From an uncultured Caproiciproducens sp. (GTDB lineage Bacteria > Bacillota > Clostridia > Oscillospirales > Acutalibacteraceae), in assembly GCF_963664915.1 (NCBI RefSeq), contig NZ_OY761810.1, positions 1,502,661-1,566,660 on the forward strand: a stretch of DNA of 64,000 nt. The letters are read 5' to 3'. The notes under the pieces were generated by a model, which made no database searches, had not been told where the DNA came from, and saw nothing but the letters and a program-made list of their open reading frames with translations. Shown here one piece after another: positions 1 through 64,000 of the stretch. Made by a program: the position numbers and the translations under genes. Position 1 is the stretch's first letter. Each line of letters opens with the position of its first letter.

Positions 1-318
1 CAGGTAATAATATGTATCATAATTCAAATTGTTTGTAATTTGATAGCTTTTGCCCTGCAATGTGCCCGTTAAGAGAAGCATAGTGACATTTTGAGAACCG
101 ACCAGAAGTTCGGGATGCTTTTCATCTTTCTTTATATCTTCGGAATCAATAGAGGTTACTTTCGCCTTTTCAAAAGAGATTTTATCGTTTCCGGCCAGTT
201 CGTACGGGTTGTAATACGCCTGATGGCGGCTGAGGCCGTATGCAAAAGCGATGTAGGCGGCCAGTAAAAACAGCATAACTCCTGCTTTCCACAAGCTCTT
301 TATGTGAAAATTCTGCAT
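1..318 (-). CDS. YibE/F-like membrane protein, N-terminal part (runs off the window)
   Basis: Reading leftward from an ATG at 318, 106 codons are open to the window edge. An AGGAAGG ribosome site lies just upstream of the ATG. The first 30 residues hold one hydrophobic segment (around residues 11-25) followed by an extracytoplasmic stretch. Segments such as KAKVTSID and LLTGTLQGKSYQITN resemble the small beta-domain that precedes the membrane part of YibE/F family proteins, whose role is unknown. Only the N-terminus is present, so the family call is tentative. Confidence 0.5.
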   Translation of the reverse strand, partial: MQNFHIKSLWKAGVMLFLLAAYIAFAYGLSRHQAYYNPYELAGNDKISFEKAKVTSIDSEDIKKDEKHPELLVGSQNVTMLLLTGTLQGKSYQITNNLNYDTYYYL

Positions 319-348
319 AACATTTCCTTCCTCTGTACTTTTGTAAAG

Positions 349-389
349 AAGACAACCCCATTGCACTTTTTGTGAAATGAGGTTGTCTT
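349..389. terminator. Hairpin between the phosphoesterase and YibE/F-like genes
   Basis: AAGACAACC (349-357) pairs with GGTTGTCTT (381-389), and the stem extends inward with CATT/AATG and CAC/GTG pairs. It lies just downstream of the minus-strand phosphoesterase gene and before the next minus-strand gene. T-rich sequence flanks it on both sides, so it may act in either direction. Confidence 0.6.
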
Positions 390-419
390 TGATTTGATTT
401 TAATATCAACAGTGTTCGG

Positions 420-2003
420 TTAATTCTGACTGGCGTTTCCTTTTTTGATCGCGATAAAGCAGCCTGCGGCAATCAGAAAAGCGCATGCGGCAATCGCGAA
501 GATGAGATAAGTACTGCCACTGTTGTCGCCTGTCTTTGGGCCGGAAACCGCTGCGGCAGAAGTTGCGCCCGTCTGCGCAGCGGGGGCAACCTTCGCCTTA
601 GTAATGGTATAGGTGTCAATCGGATTATCGGAATTCGTTGCGTAAGTAGTCAGTGCGAATGTATTGTCCGTAACCTTCACATAGGAGTAAGTCGGTACGT
701 TGTTCTGCCAGCCGAATGCGCTGAACGAGTGGTCCTGGGTCGTGTTGTATTTGTAATATTTGCTGCCGCTGCCAGAGTCGAGCGTAAAGTAAACGGTGCC
801 TTTCGGGTTCGTAACTGCATTGGCCTTTACCGTATTTACAGGGGAGCCGCCGTACATCTGGAGCGATCGGGTGTAATAATGGTCGTGGCCGTTGAGGACG
901 ACATCAACGCCGTATTTGTCCATCAGTTTTGTCCAGTTCTTTCTCATGAACAGAACGTCGTCATCGGAAGTTGTAGCGCCATCGTGGTTTGCTTCACTGT
1001 ATGGAGCCTGATGGTACGCCGCCACTTTCCATTTTACATTCGGATTGGCAGCAATCGCCTGTTTCATAAACGCGTCATGAGCGGAGACGTCATAGAAATT
1101 GTTAGCCTCCAGAGACATAAACAGAGTGTTGCCGTACCGATACCAATAGTCGCCGTTATTGTCGTCCACACCATTTGTTTTGGTCTGGCCGAGTGTGGAA
1201 AGATTCGGCTGGTCGTAGTGGTAGCTGTAATATTTGCCCATTTGGAAGTCATGGTTGCCGCAGAAGGCTGCCAAAACATGAGTTTGCAGATAGTTTGTGG
1301 AAGAAGTGGGGTTGAAAAACGCATTGTACTCTTTCTGCTGGGTATAGAGATGATCATAATCATTGACTTGGTCGCCCATGGAAAACAAAAAGTTCAAAGA
1401 AGGGAATTTGGAATATACCTTGCTGAGAGTGTTCGCCCAGCCGGCCTTATCGTTTTCAATATTTCCGCTCGCACCAATCTGGGGATCGCCGAAAGCGGCA
1501 AAGGTAAAACCGTTCGCCGTAGAGCCTGTTTGGAAGGTGTAGCTGGGGCTCCATGTAGTGCCGTCGCCGACGCGGTATGTGTACGAAGTATCTGCGGAAA
1601 GGCCGCCGACTGCCACTTTACTGGAATATTCGTCCTGCAAAGCCGCTCCGCCGACATCTGTGAAGGAGCTGACCGCATGATCTGTGTTGGAAGCATTATC
1701 CAGAACGCCTTCGGTTGCCGTTGCTTTCTCTGTAATCGCCTGTTTCGTGGAGTTTTCAGGGAAGTCTGCGTTCTTCATATCGCTGGTTTTCGAAATTTGA
1801 AGCTGGCCCGCCGCGGAGCTGCTGCTTTGCCAGCAGATGCGGACTTCCGCTTCGCTGCTGCCGATGCCGAGATCAATGTTGTAGGGAGTACCCGTCGACT
1901 CCGCGTATGCTTTGGTACTCTGTGGACCAAAGCCGCTGCCTACAATCACCACAGCTAAGAATACTGCCGCCGCAGTTTTAATCGTTTTTCTGCCAATAAA
2001 CAT
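420..2003 (-). CDS. Secreted cell-wall metallophosphoesterase (purple acid phosphatase-like)
   Basis: A 527-residue calcineurin-like phosphoesterase exported to the cell surface. Residues 1-35 form a signal peptide. Residues about 40-160 form a fibronectin-III-like domain as in the N-terminal part of purple acid phosphatases. The catalytic domain follows, with metal-binding motifs GDPQ (172-175), GDQVND (210-215), GNHD (249-252) and NGHDHYY (about 375). The C-terminus has GPKTGDNS, a hydrophobic helix and a short KK tail, a variant LPXTG-type sortase signal. The start is supported by GAGGAGGT upstream. The substrate is unknown; phosphate scavenging or nucleotide hydrolysis at the wall is plausible. 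Confidence 0.85.
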   Translation of the reverse strand: MFIGRKTIKTAAAVFLAVVIVGSGFGPQSTKAYAESTGTPYNIDLGIGSSEAEVRICWQSSSSAAGQLQISKTSDMKNADFPENSTKQAITEKATATEGVLDNASNTDHAVSSFTDVGGAALQDEYSSKVAVGGLSADTSYTYRVGDGTTWSPSYTFQTGSTANGFTFAAFGDPQIGASGNIENDKAGWANTLSKVYSKFPSLNFLFSMGDQVNDYDHLYTQQKEYNAFFNPTSSTNYLQTHVLAAFCGNHDFQMGKYYSYHYDQPNLSTLGQTKTNGVDDNNGDYWYRYGNTLFMSLEANNFYDVSAHDAFMKQAIAANPNVKWKVAAYHQAPYSEANHDGATTSDDDVLFMRKNWTKLMDKYGVDVVLNGHDHYYTRSLQMYGGSPVNTVKANAVTNPKGTVYFTLDSGSGSKYYKYNTTQDHSFSAFGWQNNVPTYSYVKVTDNTFALTTYATNSDNPIDTYTITKAKVAPAAQTGATSAAAVSGPKTGDNSGSTYLIFAIAACAFLIAAGCFIAIKKGNASQN

Positions 2004-2185
2004 AAAATTTTACCTCCTCGTTTTACATGCTGTCTAGAATTTGTTTTTAACAGCATTATTGTAACGCAAGGAAATTGTAACGAAGTTATGGTTGTGTTAA
2101 GCAGAGTTTAATTATAATATCAAATTGCAAATTAACCGGTCTCATCCCAATCGATCTGAAAACGTCTGCATCGGGCTAACAATCA

Positions 2186-2731
2186 TTATGCCCATTCATC
2201 AAGCCATTGTTCTTTGGTGATACAGGTAATATGTTCTGTCCTGATATCTTGCATCAGCGGCCATTCCTTATTTGACTCCGTATGGTGATATTTAAATCCA
2301 CACTTTTCCTGTACACGTTTTGATTTTTCATTACCGTCAAAATATCCGCACCAGATTTTCAAAATACCGACTTCTTCAAAAGCATATTTCATGAGTCTTT
2401 CGACTGCTTCAGGCACCATGCCATTTCCCCAGTACGGCACGCCAATCCAGTATCCGATTTCTGCCTCATCATGCCTGATGTCAAGATTGCTTTTTTCTCC
2501 GATCATAAGTCCTATACTTCCGATTGCTTTCCCTTCTCCTTTTTGAACAATTGCATATGTTTCATCAGCAGAGAGAACATCTTCGATAATCTGCCGACTG
2601 TTTTCTACGCTGGTATGAACAGGCCACCCCGCAATGGGGCCCACGCGCGGGTCTTTTGCAAATTCATATAAGCTTTCGGCATCGATTTCGCTCCATGGGC
2701 GAAGTACAAGTCTTTCTGTTTCCAATATCAT
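2186..2731 (-). CDS. GNAT N-acetyltransferase, RimJ/RimL type
   Basis: A 181-residue acetyltransferase that starts with the typical RimL-like pattern ETERLVLRPW. It has AEIGYWIGVPYWGNGMVPEA for the acetyl-CoA pyrophosphate loop region (about residues 89-108) and a late YFDGNEKSKRVQEKCGF segment typical of the family. Such proteins acetylate an amino group on a protein N-terminus, amino acid or antibiotic; the substrate cannot be read from sequence. The ATG at 2731 has an AAAGGAA ribosome site. It stands alone between unrelated genes. Confidence 0.85.
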   Translation of the reverse strand: MILETERLVLRPWSEIDAESLYEFAKDPRVGPIAGWPVHTSVENSRQIIEDVLSADETYAIVQKGEGKAIGSIGLMIGEKSNLDIRHDEAEIGYWIGVPYWGNGMVPEAVERLMKYAFEEVGILKIWCGYFDGNEKSKRVQEKCGFKYHHTESNKEWPLMQDIRTEHITCITKEQWLDEWA

Positions 2732-2880
2732 CGAATTAATTCCTTTCGAGTCTAATTTTATTGCCGACCAGTAATATATCGCCCGATTAGGCCTTGCACA
2801 GAGATTTCACATTGGATAAATGCCATTTCAGTCATTCCGTTCCTTTAACATATAGCATAATCAACTTTATAAGTAAATTA

Positions 2881-3795
2881 TTAAACAAAAATATGAAAAC
2901 TATTAAAAATCAAACCGATAGCCAATGAGGTTGTATTGGCTATCGCAGTATAAACTGCGATTTTTCGCTTGGAAATATGTTTAAATAAGAATATATATGC
3001 CACAAATTCAGAAATAAAAACAAATATTTCACCGACAATTACGGCATTCGCGTAACCTTGAGTATTTGATAAAATGAATGCAAAAAGCATTATTTGAGTA
3101 GCAATGTTGGTAACAATAATTTTCCAAAGTGGTCTTATTTTGAATGGAATGGCAATTAAAGTTTCTATTGTAGTTGATATTGCCATTCTAAATAAAAATG
3201 CCAAAATAAAAGAAACTGATAGGATACCGTTACCGACCATATGACTATGATAATATGGTGTAAAATTTACTATTGGGGTTGCACTGCTTGCGTCGTACCG
3301 GACTTCGCGCGGAAAAGTATCATTGCTCGTTGGCATTACACTCACTACATTGGAAACCTTTATTATATTCCCGTTTTCGTCAAGCAGTGCAATTCTGATA
3401 GAATCTGTTATTGTACTGATAGGGTTAGAGCTATTATCCAATTGAATATCCTTATACATACCAAAATCTTCCTGTAAAATACTTTGCATTGTTTTTATGT
3501 CCTTGCAATGAAAGGAAATGCTCATATACCCGTCTTTATTATAAGCTACAATTGGTGTTGAACTGTTAAAGCCATAAGCGTTTACATTAGAACTATTTAA
3601 ATCAGAATAATATTCGCTTTCTTTACTTAATTTGACAAGTATATCCATATACTTGACATTGCTATTTGTGTTGGTTACATAGGCGTAGAAATAGCTGGGA
3701 GGTGCAGGTGAATTGGCATAAACAACGGATAATGGCATAATAAAAGAAAGAAGCGCCACCACAAAAAACATGAAAAGTATTTTAGTCTTATGCAT
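2881..3795 (-). CDS. Membrane protein of unknown function with signal peptide
   Basis: I do not recognise this 304-residue protein. It has a clear signal peptide (residues 1-27, ending near VYANS), an extracytoplasmic domain of about 165 residues rich in Ser, Asn and Tyr, and then four hydrophobic helices in the last 120 residues. The layout (secreted domain followed by a small membrane bundle) is seen in uncharacterised Clostridia proteins. The ATG at 3795 has a GAGGTG ribosome site six bases upstream. The codon use is AT-rich compared with the phosphoesterase and DUF3160 genes nearby, which may indicate separate acquisition. Confidence 0.6.
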   Translation of the reverse strand: MHKTKILFMFFVVALLSFIMPLSVVYANSPAPPSYFYAYVTNTNSNVKYMDILVKLSKESEYYSDLNSSNVNAYGFNSSTPIVAYNKDGYMSISFHCKDIKTMQSILQEDFGMYKDIQLDNSSNPISTITDSIRIALLDENGNIIKVSNVVSVMPTSNDTFPREVRYDASSATPIVNFTPYYHSHMVGNGILSVSFILAFLFRMAISTTIETLIAIPFKIRPLWKIIVTNIATQIMLFAFILSNTQGYANAVIVGEIFVFISEFVAYIFLFKHISKRKIAVYTAIANTTSLAIGLIFNSFHIFV

Positions 3796-3930
3796 TGATT
3801 ACACCTCATAATTTCTTTATAGAGTTTCATAAACAGGAGGCAGCGCCGCTTTTGGTATGGTCTGTGACTTTCGGAATTGATCATAGCTGTGGGCGGTAAT
3901 CCCTGAGGCTTATGTGAACAACCCGCATCG

Positions 3931-4686
3931 TTACAATCTTTTGTCTGCAATCATTTTCTCAAACTTTTTGTCCGAGAGGATCTCGTTTGTGACAAAGCAT
4001 CCATCAAAGAACAGGCTGTATGAGGTAAATGGTGCAGGTGCATTTTGTGCCTGCGCTGCTGTTTCAAAAAGAATTGTCTTGAAGGGAATGTCTTTTTCTT
4101 TTGCAAGGCTCTCAATTAACGGCACATACTTTGCCGTAAAGGGGCATTGGTGTGTATAATAGAGCACAAATCCTTTGTCTTCGATCTGTGGCTTTTTCAC
4201 CTGTGCTTTGAAGCGCGGCTTCGGAACGTCCGCATCAAGCGACAGATAAAGCAACTCATAATAGGGATCGGCGGTGTCTGCAACAAGAAAGCCCTTATAG
4301 CGCAGGAATTTCGGATCGGAAAGGAACGGAATTTTCTTTTTTGAGGACAATACCACAAGACCCTTTTTCCCTTTTTCTTTGCTATCCTGAATGCACTCGT
4401 TCAGCAGAAGGGTGGAATTACCCTGTCCCTTGAACTGACCGGACACCCACAGGCAGTCTATATACATGTACCCATCCGCCTCGATGGGCGACCACGCCTT
4501 TTCGGCAGGGATATACTCGATAAAGCATTTACCCCGGACATTTCCCTTTTTGAATATGAGTCCATCATCAAATCTTTCCGCTAGCCAAGCCTTCTTCGCG
4601 GACACCTGACAGTCCTTGTTGTTGGAAATGGCACAGCAAATATGTTCCTGTTCCAGGTTTTCCTTTGTAAGCGTGATAATTTCCAA
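3931..4686 (-). CDS. yoaP: GNAT acetyltransferase with YoaP-like C-terminal domain
   Basis: Residues about 1-150 form a GNAT fold (YIDCLWVSGQFKGQGNS marks the acetyl-CoA site). The rest matches the YoaP-type extension, with YYTHQCPFTAKYVP and a thioredoxin-like feel, as in Bacillus YoaP. I place the start at TTG 4686 because AGGAGGT lies just upstream with good spacing; this gives 251 residues, the usual family size. An in-frame ATG at 4731 would add 15 residues across that ribosome site and is less likely. The substrate is unknown. Confidence 0.8.
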   Translation of the reverse strand: MEIITLTKENLEQEHICCAISNNKDCQVSAKKAWLAERFDDGLIFKKGNVRGKCFIEYIPAEKAWSPIEADGYMYIDCLWVSGQFKGQGNSTLLLNECIQDSKEKGKKGLVVLSSKKKIPFLSDPKFLRYKGFLVADTADPYYELLYLSLDADVPKPRFKAQVKKPQIEDKGFVLYYTHQCPFTAKYVPLIESLAKEKDIPFKTILFETAAQAQNAPAPFTSYSLFFDGCFVTNEILSDKKFEKMIADKRL

Positions 4687-4788
4687 ATCAGCACCTCCTA
4701 TATAAGTTGTTCGTTTTTTGTGCTTGTCCATGTTTCAACAAACTGCGGGGTTCATGATTGTTCTGCATTCAATAAGAGGTTTAACAGC

Positions 4789-7026
4789 CTAATTAGAATT
4801 ATACGGATCCTGAGGCTTCGGTATTTCTCCTTTTCCGCTGCTTATGAAAGAACTGGTCCAAGACGGCTGCGCCGGTGTTTTGCTGCTTTTTAGCATCGTC
4901 TGCCATTCCTCGTCGGTCAGCCGACTGCCCGATTCAAATTCGTAATAGCTGAAGACCGCGCCTCTGGTCAGATAGAGTTTCCCGTTGATTGGTACAACCA
5001 CATAGATTTCATGGGCGGGGCCCACGCCTGCTTCCAGATACCCGCCGTTGTCGTAGCGGTTGGGGGCAACCGTGTGAAAGTCCGCGATCAGCGCCATATT
5101 CTTGTCGGTCTCGGATTGGATTTCAAACCACCTCAGGCCGTCCGAGGCAAGAGAAGCCGTCATCTCCTCCATGTTTTCGCCATAATCGTAGATGCGTTCA
5201 TATTCGTCGTCGGTCAGTGTTTGCCCTTTGAGCTCTTTGACGGAACAGTCCCTCAAAAATTTTAACAGGTTTTCAAAATACTCGACGGAAGCTTTGATTC
5301 CCGTATTATCATCACCTGTAAGAAGGCCTCTGGCAACAAGGTTCTGCCGGGAATACTCTGTCAGCCACAGAAGCCTGTCATACACTTCGACCACGGGCTC
5401 CACATATCCCAGCACCTTCGGCTCCTCGCCGCCGCCTTTCTCCGCGCCGCTCTGCTTGCCGTACAGAATGGTGTCGTGACGGAGCTCGGACCAGCTTCCG
5501 AGCGAGGTATTTAAGGATTTGTCGGTCCAAGCCTGGTTCGTCATGAAGGAGGGGTAGCCGTTTCCGTATGGCTGGGTCAAGCCCTTCAAAGTCCACAGCC
5601 ATCCGTAATACAGATTGGAACGCCATTTGTTTTCAGAAAGCTTTGAAAATTGCTCCTTTACTTTTGCAAATTGCCCGGGATAGCCTTCCCACTGGTTCTC
5701 TTTTTTGCTTAGCTGGATTGCGTAGGCCCGATCCGAGCCGAGGATTCCCATAACGTCGAGCCCGCTGGGGATCGGCCGCTGAATCGGTTCCACAAGCTCC
5801 TGAAGCATCTCGGAGTCCGGGAGGTATCTTTGCCCCATCAGCCGGAGCTGCTTGCCGACGGGCGTGGTCACATCGGTGTACTTTGCCACAATTTTGGGTT
5901 CCGGCAGCTTCTCTGCCTCTTTGTAGAGTACGTTCAGCTGACTGCTGTCGTCCAGCTGCTCCAGATTTGGCTGGCCGCCGTACACGCCCTGCAGCAGGTT
6001 TTGGTAGTCGTAAATGGTCAGATCGTCGGAGCTTCCCACATAAAAGGAGGTTGGTTCATAAATCTTCTCCCAGTTTGTAATATCCTGCGTGCCGTCCTTT
6101 TTCATGAACAGCGCGTAGGTGACAAGCAGCGCCTGCAGCGTCTGTTCCACGTTCCGCACGTGCTGGCTTTTATCCTTGTAGAGCGGAAACGGTGCTTGGC
6201 CGTACCATGCCATGGCGATAAAATAGCGCTTGAAATCGTCGCTTCTCGTGTAATGCCCCCGCGGTTTAAACTGGCTGTAATCCAGCTGGAACGGGAAGAT
6301 GGCAGAGGAAGCAAACCCCGATTGCGCCTGAATCAGGCTGTATTCCTTTTCGGCAAGGGTTTTCGCTTCGGCGGGTATATCCGCGGGCAGCGTTTTTTTT
6401 AGCCCCAGAGCCGCCGTGCCGAAATAAGCAATATTCTTCAGCGCGGCACTTTTGACGGCGGAGTTTTTGACGCCGCTGTAAATTTGAATGGATTTTTTCA
6501 GCATGCTGTCCGTAAGCTCTTCAACGGACTGAATCAGGCTTGTCGATTCCAGGTTCCGCAGCGAATAATCGTAAAAGATGTGATAGACCTGCAGCACCGA
6601 ATCCGCCGTGATGAAGCTCGGAATCTCAAGGTAGCTGTTTTTTTCATAGAGATAGAAAAGCTGCTCCTCGGTACTTGGCGCAACCACGAAGGCGTTCTGG
6701 GAAAGAAACTTTTTTTCTCCGGCTGAAAAGCTGCCAAACTGCTTTAAGTTTGTGATATTCGACAGGTCGTGATTTACCTGGTACGCCTTTACCGATTTTT
6801 TGCACTGGGTGGGGGTGTATGGCACGGAAACATTTTTGCTCACGGAAGAGTTCATGGGTATCAGCGAATTTTCGGCATTTTCAGCCGCCTTACTGCTTTT
6901 TTTGCTTTCCGTCCGTGAACTTGCAGCATCTGCAATTTTTGCGGGATTGCCTGCAGTGCCGCAGGCCGACGCGGTCAGCAGGATGCTGCAGCACAGGATC
7001 AATGCAATGGTATGTTTGAATAACAT
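4789..7026 (-). CDS. DUF3160 family lipoprotein
   Basis: About 745 residues. The N-terminus is a lipoprotein signal with lipobox TASAC (Cys near residue 22), followed by a Ser/Lys-rich linker. The body matches DUF3160 proteins: FITADSVLQVYHIFYDYSLR near the start of the domain and a C-terminal region with GVGPAHEIYVVVPINGKLYLTRG. The family is surface-anchored and has no known activity. ATG 7026 fits AAAGGATG better than ATG 7035. It follows the upstream lipoprotein-like gene within a few bases, so the two are translated from one message and may act together on the outer surface. Confidence 0.85.
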   Translation of the reverse strand: MLFKHTIALILCCSILLTASACGTAGNPAKIADAASSRTESKKSSKAAENAENSLIPMNSSVSKNVSVPYTPTQCKKSVKAYQVNHDLSNITNLKQFGSFSAGEKKFLSQNAFVVAPSTEEQLFYLYEKNSYLEIPSFITADSVLQVYHIFYDYSLRNLESTSLIQSVEELTDSMLKKSIQIYSGVKNSAVKSAALKNIAYFGTAALGLKKTLPADIPAEAKTLAEKEYSLIQAQSGFASSAIFPFQLDYSQFKPRGHYTRSDDFKRYFIAMAWYGQAPFPLYKDKSQHVRNVEQTLQALLVTYALFMKKDGTQDITNWEKIYEPTSFYVGSSDDLTIYDYQNLLQGVYGGQPNLEQLDDSSQLNVLYKEAEKLPEPKIVAKYTDVTTPVGKQLRLMGQRYLPDSEMLQELVEPIQRPIPSGLDVMGILGSDRAYAIQLSKKENQWEGYPGQFAKVKEQFSKLSENKWRSNLYYGWLWTLKGLTQPYGNGYPSFMTNQAWTDKSLNTSLGSWSELRHDTILYGKQSGAEKGGGEEPKVLGYVEPVVEVYDRLLWLTEYSRQNLVARGLLTGDDNTGIKASVEYFENLLKFLRDCSVKELKGQTLTDDEYERIYDYGENMEEMTASLASDGLRWFEIQSETDKNMALIADFHTVAPNRYDNGGYLEAGVGPAHEIYVVVPINGKLYLTRGAVFSYYEFESGSRLTDEEWQTMLKSSKTPAQPSWTSSFISSGKGEIPKPQDPYNSN

Positions 7027-7031
7027 AGTAA

Positions 7032-8054
7032 TCATCCTTTCATTTCTATTTTGCTGTTCTGATAGAGAAAGGTTTTGGATTCGGTTGCGGCTGGACCGCC
7101 GCAGACTGCAGTGACCGATCTTCCGTCGGCCGCAAGGTCGCGTATCATATCATATGCCTGGGAAACAGCAATGGATTCGAACCCAAAGCCGGTCCATTTG
7201 TACGCGTTCAATTCCTTTTTGCCGTCCCGCATGGTCTCCAAGGAGACGAGTTCGTCCATTCCGTCACTGTCCACATCGCAGAAGACATAGTCGTCAAACG
7301 GCTGCGACAGCCTGGAACCCAGCCATTTTGGGTAGAGCTTATGGTCGTGAAACTCATAGAGGAACGGCCGCTTGGCATAGACTTGATGGTATTTTGCCAT
7401 GGTGTATACCCCCAGCGAGACTTCCTTTTTCCCATCGCCGTCTACGTCGCAGACCTGAACCTTCCAGGGATTGAGCTTTTGAAATGACATGTCGTAGGTT
7501 TCGTTTACTTCTTTGCCGTCAAAGCCGAGGACGATCAGCTGTTCCCCGTATGCTTTGCTCTCTTTCCCAAGCAAAAGAAAAATGTCGTCGTTTCCGTCAC
7601 TGTCCTCATCCGCAATAAAACTGCTTACGGTTGTCAGTCCGTCGTCATTGCGATACCCGGACATATATTTGCCGCAATCGTATATTTTTGCTTCTTTTTG
7701 ATTGAACAGTACCGCGTATTTTCTTTGGGATGAGGCCAGCCCGGCTATCCGTGGAACGGCACCGTCCGCCGGGTCGATCCGGCTGAATTCAGGGAGACCC
7801 TTTCCAGAGCTATGGAACAGAAGCTGAACACCCGGGAGGCTGACAATTCCGTATGTATCGCCGGGACCCAGATCCGTTTGTTCGCGCGGAATCAACAAGC
7901 ACGCCGAAAGGATTGCTGAAAAAACGACTGTAAATAGCAGAATCGTTAAGGCTAACCTCTTTTTCGTATACTTTGTCGTATTCCGTATAATTGGGGTACA
8001 GCGGATTCCGGAGGTACAGCCATTTGGAACTTTCATCTGCTTGCCACACTCCAT
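7032..8054 (-). CDS. Membrane-anchored FG-GAP/VCBS-like repeat protein
   Basis: A 340-residue protein with an N-terminal hydrophobic segment (about residues 33-52) ending in a lipobox-like LSAC, then a beta-rich body. Short Asp-rich loops such as DEDSDGNDD, DVDGDGKKE and DVDSDGMDE recur at intervals, as in FG-GAP/VCBS beta-propeller calcium loops. The stop overlaps the ATG region of the DUF3160 gene, indicating translational coupling. The exact start is uncertain: the first 30 residues before the hydrophobic segment have a weak ribosome site, and MKVPNG (start 8036) is an alternative. Confidence 0.7.
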   Translation of the reverse strand: MECGKQMKVPNGCTSGIRCTPIIRNTTKYTKKRLALTILLFTVVFSAILSACLLIPREQTDLGPGDTYGIVSLPGVQLLFHSSGKGLPEFSRIDPADGAVPRIAGLASSQRKYAVLFNQKEAKIYDCGKYMSGYRNDDGLTTVSSFIADEDSDGNDDIFLLLGKESKAYGEQLIVLGFDGKEVNETYDMSFQKLNPWKVQVCDVDGDGKKEVSLGVYTMAKYHQVYAKRPFLYEFHDHKLYPKWLGSRLSQPFDDYVFCDVDSDGMDELVSLETMRDGKKELNAYKWTGFGFESIAVSQAYDMIRDLAADGRSVTAVCGGPAATESKTFLYQNSKIEMKG

Positions 8055-8345
8055 TTCTCACTCTGCCCGGAGTAAGTATCATCATTTTGGTTTGGTGTTC
8101 ATAAAATAGAGGATATCTACTCTGGTACTACTTGTTTTAAGTAATGAAGGAGAAAAAACTAGCTTTTGGAGGTGAATCCTCTCCTGAACCAAAATGGGAC
8201 AATTCTCATATCTTGTACTATCCTCCAATTTTTTTGTTAATTTTTTCACTAAAACAGACTGTTCGCAATTAAAACAAAAAAGCGGAGTAGCTGGGTAATT
8301 TATATATTTCATAATAATTTATGCTTCTAGAAGGAGGCATTTCAT

Positions 8346-9752
8346 TTGGATAATCAAATCTGCAGCCTTACCGGCCGTATTGTCATACCGGCTGATTCTT
8401 TCTATAACGAAGCGAGACAAGACTACAACCGCGCCATTCAGCAGTATCCTCTAATAATTGACTATTGCAGGAATAAATGGGATGTCGTTAACGCCGTGAT
8501 ATGGTCGAGAAAGTTCCATGTGCCGCTAAGAATCCGCAATGGCGGCCACAATTATGAAGGCTACTCGAACGGCAACTGTACCTTAATAATTGACGTAAGT
8601 GAAATGACTCGTCTTAATATTGAAAAAAGCGGAAACCTATTGTATGTTCAAGGCGGCGTAACGAATAGGTTAGTATATGAATTTCTGTCCTCAAAAGGAT
8701 ATCCTTTTCCCGGGGGCACCTGTCCGACTGTTGGGGTAGGCGGATACGCCATGGGAGGCGGATGGGGACTTTCATGCCGTTACCTGGGACTCGGGTGTGA
8801 CAGCCTCGAGGAGATTGAGATTGTAAACTACGAGGGCGACATTATGAAAGCAAGCCGAAGCTGCAATGAGGATCTCTTCTGGGCATGCCGAGGCGCGGGA
8901 GGTGGAAATTTCGGTGTCGTCGTATCGATGAAATTCAGGCTTCCGCCGAAGGCAGACAAAGTCACCCTAATCGAAATTGATTACCTCCATGTGACTTCAA
9001 AAGAGCAGGAGGTATTTCTTAAAACCTGGCAGAAATGGCTGAGAAATGCCGACCCCAGAATTACGCTGATTTCAAGAATCTACAACTCCGTCAATGACGG
9101 CCTAGCGATGCTTGCAAGGGGCATTTTTTACGGCGAACCGGACGAGGCGGAGCAAATTGTAAAACCATTCCTTGAGCTTGCCGGAGCGGAGTATAGTCTT
9201 GACTATGTAACATTTCTCGAAGCGGTTACAATAATTGGGAGCAATTATCCACCCTTTGAAAAGTTCCAGTCTGCTAGTCGTTTTGTTCTGAAAGATTTCA
9301 GCGATTTTGAAATTTCAGAGCTTGTCAGACTGATTCGTAAACGTCCGGTGGGTTCTGTTTTTGCTGGGTTATCCATGTATGCGCTAGGTGGCAGAGTTCG
9401 TGAAATCGGAACGGATAAGACGGCATTCTTTTATCGGAATGCGCACTTTATCATTTGGCTGGAAACCACTTGGGAGAAGAACAGGTACGCGGAGGAAAAC
9501 ACGAGTTGGATAAATGACCGTTTTCCAACCCTTTCGGCCGCAACGACAGGCTCCTATGTTAATTTCCCATATTATGATTTACCCTATTACTTGGAAGAGT
9601 ATTATGGTTCGCATGTAGGCAGACTGGAAAAAATCAAAGAGAAGTACGACCCGCTTAATATTTTCACATTCCCACAGGGTATCCGTAGAGGGTTCCAGCT
9701 GCCGATACCAGCGATTGCTGAAAATAATAAGGGTGAAGCGTCAGTAAAATGA
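8346..9752 (+). CDS. FAD-linked oxidoreductase, berberine-bridge type
   Basis: A 468-residue flavoprotein of the FAD-binding type 4 / BBE family. The FAD domain is at the N-terminus, with NGGHNYEGYS (His68) and GGTCPTVGVGGY (Cys126), the two residues that carry bicovalent 8-alpha-histidyl/6-S-cysteinyl FAD in this family. The C-terminal BBE motif is YDPLNIFTFPQGI. Family members oxidise sugars, oligosaccharides or alkaloid-like compounds and usually use oxygen, which is odd in an anaerobe. It starts at TTG 8346 behind AAGGAGG. No signal peptide, so it is cytoplasmic. It is monocistronic. Confidence 0.88.
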   Translation: MDNQICSLTGRIVIPADSFYNEARQDYNRAIQQYPLIIDYCRNKWDVVNAVIWSRKFHVPLRIRNGGHNYEGYSNGNCTLIIDVSEMTRLNIEKSGNLLYVQGGVTNRLVYEFLSSKGYPFPGGTCPTVGVGGYAMGGGWGLSCRYLGLGCDSLEEIEIVNYEGDIMKASRSCNEDLFWACRGAGGGNFGVVVSMKFRLPPKADKVTLIEIDYLHVTSKEQEVFLKTWQKWLRNADPRITLISRIYNSVNDGLAMLARGIFYGEPDEAEQIVKPFLELAGAEYSLDYVTFLEAVTIIGSNYPPFEKFQSASRFVLKDFSDFEISELVRLIRKRPVGSVFAGLSMYALGGRVREIGTDKTAFFYRNAHFIIWLETTWEKNRYAEENTSWINDRFPTLSAATTGSYVNFPYYDLPYYLEEYYGSHVGRLEKIKEKYDPLNIFTFPQGIRRGFQLPIPAIAENNKGEASVK

Positions 9753-9809
9753 ACAGACGATGCCGCTTATCGAAGATTTAGGTATGTCAGAAGGCATGAA
9801 GGATAGGAA

Positions 9810-9839
9810 ACAGGGCGGTTGTAAAATCAGCTGCCCTGT
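9810..9839. terminator. Hairpin between convergent genes
   Basis: ACAGGGC (9810-9816) pairs with GCCCTGT (9833-9839) in the gap between the FAD oxidoreductase and the convergent GNAT gene. There is no long T tract, so strength is uncertain. Confidence 0.45.
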
Positions 9840-9912
9840 ATCCAAATAATCCATTATTTTTACTGCCATGTTTGTTTGTTACTGTGTGAGATCATGGGAT
9901 TATTGGTTCATT

Positions 9913-10401
9913 TTATGAAAACTTACATGAACTCAGTTGCTTTTCCATTTCATAATAACATAGAATATTGCCATTTGGGGTGGGGACTTTATTATATTTG
10001 GTTGGGAAATAACCTCTTTGTAAATACATGCTGTAAGCAGGGAAGGAAGAATCCAAAATAGAACAGGGATACTTTTTAGCAACCAGATCTTCTAGCTTAT
10101 CCATAATATATGTACCATAACCATTTCCTTGAAATTGAGGTAGTACAAACACACGGTTTATTTGATTCTCATCCACACTGCCTGTGCCTACATTTTCGCC
10201 GCCGGCTTTCAGTATAAACACATTTTGTTTTTCAATATCTTTTTGTATATGCTCATCAGAATGGTGGCTAAGAAAGAAATTTACCACTCCGACAGGGTAA
10301 TAATTGGGATATACTGCATTGATTGTGGCCTGCAAAATCGTCTTTACAATATAAAAATCGTCAGATGAAGCTTTTATTAAATTCAATTGTATCACACCCA
10401 A
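9913..10401 (-). CDS. GNAT N-acetyltransferase
   Basis: A 162-residue GNAT protein. NQINRVFVLPQFQGNGYGTYIMDKLE (about residues 80-105) is beta-strand 4 plus the acetyl-CoA loop Q/R-x-x-G-x-G/A, here QGNGYG. The C-terminus has SSFPAYSMYLQRGYFPTKY, the usual strand-5 and terminal-helix pattern. The likely start is TTG 10401 or GTG 10395; neither has a strong ribosome site, so the N-terminus is uncertain by a few residues. The substrate is unknown. Confidence 0.8.
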   Translation of the reverse strand: MGVIQLNLIKASSDDFYIVKTILQATINAVYPNYYPVGVVNFFLSHHSDEHIQKDIEKQNVFILKAGGENVGTGSVDENQINRVFVLPQFQGNGYGTYIMDKLEDLVAKKYPCSILDSSFPAYSMYLQRGYFPTKYNKVPTPNGNILCYYEMEKQLSSCKFS

Positions 10402-10502
10402 TTATAAATTATAAATCTAAACCATGTCGCACAAAAATTTCTCATAGCAACTGACAATTTCGTATTTTACCTATCATCATTGAATTCCATCTTTCATACA
10501 AA

Positions 10503-11450
10503 TCAGAACTTAGCAACTTGCGTTGCGGAACTTCCTTTTGAAGTCACGCCCCTTTTTACTACTATTTTAACGGAAGCATGGGCAAGCTGCTTGCCGCTTT
10601 TGTCATATACATTAAAATTGATGTATGTTGTTCCAACCTTTAAACCCGTTACTTTATACTCTTTACTGTTCACCTTTACAACCTTAGCAATAGTGCTTTT
10701 TGAAGAATTGACTTTGAGAGTTAGGCCTGTTCCAACTAATTTGGCACCAATCGTGTAACTGGATTTGGGTGCAATTGTGTAATTTTTGGTATCCAGCGTC
10801 AGGGAACCCACACCAATGGATTTAAAGGAAATACCGTTTTTCTTGGCATAAGTTTGTATTGGAGTATTTTGATAACCGCTGATGGTAAGGTCATCGCAGC
10901 CATCAAATGCATCAAGTCCAATGGATTTTACGCTGCTTGAAATCGTAGCACTTTTCAAACTTGTGCACTCTTCAAACGCATATTTTTCTATTGAGGTTAC
11001 ATTGTCCGGAATCGTAATTTTAGTTAAGCTTGTACACCCGTTAAATGTTTTAATGCCAATCGATTTTAAATTGTTTGAAAGGGTAACACTTTTTAAACTT
11101 GTACATTGATCGAACGCATAGTTTCCAATGGAAGTTACACTGTTTGGAATAGTTACTTTTTTCAGACCTGAGCACTGTTCAAATGCATATCTTCCAATAG
11201 CCGTTACACTGTTAGGAATTATGATTTCGATCATATCCGTGCATTCATTAAACGCTTCTTCACCAATCGATTTTACAGTACTAGGAATAGTCACACAGTT
11301 TTTCGATCCGTAGTACTTTGTTAACACGCCGTTCGTTATCATAAAGTCCGTACTTGCCGCCACAGGGGCTGCACTGCCAATTTGCACCATGCCGAATAGA
11401 ATCGTAAAAAGCGAGATAAGAGAAAGAATTTTACATTTGCAGGTTTTCAT
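10503..11450 (-). CDS. Secreted BspA-like leucine-rich-repeat protein with Ig-like domain
   Basis: About 315 residues. A signal peptide (to about residue 33) is followed by seven or so LRR_5 (BspA/Treponema type) repeats of about 23 residues with the pattern I-P-x-S-V-x-x-I-G-x-x-A-F-x-x-C, then a bacterial Ig-like (Big2-like) domain of about 95 residues. Proteins of this build are surface or secreted adhesins. No anchor is visible at the C-terminus. ATG 11450 has GGAGG seven bases upstream and is preferred over ATG 11465, which overlaps that site. It is monocistronic. Confidence 0.85.
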   Translation of the reverse strand: MKTCKCKILSLISLFTILFGMVQIGSAAPVAASTDFMITNGVLTKYYGSKNCVTIPSTVKSIGEEAFNECTDMIEIIIPNSVTAIGRYAFEQCSGLKKVTIPNSVTSIGNYAFDQCTSLKSVTLSNNLKSIGIKTFNGCTSLTKITIPDNVTSIEKYAFEECTSLKSATISSSVKSIGLDAFDGCDDLTISGYQNTPIQTYAKKNGISFKSIGVGSLTLDTKNYTIAPKSSYTIGAKLVGTGLTLKVNSSKSTIAKVVKVNSKEYKVTGLKVGTTYINFNVYDKSGKQLAHASVKIVVKRGVTSKGSSATQVAKF

Positions 11451-11741
11451 TTGTTTTTCCTCCATAATTCTTATAAATGATTTAATTGGCGCAGGAAAGG
11501 ACTGACAGTCGAATCACCCGTAACAGTCGCCAATTGATGGGTTTATGCGAAGTAGAAAAGGCCGCTTAATTATCGAAATTACTATTAGTATATTCTATTA
11601 TGATATCATTTTCAATAAATAAGGCAGCATATTGTAAAAATAAAATCCATTGATTAATTTTTTGTCAACATCCAGGCCAACCTAAAGTATCGAAATTGTG
11701 GTGCGGGAACATCTTGGATATAATAACCTAATTATTTAGAA

Positions 11742-11774
11742 ATACTTGACAAAGTATATCCAGAATGATATATT
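11742..11774 (+). promoter_or_regulatory. Sigma-A promoter with overlapping palindrome, for the Rrf2 gene
   Basis: TTGACA (11746-11751), a 17-base spacer and TATATT (11769-11774) form a near-consensus promoter. The perfect inverted repeat ATACTT-GACA-AAGTAT (11742-11757) covers the -35 box and is a good candidate operator for autoregulation by the adjacent Rrf2 protein. Confidence 0.7.
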
Positions 11775-11813
11775 ATTTAATAATGAAAAATATGTTGAGT
11801 GGAGGGAACAAAT

Positions 11814-12224
11814 CTGCTTATTACACGGGAAACAGATTATGCACTGCGAATACTGCGCGCACTATCGGGCGCAGAACAGCTTACGGCGGCGGATATCTGC
11901 CAACGGGAATTGCTTCCGCAGCAATTTGTATACAAGATTCTCAAGAAACTGGGGCGGGCCGGGCTTGTGCAAGTTACCCGGGGTACGGACGGGGGCTGCC
12001 GGTTGATCGCAGATCTTCAAAAAGTGAGCCTGTACGATTTGACGGAAATTATGGGAGCTGAGAATCTGATAAGCGCCTGCATGCAGCCTGCTTTTCAATG
12101 TGCGTGGCAGCAGAAACGCGGCTCGATTTGCACGGCACATAAACAGCTGATGCAGATTCAAGGAGTGCTGGATGCAGAACTCCGTGCGCGCAGTTTACAC
12201 CAAATGTTGTTTGAGGTCGAATGA
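11814..12224 (+). CDS. Rrf2 family transcriptional regulator, probable Fe-S sensor
   Basis: Residues 1-60 form the winged helix (LLITRETDYALRILRAL at the start, then a recognition helix around LPQQFVYKILKKLG). Three cysteines in the C-terminal half (ACMQPAFQC and SIC) match the Fe-S cluster binding region of IscR/NsrR-like proteins. GGAGGG at 11801-11806 is correctly spaced for CTG 11814, which gives the standard Rrf2 N-terminus. GTG 11799 is in frame but lies across the ribosome site. It precedes the acyl-CoA dehydrogenase/flavodiiron pair on the same strand and may sense oxygen, NO or Fe-S status for it; that link is inference. Confidence 0.85.
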   Translation: MLITRETDYALRILRALSGAEQLTAADICQRELLPQQFVYKILKKLGRAGLVQVTRGTDGGCRLIADLQKVSLYDLTEIMGAENLISACMQPAFQCAWQQKRGSICTAHKQLMQIQGVLDAELRARSLHQMLFEVE

Positions 12225-12444
12225 GGCTGTTGCTGAAACAGCGGATTTGTCACGAATAATTTTTTGCCTATAAAGTGGATAAGTTTTATCAAGTATTGAG
12301 CGACGGCAGGATTTTTAAAAATTAATCAAGATGTGCAATCTGTGAACCGCCCGCCGTAAAGCTGCGTATCCAGTTTTATGAATTTCCTTTAACGAGATTC
12401 ATAAAATATAATATACAACTTAATATAACTAAAGGAGGAAAAAT

Positions 12445-14349
12445 ATGTTTTTCAAAACAACAGAAGATCATGAAGCTCTGCGTGCAAAGATTCGGGAATT
12501 CGCGGAAACGGAAGTCAAACCCTTGGCATTTCTGCTGGATAAAGAAAGTGAATTTCCCACAGACGCCATCGAGAAACTGAGCAAGCTGGGGATGATGGGA
12601 ATCCCCTACCCAAAAGAGTACGGCGGCATGGGCTTGGATATCATCAGCTATGCTATCGCCGTTGAGGAACTCTCGCGGGTGGACGGTGGTACCGGCGTGA
12701 TTCTTTCCGCGCATACTTCACTGGGCTCATGGCCTATTTTCGCCTACGGCACCGAGGAACAAAAGCAGAAATATCTGGTTCCGCTGGCCAAGGGCGAGAA
12801 GCTGGGTGCCTTCGGTTTGACCGAGACAAACGCGGGAAGCGACGCGGGCGGCACGGAAACCACCGCTGTCCTTGACGGAGACTTTTACATTTTAAACGGT
12901 GGTAAGATTTTTATCACCAACGCTGATATAGCCGATACCTATATAGTCTTTGCCGTCACCATTCCGGATATCGGTACCCGAGGCATCAGTGCCTTCATTG
13001 TGGAAAAAGGCTGGGAAGGCTTCACCTTCGGCGACCACTACGACAAGATGGGTATTCGCTCCTCTTCCACTGCGGAACTGATTTTCAACGAGGTGAAAGT
13101 TCCCAAAGAAAACTTGCTGGGGGAGGAGGGTCAAGGCTTTAAGATCGCCATGTCCACCCTGGACGGGGGCCGCATCGGCATCGCCTCACAGGCACTGGGT
13201 ATCGCCCAAGGCGCCTATGAAAACGCACTGGAGTATTCAAAGGAACGCATTCAGTTTGGAAGACCCATCTGTCAGCAACAGATCATCGCTTTCAAGCTGG
13301 CAGACATGGCCACGAAACTCCGTGCCGCCCGGCTGCTGGTATACAGCGCCGCCGAACTCAAGGAGCACCACGAACCCTACGGCATGGAGTCGGCCATGGC
13401 CAAACAGTACGCCTCCGATATCTGTCTTGAGGTTGTCAACAATGCCTTGCAGATTTTCGGCGGCAACGGTTACCTGAAGGGCATGGAAGTGGAACGTGCC
13501 TACCGCGACGCCAAGATCTGCACCATCTATGAGGGCACTAACGAGATCCAGAATATTGTCATCGCCTCCCACATCATCGGCAAGATGCCAAAGAACGACA
13601 TTCCTGCCGGAGCTCAGCATGGGCCGGTCACCGGAGTGCGCAAGAAGATGGTTCTCAAAGAGGGTAACGCCGCGGAGCGGGTGACTGCTTTGGTGGAGGC
13701 TCTTAAGGCGGATGGTTATGACTTTACCGTGGGTATTGACATAGACACCCCCATTACCAAGGCCGAACGGGTAGTCAGCGCCGGTAAGGGGATCGGCGAA
13801 AAAGAAAATATGGAATTGGTGAAGGCCCTTGCCGTTCAGGCTGGGGCTGCCCTCGGCTCCTCCCGTCCGGTGGCTGAAACGCTGAAATATGTGCCACTGA
13901 ACCGCTATGTTGGTATGTCCGGACAGAAATTCAGCGGAAATCTGTACATAGCCTGCGGCATCTCAGGCGCGGGCCAGCACTTGAAAGGGATTAAAGATGC
14001 CACAACCATCGTTGCCATCAACAACAATCCCAACGCACCCATTTTTAAGAACTGTGATTACGGTATTGTGGGCGATGTGCTGGAGGTTCTCCCGCTGCTC
14101 ACCGCCGAACTGGATAATGGCGAGTCCAAGAAACCCGCGCCGCCCATGAAAAAGATGAAGCGGGCCGTTCCGAAAAAAGTGATCCCTACTTGGAAAACGT
14201 ATGTCTGCAATGGCTGCGGCTACGAGTACGATCCTGCCGTGGGCGATCCTGACAGCGACATTCACCCCGGTACTCTCTTTGACGCGCTCCCTGAAGAATG
14301 GATTTGCCCGGAGTGCGGAGAAGAAAAAGACCAGTTCATAGAGGTTTGA
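12445..14349 (+). CDS. Acyl-CoA dehydrogenase / ETF-alpha C-domain / rubredoxin fusion
   Basis: A 634-residue three-part flavoprotein. Residues 1-380 are an acyl-CoA dehydrogenase, with the catalytic Glu in YEGTNEIQ. Residues about 410-560 match the FAD-binding C-terminal domain of electron-transfer flavoprotein alpha ([13 protein letters not shown] and YVGMSGQKF). Residues about 585-634 are a rubredoxin with CNGC and CPEC iron ligands. The ETF N-terminal domain and ETF-beta are absent. The layout suggests electrons run from acyl-CoA or another donor via two FADs to rubredoxin and on to the flavodiiron protein encoded 50 bases downstream. RBS AAAGGAGG. Confidence 0.9.
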
Positions 14350-14399
14350 TATGGCAGCAAAACTGAAAACAACGATTAATTATAAAGGGGGATTCAACA

Positions 14400-15602
14400 A
14401 TGCATTGTGTTAGAAAAGTAACGGAAAATCTCTTTTGGGTGGGCGCCAATGACCGCCGCCTTACCCTTTTTGAGAATATCCATCCCATTCCCCGCGGTGT
14501 TTCCTATAACTCGTATCTGCTTCTGGATAAGCAGACCGTACTGTTTGATACGGTGGACTGGTCGGCCTGCCGTCAGTTCCTGGAAAATATAGAAGCAGTC
14601 CTTGCCGGCAGACAGCTGGATTATCTGGTGATCAACCATATGGAGCCGGACCACGGCGCGTCTATTGAGGAGGTTCTCCTGCGGTACCCAAAGGTCAAAA
14701 TTATCAGTACCGAAAAGGCGTTCATGCTTATGCGTCAGTTCGGTTTCCATATTGACGGACGGATGGAGGAAGTCAAGGAGGGCGACACCAAATCCTTTGG
14801 CAAGCATGTGGTCACCTTCGTGTCCGCACCCATGGTGCACTGGCCGGAAGCGATGGTGACATTTGATACTACCAACGGGGTTCTTTTCTCCGCGGATGCC
14901 TTTGGCTCCTTCGGTGCTTTGGACGGCAAGCTTTTCAATGACGAGGTAAACTTTGACCGTGACTGGATCGACGATGCCCGGCGGTATTTCACCAACATCG
15001 TCGGTAAGTATGGGCCTCACGTTCAGGCTCTGCTGAAAAAAGCCGGCACAATCGACATTAAGATTATCTGCCCCCTGCACGGGCCGGTCTGGCGTACCGA
15101 TCTGGGATACTTTTTGGACAAATACGACAAATGGAGCAGGTACGAGCCAGAGGAAAAGGGTGTCATGATTGTGTATGCCTCCATGTACGGCAATACCGAG
15201 AGCGCCGCGAGTGCCCTTGCTTCCGCCTTGGCAGAAAAAGGGATGACCAATGTAGTCATGTACGACGTATCCAACACCCAGGTATCATATTTGATTTCCG
15301 AGACTTTCCGTCTCAGCCACGTGGTGCTGGCCTCGGTCACCTACAATCTGGGGATTTATCCGATGATGCACAATTACCTGATGGACATGAAGGCGCTGAA
15401 TCTGCAGAACCGTACTTTTGCCATCGTGGAAAACGGTTCCTGGGCGTGCAAATCCGGGATTCTGATGCGCGAGTTTCTGGAAAACGAAATGAAGAATATG
15501 ACCGTTCTGGACGAGAAGCTTACGCTGAATTCCGCTATGAACGAGGATAATCTGCCGGAGATGGACGCTCTTGCAGATAGCATTATTGGGTCGATGAAGT
15601 GA
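14400..15602 (+). CDS. fprA: Flavodiiron protein (FprA type), O2/NO reductase
   Basis: A 400-residue A-type flavoprotein. Residues 1-250 form the metallo-beta-lactamase-like diiron domain with ligands in NHMEPDHGAS, a His in PMVHWPEA, the Asp of FSADAFGS and His in CPLHGPVW. Residues about 255-400 form a flavodoxin domain (IVYASMYGNTES binds FMN phosphate). The family reduces oxygen to water or NO to N2O in anaerobes and usually takes electrons from rubredoxin, here supplied by the fused rubredoxin of the preceding gene. RBS AAAGGGGG. A strong terminator follows. Confidence 0.93.
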   Translation: MHCVRKVTENLFWVGANDRRLTLFENIHPIPRGVSYNSYLLLDKQTVLFDTVDWSACRQFLENIEAVLAGRQLDYLVINHMEPDHGASIEEVLLRYPKVKIISTEKAFMLMRQFGFHIDGRMEEVKEGDTKSFGKHVVTFVSAPMVHWPEAMVTFDTTNGVLFSADAFGSFGALDGKLFNDEVNFDRDWIDDARRYFTNIVGKYGPHVQALLKKAGTIDIKIICPLHGPVWRTDLGYFLDKYDKWSRYEPEEKGVMIVYASMYGNTESAASALASALAEKGMTNVVMYDVSNTQVSYLISETFRLSHVVLASVTYNLGIYPMMHNYLMDMKALNLQNRTFAIVENGSWACKSGILMREFLENEMKNMTVLDEKLTLNSAMNEDNLPEMDALADSIIGSMK

Positions 15603-15630
15603 TTCCCGCAACCTAAATCAAGATTTATAA

Positions 15631-15668
15631 AACAAGAGCCGGCATCGTTGGATGCCGGTTCTTGTTTT
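15631..15668. terminator. Strong terminator after fprA
   Basis: A 16-base perfect stem, AACAAGAGCCGGCATC against its complement at 15651-15666, with loop GTTG and TTTT partly inside the stem end. It sits between the convergent fprA and helicase genes and can serve both. Confidence 0.85.
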
Positions 15669-15691
15669 CAGTGCGATGATAATCAATAAAA

Positions 15692-17764
15692 TTACTTCGG
15701 ACTGTTATTGTTTTGCAGCAAAGATGTTATTGTGCCGGAATAGGTCAAATCCAATTTATGCATTGCTCGGGTACATGCGATATACAGCATACTCTTATCT
15801 AAATCCGTTTTATAGGTTTCTTTGCAGACAAATGGAATAATGACTTGGTCAAACTCCAATCCTTTTGCAATAAACGCTGGGGTAATGATGATTCCGTTCT
15901 TGAATTCTTTGCTTTCACCATCTAATAAGCATATTTTATTGCCGGGGCCTTTTGTCGCTTCATATATTTCATCTGCCTGCGTCTGTGTCTTGCAAATAAT
16001 CCCTAATGAGCTGTAATTCGATTTCAAGAAATCATGGATGGCACATTTGATCTTGTCAATCTCATCCGCTTTGCCGGTACATTGGGTTATTGTCGGCGTT
16101 TCTCCGTGTCGCTCAATCGGAATCAGTTTTTTATCTTTTTGTATTTTTTGTGCAAAATTCGTAATTTCAAACGTAGAGCGGTAGCTTTTACATAGCTCAA
16201 CACAATCGGCCTCTGTAAAAACCTTATTTATTTCTTCAAGTGAAGAGGAACTATAGGGATTGACGGATTGGCTGCTGTCTCCTAAAATCGTCATTTTGCA
16301 TTTAAACAGTTTTGACAGTACCGCATATTGTATCGGCGTATAATCCTGCATTTCATCGACTAATAAATGCTTCACGTAATGATAATTCTCTGCTCCGTCG
16401 AAAAATATTTTGGTATACAAAAAAGGAAAGACATCCGCAAATTCGAGCGTTCCTGATTGCTTTAATTGGAACATTTCAGGCTTTCCGATATGATCATAAA
16501 AATCCTTATATAAAGATAATGCATCTTTACATTTAAACATATTTTGAATAGAAGATTTAATTTTCATGGAAACATATGTTTTCAACATTTTTCCATCCCT
16601 GGTTCTGTTGCTTTCAATAATATCTGCAGCTAATAGTTCCAACCTTTGTTGAACCGGTATTTTGTTATATGCCGTATAACGCCGCATTAAATACTCTTTC
16701 GCAATATTTACCGTGTCAATATTGATATCCGACGGAGTAAAATATTCGGCATTCACATATTCTAAAAAAGAATTCAGCTCATTTACGAACTCTATTGTGG
16801 CTTTGAATTTTATGCGCCTGACAATCGCTTCGTCTACCTCATCAATCAGTTCGGATACTTGTTGATAAAAAGTCTGAAATTTATATTGTGCTCCAATTTC
16901 CTTCTCTGCTATTTCGTCAAAGCCTATTTCTAAAATTTCCTCTTCGCCGAGCTCCGGCAAAACATTCGAAATATAATCCGCGAATACTTTGTTTGGTGAG
17001 ATAATTAAGATATTTTTGGAATTCAGTGTTTTTTTATATTTATACAGTAAAAAGGCAACCCTGTGCAAAGCAATGGATGTTTTGCCGGAACCGGCGACTC
17101 CTTGAATGATCAATACATTCGAGGAGTCATTTCTAATAATAACATTTTGTTCTTTTTGAATGGTAGCAACAATATTCTTCATCTTTTCATCCGAAGTGCT
17201 GCTCAACTCTTTTTGCAATACATCATCATTGATATTGATCGAACTCTCGATCATGTATTCCATTACACTATTCTTAATTCTATACTGTCTTTTTAATAAT
17301 ATTTCACCGTCGATTTTTCCTATTGGGGCTATGAAAAAAGCTTTTCCTACTTCAAAATCATAAAATAAACTGGATATCGGAGCGCGCCAATCATAGATCA
17401 GGATTTCAAAGTTTTCTTCATTAGTAAAAGAATGAATTCCAATATAAAAAGAATTCTCACCCGTTTCATCATTTCGAACGAAGTCGATCCTTCCGAAATA
17501 GGGGGAATCGATTAGTTTGAAAATCCGCCTCTGCTCTATAGCCGCATCCTCAGCGGAGTCAACCGCCTGATGTACAGACAATCTATTTGCAGCCTTTTCA
17601 ACGGAATCAAATTGAGAAATATTGTCCCAAATATATCTTTTTTTCTCTTGGATCTCCTGTGAGTAATTGGACATCTTTTGATCCAATTTCTGCGATGCTT
17701 CATGAAGCTTAGCCAATATTACTTTAAGGTATTCTTTTTCTTCTATTTCACTTTTATTTAACAT
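15692..17764 (-). CDS. helD: HelD-type UvrD-like helicase/ATPase
   Basis: A 690-residue superfamily-1 ATPase. The N-terminal 60 residues form a coiled-coil, as in HelD, which pushes into RNA polymerase channels. Walker A is GVAGSGKT (222-229). Walker B is VDEMQDY (about 457-463). The C-terminus has the helicase motifs GDSSQS, SYRST and IACTRAMHKLDL. HelD proteins release stalled RNA polymerase from DNA and help recycle it. ATG 17764 has an AAAGGT ribosome site. It is monocistronic; related UvrD/PcrA helicases lack this N-terminal coiled-coil and short size. Confidence 0.85.
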   Translation of the reverse strand: MLNKSEIEEKEYLKVILAKLHEASQKLDQKMSNYSQEIQEKKRYIWDNISQFDSVEKAANRLSVHQAVDSAEDAAIEQRRIFKLIDSPYFGRIDFVRNDETGENSFYIGIHSFTNEENFEILIYDWRAPISSLFYDFEVGKAFFIAPIGKIDGEILLKRQYRIKNSVMEYMIESSININDDVLQKELSSTSDEKMKNIVATIQKEQNVIIRNDSSNVLIIQGVAGSGKTSIALHRVAFLLYKYKKTLNSKNILIISPNKVFADYISNVLPELGEEEILEIGFDEIAEKEIGAQYKFQTFYQQVSELIDEVDEAIVRRIKFKATIEFVNELNSFLEYVNAEYFTPSDINIDTVNIAKEYLMRRYTAYNKIPVQQRLELLAADIIESNRTRDGKMLKTYVSMKIKSSIQNMFKCKDALSLYKDFYDHIGKPEMFQLKQSGTLEFADVFPFLYTKIFFDGAENYHYVKHLLVDEMQDYTPIQYAVLSKLFKCKMTILGDSSQSVNPYSSSSLEEINKVFTEADCVELCKSYRSTFEITNFAQKIQKDKKLIPIERHGETPTITQCTGKADEIDKIKCAIHDFLKSNYSSLGIICKTQTQADEIYEATKGPGNKICLLDGESKEFKNGIIITPAFIAKGLEFDQVIIPFVCKETYKTDLDKSMLYIACTRAMHKLDLTYSGTITSLLQNNNSPK

Positions 17765-17898
17765 TACATTACCTTTCCCAAAACCGTACTGGAGTTTAGT
17801 ATCCTTATATTATATATCAAAATAAGTAAAAGTCTAGGTTCTCTCTTTTTGATGTGGTGCCATAAGATTAGAAACCCTAAAATCAAATAACAAAAGAA

Positions 17899-17925
17899 GC
17901 AGCTTACTTCATTGAGGTAAGCTGC
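17899..17925 (-). terminator. Terminator of the dgo operon
   Basis: GCAGCTTAC (17899-17907) pairs with GTAAGCTGC (17917-17925). On the minus strand the stem is followed by TTCTTTTGTTATTTG, as expected for ending the dgoA-dgoD-dgoK message. Confidence 0.75.
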
Positions 17926-18007
17926 TGCGTTTTTATGAAACAAACAATTTCCATCAGCGGTTCAGGCGTGCGCCTCCGCCTTTGCGCATTGCAGCGCTTC
18001 TATAAAA

Positions 18008-19018
18008 TCAGATGATTTTTCTTTCCCGCGCTACGATAAAAGCACCCAGAGCAGAGAGCGGCTTAACCTGCTCCGGAACTTCACAGACGACTTTTTTGAA
18101 GTAACCGTCATATTTCAGAATATCGAAAATAGCCGGTCCAAACGGATATTTACCAACTATGACCACTGCGGTGTTTTCACTCACATGGAGCGCGGAGGAA
18201 TTCATGATTGCAAGAATATCGTTCTGCACGACGGCGCCGACAATGAAATTAGCAATTTTATTCTTATCATCAATGACGAACTGATTCAGTATGCGGCCGG
18301 AAAATGCTGCTCTGCCCATACCGCACTTCTGCGCCGTGCAATACCCCTGCAGCGTCATCTCCCTATCGTACGCCGTTTCATCATTGATGAAGTTTTTTCC
18401 CACAGCATCCGCAATAATTGTGTGATAAGTAATTGCGGAAAGCAGTTCCCCCGTAATCGAAGTCAGGCAGCCTGTTATCTGCTTTTTCTCGTTTACTGAC
18501 ACAAACTTCGTGTGGGAACCGGGAAGGACGAGCAGCATGGACTTCCCATCATAGTATTTTTCGATAATTGCAATGCTTTCAACCTCTTCGCCACGCATAA
18601 TATCCATCATTTCAAAGTTGTCAAGTGTAACAGGCGTGCCGAAATTTTTAATACCGGGGATAAACCAAATCGGCACTGAGCTGATTTCTTCCATTACAAT
18701 TTTTTGTGCCGCCGCGGCAAGCATTGCGAGATCAACCGGGGCAACAACATGCGGGATTTCAATTAGACCGACATTCGATGTAATCATTCCGCTTGCAAGG
18801 ATCGCCAGAATATCTTTTTCTGCCATGCCATGTTCGGCTGTCAGCTTTTCAATACAACCCTTTAACACACTTTTTAAGCGGTTGTTATTCCCGTCAATTG
18901 CCGTATCACGGACCCCAACGGATTCTTTGACTGTATCGATATAATTGCATTGATTGTCCCACAGCGACACACGCGTGTTAGTCGTTCCAGTATCAATCGT
19001 AATAATATATTTGTCCAT
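18008..19018 (-). CDS. dgoK: 2-dehydro-3-deoxygalactonokinase
   Basis: A 336-residue sugar-acid kinase of the DgoK family. The N-terminal phosphate-binding loop is ITIDTGTTNTRVSLW, and a second site is LVLPGSHTKFV (about residues 160-170). It phosphorylates 2-keto-3-deoxy-D-galactonate to the 6-phosphate, the second step of the De Ley-Doudoroff galactonate route. I start it at ATG 19018, behind GAGGT; the in-frame GTG 19024 is too close to that site. It is the last gene of a minus-strand operon after dgoA and dgoD, which supply the aldolase and dehydratase. Confidence 0.92.
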   Translation of the reverse strand: MDKYIITIDTGTTNTRVSLWDNQCNYIDTVKESVGVRDTAIDGNNNRLKSVLKGCIEKLTAEHGMAEKDILAILASGMITSNVGLIEIPHVVAPVDLAMLAAAAQKIVMEEISSVPIWFIPGIKNFGTPVTLDNFEMMDIMRGEEVESIAIIEKYYDGKSMLLVLPGSHTKFVSVNEKKQITGCLTSITGELLSAITYHTIIADAVGKNFINDETAYDREMTLQGYCTAQKCGMGRAAFSGRILNQFVIDDKNKIANFIVGAVVQNDILAIMNSSALHVSENTAVVIVGKYPFGPAIFDILKYDGYFKKVVCEVPEQVKPLSALGAFIVARERKII

Positions 19019-19060
19019 ACACACCTCTAAATTCCCTCATAACAGGTTGATCCGAATGAT

Positions 19061-20209
<1,149 letters not shown>

Positions 20210-20230
20210 AAGTGTATTCTCCTATAAGTT

Positions 20231-20854
20231 TTATTTCAGCTTTGCAAGTATATTCGCCACGTAAGCAGAGCCCTTTTCCCAATCCCCGGAGGCGACGACC
20301 TCTTTGGGCATCATATTGCTGCTCAACCCGGCGCCGATGCAACCGGCGTGAAAGAACTCCTGCAGATTTTCCGGATGAACGCCGCCGATTGCTACATATT
20401 CGGTGTCGTTGAACGGGCCCTTCAGGCTTTTCACATAGCTTCGCGGCATATCCCCTGCGGGAAAAAGCTTCATTGTTTTGAAGCCATAGCGCAGGCAGAC
20501 AGCCACATCCGTGGGAGTCAGTACGCCGGGCAGAAAATAGATGTCATTATCTGAGCAGTAGGAAAGAACATCCTCATTTGTAGATGGGGAAAGCAGGAAC
20601 TGCGCGCCCGCGTCAAGTGCCACCTTTGCAAGGTCAACCGTAATCGCGGTGCCCGCGCCGAACATCGCTTTGTCTCCGAATTTCTGCCGCAGCATGCCGA
20701 TCTGTTCAAGTGCGTTGGCGGAGTTAAGCGCCACCTCAAAAAAAGTTACGCCGCCTTTTATAACCGCCCCGGCGTAATCCAGCGTTTTTTCCAGCGGCAC
20801 ATTGCGCATAATTGCAAGCAATGGCCGGCTTTTTATGATCTCCCTCATATCCAT
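20231..20854 (-). CDS. dgoA: 2-dehydro-3-deoxy-6-phosphogalactonate aldolase
   Basis: A 207-residue class I KDPG/KDPGal aldolase. The catalytic Glu is in FFEVALNS and the Schiff-base Lys in KTMKLFPAGD. It cleaves KDPGal to pyruvate and glyceraldehyde 3-phosphate. Assignment to the galactonate form rests on the operon with dgoD and dgoK; the fold alone does not separate it from the KDPG aldolase at 44204. It is the first gene of the operon, about 65 bases from a near-consensus promoter. ATG 20854 follows an AAAGGA ribosome site. Confidence 0.9.
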   Translation of the reverse strand: MDMREIIKSRPLLAIMRNVPLEKTLDYAGAVIKGGVTFFEVALNSANALEQIGMLRQKFGDKAMFGAGTAITVDLAKVALDAGAQFLLSPSTNEDVLSYCSDNDIYFLPGVLTPTDVAVCLRYGFKTMKLFPAGDMPRSYVKSLKGPFNDTEYVAIGGVHPENLQEFFHAGCIGAGLSSNMMPKEVVASGDWEKGSAYVANILAKLK

Positions 20855-20918
20855 CAGATATTGTCCTTTCTGTGCGCTGCGCGCTCATGGCACGGCGGAT
20901 TTTGTTAATAATGAAAGC

Positions 20919-20947
20919 ATAATATCACGTAAATTTGCTTTTGTCAA
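20919..20947 (-). promoter_or_regulatory. Sigma-A promoter of the dgoADK operon
   Basis: On the minus strand TTGACA (20947-20942), a 17-base spacer and TATTAT (20924-20919) form an excellent housekeeping promoter, pointing at dgoA. Confidence 0.8.
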
Positions 20948-21111
20948 AAGGCATTACAGAAATTACAGTCGGCGTAAATATGCCAAAAGGCGGATTTATC
21001 GTGAGTCCTCGTATGACCGATCGGCGGACTATTGGAAAAAGAGGCAACTTGTAACAAGAAACAACAAACTGAAAGAATGATTGTGTAAATTAACAAAAAA
21101 TAAATAACATG

Positions 21112-21138
21112 TTGACTTTTTATAGATAATACTATAAT
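21112..21138 (+). promoter_or_regulatory. Sigma-A promoter of the TRAP-1/transketolase operon
   Basis: TTGACT (21112-21117) and TATAAT (21133-21138) with a 15-base spacer, or TAATAT two bases further with 17. It faces the dctQ gene and gives a leader of about 130 bases. Confidence 0.65.
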
Positions 21139-21275
21139 ATACATGGTAGCCAGTATTACAGGTTGTCAGGTAAGACGTTCAACAGGAAACGCATCTGGGG
21201 AGGCGGTGTGAAACTACTGAACTGTGGCAATCAAACATTACTTGCGGTTGGAGACAAAAGGAGGCGGAGTTAAAA

Positions 21276-21755
21276 GTGAGTTCAATCAAAAAAATCAACA
21301 CGGTCACAATGAGAGCGTTCGAGATGCTCTTGGCTATTCTTGGCACTATGATGGTTACGGTAGTGGTAGGCAATGTTTTTTGTCGTTATCTATTACACAC
21401 TACTATCCCGTGGGCGGAAGAACTGGCTAGATTTTCTTTCATTTGGGTAACCTTTATCGGCACGGTGCTGGCAAATGATAAAACCGAGCATATGCAGCTC
21501 GACTTTATCGTTAACGCTTTTCCTAAAAAAATAAGTAAATTCCTATCGCTGATTGCCCTGCTTGTGGTAATGGTTCTGCTGGGCTTTCTGATTCGGGGCG
21601 GCATACAGTACACGATGACACAGTGGGACTGGATGACATCTGCGCTTCACGCGCGTGCCGGTTTAGTTTACAGTATTGCTCCCATTTCCATGCTTATCAT
21701 GGAATTTCAGTTCATAGCGCGGTTTATCAGCGGTATCATTCATTTTAAAGACTAA
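21276..21755 (+). CDS. TRAP transporter 1, small permease (DctQ)
   Basis: A 159-residue protein with four transmembrane helices and the DctQ signature FCRYLLHTTIPWAEELARFSF-like segment around residues 32-52 (W-x-E-E). It is the small membrane subunit of a tripartite ATP-independent periplasmic transporter and pairs with the large permease 16 bases downstream. It begins at GTG 21276 behind AAGGAGG. It is the first gene of a plus-strand operon that continues through the binding protein and catabolic genes; the substrate is probably a sugar acid. Confidence 0.9.
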   Translation: MSSIKKINTVTMRAFEMLLAILGTMMVTVVVGNVFCRYLLHTTIPWAEELARFSFIWVTFIGTVLANDKTEHMQLDFIVNAFPKKISKFLSLIALLVVMVLLGFLIRGGIQYTMTQWDWMTSALHARAGLVYSIAPISMLIMEFQFIARFISGIIHFKD

Positions 21756-21770
21756 GGAAGGAGGGACGAA

Positions 21771-23045
21771 ATGTTAGCCATTTTTTTAATTAGCTTGTTT
21801 GGCTTGGTATGCCTCGGGGTTCCTGTAGGATTTTCCTTGGTTGGAACCGCCGTATTCATGATGTTGGCACAGAACAATATAGTCTTTCTGAAATTAGCGC
21901 AAAGCTTTATTACAGGTGTTGACAGCGTTCCGTTGCTGGCCATCCCGTTCTTCATGATTGCCGGAGAAATTATGAATAAAGGAGGCATCTCGAGGAGAAT
22001 CGTCACCTTTACAAAGGTTATGCTGGGGCATCATCGCGGCGGTCTCGGCTATGTTGGCGTAGTTGCTTCAATGGTATTCGCCGGAATCACCGGCAGCGCG
22101 GTAGCCGACACCACTGCAATCGGCAGCGTCATGCTACCGATGATGAAAGAAACCGGCTACGATGACAAAAAAAGCACCAGTGTAATATGTGCTTCCGGGT
22201 GTATCGGTCCAATCATTCCGCCCAGTACGCAGATGATCATTTACGGCGTTATTGCCGAATGTTCCATCTCTAAGCTGTTCGCCGGCGGTATTATTCCCGG
22301 CATTCTAATGGGATTTTCTTTGATGGGCCTATGGTTTTTTCACGCCCGCAAAGCAAAATATCCCGTCGGTACGAAAGCCACCTTCAGTGAAAGAATCAAA
22401 GCGTTTAAGGAAGCGATCCTGGCTATTATGCTTCCGGTTTTCATCATTGTTTGTATTCTCACCGGTGTTGCAACGGCCACCGAGACTGCTGCAATTGCTG
22501 TCGTGTATGCACTGATTGTATCGATGTTCGTTTATAAAGAAATGAGTATCAAAGAATGGCCCAGTCTCATCATCTACGCTTGCCGCGGTACCGCGGTCAT
22601 GATGTTTGTGGTGGGTGCGGCGAATGTGGCGGCTTACCTGGTCACCACCGCTTCAATTCCGCAATTGCTGGCTCAAGCCGTTCTGTCGCTGACAAATAAT
22701 CCTTACATGTTCATGCTTTTAGTCAATGTCTTACTGGTACTGGTCGGCTGTGTTATGGACAGCGGCCCCGCTATCATGATTCTTGCACCGATCCTTCTCC
22801 CTATTGTAAGGCAGTTTGGTATAGACCCTGTCTATTTTGGAGTGGTCATGGTCTGCAACCTTTGCATAGGTCTGCTGACTCCTCCGGTCGGAAACGTGCT
22901 TTACGTCGGAGTCAGTTTGGGTAAGATTAAACTTTTTGATCTAATAAAAGCAATGTGGCCGTTTGTGGCTATTATGTACGTTGTTTTGTTTATCATTACA
23001 TTTTTTCCGAAACTTGTTATGTTCATACCGAATCTTTTGGGATAA
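21771..23045 (+). CDS. TRAP transporter 1, large permease (DctM)
   Basis: A 424-residue DctM-family membrane protein with about twelve hydrophobic helices. Family marks include PFFMIAGEIMNKGGI near residue 65, GITGSAVADTTAIGS near 107, and CIGPIIPPSTQMIIYG near 143. It carries the sodium-driven transport path of the TRAP system. ATG 21771 follows GGAAGGAGG. It lies between dctQ and the binding-protein gene. Confidence 0.93.
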   Translation: MLAIFLISLFGLVCLGVPVGFSLVGTAVFMMLAQNNIVFLKLAQSFITGVDSVPLLAIPFFMIAGEIMNKGGISRRIVTFTKVMLGHHRGGLGYVGVVASMVFAGITGSAVADTTAIGSVMLPMMKETGYDDKKSTSVICASGCIGPIIPPSTQMIIYGVIAECSISKLFAGGIIPGILMGFSLMGLWFFHARKAKYPVGTKATFSERIKAFKEAILAIMLPVFIIVCILTGVATATETAAIAVVYALIVSMFVYKEMSIKEWPSLIIYACRGTAVMMFVVGAANVAAYLVTTASIPQLLAQAVLSLTNNPYMFMLLVNVLLVLVGCVMDSGPAIMILAPILLPIVRQFGIDPVYFGVVMVCNLCIGLLTPPVGNVLYVGVSLGKIKLFDLIKAMWPFVAIMYVVLFIITFFPKLVMFIPNLLG

Positions 23046-23057
23046 TAACAGCGGATT

Positions 23058-23086
23058 AACGACAGTATTATGAAAGAACTGTCGTT
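23058..23086 (+). terminator. Intercistronic hairpin before the TRAP-1 binding protein gene
   Basis: AACGACAGT (23058-23066) pairs with ACTGTCGTT (23078-23086). It sits between dctM and dctP with no long T tract, so it more likely protects or processes the message than stops it fully. Confidence 0.5.
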
Positions 23087-23114
23087 CAATAAAAAAAATT
23101 AAAGGAGAAAAAAC

Positions 23115-24191
23115 ATGACTAAGAAACTCGTTTCCCTAGTACTTGCCACAAGCGTGGCAATGAGCATGCTCGCAGGCTGCGGCGGCCTTGGAAACAACAT
23201 AACTCCTGCCTCTGCGGCGCAGTCCCAGGCGGCATCCCAAAGTTCTGCTGCCGGCAATGCAAAACTGACCATTAAGCTGTCTAACGGCGCCAGCGCGAGT
23301 TCCCCGGGCGTAGTGGCACAGAACAGCACCTTTAAAAAACTGGTGGAGGAAGCTTCTAACGGCACGATTGCCGTTCAAGTTTATTCCGACAATCAACTTG
23401 GCGACGACACCAAGGGAACCGAAGCTGTTCGTGCAGGAGACCTGGAAATGTGCAATACCTCCACTGCACCGCTAGTTGGTCTTGTTCCTGAACTCGCTAT
23501 CTTTGATATTCCCTTCCTGTTCAATAACAGCGAAGTTGCTGATAAAGTTATTGACGGGGATATCGGCAAGATGCTCAACGAGAAGCTGGCAGAAAAAGGT
23601 CTTATCAATCTTGCGTGGAACGAAAATGGATTCCGCGACCTGACCAACTCTAAAAAAGCAGTTACATCACCGAGCGATCTTGCAGGACTCAAGATTCGCA
23701 CGATGGAAAATCAGTTCCATCTGGAAGCATGGAAAGACATGGGCGCCAATCCGACTCCGATGAGCTGGACCGAGGTATTCACAGCACTTCAGCAGCACAC
23801 CATTGACGGTCAGGAGAACCCGATTCCGAATTTCTATGCCGCCCACATTCAGGAAGTCAACAAATACGTCACCCTTACACACCACATCTATTCTCCTTTC
23901 CTGCTGCTCTATTCCAAGGCAAAGTGGGACACCTATGATGCGGCTACCCAGAAGATTATCAGTGATGCAGCAGCACAATACTCTAAGGCAGAGCGCGAAC
24001 TGAATCGCACACAGGCTGAAACACTGCAGAAAAAGCTTGTAGACGAGGGCTGCACAGTAACAGAGCTGACTGACGCTCAAAAGCAGGTCTTCAAAGATAA
24101 GACCGCATCTGTTTGGGACAGCGTCAAAGCAAAAGTCGGCGACGATATGATCACGAAGCTTAAGGCTGCTGTTAAAACTGCTGAAGGCTAA
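23115..24191 (+). CDS. TRAP transporter 1, substrate-binding lipoprotein (DctP)
   Basis: A 358-residue DctP-family solute-binding protein. The lipobox LAGC places the lipidated Cys at about residue 22. A Ala/Ser-rich linker follows, then the binding domain: YSDNQLGDDTKGTEAVRAG, the conserved Arg region LAGLKIRTMEN (the Arg usually holds the substrate carboxylate) and FTALQQHTIDGQENP. In a Gram-positive cell it is tethered outside the membrane. The substrate is not readable; aldonates fit the operon. RBS AAAGGAG. Confidence 0.92.
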   Translation: MTKKLVSLVLATSVAMSMLAGCGGLGNNITPASAAQSQAASQSSAAGNAKLTIKLSNGASASSPGVVAQNSTFKKLVEEASNGTIAVQVYSDNQLGDDTKGTEAVRAGDLEMCNTSTAPLVGLVPELAIFDIPFLFNNSEVADKVIDGDIGKMLNEKLAEKGLINLAWNENGFRDLTNSKKAVTSPSDLAGLKIRTMENQFHLEAWKDMGANPTPMSWTEVFTALQQHTIDGQENPIPNFYAAHIQEVNKYVTLTHHIYSPFLLLYSKAKWDTYDAATQKIISDAAAQYSKAERELNRTQAETLQKKLVDEGCTVTELTDAQKQVFKDKTASVWDSVKAKVGDDMITKLKAAVKTAEG

Positions 24192-24230
24192 TCATTTTTC
24201 GAATATTTCTTCTATTGGTCAAGGAAACGG

Positions 24231-24261
24231 GAGACGTCCTAAAAAGTCCCCATGACGTCTC
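24231..24261 (+). terminator. Intercistronic hairpin after the TRAP-1 binding protein gene
   Basis: GAGACGTC (24231-24238) pairs with GACGTCTC (24254-24261), with extra flanking pairs. With the hairpin before dctP it brackets the binding-protein gene, a common means of raising its message level over the permeases. Confidence 0.5.
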
Positions 24262-24290
24262 TCGGATCCTTAAAGAGAAAGGATAATTGC

Positions 24291-25316
24291 ATGAAAGGCA
24301 TTGTATACGAAGGTCCAAATAAATTGAATTATCAGGATGTTCCTGATGTTTCCCCAAAACAGGGCGAAGTGAAACTGAGGGTCAAAGCCTGCGGCATCTG
24401 CGGCAGCGACGTACATGGCTATCTGGGTTTGACCGGGCGGCGGCTTGAACCTATGATGATGGGCCATGAGTTCGCAGGCGAGGTCGTGGAGCTGGGCGCG
24501 GGTGTAACCGGCCGCCAGATCGGCGAAAAGGTTGCGGTTTACCCGGTCGATTTCTGCGGAACATGCGAGATGTGCAAAAAAGGTGATGTCCATCTGTGTC
24601 TGAATAAACGCGCCTTTGGCGTTCTGGATGTTGACGGCGCGTTTGCCGAATATATCTGTGTGCCGGCCAAATGCTGTTTTACAGTAAAGGACGATGTTCC
24701 TTATGCAATAGGCAGTTTAATGGAGCCGCTGGCTGTCTCTTATCGCGGAGTGGGGCATGCCGGGGATCTGAGCGGTAAAAATGTTCTTCTGGTGGGAACA
24801 GGCACAATCGGTCTTTTGGCACTGGCCTGCGTAAAAATGAAGAATCCCCGTAAAATCTTCGTTTCCGATTTGAGCGATTCCCGCTTAGAGGTCGCACGCA
24901 GCATGGGAGCAGATGTACTTATCAATCCCAGCAAGCAGAATTTTAAAGAAATCATTTTTGCGAACACCGACGGCAAAGGTGTGGATGTGGCGATTGAAGC
25001 GGTGGGCGCGACCCCGACAGTACAGCAGGCAATGTCAGCGCTGGCATTCGGCGGAACGGCAGTCTGGATCGGCAATAACAAACCAATGGTAGAGATCAAC
25101 ATGCAGGAGATTGTAACCCGCGAATTGACGGTTCATGGTTCTTTCCTCTACGGCTACGAGGAGTTCAAAACGGTTGTGGGATTGCTCAATGAGGGCAAGC
25201 TTAATGTTGCCCCTCTTATCAGCAAAGAGATCTCACTTGCACAGGCTCCGGAATATTTCTATAAACTGGCGCATGATCCGGGCGAAATGATCAAAGTGGT
25301 TGTCGTAGGTCATTAA
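24291..25316 (+). CDS. Zinc-dependent polyol/aldonate dehydrogenase (MDR family)
   Basis: A 341-residue medium-chain dehydrogenase. The catalytic zinc site is CGICGSDVHG and GHEFAGEV. The structural zinc is bound by the four Cys of CGTCEMCKKGDVHLC. The NAD Rossmann fold starts at LLVGTGTIGLLAL. It belongs with sorbitol, threonine and L-idonate 5-dehydrogenases, which oxidise a secondary alcohol next to a terminal CH2OH. In this operon it would produce a keto-aldonate for the transketolase encoded downstream. I start it at ATG 24291, after an AGAGAAAGGA site; the in-frame ATG 24252 lies inside a hairpin. Confidence 0.85.
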   Translation: MKGIVYEGPNKLNYQDVPDVSPKQGEVKLRVKACGICGSDVHGYLGLTGRRLEPMMMGHEFAGEVVELGAGVTGRQIGEKVAVYPVDFCGTCEMCKKGDVHLCLNKRAFGVLDVDGAFAEYICVPAKCCFTVKDDVPYAIGSLMEPLAVSYRGVGHAGDLSGKNVLLVGTGTIGLLALACVKMKNPRKIFVSDLSDSRLEVARSMGADVLINPSKQNFKEIIFANTDGKGVDVAIEAVGATPTVQQAMSALAFGGTAVWIGNNKPMVEINMQEIVTRELTVHGSFLYGYEEFKTVVGLLNEGKLNVAPLISKEISLAQAPEYFYKLAHDPGEMIKVVVVGH

Positions 25317-25375
25317 CTTTGTTCAATAAATAAGCCTAAATCGGTATTGACATTCGGTTGCATTGTTATCAAACA

Positions 25376-25401
25376 GCCTGTTGCAATATTTCGAAACAGG
25401 C
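25376..25401 (+). promoter_or_regulatory. Inverted repeat upstream of the GntR gene, candidate operator
   Basis: GCCTGTT (25376-25382) and AACAGGC (25395-25401) form a perfect 7-base inverted repeat just upstream of a TATAAT box at 25416-25421. It lies 44 bases before the GntR gene and may be its operator. A good -35 box is not seen. Confidence 0.45.
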
Positions 25402-25444
25402 AGTATGATCATATCTATAATGTAAACAACAGGAGGGTATTACA

Positions 25445-26137
25445 ATGAAAATTAAGCCGATTGTCTACCAAACAATAAGTGACCAGGTGTTTGAGCAAAT
25501 GAAACAGCAAATTTTACAGGGCACTTGGAAACCGGGACAGAAACTGCCCTCCGAAAATGATTTGGCAGCCAGTTTTGAGGTGAGTCGAATTACGGTGCGG
25601 CAGGCAATGCAGAAATTAGCAATACTCGGACTGATTGATACCCGTTCCGGTGAGGGTTCGTATATTAAAGAAGCAAGCCTTTCCCCAATCATGAACGGAA
25701 TTATGCCAATAGCCTATTTAGGCGATAACGATATCCGACAGGTACTTGAATTTCGGCAGATGGTGGAAGTTGAAACCGCAGGCTTCGCCGCCGAAAAGGC
25801 AACACCGGAGGAAATTGCTCAGCTGAGAGCGCTCTACAATGAGATGAAGAAGATTGAAATAGAAAAAGACCGGCAGCAATTTGCCAAGCTTGATTTGGAT
25901 TTCCATTTTAAGATTGCGGAGATGACCAAAAATGAACTGATTATTGCTACCCATAACATTTTAAGAGAAATACTGAGCACCGCTATGGAGCAGATTGTAG
26001 ATCATCTCGGAAGCGACATTGGCATCTACTATCATGGAAAACTGCTGGAAGCAATAGAAGCACGGGACGTTAAACAAACAAAGGACATCATGCGGGAACA
26101 TGTACAGAAAACGCTGGAGAGTATGTGCTCCAAATAA
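25445..26137 (+). CDS. GntR/FadR-family regulator of the aldonate operon
   Basis: A 230-residue repressor-type protein. Residues 8-75 are the GntR winged helix (PGQKLPSENDLAASFEVSRITVRQAM). Residues about 95-225 form an FCD all-helical ligand domain, with the metal-binding Asp/His pattern in LDLDFHFKIAE and later His residues. FCD domains usually bind sugar acids or other carboxylates through a metal. It is embedded between the dehydrogenase and transketolase genes, so it probably senses a pathway intermediate and controls this operon. RBS AGGAGG. Confidence 0.9.
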   Translation: MKIKPIVYQTISDQVFEQMKQQILQGTWKPGQKLPSENDLAASFEVSRITVRQAMQKLAILGLIDTRSGEGSYIKEASLSPIMNGIMPIAYLGDNDIRQVLEFRQMVEVETAGFAAEKATPEEIAQLRALYNEMKKIEIEKDRQQFAKLDLDFHFKIAEMTKNELIIATHNILREILSTAMEQIVDHLGSDIGIYYHGKLLEAIEARDVKQTKDIMREHVQKTLESMCSK

Positions 26138-26203
26138 AATGTCATTGGTACTTATCTGTCCGGTTTCCCGTCGCGTAATTTAACATAGGAGGTAATTATT
26201 ATT

Positions 26204-27046
26204 ATGACAAATCAGGATACAGTTAAAAAGATTGAAAAACTGGCAATCAATATCCGTCGTGATGTTGTCAATATGATTGGCGGAGAGGGGCACGTCGGCC
26301 ATTTAGGCGGTTCATGCTCCAGTGCCGACATTGTAGCCGCACTTTACGGACATAAAATGAAATTCGATCCGAAGAACCCGCAGTGGGAAGGCCGCGATAA
26401 ATTCATTTACAGCAAAGGCCATGCCGCGATTGCACAGTACGCTGCACTCGCAGAAACCGGATATTTCCCCGTTGAGGAACTAAACACCTGCAAAAAACTC
26501 GGCTCCCGGCTGCAGGGCCATCCCGACCGCTGCAAGACTCCCGGCATTGAGGCGGGCACCGGTTCGCTGGGCCAGGGCCTCTCCATTGCCAACGGTATGG
26601 CACTGGCAATGCGCCTTGACAAAAAGGGAAATAAAGTCTACTGCATCATGGGCGACGGCGAGATGGACGAAGGTCAAATCTGGGAAGCCGCTATGGCGGC
26701 CGCCAATTTCAAGATTGACAACATCGTTGGTATCGTTGATAAGAACTGCTTACAGGCAACCGGCGCCTGTGCTAACCGCTTCAACACGGATCCGCTGCCG
26801 GAAAAATGGAAAAGTTTCGGCTGGCATGTCATTGAAATTGACGGCCACAATGTGGAGCAGATTCTTGCTGCGTTTGAAGAAGCGGATACCGTCAAAGGCA
26901 TGCCGACTGTTATTATTGCACATACCACCAAAGGCAAGGGCATTTCTTTTGCTGAAAACGTGGTAGGTTTCCACAATGGCTCTTTAACCAAAGAACAGTA
27001 TGAGACCGCGCTGAAAGAACTGGATTCACAGTTCGCAGCTTTATAA
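26204..27046 (+). CDS. Transketolase, N-terminal (TPP-binding) subunit
   Basis: A 280-residue half transketolase. The thiamine diphosphate motif is GDGEMDEGQIWEA followed 26 residues later by DKN; the active-site His is in KGHA and GHP-type motifs (YSKGHAA, LQGHPDR). It needs the C-terminal half encoded 20 bases downstream. Transketolase moves a two-carbon unit from a ketose to an aldose. Placement in a catabolic operon, not with general pentose genes, suggests a dedicated substrate. Split transketolases with special substrates are known, for example in apiose and sulfoquinovose breakdown. Confidence 0.92.
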   Translation: MTNQDTVKKIEKLAINIRRDVVNMIGGEGHVGHLGGSCSSADIVAALYGHKMKFDPKNPQWEGRDKFIYSKGHAAIAQYAALAETGYFPVEELNTCKKLGSRLQGHPDRCKTPGIEAGTGSLGQGLSIANGMALAMRLDKKGNKVYCIMGDGEMDEGQIWEAAMAAANFKIDNIVGIVDKNCLQATGACANRFNTDPLPEKWKSFGWHVIEIDGHNVEQILAAFEEADTVKGMPTVIIAHTTKGKGISFAENVVGFHNGSLTKEQYETALKELDSQFAAL

Positions 27047-27065
27047 GAAAGGAGATGTGCCAGAT

Positions 27066-27995
27066 ATGACAAAAACACAAAGCCAGCGTTTAGCATACGG
27101 CGAAGAAATCGTCGCACTGGGCGCCGAAAATTCAAACGTAGTCGCTCTTGAAGCGGATCTTGGCAAATCTACCATGTCCTGCCTGTTCCAACAGGCATAT
27201 CCCGACCGCTACTTCGAAATGGGTATTGCAGAGCAAGATATGCTCTCAACGGCTGCCGGGTTGGCTGCCAGCGGGAAAATTCCGTTTTGCAGCACTTTCG
27301 CAGTTTTCGCCACCGGCAGAGCTTATGATCAGATTCGTCAGACAATCTCTATTGGAAAGCTTAATGTAAAACTCTGCGGATCTTCTTCGGGCCTCTCTGA
27401 TTTTGGCGACGGCTCTACCCATCAGGATATTGAAGATGTCGCGCTGATGAGCGTAATTCCGAATATGACGGTGCTGACCCCCTGCGACGCTACTGAGACA
27501 CGTCAGGCGGTACGTATGGCCGCTGCAATCGACGGCCCGGTATACATCCGCGTTGTCAGAAATGATCTTCCCGATTATATCGGTGAAGAGGATAAATTTG
27601 AAATAGGGAAACTGCGTGTGCTGAATGAGGGTTCCGATGTTGCAATCTTCGCGCAGGGCTCCATGGTCAGCGCCTCCATGAAGGCTGCTGAACTTTTAAA
27701 AGCACAGGGGATCTCTGCAAAAGTGGTCAATGTTTCCACAATGAAACCATTTAATTATGCAGGCGTGGCGGAAATCGCAAAATCTGTCAAGGCGGTGGTT
27801 ACCACTGAAGAACACAATTTTATTGGCGGCCTTGCTTCTGCCGTTGCACTGTCCCTGCGGACATCCTGTGTACCCATGGATTATGTCGCAGTACAAGATG
27901 TCTTTGGCCAGTCGGCCTATGGTGCGCAGGAACTCCTGGAGCATTACGGACTGACCGCAGAAAATATTGCAGATAAGGCAAAAAATCTGCTGTAA
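27066..27995 (+). CDS. Transketolase, C-terminal (pyrimidine-binding) subunit
   Basis: A 309-residue partner of the preceding gene. The conserved Glu that activates thiamine diphosphate is in MGIAEQDM (about residue 59). The pyrimidine domain is followed by the transketolase C-terminal domain (VAIFAQGSMVSASMKAAELL). AAAGGAGA is placed for ATG 27066; the in-frame GTG 27057 overlaps it. With the N-terminal subunit it forms one heterotetrameric enzyme. See the hunt section for the reaction I infer. Confidence 0.92.
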   Translation: MTKTQSQRLAYGEEIVALGAENSNVVALEADLGKSTMSCLFQQAYPDRYFEMGIAEQDMLSTAAGLAASGKIPFCSTFAVFATGRAYDQIRQTISIGKLNVKLCGSSSGLSDFGDGSTHQDIEDVALMSVIPNMTVLTPCDATETRQAVRMAAAIDGPVYIRVVRNDLPDYIGEEDKFEIGKLRVLNEGSDVAIFAQGSMVSASMKAAELLKAQGISAKVVNVSTMKPFNYAGVAEIAKSVKAVVTTEEHNFIGGLASAVALSLRTSCVPMDYVAVQDVFGQSAYGAQELLEHYGLTAENIADKAKNLL

Positions 27996-28023
27996 TGATG
28001 ATCAAAAAAGGAGAACTGATTTC

Positions 28024-28911
28024 ATGAAAATAGGATTTATAGGACTTGGCATTATGGGGAAACCCATGGCAAAAAACCTCATGAAGGTTGGACATGAATT
28101 AGTCGTGTTTGATGTAGTGCAGGCAAATGTTGACAATGTAGTGGCGGCCGGCGCGAAGTCTGCTGCTTCCTCAAAAGCAGTTGCTGAACAGTGTTCCATG
28201 ATTATTACAATGCTCCCAAATTCTCCCCATGTTAAAACGGTGGTCATGGGCGAAAATGGTGTGCTGGAAGGCGCGAAGGCCGGTACCGTCCTCATTGACA
28301 TGTCTTCGATTGCACCGTTCGCTTCCCAGGAGATTAACAAGGCCTGTGTAGCAAAAGGGGTCAAAATGATCGATGCGCCGGTATCCGGCGGCGAGCCAAA
28401 AGCGGTCGACGGGACTCTTTCCATTATGGTTGGCGGCGATAAAGAAGTATTTGAAAGTGTCAAAAAGGACATTCTGCTGAAGATGGGCGCTTCAGCGGTA
28501 TATTGCGGAACCATCGGCGCGGGCAATACGACGAAGCTTGCAAACCAAGTTGTTGTGGCCTGCAATATTGCCGCCTGCGCAGAGGCATTTACGCTTGCTA
28601 AAAAAGCCGGCGTAGACCCACAGTTCGTTTTTGATGCAATCAAGGGCGGCCTTGCAGGCTCTACCGTAATGAACGCGAAGGCTCCTATGATGATTGACGG
28701 CAACTTCAAACCTGGCTTTAAAATTGATCTGCACATTAAAGATCTGAACAATGCGCTCGAAACCGGGCACGGCGTCGGTTCCCCGCTGCCGCTGACGGCC
28801 GCGGTAATGGAAATGATGCAGACGCTCCACGCCGACGGGCACGGTCAGGAAGATCATAGCAGTCTGGCAAATTACTACGCGAAGGTTTCCGGGACGAAGA
28901 TCGGCAAATAA
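28024..28911 (+). CDS. garR: Tartronate semialdehyde reductase-like dehydrogenase
   Basis: A 295-residue beta-hydroxyacid dehydrogenase. NAD(P) loop FIGLGIMGKPMAKNL at the start, substrate motif DAPVSGGEPKAVDGTLS (about residues 118-134), and catalytic Lys in GNTTKLANQ (about residue 170). It is nearest in pattern to 2-hydroxy-3-oxopropionate reductases (GarR/GlxR), which reduce tartronate semialdehyde to D-glycerate. The glycerate kinase just downstream supports this. 3-hydroxyisobutyrate or succinate semialdehyde enzymes are alternatives. Start ATG 28024 behind AAAAAAGGAG. Last gene before a terminator. Confidence 0.85.
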   Translation: MKIGFIGLGIMGKPMAKNLMKVGHELVVFDVVQANVDNVVAAGAKSAASSKAVAEQCSMIITMLPNSPHVKTVVMGENGVLEGAKAGTVLIDMSSIAPFASQEINKACVAKGVKMIDAPVSGGEPKAVDGTLSIMVGGDKEVFESVKKDILLKMGASAVYCGTIGAGNTTKLANQVVVACNIAACAEAFTLAKKAGVDPQFVFDAIKGGLAGSTVMNAKAPMMIDGNFKPGFKIDLHIKDLNNALETGHGVGSPLPLTAAVMEMMQTLHADGHGQEDHSSLANYYAKVSGTKIGK

Positions 28912-28941
28912 ATTCAATTTGATATCTCTGATTTAATTTCT

Positions 28942-28990
28942 ACAGTGGGGCGCGTTCTGTTGTCAGTACAATAGAATGCGCCCCCACTGT
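28942..28990. terminator. Terminator or attenuator between garR and glycerate kinase
   Basis: ACAGTGGGG-CGCGTTCT pairs with AGAATGCGCC-CCCACTGT over about 17 bases (28942-28958 with 28974-28990). No T run follows immediately on the plus strand, so read-through to glycerate kinase is possible. Confidence 0.65.
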
Positions 28991-29092
28991 GTATTTATAT
29001 AGCATGACATTTTTAAAACCGGCGCTGGGAAATTCCGCATTGATATCGTTGACCATTCAATAGATTTAGAATAACGAGGGAGATTGAACAAC

Positions 29093-30226
29093 ATGAAAAA
29101 AGTCATTTTAATTCCAGATTCGTTTAAAGGTACAATGGATTCCGCTGCAATATGCGGAATTATGAACGAACAAATTGAAGCTCATTATCCAGATGTGGAA
29201 ACAGTCTCCATTCCGGTAGCAGACGGCGGTGAAGGTAGTGTAGATGCGTTTCTGACGGCAGTCGGCGGAGTGAAAAAAACTCTGACCGTTTCCGGTCCGT
29301 TCTTTAAGCCCGTCAATTCTTTTTATGGAATTATCAACGGCAGTACGGCTATTATAGAAATGGCGGCCTGTGCAGGCCTGCCGCTCGCCGGAGATCGTCT
29401 GGACCCGGCCGCGGCAACGACGTATGGTGTAGGCGAACTGATTTTGGACGCGGCTAAGTCCGGCTGCAAAAAAATTATCATCGGACTTGGCGGAAGCTGC
29501 ACCAATGATGCCGGCGCCGGAATGGCGGCTGCTTTAGGAATAAAATTTTATGACGAAAAAGGTCAGGAATTTATTCCGACGGGCGGAACCCTTGCAAAAA
29601 TCAGGCATATTCGAAACGATCAGGCTTCCGATTTGCTTTCCGGCATTGAATTTGCAGCCATGTGTGATATTGACAATCCGCTCTGCGGGCCAACAGGTGC
29701 CGCCTATGTTTTTGGCCCTCAGAAAGGTGCCGACGCGTCTATGGTTGCAGCACTGGACGAAGGTTTGCAAAATATCGCGCGCATCATTCAAAACGACCTT
29801 GAAAAAGACGTCACGAACATCCCCGGCTCCGGTGCAGCCGGCGGTTTAGGCGCCGGGGTGGCGGCTTTTTTGAACGCTAAGATGCAGCCTGGAATTGATA
29901 TCGTGCTGGATACCGTTCGCTTTGACGACTTATTAAAAGATGCCGATCTGGTTTTTACAGGCGAAGGAAAAATAGACACACAGAGTCTTCGCGGAAAAGT
30001 CGTCATCGGCGTTGCACGCCGCGCAAAAAAAGCCGCGGTACCGGTCATTGCTGTTGTTGGCGACATCGGTGATAATATTGAAAAAGCGTATGATATAGGA
30101 GTTTCAGCCATTTTCAGCATCAATCGCGTCGCAGTACCGTTTAAGGAAGCCAAATTGCGCAGCCAAAGCGACCTTTCCCTGACCGTTAACGATATTATCC
30201 GTTTTTTAAAGACTGCAAATTTTTGA
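29093..30226 (+). CDS. garK: Glycerate kinase
   Basis: A 377-residue glycerate kinase of the GarK/GlxK family. Marks are PDSFKGTMDS at the N-terminus, VADGGEGSVDAF (about residues 45-56), the Gly-rich GLGGSCTNDAGAGMAAALG, and VFTGEGKIDTQS near the end. It phosphorylates D-glycerate to phosphoglycerate (2-phosphoglycerate in the GarK family), feeding lower glycolysis. With the preceding reductase it disposes of tartronate semialdehyde. ATG 29093 follows GAGGGAGA; TTG 29084 is in frame but less well spaced. Confidence 0.93.
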   Translation: MKKVILIPDSFKGTMDSAAICGIMNEQIEAHYPDVETVSIPVADGGEGSVDAFLTAVGGVKKTLTVSGPFFKPVNSFYGIINGSTAIIEMAACAGLPLAGDRLDPAAATTYGVGELILDAAKSGCKKIIIGLGGSCTNDAGAGMAAALGIKFYDEKGQEFIPTGGTLAKIRHIRNDQASDLLSGIEFAAMCDIDNPLCGPTGAAYVFGPQKGADASMVAALDEGLQNIARIIQNDLEKDVTNIPGSGAAGGLGAGVAAFLNAKMQPGIDIVLDTVRFDDLLKDADLVFTGEGKIDTQSLRGKVVIGVARRAKKAAVPVIAVVGDIGDNIEKAYDIGVSAIFSINRVAVPFKEAKLRSQSDLSLTVNDIIRFLKTANF

Positions 30227-30287
30227 CCCATCGAAATTTATTAAGTATGGCGGTGTAATGTTTCTGTCGCCTTAAAGTAAAAAGGGT

Positions 30288-30337
30288 ACACAACAACAAG
30301 GAGGATGGATTAAAATCCATCCTCCTTGTTGTTGTGT
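30288..30337. terminator. Very strong bidirectional terminator
   Basis: A perfect 23-base stem (30288-30310 with 30315-30337) with a 4-base loop. It lies between convergent garK and the minus-strand GntR gene. A TTTTT run follows on the minus-strand side, so it mainly ends the GntR message. Confidence 0.85.
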
Positions 30338-30355
30338 AACGGGGCAGAAATTATT

Positions 30356-31045
30356 CTAATGAAAGCGGTTCATGTTGTAAAGCAAATGGAACAGCATTGC
30401 CTGCTGCGCATCTACCGGTTTTCTGTTATGGATCGCTTCAAAAATATTGCGGTGGGATTTTAGTGTCTGTTCAAATTCCTGCTGATTTATGACGGATGAA
30501 AACAATGTGACGCCTGCACTGATCACCGGAATCAGGTTTGATACGACGGCATTTCCTGTGCAGTTGGCAATCTGAATGTGAAAATTCTGGTCTTTTTCAG
30601 CAAATTTTGTGTGTTGGGCTATCTGCCCTTCGACCTCCAGCAATGCAATCTCCAATTTTGTAATATCCTCCGGAGTCGCATTCTGCGCGGCCAAAGCAGC
30701 AATTGGCGGTTCAATGATGCAGCGAAGCTGAAGCAGATCTTTTGCAAGCTTGTTTTTATCCTGAATCAGTGAAAAGCCTAGGGGGTCATTGGGGATTCCT
30801 TTTTTATCGGAAATAAAGGTACCGGCACCCTGGCGAATTTCGATAACATTGTTGGATGCCAGAACCCGGAGCGCCTCTCTGGCGGTATTACGGCTTACAC
30901 CGAGCAGTTTGCCGAGTTCATATTCGTTCGGAAGCTTTTCTCCCGGCTGATAGCCCTTTTCACGAATCAACCGAAACATTTCAGCCATTGTGCGCTCGAT
31001 TAGGGTTTTATTGCCCATGGGGGGCATAGGTTTGTTTTCTTGCAT
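30356..31045 (-). CDS. GntR/FadR-family regulator
   Basis: A 229-residue regulator with the winged helix at residues 15-75 (PGEKLPNEYELGKLLGVSRNTAREAL) and an FCD effector domain (EKDQNFHIQIANCTGN holds the metal-binding pattern). It differs clearly from the regulator at 25445. It is transcribed away from the FAD oxidoreductase module and toward garK, and could control either the sugar-acid operon on its right side or the oxidoreductase module on its left in gene order. RBS GAGAGG. Confidence 0.88.
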   Translation of the reverse strand: MQENKPMPPMGNKTLIERTMAEMFRLIREKGYQPGEKLPNEYELGKLLGVSRNTAREALRVLASNNVIEIRQGAGTFISDKKGIPNDPLGFSLIQDKNKLAKDLLQLRCIIEPPIAALAAQNATPEDITKLEIALLEVEGQIAQHTKFAEKDQNFHIQIANCTGNAVVSNLIPVISAGVTLFSSVINQQEFEQTLKSHRNIFEAIHNRKPVDAQQAMLFHLLYNMNRFH

Positions 31046-31136
31046 TTCGTACGCCTCTCAAATATTGTTAAAATTTTTCTATATTTTCAGTTTAACACAG
31101 ATCGAATCGAGATGGCAGAAATATTTTATGATGATT

Positions 31137-31499
31137 CTATTTTGCGTCTACATTCTTTGTCACAATGACATTGCTGTCAAGGCCAAGCACATTTTCGATA
31201 ACAACTTGACCGATTTTGACGGGTGCTTTCAATCTGGCTTCTTTGATTTCTTTCATAACACGGAAGATTTTTTCTTTCGGAATAGGCTTAGAAAGCCGAA
31301 CGCTCGCAAGAGGTAAAACACCGTCCTCCAAAAAAACGGATGATGCAATATTTCTTACAGGATTCGTTAGCTCCTGACGCACATACTCCTGCCCCCGGTT
31401 ACAGCTTGCGTCCGTTAAAGAGAGAATTTGACCGTTTTCAACCTCTGCCGTAATTTCACAACTGTTTGGGCAGACGATACAAATATACTTTTTCAGCAT
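31137..31499 (-). CDS. DUF1667 small Cys-containing protein of a GlpA-like module
   Basis: A 120-residue DUF1667 protein. It has CIVCPNSC near the start and a second Cys region in DASCNRG, a likely metal or Fe-S site. The family is nearly always found with a GlpA-like dehydrogenase and a second FAD oxidoreductase and is thought to be a subunit of that complex, perhaps replacing GlpC. It overlaps the preceding gene by seven bases, so it is translationally coupled. Third gene of the minus-strand operon 34210-31137. Confidence 0.85.
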   Translation of the reverse strand: MLKKYICIVCPNSCEITAEVENGQILSLTDASCNRGQEYVRQELTNPVRNIASSVFLEDGVLPLASVRLSKPIPKEKIFRVMKEIKEARLKAPVKIGQVVIENVLGLDSNVIVTKNVDAK

Positions 31500-32728
31500 G
31501 TTACGCGCACCTCCAAACTGCCTGTGCCGGAAAGAACCTCTTTTTGAATGGGGATCTGTATCATTTGAGCGGGAATCGCTTTTATTATTTTTTTTGATTT
31601 CAGAATTTTACCATTCTGACAAATGTTAATGACACAATCCTGTAACGGCTTGCTTACCCTCATCGAAAGCATGAAGCTGTTTTTACCACTGATTTTTTGA
31701 GGCACGGTATGATTGATGTTTTCGTCCGGCAATATTGAAATTGTTGCTTTGGGCAGACTCTGGTTTTGAAGGTAGTCGGCCACGGAGTCCGCGAGGGCTT
31801 CTGCTTCCATCGATACGAAATCCACTAAATCATGGACATGCAGCACGTTGCCGGCGGCGAAGATACCGTCAACACTGGTTTGATAATGTTCATCCACAAT
31901 GGCCCCTTTCGTGCGGCTGTCCAGCTCCACTCCTGCTTCCAGAGAGAGCTCGTTTTCCGGAATCAGACCAACCGACAGGATTAACGTGTCGCAGTCTAAG
32001 TCCTTTTCCGTACCGGGAATAGGATTCATATGCTCATCCACATCGGAAACCGTTATCCCGGTAAGGCGGCAATTTCCATGGATGCCCGTCACCGTTCTGC
32101 TGAGATACAGCGGTATTCCGTAGTCATTCAGGCACTGTTGAATATTGCGCGGCAGACCGCTGGGATAGGGCTGGATTTCAAATACCGCCTTCACTGTCGC
32201 GCCTTCCAGTGTGAAGCGCCTTGCCATGATCATTCCAATATCTCCGGAGCCCAAAATGATGATATTTCTTCCTACCATCGTATTTTGCAGATTTATGTAA
32301 GCCTGTGCTACCCCCGCTGTAAACACGCCGGCCGGACGTTCGCCCGGGATGCCCAATGCTCCCCGGGTACGTTCCCTGCAGCCCATGGCCAAAACGACCG
32401 CTTTCGCCTGGTAGGTTTTTAGACCGTCACGTCCGACCGTAGTTACGACTTTATCTTGTCCGACGGAAAGCACGGTTGTATTTGTCAGGCATGATATGTT
32501 ATCTTTTTCCGTTTCATCTATGAACCGCTGGGCATATTCCGGCCCGCTGAGTGTTGTCTTGAATCTGGTCAGCCCAAAACCGTCGTGAATACACTGACGC
32601 AGAATACCGCCCAAAGTATTTTCACGTTCAATTACTAAGATATTTTTAATTCCTCTATGATATAGTTCAACTGCAGCAGCAAGCCCCGCAGGGCCGCCGC
32701 CAATGATGATTACATCTTTCTGTTCCAT
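31493..32728 (-). CDS. FAD/NAD(P)-dependent oxidoreductase of a GlpA-like module
   Basis: A 411-residue two-dinucleotide-fold flavoprotein. FAD loop GGGPAGLAAAVELY at the start, NAD(P) loop LGSGDIGMIMARRF near residue 155, and FAD motif SVDGIFAAGNV near residue 285. It lacks a CxxxxC redox-active disulfide. In this family of clusters it is encoded between the GlpA-like dehydrogenase and DUF1667, and probably passes electrons from the dehydrogenase to NAD or another acceptor. RBS AGAGGGTG. Confidence 0.87.
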   Translation of the reverse strand: MEQKDVIIIGGGPAGLAAAVELYHRGIKNILVIERENTLGGILRQCIHDGFGLTRFKTTLSGPEYAQRFIDETEKDNISCLTNTTVLSVGQDKVVTTVGRDGLKTYQAKAVVLAMGCRERTRGALGIPGERPAGVFTAGVAQAYINLQNTMVGRNIIILGSGDIGMIMARRFTLEGATVKAVFEIQPYPSGLPRNIQQCLNDYGIPLYLSRTVTGIHGNCRLTGITVSDVDEHMNPIPGTEKDLDCDTLILSVGLIPENELSLEAGVELDSRTKGAIVDEHYQTSVDGIFAAGNVLHVHDLVDFVSMEAEALADSVADYLQNQSLPKATISILPDENINHTVPQKISGKNSFMLSMRVSKPLQDCVINICQNGKILKSKKIIKAIPAQMIQIPIQKEVLSGTGSLEVRVTC

Positions 32729-32755
32729 AGGAATGACACCCTCTTTTTTATTAAA

Positions 32756-34210
32756 TCAACCTTCCCGGACTTTTCCGGTAAACAGATTGGAGTTTTGCCG
32801 GGCATACAGTACATCTGTGGGTTTGGTCCCCAATTCTTCTTCAATCATTTTGGCAATGCGCATTTGGCAGTATCCGCCCTGACAACGCCCCATCATCGAG
32901 CGCGTCCGGTATTTAATTCCCACCAGGGTGCTTACTCCTAAAGGATTATGAATCGCCTTTAAAATTTCCGCTTTTGTGATTTTCTCACATCTGCAGACGA
33001 TTTCGCCATAATCAGGGTCTTCCGCGATCAGCGCGTTTTTTACTTCGACGCTTTGTTGGGCAAAGCGCACAAAGCTTTTGCGCCGGGGGCAGAAACTTTC
33101 GTTTGGCTTTAAAACTTCCTGCTGCGACATCAGCTTTACAACATGACGGGCAATGGGCAGCGCTGCGGTAAGTCCCGGTGATTCAATGCCGATCAGGTTA
33201 ATTGTGTGAGGCGCTGAATCAACCTTTGCTTCGATCCTAAAGTCCTGAATAACGCCATGATCATCGACCCACTTCGGCAATATGCCGGAATAATTTCGTA
33301 TGTAGTCGGCCTTACGGATACATGGCCATAAATCGGACGCGCTTTTTGCAAGATAGTCCATGTTCTTCTGCGGCACACCGTAATAAGAAAAATCGGTAGT
33401 CGCTTCTGCGTCGGGGCCCACAATGACATTTCCGTCAATGGTCGGCGTGACATGGATGCCCATATAGGTATTGCTTGGGACGGGATAAACCGGCAATGGC
33501 AGCAGTGGGCCGGTCCGCTTGTCCAGAATAATATAATCGCCCTTGGAACCAATGATATGATAACCGGAGATGCCCAGCATTTCGGAGACTTTTCCACATC
33601 CCAGCCCCGCGCTGTTGATAACCCAGCGGGTACGGAATTCGCCGTGGAGGGTTATAACAGTATAAGTTTCATCCATGTTTTTGTGAATTGAAGTCACTTC
33701 ATGGTCAAAATAATACTTTATGCCGTTTTGCGCCGCGTTTTCCGCCAGAGCAATGGTGTATTGAAAGGGGTCCGTGATACCGCTGTTGGGAGACAGCAGG
33801 GCGAATTCGCCACGAACGGCCGGTACTATTTCGTGAAGTTCTTTTCTGTCGATAATGGTTAGGCCCTTTACACCGTTTTCTTCTCCTTGCTGAATAATAT
33901 GTTGAAGGCTTTTCAGCTCTTCATACGAATTTCCGACCAAAACTTTGCCGGTTCGCTTGAAAGGAACATCCAGTTCCTCCGCTGTTTTATCGAATTCATT
34001 ATTTCCCTCTACGCATAATTTTGCTTTCAAGGTACCGACATCGTACGCGAATCCGGCATGGACAACTCCGGAATTTCGTCCGCTGGTTTCATAGCATACG
34101 TCCAGATTTTTTTCTAAAACACCGACTGTTAATTTGTTTCTTGCTATTTCACGGGCAATGGCTGAGCCAACGACGCCACCGCCGACAATAAGTACATCGA
34201 ACTGTTCCAT
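32756..34210 (-). CDS. GlpA-like FAD dehydrogenase with BFD-type Fe-S domain
   Basis: A 484-residue flavoprotein of the glycerol-3-phosphate / 2-hydroxyglutarate dehydrogenase group. FAD loop VGGGVVGSAIAREI at the start; GRNSGVVHAGFAYDVG near residue 45 is typical. The last 80 residues form a bacterioferritin-associated-ferredoxin-like [2Fe-2S] domain with CRCEK and CQGGYC. Usual substrate is glycerol 3-phosphate, but no glpK or glpF is present and the neighbours handle sugar acids, so a hydroxy acid or glycerate-type substrate is possible. First gene of its operon. Confidence 0.87.
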   Translation of the reverse strand: MEQFDVLIVGGGVVGSAIAREIARNKLTVGVLEKNLDVCYETSGRNSGVVHAGFAYDVGTLKAKLCVEGNNEFDKTAEELDVPFKRTGKVLVGNSYEELKSLQHIIQQGEENGVKGLTIIDRKELHEIVPAVRGEFALLSPNSGITDPFQYTIALAENAAQNGIKYYFDHEVTSIHKNMDETYTVITLHGEFRTRWVINSAGLGCGKVSEMLGISGYHIIGSKGDYIILDKRTGPLLPLPVYPVPSNTYMGIHVTPTIDGNVIVGPDAEATTDFSYYGVPQKNMDYLAKSASDLWPCIRKADYIRNYSGILPKWVDDHGVIQDFRIEAKVDSAPHTINLIGIESPGLTAALPIARHVVKLMSQQEVLKPNESFCPRRKSFVRFAQQSVEVKNALIAEDPDYGEIVCRCEKITKAEILKAIHNPLGVSTLVGIKYRTRSMMGRCQGGYCQMRIAKMIEEELGTKPTDVLYARQNSNLFTGKVREG

Positions 34211-34689
34211 TTTTTCACCTCATATAAAATTCATCCAATGTTTACAAGCTATGTTTTATCATAATATTTAAATAATGTCAATGATGTTCCTATATTATTT
34301 CAATATATTATAGAATATATTTAATTAATCACTAAAATTTGAATTTTGTTGATTTTATTCATCCAATGATATGCGATAATGTAGTTTTATTATTCTATAT
34401 TATAAATAATACAATCAAATAATAACAAGAAAAACCTTATATCATAAAAAAAATAAGAGTATTTTATGAACAAATTTATTTTAAAAAAATTTGAAAAACC
34501 AAAATGTAATGTTTTAAGAGCTAAGTATTGCTTGAATTTGTGAATTGTGCACATAACAATTTTTAAAACCTTATGAAAATCAGAAATAGATATACTAACA
34601 TATCAGTGCTAATATATTAATCGACGAAAGCCGAGGATAAGTCCAGAAAATGAATTTCAATTACTGCTTATCTGTGAAAGGAGTATGCA
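34211..34689. other. AT-rich intergenic control region
   Basis: A 479-base gap with no gene, between the divergent GlpA-like operon and the DUF1648-like gene. It is very AT-rich. TTGAATTTGTG near 34532 and TATACTAACATATCAGTGC near 34588 may belong to a plus-strand promoter, but I cannot assign boxes with confidence. Confidence 0.4.
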
Positions 34690-35196
34690 ATGAGTTTTTA
34701 TCGTTCCAGACTTATGGATAGACACGCTGGTTGCTATTTGAATTTCCGCTGTCTTTCAGAAGCCTTCGCAATTATACTGTTTGCTTTATCATGCTTGCAG
34801 GTATTTCTGAATTATGGAAGTTTGCCGGAACAGATTCCTGATGTATTTCGTTTTGGCGGAAATGCAGAGGTCCCTAAAGTCTATCTGATCTATTTATTGG
34901 TTTTACAGATAGGTGTCTATGTGGTTTTGTCTTTGTTTCAGTATCATCCGGAGTGGAGGATGTATTCCACCAAATTGCTTCCGGCTCTCCGCGATGCCAA
35001 AACCAGAGAGACAATTTATCGATTCAGCAGCATGTCAATGCTGGCGGCAAAAACAGAAGCGGTTTTTACAATTGCCGTTGTGATTATGGGGGTGGTTCTA
35101 AATCTAAATGTTGCCATTGCAACTGGAGCTATGATGGCCATAATGCTTTTTACATTCGCGGTTTTCCGTATAAAGCTTTTCAGGCCGGGATTCTGA
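34690..35196 (+). CDS. DUF1648-like small membrane protein
   Basis: A 168-residue membrane protein with four hydrophobic segments. The stretch YGSLPEQIPDVFRFGGNAE (about residues 43-61) resembles the DUF1648 motif W-x-x-L-P-x-x-I-P-x-H-F-x-x-x-G, found in small membrane proteins and SdpI-like proteins of Firmicutes. The role in a sugar-acid locus is unclear. RBS AAAGGAG at 34677-34683. The zinc dehydrogenase gene follows closely, so they may be cotranscribed. Confidence 0.65.
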   Translation: MSFYRSRLMDRHAGCYLNFRCLSEAFAIILFALSCLQVFLNYGSLPEQIPDVFRFGGNAEVPKVYLIYLLVLQIGVYVVLSLFQYHPEWRMYSTKLLPALRDAKTRETIYRFSSMSMLAAKTEAVFTIAVVIMGVVLNLNVAIATGAMMAIMLFTFAVFRIKLFRPGF

Positions 35197-35250
35197 AATA
35201 AGATGCGAAAATTTAGAGTGCCAGTAAATTGTATTTGGGAGATGTTGAAT

Positions 35251-36273
35251 TTGGATTACAAAGCAATCAAAATTATGAAGCCGGGCGATTTACAGATTGT
35301 CACCGAACATTTGCCGGAAGAAATCGGGGAAGACGATGTTCTGATTCAAGTAAAGGCTGCCGGTGTCTGCGGCTCTGACGTCGGAATCTTCAAGGGCACA
35401 AATTCGCTTGCAACTTATCCGCGTATTATCGGGCATGAAATCGCCGGAGAAGTGGTAAAGGCAGGAACCGGAGCAGGTGAATTTCAAAAAGGGGATCATG
35501 TTGTGATAGACCCGGTTCTGGCATGCGGCCATTGCTATGCATGCGGAAAAGGTCGCCCCAATGTGTGTGATAGTATGAAGGTCAGGGGCGTACATACTGA
35601 CGGTGGCTTTGCGGAGTACACGATTTCACCGAAGGAAAATGTTTATAAAGTCTCTGATAAACTCAGTTTCGAAGAGGCAGCGCTGGTTGAACCATTTTCG
35701 GTGGCGGCTCAGGTGCTTTGGCGCGGAGAGATTACAGGCGATGATACCGTCCTGATTAACGGATGTGGACCGATCGGATTGATTGTCCTTCAGGCCTGCA
35801 AGGTAGTGGGTGCGCGCTGTATCGTCAGCGATCTGCTGGATTCCAGACTGGAACGTGCCAAAAGCTTTGGCGCGGACTATATTGTGAATCCTAAAAAGGA
35901 TAATATAGAAGAAATTGTAAAAGAGATAACCAACGGTTCCGGCGTTAATAAAATAGTGGACGCGGTTGGTGTCCCCGCTATTTTAGAGCAGTCTGTGCGG
36001 GTTGCCTCCAATGCCGGCATCATCGTAACGCTGGGATTTACTCCAAAGTTTTCTTCCATTGCTGAACTGGATATTACCAAGAAGGAACTGGATATCAGGG
36101 GCTCCAGACTAAACAGCCGCAAGTTCCCACAGGTCATTGAATGGTTTGAAAAAGGATTGATTCAGCCTAAAAAAATGATTTCACATGAATTTGCTTTTGA
36201 AGACATCATGAGTGCGCTGAAGCTCAACAATGAAGAACCGGAAAAAATATCAAAAATTATTTTAAAGTTTTGA
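35251..36273 (+). CDS. Zinc-dependent dehydrogenase, possible L-gulonate 5-dehydrogenase
   Basis: A 340-residue medium-chain dehydrogenase. Catalytic zinc site CGVCGSDVG and GHEIAGEV; structural zinc Cys set in CGHCYACGKGRPNVC; NAD loop INGCGPIGLIVL. It resembles RspB/LgoD-type enzymes that oxidise L-gulonate or L-galactonate at C5. The uxuB, uxuA, kdgK and kdgA genes downstream suit a fructuronate product. GGGAGAT at 35237 suits TTG 35251; ATG 35242 and ATG 35203 are in-frame alternatives. It is distinct from the dehydrogenase at 24291. Confidence 0.8.
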   Translation: MDYKAIKIMKPGDLQIVTEHLPEEIGEDDVLIQVKAAGVCGSDVGIFKGTNSLATYPRIIGHEIAGEVVKAGTGAGEFQKGDHVVIDPVLACGHCYACGKGRPNVCDSMKVRGVHTDGGFAEYTISPKENVYKVSDKLSFEEAALVEPFSVAAQVLWRGEITGDDTVLINGCGPIGLIVLQACKVVGARCIVSDLLDSRLERAKSFGADYIVNPKKDNIEEIVKEITNGSGVNKIVDAVGVPAILEQSVRVASNAGIIVTLGFTPKFSSIAELDITKKELDIRGSRLNSRKFPQVIEWFEKGLIQPKKMISHEFAFEDIMSALKLNNEEPEKISKIILKF

Positions 36274-36306
36274 TATTTTTATATAAAAGTTGAAGGAGAG
36301 AAAAAA

Positions 36307-37368
36307 TTGAAAAGAACAATTAAAAGGGTTACATGCGCGGTTTTGTCTGCCGTATTGGTGGCGGCAATTGGTTCGGGCTGTTCTGCTGGAAAAGCAACCG
36401 CTTCAGGGGCACCGGCAACTTCGGGGGCGACGACTGCTTCCGCAGCTGGTGGTTCGACCACTGCAAAGTATACGCTGCTGTTTGGCCACATTGCCAACGA
36501 AGATGATCCCTGGCATAAGGCTGCAGTGAAGTTTGCGGACATCGTAAAAGAAAAATCCAATGGCCAAATTGAGGTCAAGGTATATCCAAACAATCAGCTC
36601 GGGCCGGAAACGGATGTCATTCAGGCAATTCAAAACGGTACCGCTGATATGACAATCACAGGAGAAACACTTCAAAAATGGGCGCCTCTGGCTGCCATGG
36701 TAGCTGTTCCTTACCTTGTAAAAGATGAAGCCAGCCTAAATAAACTGGCCAGCGGTTCTATCGGTAAAGAAATTGAACAGCAGATCGAAGATAAAGCAAG
36801 CTTGAAGTGCCTGACTTATTTTGTACGTGGTCCTCGTGAACTGACTGCGAACAAAGAAATCAAAACGCCGGCCGATTTGCAGGGAACCAGACTTAGAATC
36901 CCAAATGCACCGTTATACATTAAACCTTGGCAGGCCGCAGGTGCAAAACCGACTCCGATGGCGTTAACCGAAGTATTTACCGGATTGCAGCAGCACACGA
37001 TTGATGCTCAGGAAAACCCGCTTGCAATGATTAAATCCAACAATCTTCAGGAAGTGCAGAAATACTGCATGACGACGGATCATGTCAGAAGTTGGATCTA
37101 TGTGGTAATCGGCAAGAAGAAATTTGACTCGATGCCCGCTGATCTTCAAAAAGTAATTACAGACGCTTCCGCAGAAATGCAGACCTATGAAAATGATCTG
37201 TACCAGAAGAGCGAAGCGGAAACAAAGACATGGCTTGAGCAGAAGGGCATGAAATTTGTGGATGTTGACAAGGATGCTTTTGAAAAGGCAATGGTACCGG
37301 GCGTTCTTGCAACACTTTCAGCTGATCAGAAAAAAGTGTATGACGAGATAAAGGCATCGTTTAAGTAA
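36307..37368 (+). CDS. TRAP transporter 2, substrate-binding lipoprotein (DctP)
   Basis: A 353-residue DctP-family protein. Lipobox GSGC (Cys about residue 25), Ala/Thr/Gly-rich linker, then YPNNQLGPETDVIQAIQNG, the Arg-containing LQGTRLRIPN and FTGLQQHTIDAQENP. It binds the imported acid outside the membrane. Starts at TTG 36307 behind AAGGAGAG. A hairpin separates it from dctQ. Gene order (P, Q, M) differs from TRAP 1 (Q, M, P), so the two systems are not a recent tandem copy. Confidence 0.92.
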   Translation: MKRTIKRVTCAVLSAVLVAAIGSGCSAGKATASGAPATSGATTASAAGGSTTAKYTLLFGHIANEDDPWHKAAVKFADIVKEKSNGQIEVKVYPNNQLGPETDVIQAIQNGTADMTITGETLQKWAPLAAMVAVPYLVKDEASLNKLASGSIGKEIEQQIEDKASLKCLTYFVRGPRELTANKEIKTPADLQGTRLRIPNAPLYIKPWQAAGAKPTPMALTEVFTGLQQHTIDAQENPLAMIKSNNLQEVQKYCMTTDHVRSWIYVVIGKKKFDSMPADLQKVITDASAEMQTYENDLYQKSEAETKTWLEQKGMKFVDVDKDAFEKAMVPGVLATLSADQKKVYDEIKASFK

Positions 37369-37390
37369 TCGATTATCACCAATTTATGGA

Positions 37391-37449
37391 TGCAGCCGGT
37401 TTCACGGCCGACGAAAAAAGGCAAGAATTCGAACTTTGAATCGGCTGCA
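37391..37449 (+). terminator. Intercistronic hairpin after the TRAP-2 binding protein gene
   Basis: TGCAGCCG (37391-37398) pairs with CGGCTGCA (37442-37449), with an inner ATTC/GAAT hairpin. No T run follows. It probably stabilises the dctP message or lowers permease expression. Confidence 0.5.
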
Positions 37450-37489
37450 ATATTTATGAAATGCATTCTTATGAAAAAAAGGTATGAGT

Positions 37490-37978
37490 ATGAAAAAAAT
37501 TGAACAAATATTGAGCAAAATACTCGGAATTATTTCTGTAATTTCCATTCTGGGCATCATTGCTTCCGTACTGATTCAGATCATCGGCAGAGCGCTCTTG
37601 CCTCAGGCGCCTGCATGGACGGAGGAAGTTTCCCGCTTCTTTTTTGTAAGCGGAGTCTTTTACACCGCCGGACTTGCAAAAGAAAAAAATGCCTTTGTCA
37701 GCGTAGATATTCTTGAACAAAAGCTTCAGTCAAAGGCTAAGCAGATATACATGGTTATTGTAGACCTGATCATCATTGCGTTTATGGCGATTGTGTTTGT
37801 TGAATCCATTGGTTTCACACAATCCGGTTCGGACTTTATTGCCGATACGGTTCCGATCACCATGAATCTCATCTATTTTGGCACCATGGCTTCCAGCTTT
37901 TTCATTGTACTCTACAGTATCTTTGATATTATCAATACACTAGGGACAAAAAACGAACAAGTAGGTGAGCAGAAATGA
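37490..37978 (+). CDS. TRAP transporter 2, small permease (DctQ)
   Basis: A 162-residue DctQ protein with four helices and the APAWTEEVSRFFF signature around residues 42-54. ATG 37490 has AAAGGT at a better distance than ATG 37484. The stop codon overlaps the start of dctM (ATGATG), so the two are coupled. It forms the membrane part of the second TRAP system. Confidence 0.9.
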   Translation: MKKIEQILSKILGIISVISILGIIASVLIQIIGRALLPQAPAWTEEVSRFFFVSGVFYTAGLAKEKNAFVSVDILEQKLQSKAKQIYMVIVDLIIIAFMAIVFVESIGFTQSGSDFIADTVPITMNLIYFGTMASSFFIVLYSIFDIINTLGTKNEQVGEQK

Positions 37979-39258
37979 TGATTTTATTGCTTTTTATATC
38001 GTTCCTTGTACTTGTTATGGTGGGTGTGCCAATCGCTTTTTGCCTAGGAATTTCCTCGGTTTTCTATCTTGTGACGACTGGGATTCCTCTTACTATTGTG
38101 CCGCAGAAAATGTATTCCGGAGTTGACAACTTTGTTCTGATCTGTATTCCGGGCTTTATCCTTGCCGGAAATTTGATGAATACCGGCGGGATCACAAAGA
38201 GAATTGTTAATTTTTGCAATGCTTTGTTCGGACGCATAACAGGCGGACTGGCAATTGCTGATGTCGGTGCTTCCATGATTTTTGCCGGTATTTCAGGGAC
38301 AGCCGCAGCCGACTGTGCCAGCATAGGCGGAATTATGATTCCGGCGTTGGTTGACGACGGCTATGATGCGGATTTTGCATCTGCGTTAACTGCGAGCGCT
38401 TCCACACTCGGCCCAATTATTCCACCGAGTGTTCCGATGATTGTCGCCGGAACGGTCGCAAGCCTGTCCGTCAGCAAATTGTTTGCTGTGGGGATTGTTC
38501 CCGGTGTTTTGCTGGCCATCTCTCTCTCTGTTTTGGCATATTTTATTTGTAAAAAGAGAAATTACCCAAAGGGTGAAAAAGCATCCTTAAAAATGCTCTT
38601 GAGCACGTTAAGATCCGCAATATGGGCCATCCTTTTGGTAGTCCTGATTTTGTTCCTAATTTTAAGCGGTGTTTGCACTCCTACGGAAGCCTCTATTATT
38701 GCTGTTGTTTATGCGCTTATTGTCGGCCTTTTTGTTTACAGGGATCTTAAATTCAAAGATCTGTATAAAATCGTCATTGACAGTATGGTCGCAACAGCCG
38801 CAATTGAACTTTTGGTTGGACTTGCAAATGTGTTTGCATGGATTCTAACAAGGGAACAGGTTCCGCAGATGGTGGCAACCGGAATCCTTAGCCTGACAAG
38901 CAATAAATATTTAGTCTTGCTTCTTATTAATGTTTTGCTGCTGTTTGTTGGTACCTTCATGGACACTACTGTCGCCATTATTATTTTAATGCCGATTCTG
39001 CTGCCCGTCGCTACGTCTGTCGGTGTGGACCCAATCCAGTTTACGCTGATTTTGGTCTTGAATTTGGTAATAGGCCTCACAACGCCTCCGGTCGGTATCT
39101 GCCTCTTTATATCTTCCTCAATCGGGAAGGTGTCTTTGGCAAAAATTACAAAACAGGTAATTCCGTTCTTGGCTGTCAGCCTTGGAGTGTTGATGTTAAT
39201 TACCTATGTTCCTCAACTGTACATGTGGATTATTCCGCTGCTATTCCCTGCTGGGTAA
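37975..39258 (+). CDS. TRAP transporter 2, large permease (DctM)
   Basis: A 427-residue DctM-family protein with about twelve helices. Marks are PGFILAGNLMNTGGI, ISGTAAADCASIGG and LGPIIPPSVPMIVAG. It carries sodium-coupled transport of the acid bound by the DctP protein at 36307. It overlaps dctQ by four bases. A GC-rich hairpin follows after 60 bases. Confidence 0.93.
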   Translation: MMILLLFISFLVLVMVGVPIAFCLGISSVFYLVTTGIPLTIVPQKMYSGVDNFVLICIPGFILAGNLMNTGGITKRIVNFCNALFGRITGGLAIADVGASMIFAGISGTAAADCASIGGIMIPALVDDGYDADFASALTASASTLGPIIPPSVPMIVAGTVASLSVSKLFAVGIVPGVLLAISLSVLAYFICKKRNYPKGEKASLKMLLSTLRSAIWAILLVVLILFLILSGVCTPTEASIIAVVYALIVGLFVYRDLKFKDLYKIVIDSMVATAAIELLVGLANVFAWILTREQVPQMVATGILSLTSNKYLVLLLINVLLLFVGTFMDTTVAIIILMPILLPVATSVGVDPIQFTLILVLNLVIGLTTPPVGICLFISSSIGKVSLAKITKQVIPFLAVSLGVLMLITYVPQLYMWIIPLLFPAG

Positions 39259-39319
39259 GGTATGTACTGTCAATCGGACAGTTATTTGCCCCAAATTGAT
39301 CTATACATTTGATCCCATA

Positions 39320-39352
39320 GCCGCCGCTTAACGGAAGATGAAAAGCGGCGGC
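39320..39352 (+). terminator. GC-rich hairpin between dctM and uxuA
   Basis: GCCGCCGCTT (39320-39329) pairs with AAGCGGCGGC (39343-39352). No T run, so read-through into uxuA is likely; it may be a processing site. Confidence 0.55.
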
Positions 39353-39511
39353 GATCATTTAGGAATTAAAATAGAGTTATCCATATTTTATTATTTTTAT
39401 AAAAACAAGACAGTTATACCGATACGTATATGTGAATCTATGAATGGAATACACCATCTGCGTACGGTTGTAATAATAAACACAGAAAACAAGAATTGGA
39501 GAATTGATCGT

Positions 39512-40585
39512 ATGGAAATGACAATGAGATGGTTCGGTAAAGGTTATGATTCCATCACTTTGGAACAAATTCGCCAGGTACCGGGCGTCAAGGGCGTTAT
39601 AACAACGCTGTATGGCACAACACCTGGAGAAATATGGAAGACGGAAGCCATCCGTGACATGAAAAAAGAAGTAGAAAATGCTGGTTTGGCCGTAAAAGGA
39701 ATTGAAAGTGTCAATATTCACGATGCAATAAAAGCAGGAACGTCTGACCGCGACAAATATATAGAAAATTATATTAAAACCTTGGAAAATTTGGGTAAGG
39801 AAGGAATTGACCTGGTCTGCTATAATTTCATGCCCATTTTTGACTGGACACGCTCCGATTTGGCAAAGGCTTGCCCGGACGGTTCAACGGTGATGAGTTA
39901 CGACCAGTCTGAAATTGACAAGATTGATCCGGAAAAGGCTTTTGAATCCATCAACAAAAACGCAAATGGTTTTGTGATGCCGGGCTGGGAACCGGAGCGT
40001 ATGGCGAGTATTAAAAAGTTATTTGAGATTTATAAGGATGTTAATGAAGAAGTCTTGTTCGCAAACTTAAAATATTTTCTGGAAGCAATCATGCCTGTCT
40101 GTGAAAAATACGGTATAAAAATGGCAATTCATCCGGATGATCCTGCATGGTCGGTATACGGACTCGCACGCATTATGACAAGTAAAGAAAATTTACTTCG
40201 CCTGCTTAAAATGGTGGACAGCCCCTGTAATGGGATAACCCTTTGCACAGGTTCGCTGGGCTCAAATCCAAAGAATGATATTCCGGATATTATTCATGCA
40301 CTGAAGGGACGTATTTATTTCGCCTATGTGCGCAATTTAAAATATACGGGATCCGGAAAATTTGAAGAATCCGCGCATCTTTCGTCATGCGGTTCGCTTG
40401 ATATGCATGCGATTATGAAAGCGCTTTATGACGCCGGCTTTGACGGCGTGATTCGTCCAGACCACGGCAGGGCAATTTGGGGCGAGGTTTCCATGCCGGG
40501 CTACGGACTGTATGACCGTGCGTTGGGTGCGGCTTATCTGAATGGTCTTTGGGAAAGCATTGTAAAATTTTCTGAAAACAGATAA
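39512..40585 (+). CDS. uxuA: D-mannonate dehydratase
   Basis: A 357-residue UxuA protein. N-terminus MEMTMRWFGKGYDSITLEQI is standard for the family. NFMPIFDWTRSDL, MAIHPDDPAW, LSSCGSLDMHAI and RPDHGR carry the metal-binding and catalytic residues. It dehydrates D-mannonate to 2-keto-3-deoxygluconate. I start it at ATG 39512; an in-frame opening back to 39338 has no family similarity. It sits between TRAP 2 and the GntR/uxuB/kdgK/kdgA genes. Confidence 0.95.
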   Translation: MEMTMRWFGKGYDSITLEQIRQVPGVKGVITTLYGTTPGEIWKTEAIRDMKKEVENAGLAVKGIESVNIHDAIKAGTSDRDKYIENYIKTLENLGKEGIDLVCYNFMPIFDWTRSDLAKACPDGSTVMSYDQSEIDKIDPEKAFESINKNANGFVMPGWEPERMASIKKLFEIYKDVNEEVLFANLKYFLEAIMPVCEKYGIKMAIHPDDPAWSVYGLARIMTSKENLLRLLKMVDSPCNGITLCTGSLGSNPKNDIPDIIHALKGRIYFAYVRNLKYTGSGKFEESAHLSSCGSLDMHAIMKALYDAGFDGVIRPDHGRAIWGEVSMPGYGLYDRALGAAYLNGLWESIVKFSENR

Positions 40586-40801
40586 AACTTTCTGAGGCTG
40601 CTTTTGGGAAAAATCCGCAAAAATAGGAACGGCATCATTATGATTTATGAAATGCATATAAATGATCTTTTCTTTTTCGGAAATTTTGCTATACTATTAA
40701 TTATCAATTGTTAACAGTGCCCCTTTTCTTATATCATGTGATACTGCCATCATTTTTAAGAGCGGTTTGCTTTTTTATTAGCAGCGGGAGGTTAACTTGC
40801 T

Positions 40802-41569
40802 ATGAACGGTCAAGATCGGGTTATGGACAGTGGAGAATTCCAAAAGCGTAACACAACAATAGGGGACGATATTTATTCCAATCTTCGCAGCTATATTATC
40901 GAACTGAAGATAAGACCGGGTGAAATTATAAGCATTAAAGACATTGCTACGGAATTGAATGTTGGCAGATCTCCCGTGCGGGACGCACTGATCAGGCTGG
41001 AAAAAGAGGCTCTGATCACTTCCTTGCCGCAGCGGGGGACCATGATTTCGCGTATTAATCTGCATCGTGTGACAGAAGAGAGATACATACGGACATGCCT
41101 TGAAGAGAGAACGACGATACTGTTTTTGCAAAAGCATAGTCAAGAAGACATCGCCGCTCTGAAGAAATGTTTGGATGATCAGAAAGAAAGCATCTTATGC
41201 CATGATTGCCGCAAACTGTTGGAATATGATGATAATTTTCACAAGGTTTTTTTCACCGCTACCGATAAACAGCTTTGCTGGGAAACGCTTCGCAACGCAT
41301 CCGGACATTATAGGAGGGTCAGGCTGCTGTCTCTGCTGGAAAAAACTATTTTGGAAAATATCATCAGTCAGCATGAGGAAATGATTCAGCTGATTATTGA
41401 CAAAAATGAAGAGCAGCTGCAAAAAGTGCTGGAAGACCATCTGACAAAAATTGATAAAGAAGAACTGGATTTGGCAAATCGGTATCCGGATCTATTTGAT
41501 CAGGAACATCAGGAGCAAAGGAAACCGAGTTTCTTTTTACAGTCGGATTTTTTACAGGAGCTGGAATAA
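40802..41569 (+). CDS. GntR-family (FCD) regulator of the uxu locus
   Basis: A 255-residue regulator with a winged helix at about residues 20-85 (PGEIISIKDIATELNVGRSPVRDAL) and an FCD domain (LEYDDNFHKVFF). FCD regulators of hexuronate genes (UxuR/ExuR group) bind fructuronate or similar acids. It lies between uxuA and uxuB, has its own 216-base upstream gap and AGCGGGAGG ribosome site, and probably controls this island. Confidence 0.88.
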   Translation: MNGQDRVMDSGEFQKRNTTIGDDIYSNLRSYIIELKIRPGEIISIKDIATELNVGRSPVRDALIRLEKEALITSLPQRGTMISRINLHRVTEERYIRTCLEERTTILFLQKHSQEDIAALKKCLDDQKESILCHDCRKLLEYDDNFHKVFFTATDKQLCWETLRNASGHYRRVRLLSLLEKTILENIISQHEEMIQLIIDKNEEQLQKVLEDHLTKIDKEELDLANRYPDLFDQEHQEQRKPSFFLQSDFLQELE

Positions 41570-41619
41570 GCTTATCATTTAAACAGTATCCGCATGATTT
41601 TATACGAGGGGGTCGCTTT

Positions 41620-43236
41620 ATGCACTTAAATAACAGTGAATTGAAATACACAGCGCAATGGCAAAAGGCAGGTATTGTATTACCTGAATTCGACAGGGAA
41701 CGGATTACTGCTGAAACGGTTGCAAATCCCTCCTGGATACATTTCGGTGCAGGGAATATCTTTCGTGCATTCCCGGCAGCGGTTCAGCAGAAACTGCTGA
41801 ATGACGGTATTGAGCAAAAGGGAATCATCGTAGCCGAGGGTTATGATTATGAGATTGTCGATAAAATGTATCGTCCGCACGATAATCTGAGTCTGCTTGT
41901 CACACTGAAAGCCGACGGTTCCATTGAGAAAACCGTTATTGCAAGTATCGTCGAATCCCTGAAAGCCGACAGTGAGAACGAAAAAGATTTTGCCAGACTG
42001 AAAGCGATCTTTACGAATCCTTCGCTGCAGATGGTGAGCTTCACGATTACGGAGAAAGGCTACAGCCTTACCAGAGGAAATGGAGATTTTCTGCCCGATG
42101 TTGCCGAGGATTTCAAGAAGGGGCCTGCCAAGCCAAATAGCTATATTGGCAAGCTTGTGGCTCTTGTGTACGCACGTTATCAATCCGGAAAATATCCGCT
42201 GGCACTGGTGAGTATGGATAATTGCTCTCATAACGGCACAAAACTGTACAACGCAGTTGATGCTTTTGTGAAAATGTGGGCGGAAAACGGACTGGTAGAG
42301 GCAGGATTTGTTACCTATATTGAAAATCAGAACAGTGTTTCCTTCCCTTGGAGCATGATCGATAAGATTACGCCCCGCCCGGATGGCAGCGTAAAAGAGA
42401 TGCTGAAAAACTGCGGCTTTGACGATGTCGAGGACGAGGTGACCGCGAAACAAACCTATGTGGCGCCATTCGTAAACGCCGAAGAAACGCAGTATCTTGT
42501 GATTGAGGATGCCTTCCCGAATGGCCGTCCGCAGCTTGAAAAAGGCGGCGTCCTTTTTACAACCCGTGAAACCGTGGATAAGGTAGAGAAGATGAAAGTA
42601 TGTACCTGCCTCAATCCGCTGCATACAGCGCTCGCTGTTTTTGGCTGTCTGCTGTCCTACACCAAAATCAGCAAAGAGATGGAAGACCCCGACTTACGTA
42701 TGCTTGTTGAACGTATTGGCTATCAAGAAAGCCTGCCTGTTGTTGTAAATCCCGGAATACTCGATCCGAAGGAATTCATTGACCAGGTGCTGAACGTCCG
42801 TGTTCCCAATCCCTTTATGCCGGACACGCCGCAGCGCATTGCGACAGACACGTCTCAAAAGCTCTCAATCCGGTTTGGCGAAACAATAAAAGCATATTTA
42901 AAGAGCAGTACATTGAATATTAATGACCTAAAACTGATTCCGCTTGTTCTGGCCGGCTGGTGCCGGTACATCATGGGTGTCGATGACAGTGGAAAGCCTT
43001 TCCAAGTAAGTCCCGATCCGCTTTATGAATCGGTCAGCTTGCTCCTTAAAGAAGTGAAGCTTGGCGACAAGGGACCATTTCACGAGATCATTTCCCCGAT
43101 TCTTTCCAATGAAAAGATTTTTGGCGTGAACCTCTATCAGGCTGGCCTTGGGGAGACTGTAGAGAACGATTTCGCACAGCTGGTCACCGGCCCGGGCGCG
43201 GTACGCGCTACATTGCAAAAATATCTTTCGGAGTAG
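41620..43236 (+). CDS. uxuB: D-fructuronate reductase (mannitol dehydrogenase family)
   Basis: A 538-residue long-chain polyol dehydrogenase. NAD region HFGAGNIFRAFPAAVQQ near residue 42, catalytic region around VAPFVNAEETQYLVIED and LNPLHTALAVFGCL (Lys/Asn/His set of the family). It reduces D-fructuronate to D-mannonate, the substrate of uxuA. The length matches Firmicutes UxuB. RBS GAGGGGG. It is followed after seven bases by kdgK, so uxuB-kdgK-kdgA are one unit. Confidence 0.9.
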   Translation: MHLNNSELKYTAQWQKAGIVLPEFDRERITAETVANPSWIHFGAGNIFRAFPAAVQQKLLNDGIEQKGIIVAEGYDYEIVDKMYRPHDNLSLLVTLKADGSIEKTVIASIVESLKADSENEKDFARLKAIFTNPSLQMVSFTITEKGYSLTRGNGDFLPDVAEDFKKGPAKPNSYIGKLVALVYARYQSGKYPLALVSMDNCSHNGTKLYNAVDAFVKMWAENGLVEAGFVTYIENQNSVSFPWSMIDKITPRPDGSVKEMLKNCGFDDVEDEVTAKQTYVAPFVNAEETQYLVIEDAFPNGRPQLEKGGVLFTTRETVDKVEKMKVCTCLNPLHTALAVFGCLLSYTKISKEMEDPDLRMLVERIGYQESLPVVVNPGILDPKEFIDQVLNVRVPNPFMPDTPQRIATDTSQKLSIRFGETIKAYLKSSTLNINDLKLIPLVLAGWCRYIMGVDDSGKPFQVSPDPLYESVSLLLKEVKLGDKGPFHEIISPILSNEKIFGVNLYQAGLGETVENDFAQLVTGPGAVRATLQKYLSE

Positions 43237-43243
43237 GGATTGT

Positions 43244-44203
43244 ATGATGAAACAGAGAATTATGCTTGTAGGGGAGCCGATGGGCCTGTTTATTGCACAG
43301 GAAGAAGGTCCGTTAGAGGATGTACAAACTTTTTCCTCAGCCGTGGCCGGTGCGGAATTCAATGTTGCTGTGGGACTCAGCCGGCTTGGTCTTGATGTGA
43401 GTTACCTCACGAAGCTTGGGAAGGACCCCTTTGGCAGCCGTATTGTTAAAACAATGGAGCAAAACAATATTGACACATCGCTGATTACATACAGCGAAGA
43501 CCACGCGACTGGATTCATGCTCAAAGGGAAAACAAGTCACGGAGATCCGCAGGTACACTACTTCCGTAAAAACTCGGCGGCATCCTCTATTTGTAAGAAA
43601 GATATTGATAAGATTGATTTTTCCGGATGCGGTATTTTGCATATGACCGGTATTTTGCCTCCGTTATCTCAAACCACGATGGAGGCCGCGGCCTATTTGA
43701 TGCATAAAGCGCGGGAAGCCGGTCTGACTGTCTTTTTTGACCCAAACCTGCGTCCGCGTCTTTGGCCTGACAAAAAGACAATGGTGGAAACGCTGAATGG
43801 GCTTGCCGCCCAATCGGACTATTTTCTGCCCGGATACAATGAGGGCGACGTACTGATTGGTACCAGTGACCCGCAAAAAATAGCAGAATATTACCTTGAC
43901 CTTGGGGTTAGGGCCGTCATCGTAAAGATCGGGAAAAAAGGTGCCTATGCAGCAACAAAGCAAGGAGAGTTTCACTCTCCTACCTTTCATGCTGAAAAGA
44001 TGGTGGATACGGTGGGTGCCGGAGACGGCTTCGCGGCCGGTGTAATCTCAGCCTTGGCGGAAGGGCTTTCTCTTGAGGATGCTGTGCGCAGAGGGAATGC
44101 GATTGGCACCATTCAAGTAATGAGTGTCGGCGATAATGAGGGCTTGCCCACAAAAGAGCAGCTTAAAAAATTTATGGCAGAAACTGCGCAGGAGGATGAT
44201 TAA
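43244..44203 (+). CDS. kdgK: 2-keto-3-deoxygluconate kinase
   Basis: A 319-residue PfkB-family kinase. GAEFNVAVGLSRLGLDV near the N-terminus, FFDPNLRPRLWPD (the KDG kinase sugar-site stretch) around residue 165, and the ATP/anion-hole motif DTVGAGDGFAAGV near residue 256 with the catalytic Asp. It makes KDPG from KDG. It abuts kdgA directly. It acts in the same step as dgoK but on the gluco epimer. Confidence 0.93.
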   Translation: MMKQRIMLVGEPMGLFIAQEEGPLEDVQTFSSAVAGAEFNVAVGLSRLGLDVSYLTKLGKDPFGSRIVKTMEQNNIDTSLITYSEDHATGFMLKGKTSHGDPQVHYFRKNSAASSICKKDIDKIDFSGCGILHMTGILPPLSQTTMEAAAYLMHKAREAGLTVFFDPNLRPRLWPDKKTMVETLNGLAAQSDYFLPGYNEGDVLIGTSDPQKIAEYYLDLGVRAVIVKIGKKGAYAATKQGEFHSPTFHAEKMVDTVGAGDGFAAGVISALAEGLSLEDAVRRGNAIGTIQVMSVGDNEGLPTKEQLKKFMAETAQEDD

Positions 44204-44833
44204 ATGAATGAGTTCTTTGAAAATTTGCACCGCATTGGAATTGTTCCGGTGATCAAAATAAACGATGCGAACCAGGCGATTGACTTAGCGCGTGCTCTGT
44301 GCCGTGGCGGACTTCCGGCAGCGGAGATTACTTTTCGCAGCAATGCAGCCGAAGATGCCATTTACGCCATTGCGAAAAATGTGCCGGATGTGTGTGTTTG
44401 CGCGGGTACAGTGCTTACCATAGAGAATGCGGAGCGTGCAGTGGACGCCGGTGCGAAAGCCATTATCAGTCCCGGTACAAATCCGGAGGTCGTTACATGG
44501 TGCATTGCCCATGGTGTTCCTGTTGTTCCCGGCTGCGCTACACCTACGGAAATTGAGGCCTGCATGCGTATGGGGCTGGACACCGTAAAACTTTTTCCGG
44601 CAGAAGTTGTCGGCGGTGTGAAAATGCTGAAAGCTCTTTCAGGGCCTTATTCAAATATGAAGTTTATGCCCACAGGCGGTGTGAGCCCCTCTAACGTGGG
44701 GGATTACCTGACACTCTCAAATGTAGTTGCCTGCGGAGGAAGCTGGATTGCGCCGGAAAAACTGTTGGATGCGAGGGAGTTTGATCAAATCGAAAAGCTT
44801 GCCCGGGATGCCGCAAATTTGGTGGCAAGATAA
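44204..44833 (+). CDS. kdgA: KDPG aldolase
   Basis: A 209-residue class I aldolase (2-dehydro-3-deoxy-phosphogluconate / 4-hydroxy-2-oxoglutarate aldolase). Catalytic Glu in AAEITFRS, Schiff-base Lys in TVKLFPAEVVGG. Cleaves KDPG to pyruvate and glyceraldehyde 3-phosphate. Begins right after the kdgK stop with GGAGGAT as ribosome site. Ends the plus-strand island at a clear terminator. Confidence 0.93.
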   Translation: MNEFFENLHRIGIVPVIKINDANQAIDLARALCRGGLPAAEITFRSNAAEDAIYAIAKNVPDVCVCAGTVLTIENAERAVDAGAKAIISPGTNPEVVTWCIAHGVPVVPGCATPTEIEACMRMGLDTVKLFPAEVVGGVKMLKALSGPYSNMKFMPTGGVSPSNVGDYLTLSNVVACGGSWIAPEKLLDAREFDQIEKLARDAANLVAR

Positions 44834-44840
44834 AAGAGAA

Positions 44841-44864
44841 GACACCCATACGGGTGTCTTTTTT
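44841..44864 (+). terminator. Rho-independent terminator after kdgA
   Basis: GACACCC-ATAC-GGGTGTC (44841-44858) followed by TTTTTT (44859-44864). Confidence 0.92.
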
Positions 44865-44877
44865 GTTTATTGATACT

Positions 44878-45870
44878 TTATACTTTAAGGATCAGGTGTT
44901 GAACACCAAGTGAGGTAAGCGCCAGAACTACCCAACAGATAAATCCCAGCAGAATGGGTTTTCCGCCGCTTTTTACAAGTTTGAGAAGATTGGTGTTTAA
45001 CCCGATGGACGCCATTGCCATGACAATGACAAATTTTCCGGCCTGAGATAAAAAGCTGCTCATTCCGGCCGGCAGAGCAACAAACGTATTAATCACAGAG
45101 GCCACCACAAATCCAAGCACAAACCAAGGAAATATCTTTATGATATTATAGCCGCCTTTTTTGTTTCCGACTTCCTTTTTTGAAGTGTAGATAGCCAAAA
45201 CAAGTGTAACGGGAACAATCATCAGCGTTCTTGTCAGTTTGACGATGACGGCAAGATTGCCCGCTGCATTACTGAAAGAGTATCCCGCCGCTACCACCGA
45301 GGAAGTATCGTTGACCGCGGTTCCAGCCCACAGGCCAAAGCTTTGATCACTCATCCCAAGTACATGCCCAAGAAAGGGAAATAAAAAGGCTGCGATTACA
45401 TTAAAAAGGAATATGGTTGAAATGGAATGGGCAACTTCCTCTTCGTCGGCGTGAATAACGGGAGCGGCCGCCGCAATGGCTGACCCGCCGCATATGGCGG
45501 AGCCAACACCAATCAGCGTTTTTGTGTTTCCATCCAGCTTCAAGAGTTTCCCTACAAAAAAGGCGGTCACGAATGCCGCTGTCAGCGTAAAAATCATTAA
45601 AACCAGGGTTTGCTTTCCAACCTTAAAAACATTGAACAGATTCATATCAAAGCCCAGCAGAATAATGGAATACTGCAGCAGTTTTTTAGAGGTGTAGCTT
45701 ATACCGTCGTTAAAGAGAGCTGGTCTTTTCCAAAATGCCAGAAGCATGCCGAATAAAATACCTAACACCGGGCTGCCGACGACGGGAATTGCTTTTCCAA
45801 TCAGCCACGCCGGAACTGCTATAATCGCCGCAAGCGCAATGCCCGGAAACTTATTGATGAGTGTTTTCAA
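44878..45870 (-). CDS. YeiH/UPF0324 family membrane protein (putative sulfate exporter family)
   Basis: A 330-residue membrane protein with about ten helices. Family marks are VGSPVLGILFGM, LGFDMNLFNVFKVG, GSAICGGSAIAAAAPVI and GLWAGTAVNDTSSVVAAGYS. The family is annotated as putative sulfate exporters, but transport has rarely been tested. It starts at TTG 45870 behind AGGAGGAG. A LysR gene is divergent across 111 bases, the usual arrangement for this family. Confidence 0.88.
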   Translation of the reverse strand: MKTLINKFPGIALAAIIAVPAWLIGKAIPVVGSPVLGILFGMLLAFWKRPALFNDGISYTSKKLLQYSIILLGFDMNLFNVFKVGKQTLVLMIFTLTAAFVTAFFVGKLLKLDGNTKTLIGVGSAICGGSAIAAAAPVIHADEEEVAHSISTIFLFNVIAAFLFPFLGHVLGMSDQSFGLWAGTAVNDTSSVVAAGYSFSNAAGNLAVIVKLTRTLMIVPVTLVLAIYTSKKEVGNKKGGYNIIKIFPWFVLGFVVASVINTFVALPAGMSSFLSQAGKFVIVMAMASIGLNTNLLKLVKSGGKPILLGFICWVVLALTSLGVQHLILKV

Positions 45871-45981
45871 AACATCTCCTCCTTTTTGTTATCTTATCAT
45901 ACGCCTTGACATACAATAAGTAAAATACTATTATCTAATTGATATCATAAGTAAATGATAATGTATAAGGGAGAGAATACT

Positions 45982-46854
45982 TTGACTTTACGACATTTTA
46001 AAATATTTGTTGCCGTGTGTGACACCATGAATATGACTTCAGCAGCCGAGACTCTTTTTATGTCACAGTCCGCAGTCAGTCAGGCGATTGCTGAACTTGA
46101 AAGTCATTATGACGTTCGTCTTTTTGAACGATTATCGAGGAAGCTGTACCTGACGCAGGCAGGTCAAAAGCTGTTAAGCTATGCGCGTCACATGATCCGA
46201 ATGAACGCAGAGGTAGAAGACGACATGAAAACGCTGCATCATAACGGTTCTATCCGTATTGGTGCAAGCGTTACCGTAGGAACTTATGTACTGCCAAAGC
46301 TTGTGTCAACTTATAAGAAAATAAACTGCCAGGCTAATGTCGAAGTTTTTGAAGACAACACCGAAAAAATTGAAAAGCTGATCCTTCATGATCAGATCGA
46401 TATCGGTCTTGTAGAAGGAGAAGCAATCTCTCCGGATGTTCTGAACCGCACCTTTATGGACGACGAATTGGTGCTCATCTGCTCCGCGGATCACCGTTTT
46501 GCCTCTTGTTCACCCATCGAACCGAAAGAATTGGAACAGGAAGAATTTATTATCCGTGAAAAAGGTAGCGGAACCAGAAAAACATTTGAGGATGGGATGA
46601 CAGCCAACCATTTGACGTGGAAAACAATTTGGACGTGCAATAATGCGGATACAATCAAAATGGCGGTTGCACAGGGATTAGGTGTTTCCGTTATCTCCAG
46701 ACGTGCGGTTGTAAACGAGGTGGCATCCGGTTTGCTTTGTCAGATATCCATTAAAGGCCTCCAATTTGAAAGGCAGTTTAAATTGATTTACCACAAAAAT
46801 AAGTATTTGACGGAATCGATGAAGCAATTTATTGCCCTGCTATCCATTCATTAG
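45982..46854 (+). CDS. LysR-family regulator, divergent from the YeiH-like gene
   Basis: A 290-residue LysR protein. Winged helix at residues 1-60 (MTLRHFKIFVAV... SQSAVSQAIAELE). The effector domain follows. AAGGGAGAG places the start at TTG 45982, giving the common MTLRHFKIF N-terminus; ATG 45955 and 45961 are in-frame but upstream of that site. It probably controls the divergent YeiH-like gene; YeiE/CysL-like regulators are paired this way. Confidence 0.88.
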   Translation: MTLRHFKIFVAVCDTMNMTSAAETLFMSQSAVSQAIAELESHYDVRLFERLSRKLYLTQAGQKLLSYARHMIRMNAEVEDDMKTLHHNGSIRIGASVTVGTYVLPKLVSTYKKINCQANVEVFEDNTEKIEKLILHDQIDIGLVEGEAISPDVLNRTFMDDELVLICSADHRFASCSPIEPKELEQEEFIIREKGSGTRKTFEDGMTANHLTWKTIWTCNNADTIKMAVAQGLGVSVISRRAVVNEVASGLLCQISIKGLQFERQFKLIYHKNKYLTESMKQFIALLSIH

Positions 46855-47067
46855 TTGTGAGAGTAATTCTTTCTGCTTGTTTGGATACGGTGACGCCGGA
46901 GGCGGTTGGTTTATCAAACTCACCGTTAGGCCGAGTTACGACGGATTTTTTCTCCTAGGCACAAAGCCTTACTTAACAGTAGGTATGGCGCGGTAAAATT
47001 TACTTTAAATGAAAACGGTATATCTTCGAATAAGACTTAATTCAATATTTATTAGAATTAACAATAG

Positions 47068-47106
47068 AAGCGCGGCTACAGAGCGATTTGCTCGATAGCC
47101 GCGCTT
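47068..47106 (+). terminator. Terminator downstream of the LysR gene
   Basis: AAGCGCGGCTA (47068-47078) pairs with TAGCCGCGCTT (47096-47106), with a small inner GAGC/GCTC stem and TTAT after. Confidence 0.8.
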
Positions 47107-47133
47107 TTATTTGTTTAGATTAGATATGTCGTA

Positions 47134-47160
47134 ACTAGTTATATGTGACAACATATTATA
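47134..47160 (+). promoter_or_regulatory. Candidate sigma-K promoter of the collagen-like gene
   Basis: AC (47134-47135), a 16-base gap and CATATTATA (47152-47160) match the mother-cell sigma-K pattern AC-N16/17-CATAnnnTA. It lies 52 bases before the ATG and suits an exosporium protein. The match is short, so this needs a transcript start test. Confidence 0.55.
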
Positions 47161-47178
47161 GAAAGAATAAATCTATAA

Positions 47179-49497
<2,319 letters not shown>

Positions 49498-49518
49498 AAT
49501 ATCTTTTCATTAGTAAAA

Positions 49519-49545
49519 GCCCGCAAGGCTCAAAACCTTGCGGGC
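49519..49545. terminator. Terminator between convergent collagen-like and glycosyltransferase genes
   Basis: GCCCGCAAGG (49519-49528) pairs with CCTTGCGGGC (49536-49545), with AAAA before and a T-poor tail after; it can act for either strand. Confidence 0.75.
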
Positions 49546-49615
49546 AATCTATTGATATCGGTGTACGCATTCTTTATTGGAATTTCGCATTGTCAAAGTA
49601 TCGACTTACACCTGT

Positions 49616-50854
49616 TTATTTACATCTGGTTTTTTTGAAGCAATAGTAATAATTTTGTTGAGCATCAGTGAAATCTAATCCTGTGTCCTCTAAGGAAGAT
49701 TGAATCAGTTTGAAAAGTTCATTATTCGCTGCGGTACAAACTAGTTGACCTCCTTCTTCCACAAGACTGCCAAGGTTCTTAAAAAATAATTGAATATTTT
49801 CCATCTTGTCGGATTCGCTTTCCACAACAATATAATCGTAAAACCTATTGCCGAAAAATCTTATCAGATCATTGGTTGAGGCATGAATGCAGGTTTCACA
49901 TACCGAGCGAAGCTCCAACATATTGCTGTCCAGTTCGGACAAATAATAAATTCTTGCATTTCGGCCACCCTTGCTGCGGCACATGTTCTTTATTTGTAAG
50001 AGAGTGGAGCCGCAAGACTTACCAATCCCCAGAATGTTTCGGCTATCCTGTCCGTCGTATTCAAACAGATTAACTGCGTTAAAATCAATAAAGCTGGCCT
50101 GCCATGGATGAACGCCGAATTTGGAGTAAAACAAATTAAGATTCCTCTGCGCAAGATTATTTTTTGAATATTCTGCATTAAACGTAACGGAACCAAAATG
50201 ATGCACATAGGTATCCTTTGCTAACATTAAATGGTAGCCAGATCTTCGAATGCGAAAACTGATCGCGTCGTCATCGTACGCGCCGGGATTGAATTCTTCG
50301 TCAAATCCGCCCATTGCCTTTTGCACCTCTGTGCGGAAAAGGCATGTGTAAGTAACCAGTTTCACCCTTTCTTCCCACAGATTGGGATTGCTGATGTTAT
50401 AATCTTTCGCAAGCCGCTGCATCTCCTCCAGAGAGTGATAGCCTAAATCAACCTGCTGATTATTGGAGGATGCGCCGCACACTGGGACCACCATGCCTAT
50501 TCTTTCATCTGATTGGGCACATTGAATCAGATTGTCCAGCCAGTTGGAGGTGACAACAATATCGTTGCTCAGATTCAGCGTGTATTTCCCCCCTGCCATT
50601 CGAAAGCCGTAATTAATCGCTTTATCCACACCGATATTATGAGGGAAACTTATTTTTATGGCATTGGGCAGGCTGCAAAAATACGCCTCCGTACCGTCGG
50701 AGGAACCGTTGTTAATCAAAATTAACTCAAAATCAATGTGGGAAGTATACCTGTAAAGGCTGTCAATACATTGCTTGGTATAGTCAAGATGATTATAAGC
50801 AAGTACAACGATACTGACCAGGGGATTCTTATTTTCCTCAATTTGTGTACTCAT
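49616..50854 (-). CDS. Family 2 glycosyltransferase with C-terminal Rossmann-like domain
   Basis: A 412-residue enzyme. Residues about 10-250 are a GT-A family 2 domain: SIVVLAYNHLDYTKQC, NNGSSDGTEAYF, NLSNDIVV as the metal-binding stretch, and the acceptor part GAYDDDAISFRIRR. The last 140 residues, from NILGIGKSCGSTLLQIK, resemble a degenerate SAM methyltransferase fold. It is a close relative of the gene at 60846. It is the last gene of the sugar operon beginning at 56593 and probably transfers a sugar to the spore glycoprotein. Confidence 0.83.
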   Translation of the reverse strand: MSTQIEENKNPLVSIVVLAYNHLDYTKQCIDSLYRYTSHIDFELILINNGSSDGTEAYFCSLPNAIKISFPHNIGVDKAINYGFRMAGGKYTLNLSNDIVVTSNWLDNLIQCAQSDERIGMVVPVCGASSNNQQVDLGYHSLEEMQRLAKDYNISNPNLWEERVKLVTYTCLFRTEVQKAMGGFDEEFNPGAYDDDAISFRIRRSGYHLMLAKDTYVHHFGSVTFNAEYSKNNLAQRNLNLFYSKFGVHPWQASFIDFNAVNLFEYDGQDSRNILGIGKSCGSTLLQIKNMCRSKGGRNARIYYLSELDSNMLELRSVCETCIHASTNDLIRFFGNRFYDYIVVESESDKMENIQLFFKNLGSLVEEGGQLVCTAANNELFKLIQSSLEDTGLDFTDAQQNYYYCFKKTRCK

Positions 50855-50871
50855 CGACTGTTTTCCCCCGT

Positions 50872-52200
50872 TTATTTATTGCTGTGCCGGTTCATAAATT
50901 CTGTAAAGGTTTTGATGATGTAATCCAGCATTTCCTCTGTAAGCCCGGGGTAAACCCCAATAAAGAACGTGTTTTCCAATACATTTTCCGTCTGCACGAG
51001 CGTCCCCGAAGTCCGGTATCGGATATTTTCATAGGCGGGATGTTTCAATATGTTTCCGCCAAACAGCATACGGGTTTCGATCTGATGTTCTTCCAGATAC
51101 GTGACCATATCCCGTCTGGAAAAAGAAGCATCCGGTTTTACCGTCAAAGGAAATGCAAACCACGACGGGTCGGATTTTGGAAGCTTTTGCGGAAGTATAA
51201 AGGACGATTCATATTGTTTTATTCCATCATACAGAACATCAAAATGATGTTTTCGTTTTTCGGTAAAAAGCGGCAGCTTTTTCAGCTGTTCGATTCCGAC
51301 TGCACACTGCAGGTCAAGCGGTTTCAGATTATAACCAATGTTGGTGAAAACATATTTATGGTCATATCCGTACGGAAGGCTTTTATACTTGTGTTCAAAG
51401 CGGTGCCCGCACGCGCCGTTTGGGTCTGCTTCCCCCGTTTGGCACCAGCAGGCCCGCCCCCAGTCTCGGATGGAAAGTGCCTGACGGTACAAAGGTAGGT
51501 TATTGGTAAGAAGCGCCCCTCCTTCGCCCATGGAAAGATGGTGTGCCGCATAAAAGCTGAAAGTCGAAACATCCCCGAAGGTACCGCACAGCTTGCCGCC
51601 ATATCGTGAGTCGAGTGCGTCACAGGTATCTTCAATCACATAAAGGCCGTGCAGTTTTGCAAATTCCAAAATAGGATCCATGTCGGCCGGATTGCCGAGG
51701 GTGTGGGCAAAAAAAACGGCTCGTGTTTTTTCTGAAAGCGCTTCTTCCAGCTTTGCGGCATTCAGATTATAGGTCCCGGCTTCGATGTCTATGAAAACCG
51801 GAATCAGCCCATTCTGCACAATCGGGTTCAGTGTGGTGGGGAAGGCCAGAGCCGGAGTGATCACTTCATCACCCGGTAACAGCGGGCATTCCATTTGTCG
51901 GGAACATAGCGCACTGATGGCGGCAAGGTTTGCGGAGGAGCCGGAATTCAGGACAAGCCCGTACCGCATCCCCATATAGTCTGAAAAATCTTCCGTGAAT
52001 TTTGAACCCTTTGGTCCGAGCGTCAGCCAGAAATCCAGCGCGCAGTCCACCAGCGCCTGTATTTCCTTTTCATCAAACACTCTGCCGGAATAATGAATTC
52101 TGGTTTTTCCGGGTATAAATTTCTGCGTTTCCATCCTCAGCTGATAAATGGAAGCAACTTTATCCAGAATATCTGATCTTATTTGAGATTCTGAATCCAT
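50872..52200 (-). CDS. rfbH: CDP-4-keto-6-deoxyglucose 3-dehydrase (RfbH/E1 type)
   Basis: A 442-residue DegT-fold protein that is not an aminotransferase. The usual PLP Lys is replaced by His (HH at 220-221 in FYAAHHLSMGEGG), and the Fe-S cysteines are at C193 (EDTCDA), C251, C253 (ACWC) and C264. This is the pattern of the PMP/[2Fe-2S] enzyme E1 (AscC/DdhC/RfbH), which removes the C3 hydroxyl of CDP-4-keto-6-deoxyglucose. AGGAGGG precedes ATG 52200. It follows the aminotransferase gene and works with the RfbF product; RfbG and an E3-type reductase are not in this window. Confidence 0.9.
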   Translation of the reverse strand: MDSESQIRSDILDKVASIYQLRMETQKFIPGKTRIHYSGRVFDEKEIQALVDCALDFWLTLGPKGSKFTEDFSDYMGMRYGLVLNSGSSANLAAISALCSRQMECPLLPGDEVITPALAFPTTLNPIVQNGLIPVFIDIEAGTYNLNAAKLEEALSEKTRAVFFAHTLGNPADMDPILEFAKLHGLYVIEDTCDALDSRYGGKLCGTFGDVSTFSFYAAHHLSMGEGGALLTNNLPLYRQALSIRDWGRACWCQTGEADPNGACGHRFEHKYKSLPYGYDHKYVFTNIGYNLKPLDLQCAVGIEQLKKLPLFTEKRKHHFDVLYDGIKQYESSFILPQKLPKSDPSWFAFPLTVKPDASFSRRDMVTYLEEHQIETRMLFGGNILKHPAYENIRYRTSGTLVQTENVLENTFFIGVYPGLTEEMLDYIIKTFTEFMNRHSNK

Positions 52201-52214
52201 TAGTGCCCTCCTGA

Positions 52215-53324
52215 TCATTCACGGCCGATTAGCCTGATAAAATTTTTGCACACAAAGTCGATGTCCTCTTCATCAAGATTAGCTGCCGACGGGAGAGAAA
52301 TTCCCCGTTCCTCCACCAATCTGGAAACAGGATTTTCAAACCGCTGTTCAAACACTGGGAAACGGCTCATCTGCGGAAAACCCGGACGCGCATGAATGTT
52401 CTGAAGCCTTAATCCAGCAAGAATATCATCCCTTGGTGTGCTTACGGATTTTTCCAATAGGATGGAAGGGTAACAGTAATTGCTTTTACAACTTGGTTTC
52501 TCAAGGACAATTTTTATCCCGTCTATGTTATGCAGACGGTCGAAATACCAATCAAAGATCTTCCTCTTCTTTTCCAGTAGTTCATTTACCCGTTCAAGCT
52601 GTGCCAGCGCAAGCGAAGCAGTCAGGTTACTCATTACATATTCATACCCTGTAAAATCTGACCAGAACACAGCTTTGCTGTCCGTTCTGCCCATGTTGGC
52701 CAGTAGAATTGCTTTTTTATAAATTTCTTCATTATCTGTAAGCAGCATCCCACCTTCGCCGCTGACTGTCATTTTGCCGCCCTGAAAGCTGAAGCACGAT
52801 ACGTCGCCAAAACTACCGACAAGCTGCTCCTTGTACTGCGCGCCGACGGCGGGTGCCGCGTCTTCGATGACAAACAGGTCGTATTCCCTTGCAATCTGCA
52901 TAATTTCATCCATCTCCGCCGGATGGCCAAAGGTATGTACCAACATAATTGCTTTTGTTTTCGGTGTGATTGCTTTCCGGATGCATTCCGGATCAATCGT
53001 CCATGTGTCAGGGTCAATGTCCGCAAACACACAGGTTGCGCCGGTATAAGCGACGGCATAAGCGGTCGCCACCCAGCTGAAATCCGTAACGATTACTTCA
53101 TCGCCCTTTTTCAGTCCGAGTGATGCTGCCGCAAGATGCAGCGCATGGGTACAGCAGAACGTTGCGACGGCATATTTAACGCCGATGTATTGTGCAAATG
53201 TTTTTTCAAGTTTTTTGATATACCCGTCGTAATTTTCATACCAGCCGGTTTTCACGGCATCCATCACGTACGTAATTTCTTTATCCGTTATGGATGGTCC
53301 TGCGAAGCTGATTTTTTTATTCAT
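52215..53324 (-). CDS. DegT/DnrJ/EryC1 sugar aminotransferase
   Basis: A 369-residue PLP enzyme. The PLP Lys is present in FSFQGGKMTVSGEGG (about residue 185), unlike the neighbouring RfbH protein. DDE-type VIEDAAPAVG and GDVSCFSF are standard for sugar aminotransferases such as perosamine synthase. It probably aminates a keto group of a nucleotide sugar, perhaps at C4. It overlaps the GNAT gene by four bases. An acetyltransferase next to it suggests an N-acylated amino sugar. Confidence 0.87.
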   Translation of the reverse strand: MNKKISFAGPSITDKEITYVMDAVKTGWYENYDGYIKKLEKTFAQYIGVKYAVATFCCTHALHLAAASLGLKKGDEVIVTDFSWVATAYAVAYTGATCVFADIDPDTWTIDPECIRKAITPKTKAIMLVHTFGHPAEMDEIMQIAREYDLFVIEDAAPAVGAQYKEQLVGSFGDVSCFSFQGGKMTVSGEGGMLLTDNEEIYKKAILLANMGRTDSKAVFWSDFTGYEYVMSNLTASLALAQLERVNELLEKKRKIFDWYFDRLHNIDGIKIVLEKPSCKSNYCYPSILLEKSVSTPRDDILAGLRLQNIHARPGFPQMSRFPVFEQRFENPVSRLVEERGISLPSAANLDEEDIDFVCKNFIRLIGRE

Positions 53325-54025
53325 GGCAATACCTCCGTAAAGTTATGTTGTTTCCTCCATTTTTCGACGTCAAGCTGCATCTTTGTGTAAAACTTTTCCG
53401 CTGCCTGATCGGTGTTTTGTTTTACTGCTGTCCACCGCTCCTGGTCTGAACCGATCGCTTGATAAAGAGGAATTTCGCCTGATTTAAAGAAGAAATTTCT
53501 CTTATAAAATTGAATTGCATGTAAATTGGTAGAGAGGACACGCAGTGTAATTTTTTTTAGCTCCAGTGTGTCGAGTCCCCATCGCATCAGAGAGTTCATA
53601 GCGTGTGACATAATACCGGGACAACCGTTTTTTTCTCCCCGGATTACTGCGTCAATTTCCATGCTCTGTGCTTTTTCATCTAGAGAGGAGAACCCGATTT
53701 GCCCGATTTTTGTGCCCTCGGGGGATAAGATCAGGAACAAAATACGGTCTTTTCTTTCTAAAATGGCATGGTCAAGCCATTTTTCCGTGCTTTCCGGAGT
53801 CGCGACAAACGGGTCGGGCGACATATCCGCATTTTCATTGCGCCATTTTGCAAGCAATGATGCACAGTCGGGAATTGTGAATTTGTAATCCTGTGTAATC
53901 GGGCGCAGAAGCCCTTGATGGACCATGTCCGAATCATAAACAGGAATACATTTTAACGGCTCAAAGGACTTTTTGCATTTGTATTCATCCATTATTTGTA
54001 TTAAATTTTTTTTAAATCGGTTCAA
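53321..54025 (-). CDS. GNAT acetyltransferase of the sugar operon
   Basis: A 234-residue GNAT protein. GNAT core at about residues 50-190 (LRPITQDYKF, FLILSPEGTKIGQIGFS, NSLMRWGLDTLELKKITLRVLSTN, AIQFYKRNFF). It starts at TTG 54025 behind AAGGAGG, inside the end of the TPP enzyme gene (14-base overlap). Coupled translation with the aminotransferase suggests that it acylates the amino sugar. Confidence 0.82.
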   Translation of the reverse strand: MNRFKKNLIQIMDEYKCKKSFEPLKCIPVYDSDMVHQGLLRPITQDYKFTIPDCASLLAKWRNENADMSPDPFVATPESTEKWLDHAILERKDRILFLILSPEGTKIGQIGFSSLDEKAQSMEIDAVIRGEKNGCPGIMSHAMNSLMRWGLDTLELKKITLRVLSTNLHAIQFYKRNFFFKSGEIPLYQAIGSDQERWTAVKQNTDQAAEKFYTKMQLDVEKWRKQHNFTEVLP

Positions 54026-55790
54026 TTTTGCCGCCTCCTTGGCTGGTTTTACTGCTTAAAATAAGCTTCACAAGCATATTCTCCGCCAGTTCGGAACGTG
54101 GGAGCAGCGGTTCCTGATCTTCAATCGGGCGCCCCACGGATAATTTCGGAAAAACATAAGTACACTGCGGAAGGGTAATATCGACCAGAGCCGGGCCATC
54201 AGAGAACAGAAGGTCTTTAATACTCGATAGTTTTTCTGTGTCGGTAATGCGCACAGACGGAATATCGTACGCATTTGCAATTTGGCAAAAGTCAGGCGCT
54301 TCATAGTCTATTACTGTCCCGTTGTATCGGCTGTCAAAGTACATTTCCTGAAAGTGGCGTATCATGCCGAGGGCGTGGTTATTCATGACGATTATTTTAA
54401 TTGGAATGTGGTTTCTTTTCAGAAGGGCAAATTCCTGTATATTCATCTGCAGTCCGCCGTCCCCCGCAATTGCGATTACACGGCCCGTGTTGATGTGACT
54501 GTAATAGGCGCCGATTGCCGCAGGCAGCGCAAAGCCCATTGCACCCATGCCGCCGCAGATGAGAAGGCGCTGATTTTTTGCAGCAGTGAGGGATTGTGCC
54601 GCCCACATCTCATTTTGGCCGACGTCCAGACAAACTACATCATTTTCCTCCAGAAGGTTTGACAGTTCAGACATAACAAAATTAGGGTCCTCTAATGACG
54701 TTTCGGAAAAAGACGGATAACGCTGCTTGAAAATCCGGATTCTTTCCAGCCAGGGCTGATAGGCGGATTGAGAAATCCGGCAGATTTTTTCAGATTGGTT
54801 CAGCTGCCGAAGAAAATCTCCGACATCCATCTCGATGTCATATTCATTTTCCTTGACACTTTTAGCTAACTCGTACGGGTCAATATCCACACGAATTAAT
54901 TTCGCGCCGCGGGCAAAGCTGGCCGGATTGGTCCCGGTCTGCCTTGTGTCCAGTCGTGTTCCAAGAGCCAGGATAAGGTCGCTGTTGGCGACAGCCAGAT
55001 TCGCATAACGATTTCCGTAGGAACCAAGCATGCCGCAGTAATTTTCACATGTATTGTCGTACGCGTCGCGTCCCATCAGGGAACTTACAACCGGAATCTG
55101 CAAACGTTCCGCAAAAGTTCTTAACGCCGTTTGTGCGTTGGAAAGCCGGATTCCGCCGCCAACCAGAATAACGGGGCGGCAGGACTGAATAAGATCATCC
55201 GCCACCGTATCAGGATGGAAGGCTGCTGCTGGGTTTTCCTGTTCAGGGTAGCTTTGCAAAGCGTCGGCGTCAACTTCTGCGCGCTGAATATCCATTGGGA
55301 TATCCAGAAGGACAGGTCCTTTTCTTCCGGAATTAGCGAAAAATACTGCCTTCTCCAGCTCATACCGAATTTGATTCGAATCGGTAATACGGACAGCGTA
55401 TTTTGTAATCGGTTTTACAATACTGACAATATCCGTTTCCTGAAATCCGATCTGCCTGACAGGGGAATCTCCTTTATATTCATAAGTGTTTACCTGCCCT
55501 GTAATATAAAGACACGGTATTGAATCGAAATATGCACTTCCTACCCCAGTCAGCAAATTCGTGGCACCCGGGCCACTGGTCGCAACCGCAACGCCAATGT
55601 CGTTTTTCATTCGGGCATAGCCCTCTGCGGCAAAGGCGGCCCCTTGTTCGTGATATGTACCGATAAAAGTAATGCCGTCTGTTGTATAGAGGGAGTCAAT
55701 TAAGTGCGTGACAGCCCCACCCTGATACCCGAACACATGGGCACATTTTCGCCGGGCAAGAAAATCAGCAATGTAGTCGGAAACTTTCAA
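54012..55790 (-). CDS. Thiamine-diphosphate enzyme, acetolactate synthase fold (YerE-like candidate)
   Basis: A 592-residue TPP enzyme. Catalytic Glu in YHEQGAAFAAEGYA, SGPGATNLL, and the TPP motif GDGGLQMNIQEF with NNHALGM. In nucleotide-sugar clusters with RfbF and RfbH, the homologue YerE adds a two-carbon acetyl branch from pyruvate to C4 of CDP-3,6-dideoxy-4-ketoglucose (yersiniose). No ALS small subunit or other branched-chain gene is near, which argues against ordinary acetolactate synthase. Start TTG 55790 fits AAGAGGTG better than GTG 55799. Confidence 0.78.
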   Translation of the reverse strand: MKVSDYIADFLARRKCAHVFGYQGGAVTHLIDSLYTTDGITFIGTYHEQGAAFAAEGYARMKNDIGVAVATSGPGATNLLTGVGSAYFDSIPCLYITGQVNTYEYKGDSPVRQIGFQETDIVSIVKPITKYAVRITDSNQIRYELEKAVFFANSGRKGPVLLDIPMDIQRAEVDADALQSYPEQENPAAAFHPDTVADDLIQSCRPVILVGGGIRLSNAQTALRTFAERLQIPVVSSLMGRDAYDNTCENYCGMLGSYGNRYANLAVANSDLILALGTRLDTRQTGTNPASFARGAKLIRVDIDPYELAKSVKENEYDIEMDVGDFLRQLNQSEKICRISQSAYQPWLERIRIFKQRYPSFSETSLEDPNFVMSELSNLLEENDVVCLDVGQNEMWAAQSLTAAKNQRLLICGGMGAMGFALPAAIGAYYSHINTGRVIAIAGDGGLQMNIQEFALLKRNHIPIKIIVMNNHALGMIRHFQEMYFDSRYNGTVIDYEAPDFCQIANAYDIPSVRITDTEKLSSIKDLLFSDGPALVDITLPQCTYVFPKLSVGRPIEDQEPLLPRSELAENMLVKLILSSKTSQGGGKIEPI

Positions 55791-55825
55791 CTTATTCACC
55801 TCTTAATCAAGGTTTACGACAAATT

Positions 55826-56593
55826 TTACATCCATAATTTCCATGGCGGTTCTTCCCGCCAAAGCGCATTGACACGCTCAATGTCTTTATAAGTGTCGAT
55901 TGAAGTCCAGAATCCGGTGTGAAGATACACGGCCAGCTGCGAATCATGGGCAAGTCGGCGAAGCGGCTCTTGTTCAAAAGCACAGTCTTCTTCGGGAAAA
56001 TAGTCAAATATTTTTCGATTCAAAACCATATATCCGCCATTGATTACATCATCCAAAACAGGCTTTTCTTTAAATGAAGTGACCACCCCGTCCGTTGTTT
56101 GAATGATACCGTAGGGGGAAGTAGGGTTCACGCCGGTTAGCGTTGCAACTTTGCCGGTGCGTTTGTGATATGCATATAACTTTTGAATATTGATATTACT
56201 CAATCCGTCGCCGTAGGTGAGCATAAAATCGTCACCTTCAATATACTTCTCTATTTGCTTTATTCTGCCTCCTGTTTGTGTTTCTTCCCCAGTGTCAACA
56301 ATTGTTACATTCCAATTTTCTTCGTCTGTGGTATGATAAATTACATCAGCGCTGGCACCGGTTTTAACAGTGAAATCATTGTTGCGCCAACACATTTCCA
56401 TAAAGTAACGTTTAATCATATCTCCTTTATAACCGACGCACAGAATGAAATCGTTGATGCCATAATGGGAATAGATTTTCATAATATGCCAGATAATTGG
56501 ATTTTCTCCCACATTTACCAGTGGCTTTGGACGAAATTCGGTTTCTTCCCGCATACGGGTTCCTTTGCCTCCACATAAGATAACTGCTTTCAT
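55826..56593 (-). CDS. rfbF: Glucose-1-phosphate cytidylyltransferase
   Basis: A 255-residue RfbF protein. The nucleotide loop is ILCGGKGTRMREETEFRPKP at the start, and LTYGDGLSNINI and the ending TGFWTSIDTYKDIERVN are family marks. It makes CDP-glucose from CTP and glucose 1-phosphate, the entry to CDP-linked dideoxy sugars. It is the first gene of the six-gene minus-strand operon ending at 49616. RBS GAGGGAT. A hairpin lies in its upstream region. Confidence 0.95.
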   Translation of the reverse strand: MKAVILCGGKGTRMREETEFRPKPLVNVGENPIIWHIMKIYSHYGINDFILCVGYKGDMIKRYFMEMCWRNNDFTVKTGASADVIYHTTDEENWNVTIVDTGEETQTGGRIKQIEKYIEGDDFMLTYGDGLSNINIQKLYAYHKRTGKVATLTGVNPTSPYGIIQTTDGVVTSFKEKPVLDDVINGGYMVLNRKIFDYFPEEDCAFEQEPLRRLAHDSQLAVYLHTGFWTSIDTYKDIERVNALWREEPPWKLWM

Positions 56594-56648
56594 ACCGCAT
56601 CCCTCTTAATTCACAGTAGTGTTTGATTGGTTTCTGCAATAGAAAACC

Positions 56649-56684
56649 ACAGCACACCTGCGGGCGTGCTGTTTTTACTATATG
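56649..56684 (-). promoter_or_regulatory. Possible sporulation promoter and leader hairpin of the sugar operon
   Basis: On the minus strand CATATAGTA (56684-56676) fits the -10 box CATAnnnTA used by sigma-E/K, but no clear -35 box is seen. Just after it, ACAGCAC/GTGCTGT (56649-56672) forms a hairpin followed by TTTT, so the leader could be attenuated, or the hairpin could end an upstream message. Confidence 0.35.
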
Positions 56685-56730
56685 CAGATGGAAAACAGTT
56701 TACAACTTAAAAGCGAATAGATATCAATAA

Positions 56731-56769
56731 AAGCCGCATTGACGGGATGTTATACCAGTCAGGCGGCTT
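56731..56769 (-). terminator. Terminator of the paired glycosyltransferase genes
   Basis: AAGCCGC and GCGGCTT at the ends (56731-56769), plus a GAC/GTC pair inside, form a hairpin just past the stop of the gene at 56774. On the minus strand TTTTATTG follows. Confidence 0.8.
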
Positions 56770-56773
56770 GGTG

Positions 56774-57853
56774 TCAAAGCTTTTCTTCAATTAATTTTAA
56801 ATTTTTTAAAAGCCGGGAGTCGTTAGGACTAAAGGTAAGCGCAGCTTTTGCATGTGCTGCCGAACGTTCGTACATGCCCAGCCGATAGCAGGCAATGGCG
56901 CAAAGATCATCCGGGGTAAAATCCCATGCATATCCCATATTAATATACGTAGGTGATTTCTGCTGAATTCGCAGCGCCGCTTCAGACATATAGAAAGCCA
57001 TCGGCCAATCCCCGTGCTGATAAGCCATCAGTGCGCATTCCACGTAAGGCTCGCGCATAAGGGGCATCTCTGCCATGGCACGGTAATACCAGCTGTACGC
57101 CTCCGCTTTTTGCGAAAGCATATTATACGCTTTCGCAATCCAGCGCATAGAAGCGCAACGCTCTTCTTTCCAGATGGCTGTCGGAAGGGCTAAATGTTTT
57201 TTCAAAGTGTCAATACATTCGTGCCACATACTTTTGTACATGTATTCCCGGCCCAGATAATAAATCATGCGGTCGTCCTGCGGGGATTCTTTTACAGCGA
57301 GTTCCAGAAGCGGGAGATAGGAACCTCTCGATTTGGTCTGGTCAGGATAATGGTCGAGTACCATTCCGTCAATAAATACGGCCTTATCCGGTCCGGTTCC
57401 ACTATACTTCAGGCACTCGTGAATCGGGTAAGCCCAACGATAACTTTTGCGTGCGTGTACTTTAAAATAGTTGAATTGAATATCAGGGCTGCCATCCACT
57501 TTATGACTCCAATTATATAAATATTTTCCCATACCCGTATCCGGCTGCCATGCATTCTCCAAACATTCACGCCAGCCCGGCGACAAAATCTCATCGAGAT
57601 CCGTACAAACACAGATGTCGGTGTCCTTCGGTACATGGTCAAGTGAAACGTTTCTGGCAACATCGAATCGCCACGGCTTAATTTCTTCTGTATAAACAAT
57701 AGCGCCGCGGGATCTTAATTTGTCTGCTGTATTGTCCGATGATCCCGTATCCGTGACAATAACCAGATCGGCTTCTTTCATGGAGTCCATCCAGCGGTCG
57801 ACAAACTGCACTTCATTTTTACAGATCGCATACACACAAACTTTATATTTCAT
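56774..57853 (-). CDS. Glycosyltransferase family 2 with TPR-like tail (copy 1)
   Basis: A 359-residue enzyme. Residues 1-100 are a GT2 core: VYAICKNEVQFVDRWMDSM, TDTGSSDNTADKL and the metal site CTDLDEIL. The middle carries a family-specific VHARKSYRWAYPIHE. The last 150 residues have helical TPR-like units (YYLGREYMYKSMWHECIDTLKKHL). It is a clear paralogue of the gene at 57872, 18 bases upstream on the same strand. Probable transfer of sugars to a spore or surface glycoprotein. RBS AGAAGG. Confidence 0.83.
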   Translation of the reverse strand: MKYKVCVYAICKNEVQFVDRWMDSMKEADLVIVTDTGSSDNTADKLRSRGAIVYTEEIKPWRFDVARNVSLDHVPKDTDICVCTDLDEILSPGWRECLENAWQPDTGMGKYLYNWSHKVDGSPDIQFNYFKVHARKSYRWAYPIHECLKYSGTGPDKAVFIDGMVLDHYPDQTKSRGSYLPLLELAVKESPQDDRMIYYLGREYMYKSMWHECIDTLKKHLALPTAIWKEERCASMRWIAKAYNMLSQKAEAYSWYYRAMAEMPLMREPYVECALMAYQHGDWPMAFYMSEAALRIQQKSPTYINMGYAWDFTPDDLCAIACYRLGMYERSAAHAKAALTFSPNDSRLLKNLKLIEEKL

Positions 57854-57871
57854 ATACTGCCGCCTTCTCTT

Positions 57872-58969
57872 TCATGAACCGCTTTTCGGAACTTTAAGCT
57901 GTATGAGTTCCAAATTCTGCTTAAGCCGCGCGTCGTCCGGCTGTATACTGCAGGCCTGTAATGCATAGCCCAGTGACTGCTGATATAACCCCAGACGATA
58001 GCAGCAGATTGCGCCGTAATCGTAAAGTGCGTAGCCCCACGCAGCGGGTTCCAACAGATAACTTCCGGATTTTTGCGTTATTTTCAGTCCTTCGGTGACC
58101 ATCAGGTACACCAGCGGCCAGTCGCTTTCCAGGTAACCGAGATTTGCGAGCTGTAAATAGGGTTCACGGATGGTAGGACATTCTGCAGCTGCACGGAAAA
58201 GCCAGATTTTCGTATTGGTGCGGTCGCCTTTCTCCAAATAGCAGCTTGCAATAAACCGCATTGCCGCGCAGCGTTCTTCATTCCAAAGAGCGGTAGGCAT
58301 TTTTAAATAGTTGGTCAATGTTTCAATACATTGATCGAACTGACGGTAATACATATACTCGCGTCCAAGCCAAAATGCCACCCGGTCGTCATCCGGGTTC
58401 TCTTTTGCTGAAAGTTCCAGCAGCGGCAGGTATTGGCTTCTTGGTTTTGATGTATCCGGAAAATGATTCAGCACAAGTCCATTCACCCAGACAATATTAT
58501 CGGGGTCTTCACCGGTATATTCCAAGATTTCATGTACGGGATGTATCCATCGGAATCCGTGGCGGCGATGTATTTTCTCCATAGAGAATTGCTTCCCGTA
58601 TGTTCCGTCGCTGTTACGGCTCCATGTGAAAAGATACCTGGCCCGAGTGTAAATGGGCTGCCAAGCATCTTCAAGTTTCTGCCGCCATCCCGGTTCAAAA
58701 ATTTCATCCAGATCATTTGATACGCAAATATCCATATCTTCCGGAATATGATCCATAGCAATATTTCTTGCTGTATCAAAGCGCCAGGGCTTAATTTCTT
58801 CTTCATAAACAACAGCACCGCGTGCCTTGAGCTTTTCGACTGTACCATCTGAAGAACCGGTATCCGTTACAACGACTAAATCCGCTTCACTGACTGCGTC
58901 CATCCAACGGTCAACAAACGATTCTTCATCTTTACAAATCGCATAAACACAAATTTTATATTTCTTCAA
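57872..58969 (-). CDS. Glycosyltransferase family 2 with TPR-like tail (copy 2)
   Basis: A 365-residue paralogue of the preceding gene: VYAICKDEESFVDRWMDAV, TDTGSSDGTVEKL, SNDLDEIF, and the same TPR-like C-terminal region (AFWLGREYMYYRQFDQCIETL). It begins at TTG 58969 behind AGAAGGTG; the in-frame ATG 59029 would put the leader hairpin inside the gene. It lies directly downstream of the collagen-like gene at 59099 on the same strand, so it may decorate that protein. Confidence 0.83.
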   Translation of the reverse strand: MKKYKICVYAICKDEESFVDRWMDAVSEADLVVVTDTGSSDGTVEKLKARGAVVYEEEIKPWRFDTARNIAMDHIPEDMDICVSNDLDEIFEPGWRQKLEDAWQPIYTRARYLFTWSRNSDGTYGKQFSMEKIHRRHGFRWIHPVHEILEYTGEDPDNIVWVNGLVLNHFPDTSKPRSQYLPLLELSAKENPDDDRVAFWLGREYMYYRQFDQCIETLTNYLKMPTALWNEERCAAMRFIASCYLEKGDRTNTKIWLFRAAAECPTIREPYLQLANLGYLESDWPLVYLMVTEGLKITQKSGSYLLEPAAWGYALYDYGAICCYRLGLYQQSLGYALQACSIQPDDARLKQNLELIQLKVPKSGS

Positions 58970-58989
58970 GTTAACACCTTCTTTATGAT

Positions 58990-59027
58990 GGGAACAGTTT
59001 GACTTTTCTTCAAGCCAAACTATTCCC
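58990..59027 (-). terminator. Leader hairpin of the glycosyltransferase pair
   Basis: GGGAACAGTTTGAC (58990-59003) pairs with GCCAAACTATTCCC (59014-59027), one mismatch. It lies 21 bases before the TTG start of the glycosyltransferase and after the terminator of the collagen-like gene. Confidence 0.5.
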
Positions 59028-59049
59028 AATAAGATTCGGTTTATAGTTT

Positions 59050-59083
59050 ACCGGTTGCTGTGGTTTTTTCGGCAGCAACCGGT
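59050..59083 (-). terminator. Hairpin after the second collagen-like gene
   Basis: ACCGGTTGCTG (59050-59060) pairs with CAGCAACCGGT (59073-59083) 16 bases past the stop of the collagen-like gene. The minus-strand tail is not T-rich, so part of the message may continue into the glycosyltransferases. Confidence 0.7.
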
Positions 59084-59098
59084 TTTGGGTTAGGAAAA

Positions 59099-60619
<1,521 letters not shown>

Positions 60620-60641
60620 TCCATTTAGATCTTCTCTTTTC

Positions 60642-60667
60642 TATTTTATGTTGGTAATGATTTTAGT
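60642..60667 (-). promoter_or_regulatory. Candidate sigma-K promoter of the BclB-like gene
   Basis: On the minus strand CATAAAATA (60650-60642) fits the sigma-K -10 box, with AC (60667-60666) 15 bases upstream, one base short of the usual gap. It lies 23 bases before ATG 60619. Confidence 0.45.
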
Positions 60668-60845
60668 TGCTAAAATTTAATTTATTTCTCTGACACTATT
60701 TACTGAAACGGGAATATAATTCTAATAAGAATGGAAATCTTTAAAAATGTACCTGCAGTTTTCAACGACAGCGGGTACATAATTGTCAGTATAAAAATTG
60801 CGTTAATCATTAGCACCAAGCGTAAATTCTAAGGAGGTCGGGGAA

Positions 60846-62102
60846 ATGAATGATGAACCTGTAAAAATAACACAGGAGGACAAGAAAGAGAAAGCACCGC
60901 TCGCGAGTATTGTTGTTCTGGCATATAACCACTTAGAGTATACAAAGCAATGTATTGAAAGTATTTACCGTTACACGTCGCATATAGATTTCGAGTTAAT
61001 AACCATCGATAATGGCTGCTCAGACGGTACTCGTGAATACTTTGAAAGTCTTCTTAATAAGAAAAAAATCAGTTTTCCGGAGAACATCGGTGTATGTAAA
61101 GCCTTTAACAGTGGCTTTAAGATAGCTGAAGGAAAATATATCCTGAATATCAGCAATGATATTGTGGTGACAACACATTGGCTTGATAATCTTCTGATTT
61201 GTATGGACACTGACCCTAAAATCGGGATGGTAGTTCCGATTTGCGATGCGTCCTGCAATTATCAGCAAATCACCCTTCCTTATCAAACAATGGATGAAAT
61301 GCAAAGTGCTGCCGAACGTTATAACATCAGTAACCCAGACTTATGGGAGGAGCGTTTAAAGCTATCCAATTATGCAGGGATATATCGAGGTGAACTATTA
61401 AAAGCTTTGGGCGGGTTCGATGAGGACTTTAATCCGGGAAGCTATGATGACGATGCGATCTGCTTTAGCATCAGAAGGATTGGATATAAAGTAATTTTGG
61501 CAAAAGATACTTTTGTTCATCATTTCGGTGCTCGCACATTTAATGAGGAGTATGAAAAAGATAAGAATCTTTTAATCCGGAATAAGAGTCTGTTTATAAG
61601 AAAATTTGGTGTTAATCCATATGTAGCAGGAACAATAGATTATAATGTACTAAATCTTTTGTCTTACAGTGGAGCATACAATGTCGATATTCTTGGTATT
61701 GGCAGATCCTATGGTACAACGGTACTTCAGTTAAAGAACACCTGTAGGAGCCATGGCAGTAAAAATGTGAGGCTATATTACCTTTCAGAGCAAATGTATA
61801 ATATGGTCGAATTGAGAACGATATGCAACGAGTGTATTTGTGCTCCGATTAAAGATATTCAACTATATTTTGCAAGTAGGTTATATGATTACATTATTGT
61901 TGAAAGCAGCTTCGATTCGCTTCCCGATAAAGAAGATTTCTTTACCGATCTGTATCGTCATTTAAAGGCTGATGGCAAAATTGTCTGTACCGCTCCCAAT
62001 CAGGCGGCGCTTTATGAAATTATGGGCATATTTTCACGTTTAGGAGCAAATTTTGACGGTCAGATTCATTATTACTATCTATGCTTTTCTAAACCGGTAT
62101 AA
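60846..62102 (+). CDS. Family 2 glycosyltransferase with C-terminal Rossmann-like domain (paralogue)
   Basis: A 418-residue enzyme very similar to the gene at 49616: SIVVLAYNHLEYTKQC, DNGCSDGTREYF, NISNDIVV, GSYDDDAICFSIRR, then a tail from DILGIGRSYGTTVLQLK that resembles a truncated methyltransferase fold. It lies between the two minus-strand collagen-like genes and reads the other way, behind AAGGAGGTCGGGG. It is likely to add sugar to one of these proteins. Confidence 0.85.
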   Translation: MNDEPVKITQEDKKEKAPLASIVVLAYNHLEYTKQCIESIYRYTSHIDFELITIDNGCSDGTREYFESLLNKKKISFPENIGVCKAFNSGFKIAEGKYILNISNDIVVTTHWLDNLLICMDTDPKIGMVVPICDASCNYQQITLPYQTMDEMQSAAERYNISNPDLWEERLKLSNYAGIYRGELLKALGGFDEDFNPGSYDDDAICFSIRRIGYKVILAKDTFVHHFGARTFNEEYEKDKNLLIRNKSLFIRKFGVNPYVAGTIDYNVLNLLSYSGAYNVDILGIGRSYGTTVLQLKNTCRSHGSKNVRLYYLSEQMYNMVELRTICNECICAPIKDIQLYFASRLYDYIIVESSFDSLPDKEDFFTDLYRHLKADGKIVCTAPNQAALYEIMGIFSRLGANFDGQIHYYYLCFSKPV

Positions 62103-62188
62103 TCTTACGGCCTTTTTAGTTTACCGAGAATTTTTTATTCTTCAATATATTCCGAATACTCTTTTGTGCGTGAAAAAGGCGTTAATCT

Positions 62189-62222
62189 AAAGGGCATCGA
62201 AAATGAATTCGATGCCCTTTTT
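62189..62222 (+). terminator. Terminator between convergent genes
   Basis: AAAGGGCATCGAA (62189-62201) pairs with TTCGATGCCCTTT (62208-62220) and TT follows. Works for the plus-strand glycosyltransferase and, by symmetry, for the minus-strand collagen-like gene ending at 62289. Confidence 0.85.
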
Positions 62223-62288
62223 GAAGATAACGCTATTTTATTTTCCTGAGATTATTTTTTGAGCCGCCATACTATTGGAAGGAAAACC

Positions 62289-64000
<1,712 letters not shown>

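Follow-up and report, generated by a model that had tools for sequence, protein, structure and literature searches.

A split transketolase clade linked to tartronate semialdehyde reductase points to a possible transketolase-based route of aldonic acid breakdown in Clostridia

The window, the whole stretch of 64,000 nucleotides that was analysed, comes from the 3.13 Mb genome of a gut-type member of the Clostridia. Nine open genes on the plus strand (21276–30226) encoded a TRAP importer, a zinc dehydrogenase, a GntR/FCD regulator, a split transketolase, GarR and glycerate kinase. The original prediction had described this gene run, and open frames and profile matches confirmed all of its families in place. 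The importer comprised dctQ, the small membrane subunit (21276–21755; assigned without a profile scan by homology of 35–42% to the dctQs of other transketolase (tkt) loci), dctM, the large membrane subunit (21771–23045; PF06808, 402 bits), and dctP, the solute-binding protein (23115–24191; PF03480, 301 bits). Downstream lay the genes for a zinc polyol/aldonate dehydrogenase, putatively a pentonate 4-dehydrogenase (24291–25316; PF08240 (ADH_N) and PF00107 (ADH_zinc_N)), and for the regulator (25445–26137; PF00392 and PF07729). The transketolase was encoded by tktN, the thiamine-diphosphate subunit (26204–27046; PF00456 (Transketolase_N), 177 bits), and tktC, the pyrimidine-binding and C-terminal subunit (27057–27995; PF02779 (Transket_pyr) and PF02780 (Transketolase_C)). 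The tartronate semialdehyde reductase gene garR (28024–28911) matched the NCBIfam equivalog NF008592 with 475 bits (cut-off 397), and glxK, for a type II glycerate kinase (29093–30226), matched PF02595 (471 bits) and TIGR00045 (432 bits). The likely starts of garR and glxK are the ATG codons at 28024 and 29093 rather than those of longer TTG frames. Another copy of the glycerate kinase gene was located at 710 kb in the genome.

The operon was preceded by a leader (21100–21260, plus strand) with a promoter-like TTGACT...TATAAT followed by a candidate operator, GTATTACAGGTTGTCAGGTA, at 21153–21172. No other copy of the candidate operator was present in the window with up to three mismatches allowed, and promoter-like matches in the region (18) showed no clear excess over shuffled sequences (13.4, sd 3.7). 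The leader was homologous to the sequence directly upstream of the zinc dehydrogenase gene (zADH) in the sister genomes G003 and G010. This shared leader ties the TRAP genes to the tkt operon and argues that the importer belongs at least there. Head to head with it, on the minus strand (18008–20854), were dgoA-dgoD-dgoK-like genes that the original prediction had not mentioned. DgoD matched NF010624 with 640 bits (cut-off 311), and DgoA passed a broad KDPG/KHG aldolase model (162 bits, cut-off 156) and fell below the cut-off of the KDPGal aldolase model (135 against 207 bits). The dgoK-like gene matched no NCBIfam model, and we presume its name from position. Given these neighbours, the importer might serve D-galactonate too. 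A strong hairpin between garR and glxK (28941–28991, plus strand; −37.5 kcal/mol, z −8.3) was not among the terminator-like elements called on the plus strand; its place ahead of glxK counts against the pathway proposed below.

The best solved relative of DctP was 7bbr (E 1.2e-65), which we take to be CxaP, an aldonate-binding TRAP protein. The CxaP ligands named in an excerpt of PMC12076931 are D-xylonate, D-fuconate, D-galactonate and D-gluconate. Among the loci compared by BLAST, DctP was nearest to the dctPs of tkt clusters L076, L070 and L072 (43–46%). An acid-type importer (TRAP, TTT or GntP) was found within 6 kb in only 25 of 80 related loci, and some relatives may therefore begin from a sugar or glycoside; 12 loci had sugar- or liv-type ABC genes only, and 43 had none of these importer types. 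The zinc dehydrogenase reached no NCBIfam equivalog cut-off (best IolM, 234 of 450 bits) and had relatives in several tkt loci (L038, 96% (partial); L057, 94%; L060, 86%; L127, 71%; L093, 68%). Either an SDR or a zinc dehydrogenase lay within 6 kb in 67 of the 80 loci; in the other 13, no same-strand gene over this distance was recognised as a dehydrogenase. The one SDR scanned, that of L088 from Faecalicatena orotica, passed only one broad subfamily model, 'glucose 1-dehydrogenase' (232 bits, cut-off 215), and missed the gluconate 5-dehydrogenase models. A gntR gene on the same strand was present within 6 kb in 37/80 related loci.

Separate N (ThDP) and C (pyr and C-terminal) chains were recognised by Pfam, making the enzyme a split transketolase. 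The nearest solved relative of TktN was 6yak, itself a split transketolase, and 6yaj and 6yak were the best solved relatives. In a quick IQ-TREE run, TktC of the window fell in a clade that forms one side of a single branch (83 rows, SH-aLRT 92) and is represented in eight phyla. The catalytic and substrate residues E59, R11, R168, D118 and H122 were kept in all 84 clade members. Aligned to transketolase 6rjb, the head-group motif of TktC was RSFSR (R11, S38, F84, S110, R168), shared by 83/84 members, the exception being RTFSR in L082. According to excerpts of PMC11659671, the RSFHR motif of transketolase orients the sugar phosphate, and the sulfofructose transketolase SqwGH has RAFDR. The window's TktC thus has neither the housekeeping (pentose phosphate) motif RSFHR nor the SqwGH motif RAFDR. 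Position 110 was serine in 84/84 clade members and histidine in 34 of 38 other transketolases, taken from the window's own order plus a second enzyme of L135. Serine at this position alone is not diagnostic, since it also occurred in L004, a distant paralogue in the same genome that lies outside the clade and lacks garR. Sixteen residues were fixed in the clade, TktN has eight clade-fixed residues, and some members departed from DFGDG (L073, DYADG; L130, DHGDG; L136, DSADG; several with DYGDG or DFSDG). RAFDR was found in L054, a locus of the same genus with RpiB-like and transaldolase-like neighbours (named by eye). One RpiB-like gene was also spotted by eye in L075.

Judged from sequence, the clade is a special transketolase with an altered phosphate-reading motif, distinct from the housekeeping one. 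An ordinary enzyme that only recycles pentose phosphates, next to a GarR serving some other pathway and linked by chance or history, would fit the presence of split transketolases in several other sugar clusters of the genus (seen by eye) and the retention in the clade of the phosphate-site residues R11, S38 and R168. The separate clade, its 16 fixed residues and the changed motif argue against this, as does the gene neighbourhood. Within 1.5 kb and on the same strand, garR accompanied 58 of 84 clade members, being absent from 26, and none of the 38 transketolases outside the clade (Fisher p 1.4e-14, with no correction for kinship), a linkage that is owed in part to shared ancestry. The 1.5 kb distance was applied to both sets because many comparison loci had only 1.5 kb flanks. 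This comparison of transketolase neighbourhoods had been put forward in the original prediction, and it ties garR to the clade.

All 80 named loci carried the pair tktN-tktC, and in 59 of them a garR gene in the same orientation lay no more than 3 kb away. Among the 21 named loci without a same-strand garR, the gene was divergent in L078, 13 had less than 9 kb of sequence on at least one side, and L059, L061, L070, L075, L090, L124 and L127 lacked it with about 10 kb on both sides. Almost all GarR proteins of the loci (58/59, window included) matched NF008592 at E 1e-119, which by extrapolation is about the curated cut-off. Eight held-out loci had no exact 60-base match to another locus at the stretch tried; they were drawn from 17 matching genomes, 7 of which gave no locus, and L151 was left out because its tktC is identical to that of L136. 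In this set garR was present in 2/2 loci with the GSS motif and 0/6 with the TH motif, identities overlapping. The linkage as a by-product of identity was rejected, given L150 (57%, TH, no garR) and L154 (51%, GSS, garR). Compact operons were gntR-tktN-tktC-garR-tctCBA-SDR (L133) and dctM-dctP-gntR-tktN-tktC-garR-SDR (L098, from Propionivibrio dicarboxylicus DSM 5885), and small operons of these types look complete only with tartronate semialdehyde as the product. A glycerate kinase gene was linked in only 4/80 loci, so this enzyme is an optional end step outside the core.

GarR was the sole match to NF008592 in the genome, and because it met the equivalog cut-off a generic beta-hydroxyacid dehydrogenase was ruled out. 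The best genome-wide scores for other enzymes stayed below their cut-offs: GarL 99.7 of 407 bits, galactarate dehydratase (GarD) 301 of 731, glucarate dehydratase (GudD) 28 of 829, Gcl (TIGR01504; glyoxylate carboligase route) 308 of 711 and hydroxypyruvate isomerase 28 of 353. Tartronate semialdehyde is thus left without a known source in the genome. Among 14 control genomes, at least one held a protein above the cut-off for each of GarL, GudD and GarD. A hidden GarL was rejected, as the better of two genomic PF03328 proteins (370 kb) scored 104/100 bits against GarL cut-offs of 393/407. The original prediction of no GarL and no glucarate or galactarate dehydratase thus held across the 3.13 Mb genome at curated cut-offs, and the combination of GarL with GudD or GarD that marks glucarate/galactarate degradation was not found genome-wide. 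This lack of another known source above cut-off, the garR linkage and the agreement of the held-out loci make an ordinary transketolase improbable. We consider it very unlikely that an apionate-type donor resembling 3-oxo-isoapionate is cleaved to xylulose 5-phosphate and hydroxypyruvate, the latter then being isomerised to tartronate semialdehyde and reduced. A TIM-barrel epimerase/isomerase in 8/80 loci would suit such a route, and the one scanned, in L103, has a weak score against hydroxypyruvate isomerase (58 of 353 bits); however, it is nearer to D-psicose 3-epimerase (94 bits) and IolO (88 bits), both below cut-off, no such gene lies within 6 kb in 72/80 loci or in the window operon, and hydroxypyruvate isomerase is below cut-off in the genome itself.

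The most likely function of the operon is the breakdown of an aldonic acid, probably a pentonate. After uptake of the acid by the TRAP importer, the zinc dehydrogenase (replaced by an SDR in many relatives) would oxidise the carbon adjoining the terminal CH2OH to give a 4-keto-pentonate, a ketose with a carboxylate in place of the phosphate of xylulose 5-phosphate. The split transketolase would transfer C4-C5 to glyceraldehyde 3-phosphate, yielding xylulose 5-phosphate, and C1-C3 would leave as tartronate semialdehyde. GarR would reduce this to glycerate using NADH from the preceding oxidation, and glycerate kinase would pass it as phosphoglycerate to glycolysis. It seems likely that the clade transketolase supplies GarR with its substrate by cutting a keto sugar acid, and the full pentonate form of the pathway is reasonably probable. 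The substrate, the stereochemistry and all catalytic steps are our reading of the genes; the best fit is a pentonate oxidised at C4, since this is the chain length that yields tartronate semialdehyde by one transketolase cut. The pathway logic of the original prediction is favoured by the clade, the motif, the garR linkage, the missing sources, the aldonate-type importer relative and the shared leader, but its glycerate kinase is not core. Canonical transketolase needs a D-threo keto acid, here from D-arabinonate or L-xylonate, which implies the semialdehyde enantiomer leading to L-glycerate, a point the original prediction omitted. GarR makes D-glycerate, and this mismatch counts against the proposal. 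The two unrelated dehydrogenases, SDR and zinc, may turn epimeric acids into a single keto acid. The substrate range may be widened further by a ketose-3-epimerase-like protein.

A hexonate could be handled in the same manner, a 5-keto-hexonate giving xylulose 5-phosphate and a tetruronate, from which a GarR homologue would form threonate or erythronate. Against this form speak the activity of GarR on 3-oxo acids and the 58/59 GarRs that match the GarR equivalog. The C4 acid would require extra enzymes; one PdxA was found among 76 unlabelled operon neighbours scanned, DUF1537 and class II aldolase were not in the commonest 25 of 86 neighbour families, and glycerate kinase would be left without a role. 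In its favour, D-galactonate-type genes adjoin the operon, and the SDR of L088 scored 200 bits where a gluconate 5-dehydrogenase model has its cut-off at 279, its best solved match carrying that name. Hexonates are among the CxaP ligands (excerpt of PMC12076931), which also counts against the pentonate form, and an excerpt of PMC11066805 discusses transketolase acting on 5-keto-D-gluconate for plant tartrate and cites a mutant E. coli transketolase as cutting this compound. Overall, we regard the hexonate form as unlikely.

The proposed pentonate route shares the steps from tartronate semialdehyde through glycerate to phosphoglycerate with the E. coli glucarate/galactarate pathway (GudD/GarD, GarL, GarR, glycerate kinase). 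In contrast to that pathway, a dehydrogenase and transketolase would replace the dehydratase and GarL aldolase, and no pyruvate would be made. The gene cluster for D-apiose catabolism likewise encodes a specialised split transketolase, apulose 4-phosphate transketolase, which differs from the proposal in its phosphorylated branched donor, its dihydroxyacetone product and the lack of a known link to GarR. The sulfo-transketolase pathway for sulfoquinovose is alike in having a split transketolase with an altered motif, SqwGH, that takes a two-carbon unit from a ketose without a phosphate and passes it to glyceraldehyde 3-phosphate, giving xylulose 5-phosphate (excerpt of PMC11659671). The present system differs from it in RSFSR instead of RAFDR, a proposed carboxylate donor, one cut instead of two, the GarR ending and a clade apart from the RAFDR and RSFDR sequences (L054, L056) in the tree. 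A sulfosugar-like route, with a hexonate shortened twice to glyoxylate and a GarR homologue forming glycolate, seems highly improbable. Some beta-hydroxyacid dehydrogenases do reduce glyoxylate, which favours it, but an aldose-ketose isomerase would be required and none was labelled in the small operons. One split transketolase cuts sulfofructose twice (excerpt of PMC11659671), also in its favour. The plant tartrate route resembles the pentonate proposal in a proposed transketolase cut of a keto-aldonate beside the keto carbon, and differs in being biosynthetic, with a six-carbon donor, tartaric semialdehyde as product and an unsettled enzyme (excerpt of PMC11066805).

Among the matches listed from the open-access literature, judged by titles and abstract openings, there was no such pathway; subscription journals were mostly outside this scope. 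Both 'transketolase' and 'tartronate semialdehyde' occur in PMC7895386, PMC6966089, PMC2173943 and PMC8307300, among others, whose titles concern carbon fixation, photosynthesis or general metabolism. On balance, we favour an undescribed, widespread and redox-neutral aldonic acid route of oxidation next to CH2OH, a transketolase cut and glycerate formation, with no dehydratase or pyruvate aldolase, and its proposed marker is the transketolase clade with the head-group motif RSFSR. If correct, this would be an undescribed bacterial way of consuming sugar acids, in Clostridia and in relatives of several phyla, and would assign a function to a transketolase clade of eight phyla. It would also suggest a readable specificity code (RSFHR for phosphate, RAFDR for sulfonate, RSFSR for carboxylate) and offer enzymes for making tartronate semialdehyde and xylulose 5-phosphate out of sugar acids. 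L-Xylonate and L-lyxonate are named as vitamin C breakdown products in an excerpt of PMC11066805. Anaerobes would then consume aldonic acids, including C5 acids from vitamin C, by means of genes that carry the generic names transketolase and tartronate semialdehyde reductase.

The nine genes dctQ-dctM-dctP-zADH-gntR-tktN-tktC-garR-glxK (21276–30226) were all intact and ran in one direction, as in the original prediction. Pfam and NCBIfam upheld the family assignments of eight (dctQ lay outside the scan). GarR matched its NCBIfam equivalog at 475 bits, against a cut-off of 397. The zinc dehydrogenase (zADH) reached no specific NCBIfam cut-off; its best models were scyllo-inosose 3-, threonine 3- and idonate 5-dehydrogenases. 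The source genome is a single contig of 3.13 Mb; of the loci retrieved, that of 'bacterium MS4, Amazonia massiliensis' (L057; tktC 95% identical) represented the closest relative with a name. The leader 5' of dctQ had a promoter-like TTGACT/TATAAT followed by GTATTACAGGTTGTCAGGTA, and the window held no second copy of its 20-base pattern. In the sister genomes G003 and G010, a homologous leader lay immediately 5' of zADH, with the TRAP genes absent in between, so the window TRAP genes appear to belong to the unit driven by the leader. A related element, GCCTGTAATACAGGC, lay 5' of the G010 gntR-liv operon, which includes SDR-tktN-tktC-garR-glxK; this suggests, rather than proves, one regulon. 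A hairpin separated garR and glxK (−37.5 kcal/mol, z −8.3).

Head to head with the operon, on the minus strand (18008–20854), were dgoA-dgoD-dgoK-like genes (D-galactonate). We noticed no dedicated importer beside them, so both gene sets might share the TRAP system. A second sugar-acid cluster (35203–44833, plus strand) encoded an RspB-like zinc dehydrogenase, a TRAP importer, a fructuronate-reductase/arabinitol-dehydrogenase-like protein, and KDG-kinase-like and KDPG-aldolase genes, most below equivalog cut-offs. On the minus strand at 31137–34210, a second GntR/FCD regulator was followed by a BFD-domain FAD oxidoreductase (32756–34210) and, as judged by eye, by another flavoprotein and a small protein of presumed DUF1667 type.

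Transketolases cleave the C2–C3 bond of a ketose that terminates in CO-CH2OH. A 4-keto-pentonate would yield a two-carbon unit and tartronate semialdehyde (OHC-CHOH-COO−), on which GarR acts; the product would instead be glyoxylate from a keto-tetronate and a tetruronate from a keto-hexonate. GarR hence favours a chain of five carbons. The scheme would be redox-neutral, with ATP spent by glycerate kinase alone. The genome had two glycerate kinases and one GarR equivalog match, above its cut-off. The predicted absence of GarL and of glucarate and galactarate dehydratases held genome-wide at curated cut-offs (GarL 99.7/407, galactarate dehydratase 301/731, glucarate dehydratase 28/829 bits), as it did for glyoxylate carboligase (308/711) and hydroxypyruvate isomerase (28/353). 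Distant members of these five families exist in the genome and could in principle act.

The best solved relative of the window DctP was 7bbr, which we take to be CxaP. One report lists D-xylonate, D-fuconate, D-galactonate and D-gluconate as CxaP ligands (PMC12076931), so the importer would fit a sugar-acid scheme. A list of TRAP relatives in another includes some solved with erythronate or pantoate, ligands that had in many cases co-purified (PMC11668362). Among relatives with ABC-type importers, L127 encoded a GH127 beta-L-arabinofuranosidase (its zADH 71% identical to that of the window) and L058 an arabinofuranosidase C-terminal domain. GH94, GH31 and GH3 occur there too, so these pentose-releasing enzymes argue weakly for a pentonate.

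The neighbourhoods of the transketolase subunits were compared, as originally proposed, using an alignment of five TktC proteins as query and one genome per species. At least 80 named loci were found (51–95% identical). Neighbours on the same strand were counted in the 80 named loci among the matches listed. Their labels derive from tblastn, for which the cluster representatives had mostly been named by inspection; family models served to check the main ones. In these, tktN adjoined tktC in 80/80 and garR lay within 3 kb of the transketolase genes in 59/80. Within 6 kb, a dehydrogenase occurred in 67/80 (SDR without zADH 40, zADH without SDR 20, both 7), GntR in 37, a TIM-barrel epimerase in 8, and an Asp/Glu-racemase-like protein and glycerate kinase in 4 each. 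Importers within 6 kb were TRAP (13), tripartite tricarboxylate (10), GntP (3) and sugar- or liv-type ABC (13); 25 loci had an acid-type importer, 12 ABC genes alone and 43 none of these. Many loci were truncated by contig ends; for the 39 of the 80 that extended 6 kb or more to either side, garR was near in 31/39 and a dehydrogenase in 35/39. Small operons such as L133 (gntR-tktN-tktC-garR-tctCBA-SDR and a further 164-codon frame without a label), L098 (dctM-dctP-gntR-tktN-tktC-garR-SDR, beginning at a contig end) and the similar L130, L104, L103 and L136, with a few extra genes, indicate that a predicted operon can consist of little more than an organic-acid importer, a single dehydrogenase, a single transketolase and GarR.

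Some loci were more elaborate. In G003 (same genus), two divergent transketolase-GarR systems adjoined, one of zADH type and one of liv-ABC/SDR type (L037 and L038), both garR copies being ~95% identical to that of the window. Larger variants around tktN-tktC-garR-SDR in Lachnospiraceae and relatives (L084, L092, L111, L116) carried GH3, glyoxalase-like proteins and a Gfo/Idh oxidoreductase, and three of the four an enolase-superfamily and a TIM-barrel protein; a glycoside-fed version is possible. In Petroclostridium sp. X23 (L075, 5278–11811), a clade transketolase adjoined a PFL-like glycyl-radical enzyme, with an SDR, activase-like and RpiB-like genes (named by eye) and no garR, perhaps reflecting a different substrate.

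TktC was aligned to transketolase 6rjb, presumably the human enzyme (residues numbered manually). In this alignment R11, S38 and R168 matched R318, S345 and R474, residues with a phosphate role, and S110 stood at the H416 position. The clade comprised 84 members (the 80 listed loci, the window, L037, L038 and L041): R11, R168 and S110 were invariant (84/84) and S38 was present in 83 (Thr in one), whereas 34/38 comparison transketolases had His at position 110. Also fixed in the clade (at least 90%) and rare outside were, with S110, M55, V83, D91, D115, G117, N169 and A287 in TktC, and G26, Q78, K97, E116, L126, A185, A250 and N258 in TktN. With F84, Phe in all sequences, taken as its Phe, the head-group motif read RSFSR in 83/84 and RTFSR in 1/84. 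A 2024 paper gives RSFHR as the phosphate-orienting motif and RAFDR, with Ser and His both replaced, for a sulfofructose transketolase (PMC11659671); in contrast, the clade alters His alone. Ala at the Ser position was common in the comparison set (27/38) and hence not special. The only locus in this set reading RAFDR, L054 (7590–15228, same-genus genome G002), served as an internal check: it had by eye iron-dehydrogenase-like, RpiB-like and transaldolase-like neighbours, the latter two as a sulfosugar pathway might have. It is possibly a sulfoquinovose cluster of a sister species.

In a quick IQ-TREE phylogeny of 121 TktC sequences, a single branch (SH-aLRT 92) split the 83 GSS-motif rows from all others, the label changing once against a shuffled mean of 33. 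The clade spanned Bacillota, Spirochaetota, Synergistota, Verrucomicrobiota, Bacteroidota, Planctomycetota, Chloroflexota and Pseudomonadota. A garR lay within 1.5 kb in 58/84 clade members and 0/38 others (Fisher p 1.4e-14, kinship uncorrected). Of the GarRs of transketolase loci, window included, 58/59 matched NF008592 at E 1e-119, which approximates its curated cut-off as extrapolated from the window GarR score; SGG, Lys171 and Asp240, presumably active-site residues of the family, were invariant. A separate search of 398 genomes of the phylum by TktC similarity alone identified 17 at E 1e-95, among them that of the window, and supplied nine new loci, all of which were read; eight were distinct (the tktC of L151 is identical to that of L136). 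Both GSS loci (L149, L154) had garR and none of six TH loci did, despite overlapping identities (60 and 51% versus 53–57%); GarR thus tracks the motif, not overall similarity, in this small set of eight.

Canonical transketolase donors are D-threo, so by our derivation the fitting keto acid would come from D-arabinonate or L-xylonate, and its cleavage would yield the semialdehyde enantiomer matching L-glycerate. GarR forms D-glycerate, and this mismatch is the main gap of the proposal. The semialdehyde might equilibrate via its enol, the clade might read other stereoisomers (several clade changes flank D118, the D424 equivalent), or GarR here might differ. The epimerase-like protein (8/80 listed loci) could plausibly serve to adapt acids whose C3 has the wrong configuration. 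In L041, L090, L106, L126 and L129, an Asp/Glu-racemase-like protein, which might act on the keto acid as a second epimerase, lay immediately 5' of tktN, with a TIM-barrel epimerase nearby in four of the five.

Against the proposal, 26/84 clade members lacked a near garR (seven of these in loci extending ~10 kb to either side), 13/80 listed loci lacked a recognised dehydrogenase within 6 kb, and the one SDR scanned passed only a broad sugar-dehydrogenase subfamily model. We infer every function in the pathway. Hexonate, branched-acid, ordinary-transketolase and two-cut readings were weighed; none accounts for linkage, motif and genome content jointly as well as cleavage of a keto-pentonate. 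The original prediction knew of no described pathway of this kind, and titles and abstract openings in an open library of 5.39 million papers likewise gave no route in which a transketolase forms tartronate semialdehyde from a keto-aldonate. Closest among known systems are the sulfo-transketolase pathway and a plant proposal on 5-keto-gluconate (PMC11066805). We therefore regard the proposed scheme as a variant of transketolase-dependent catabolism; the pathway itself is probably undescribed.
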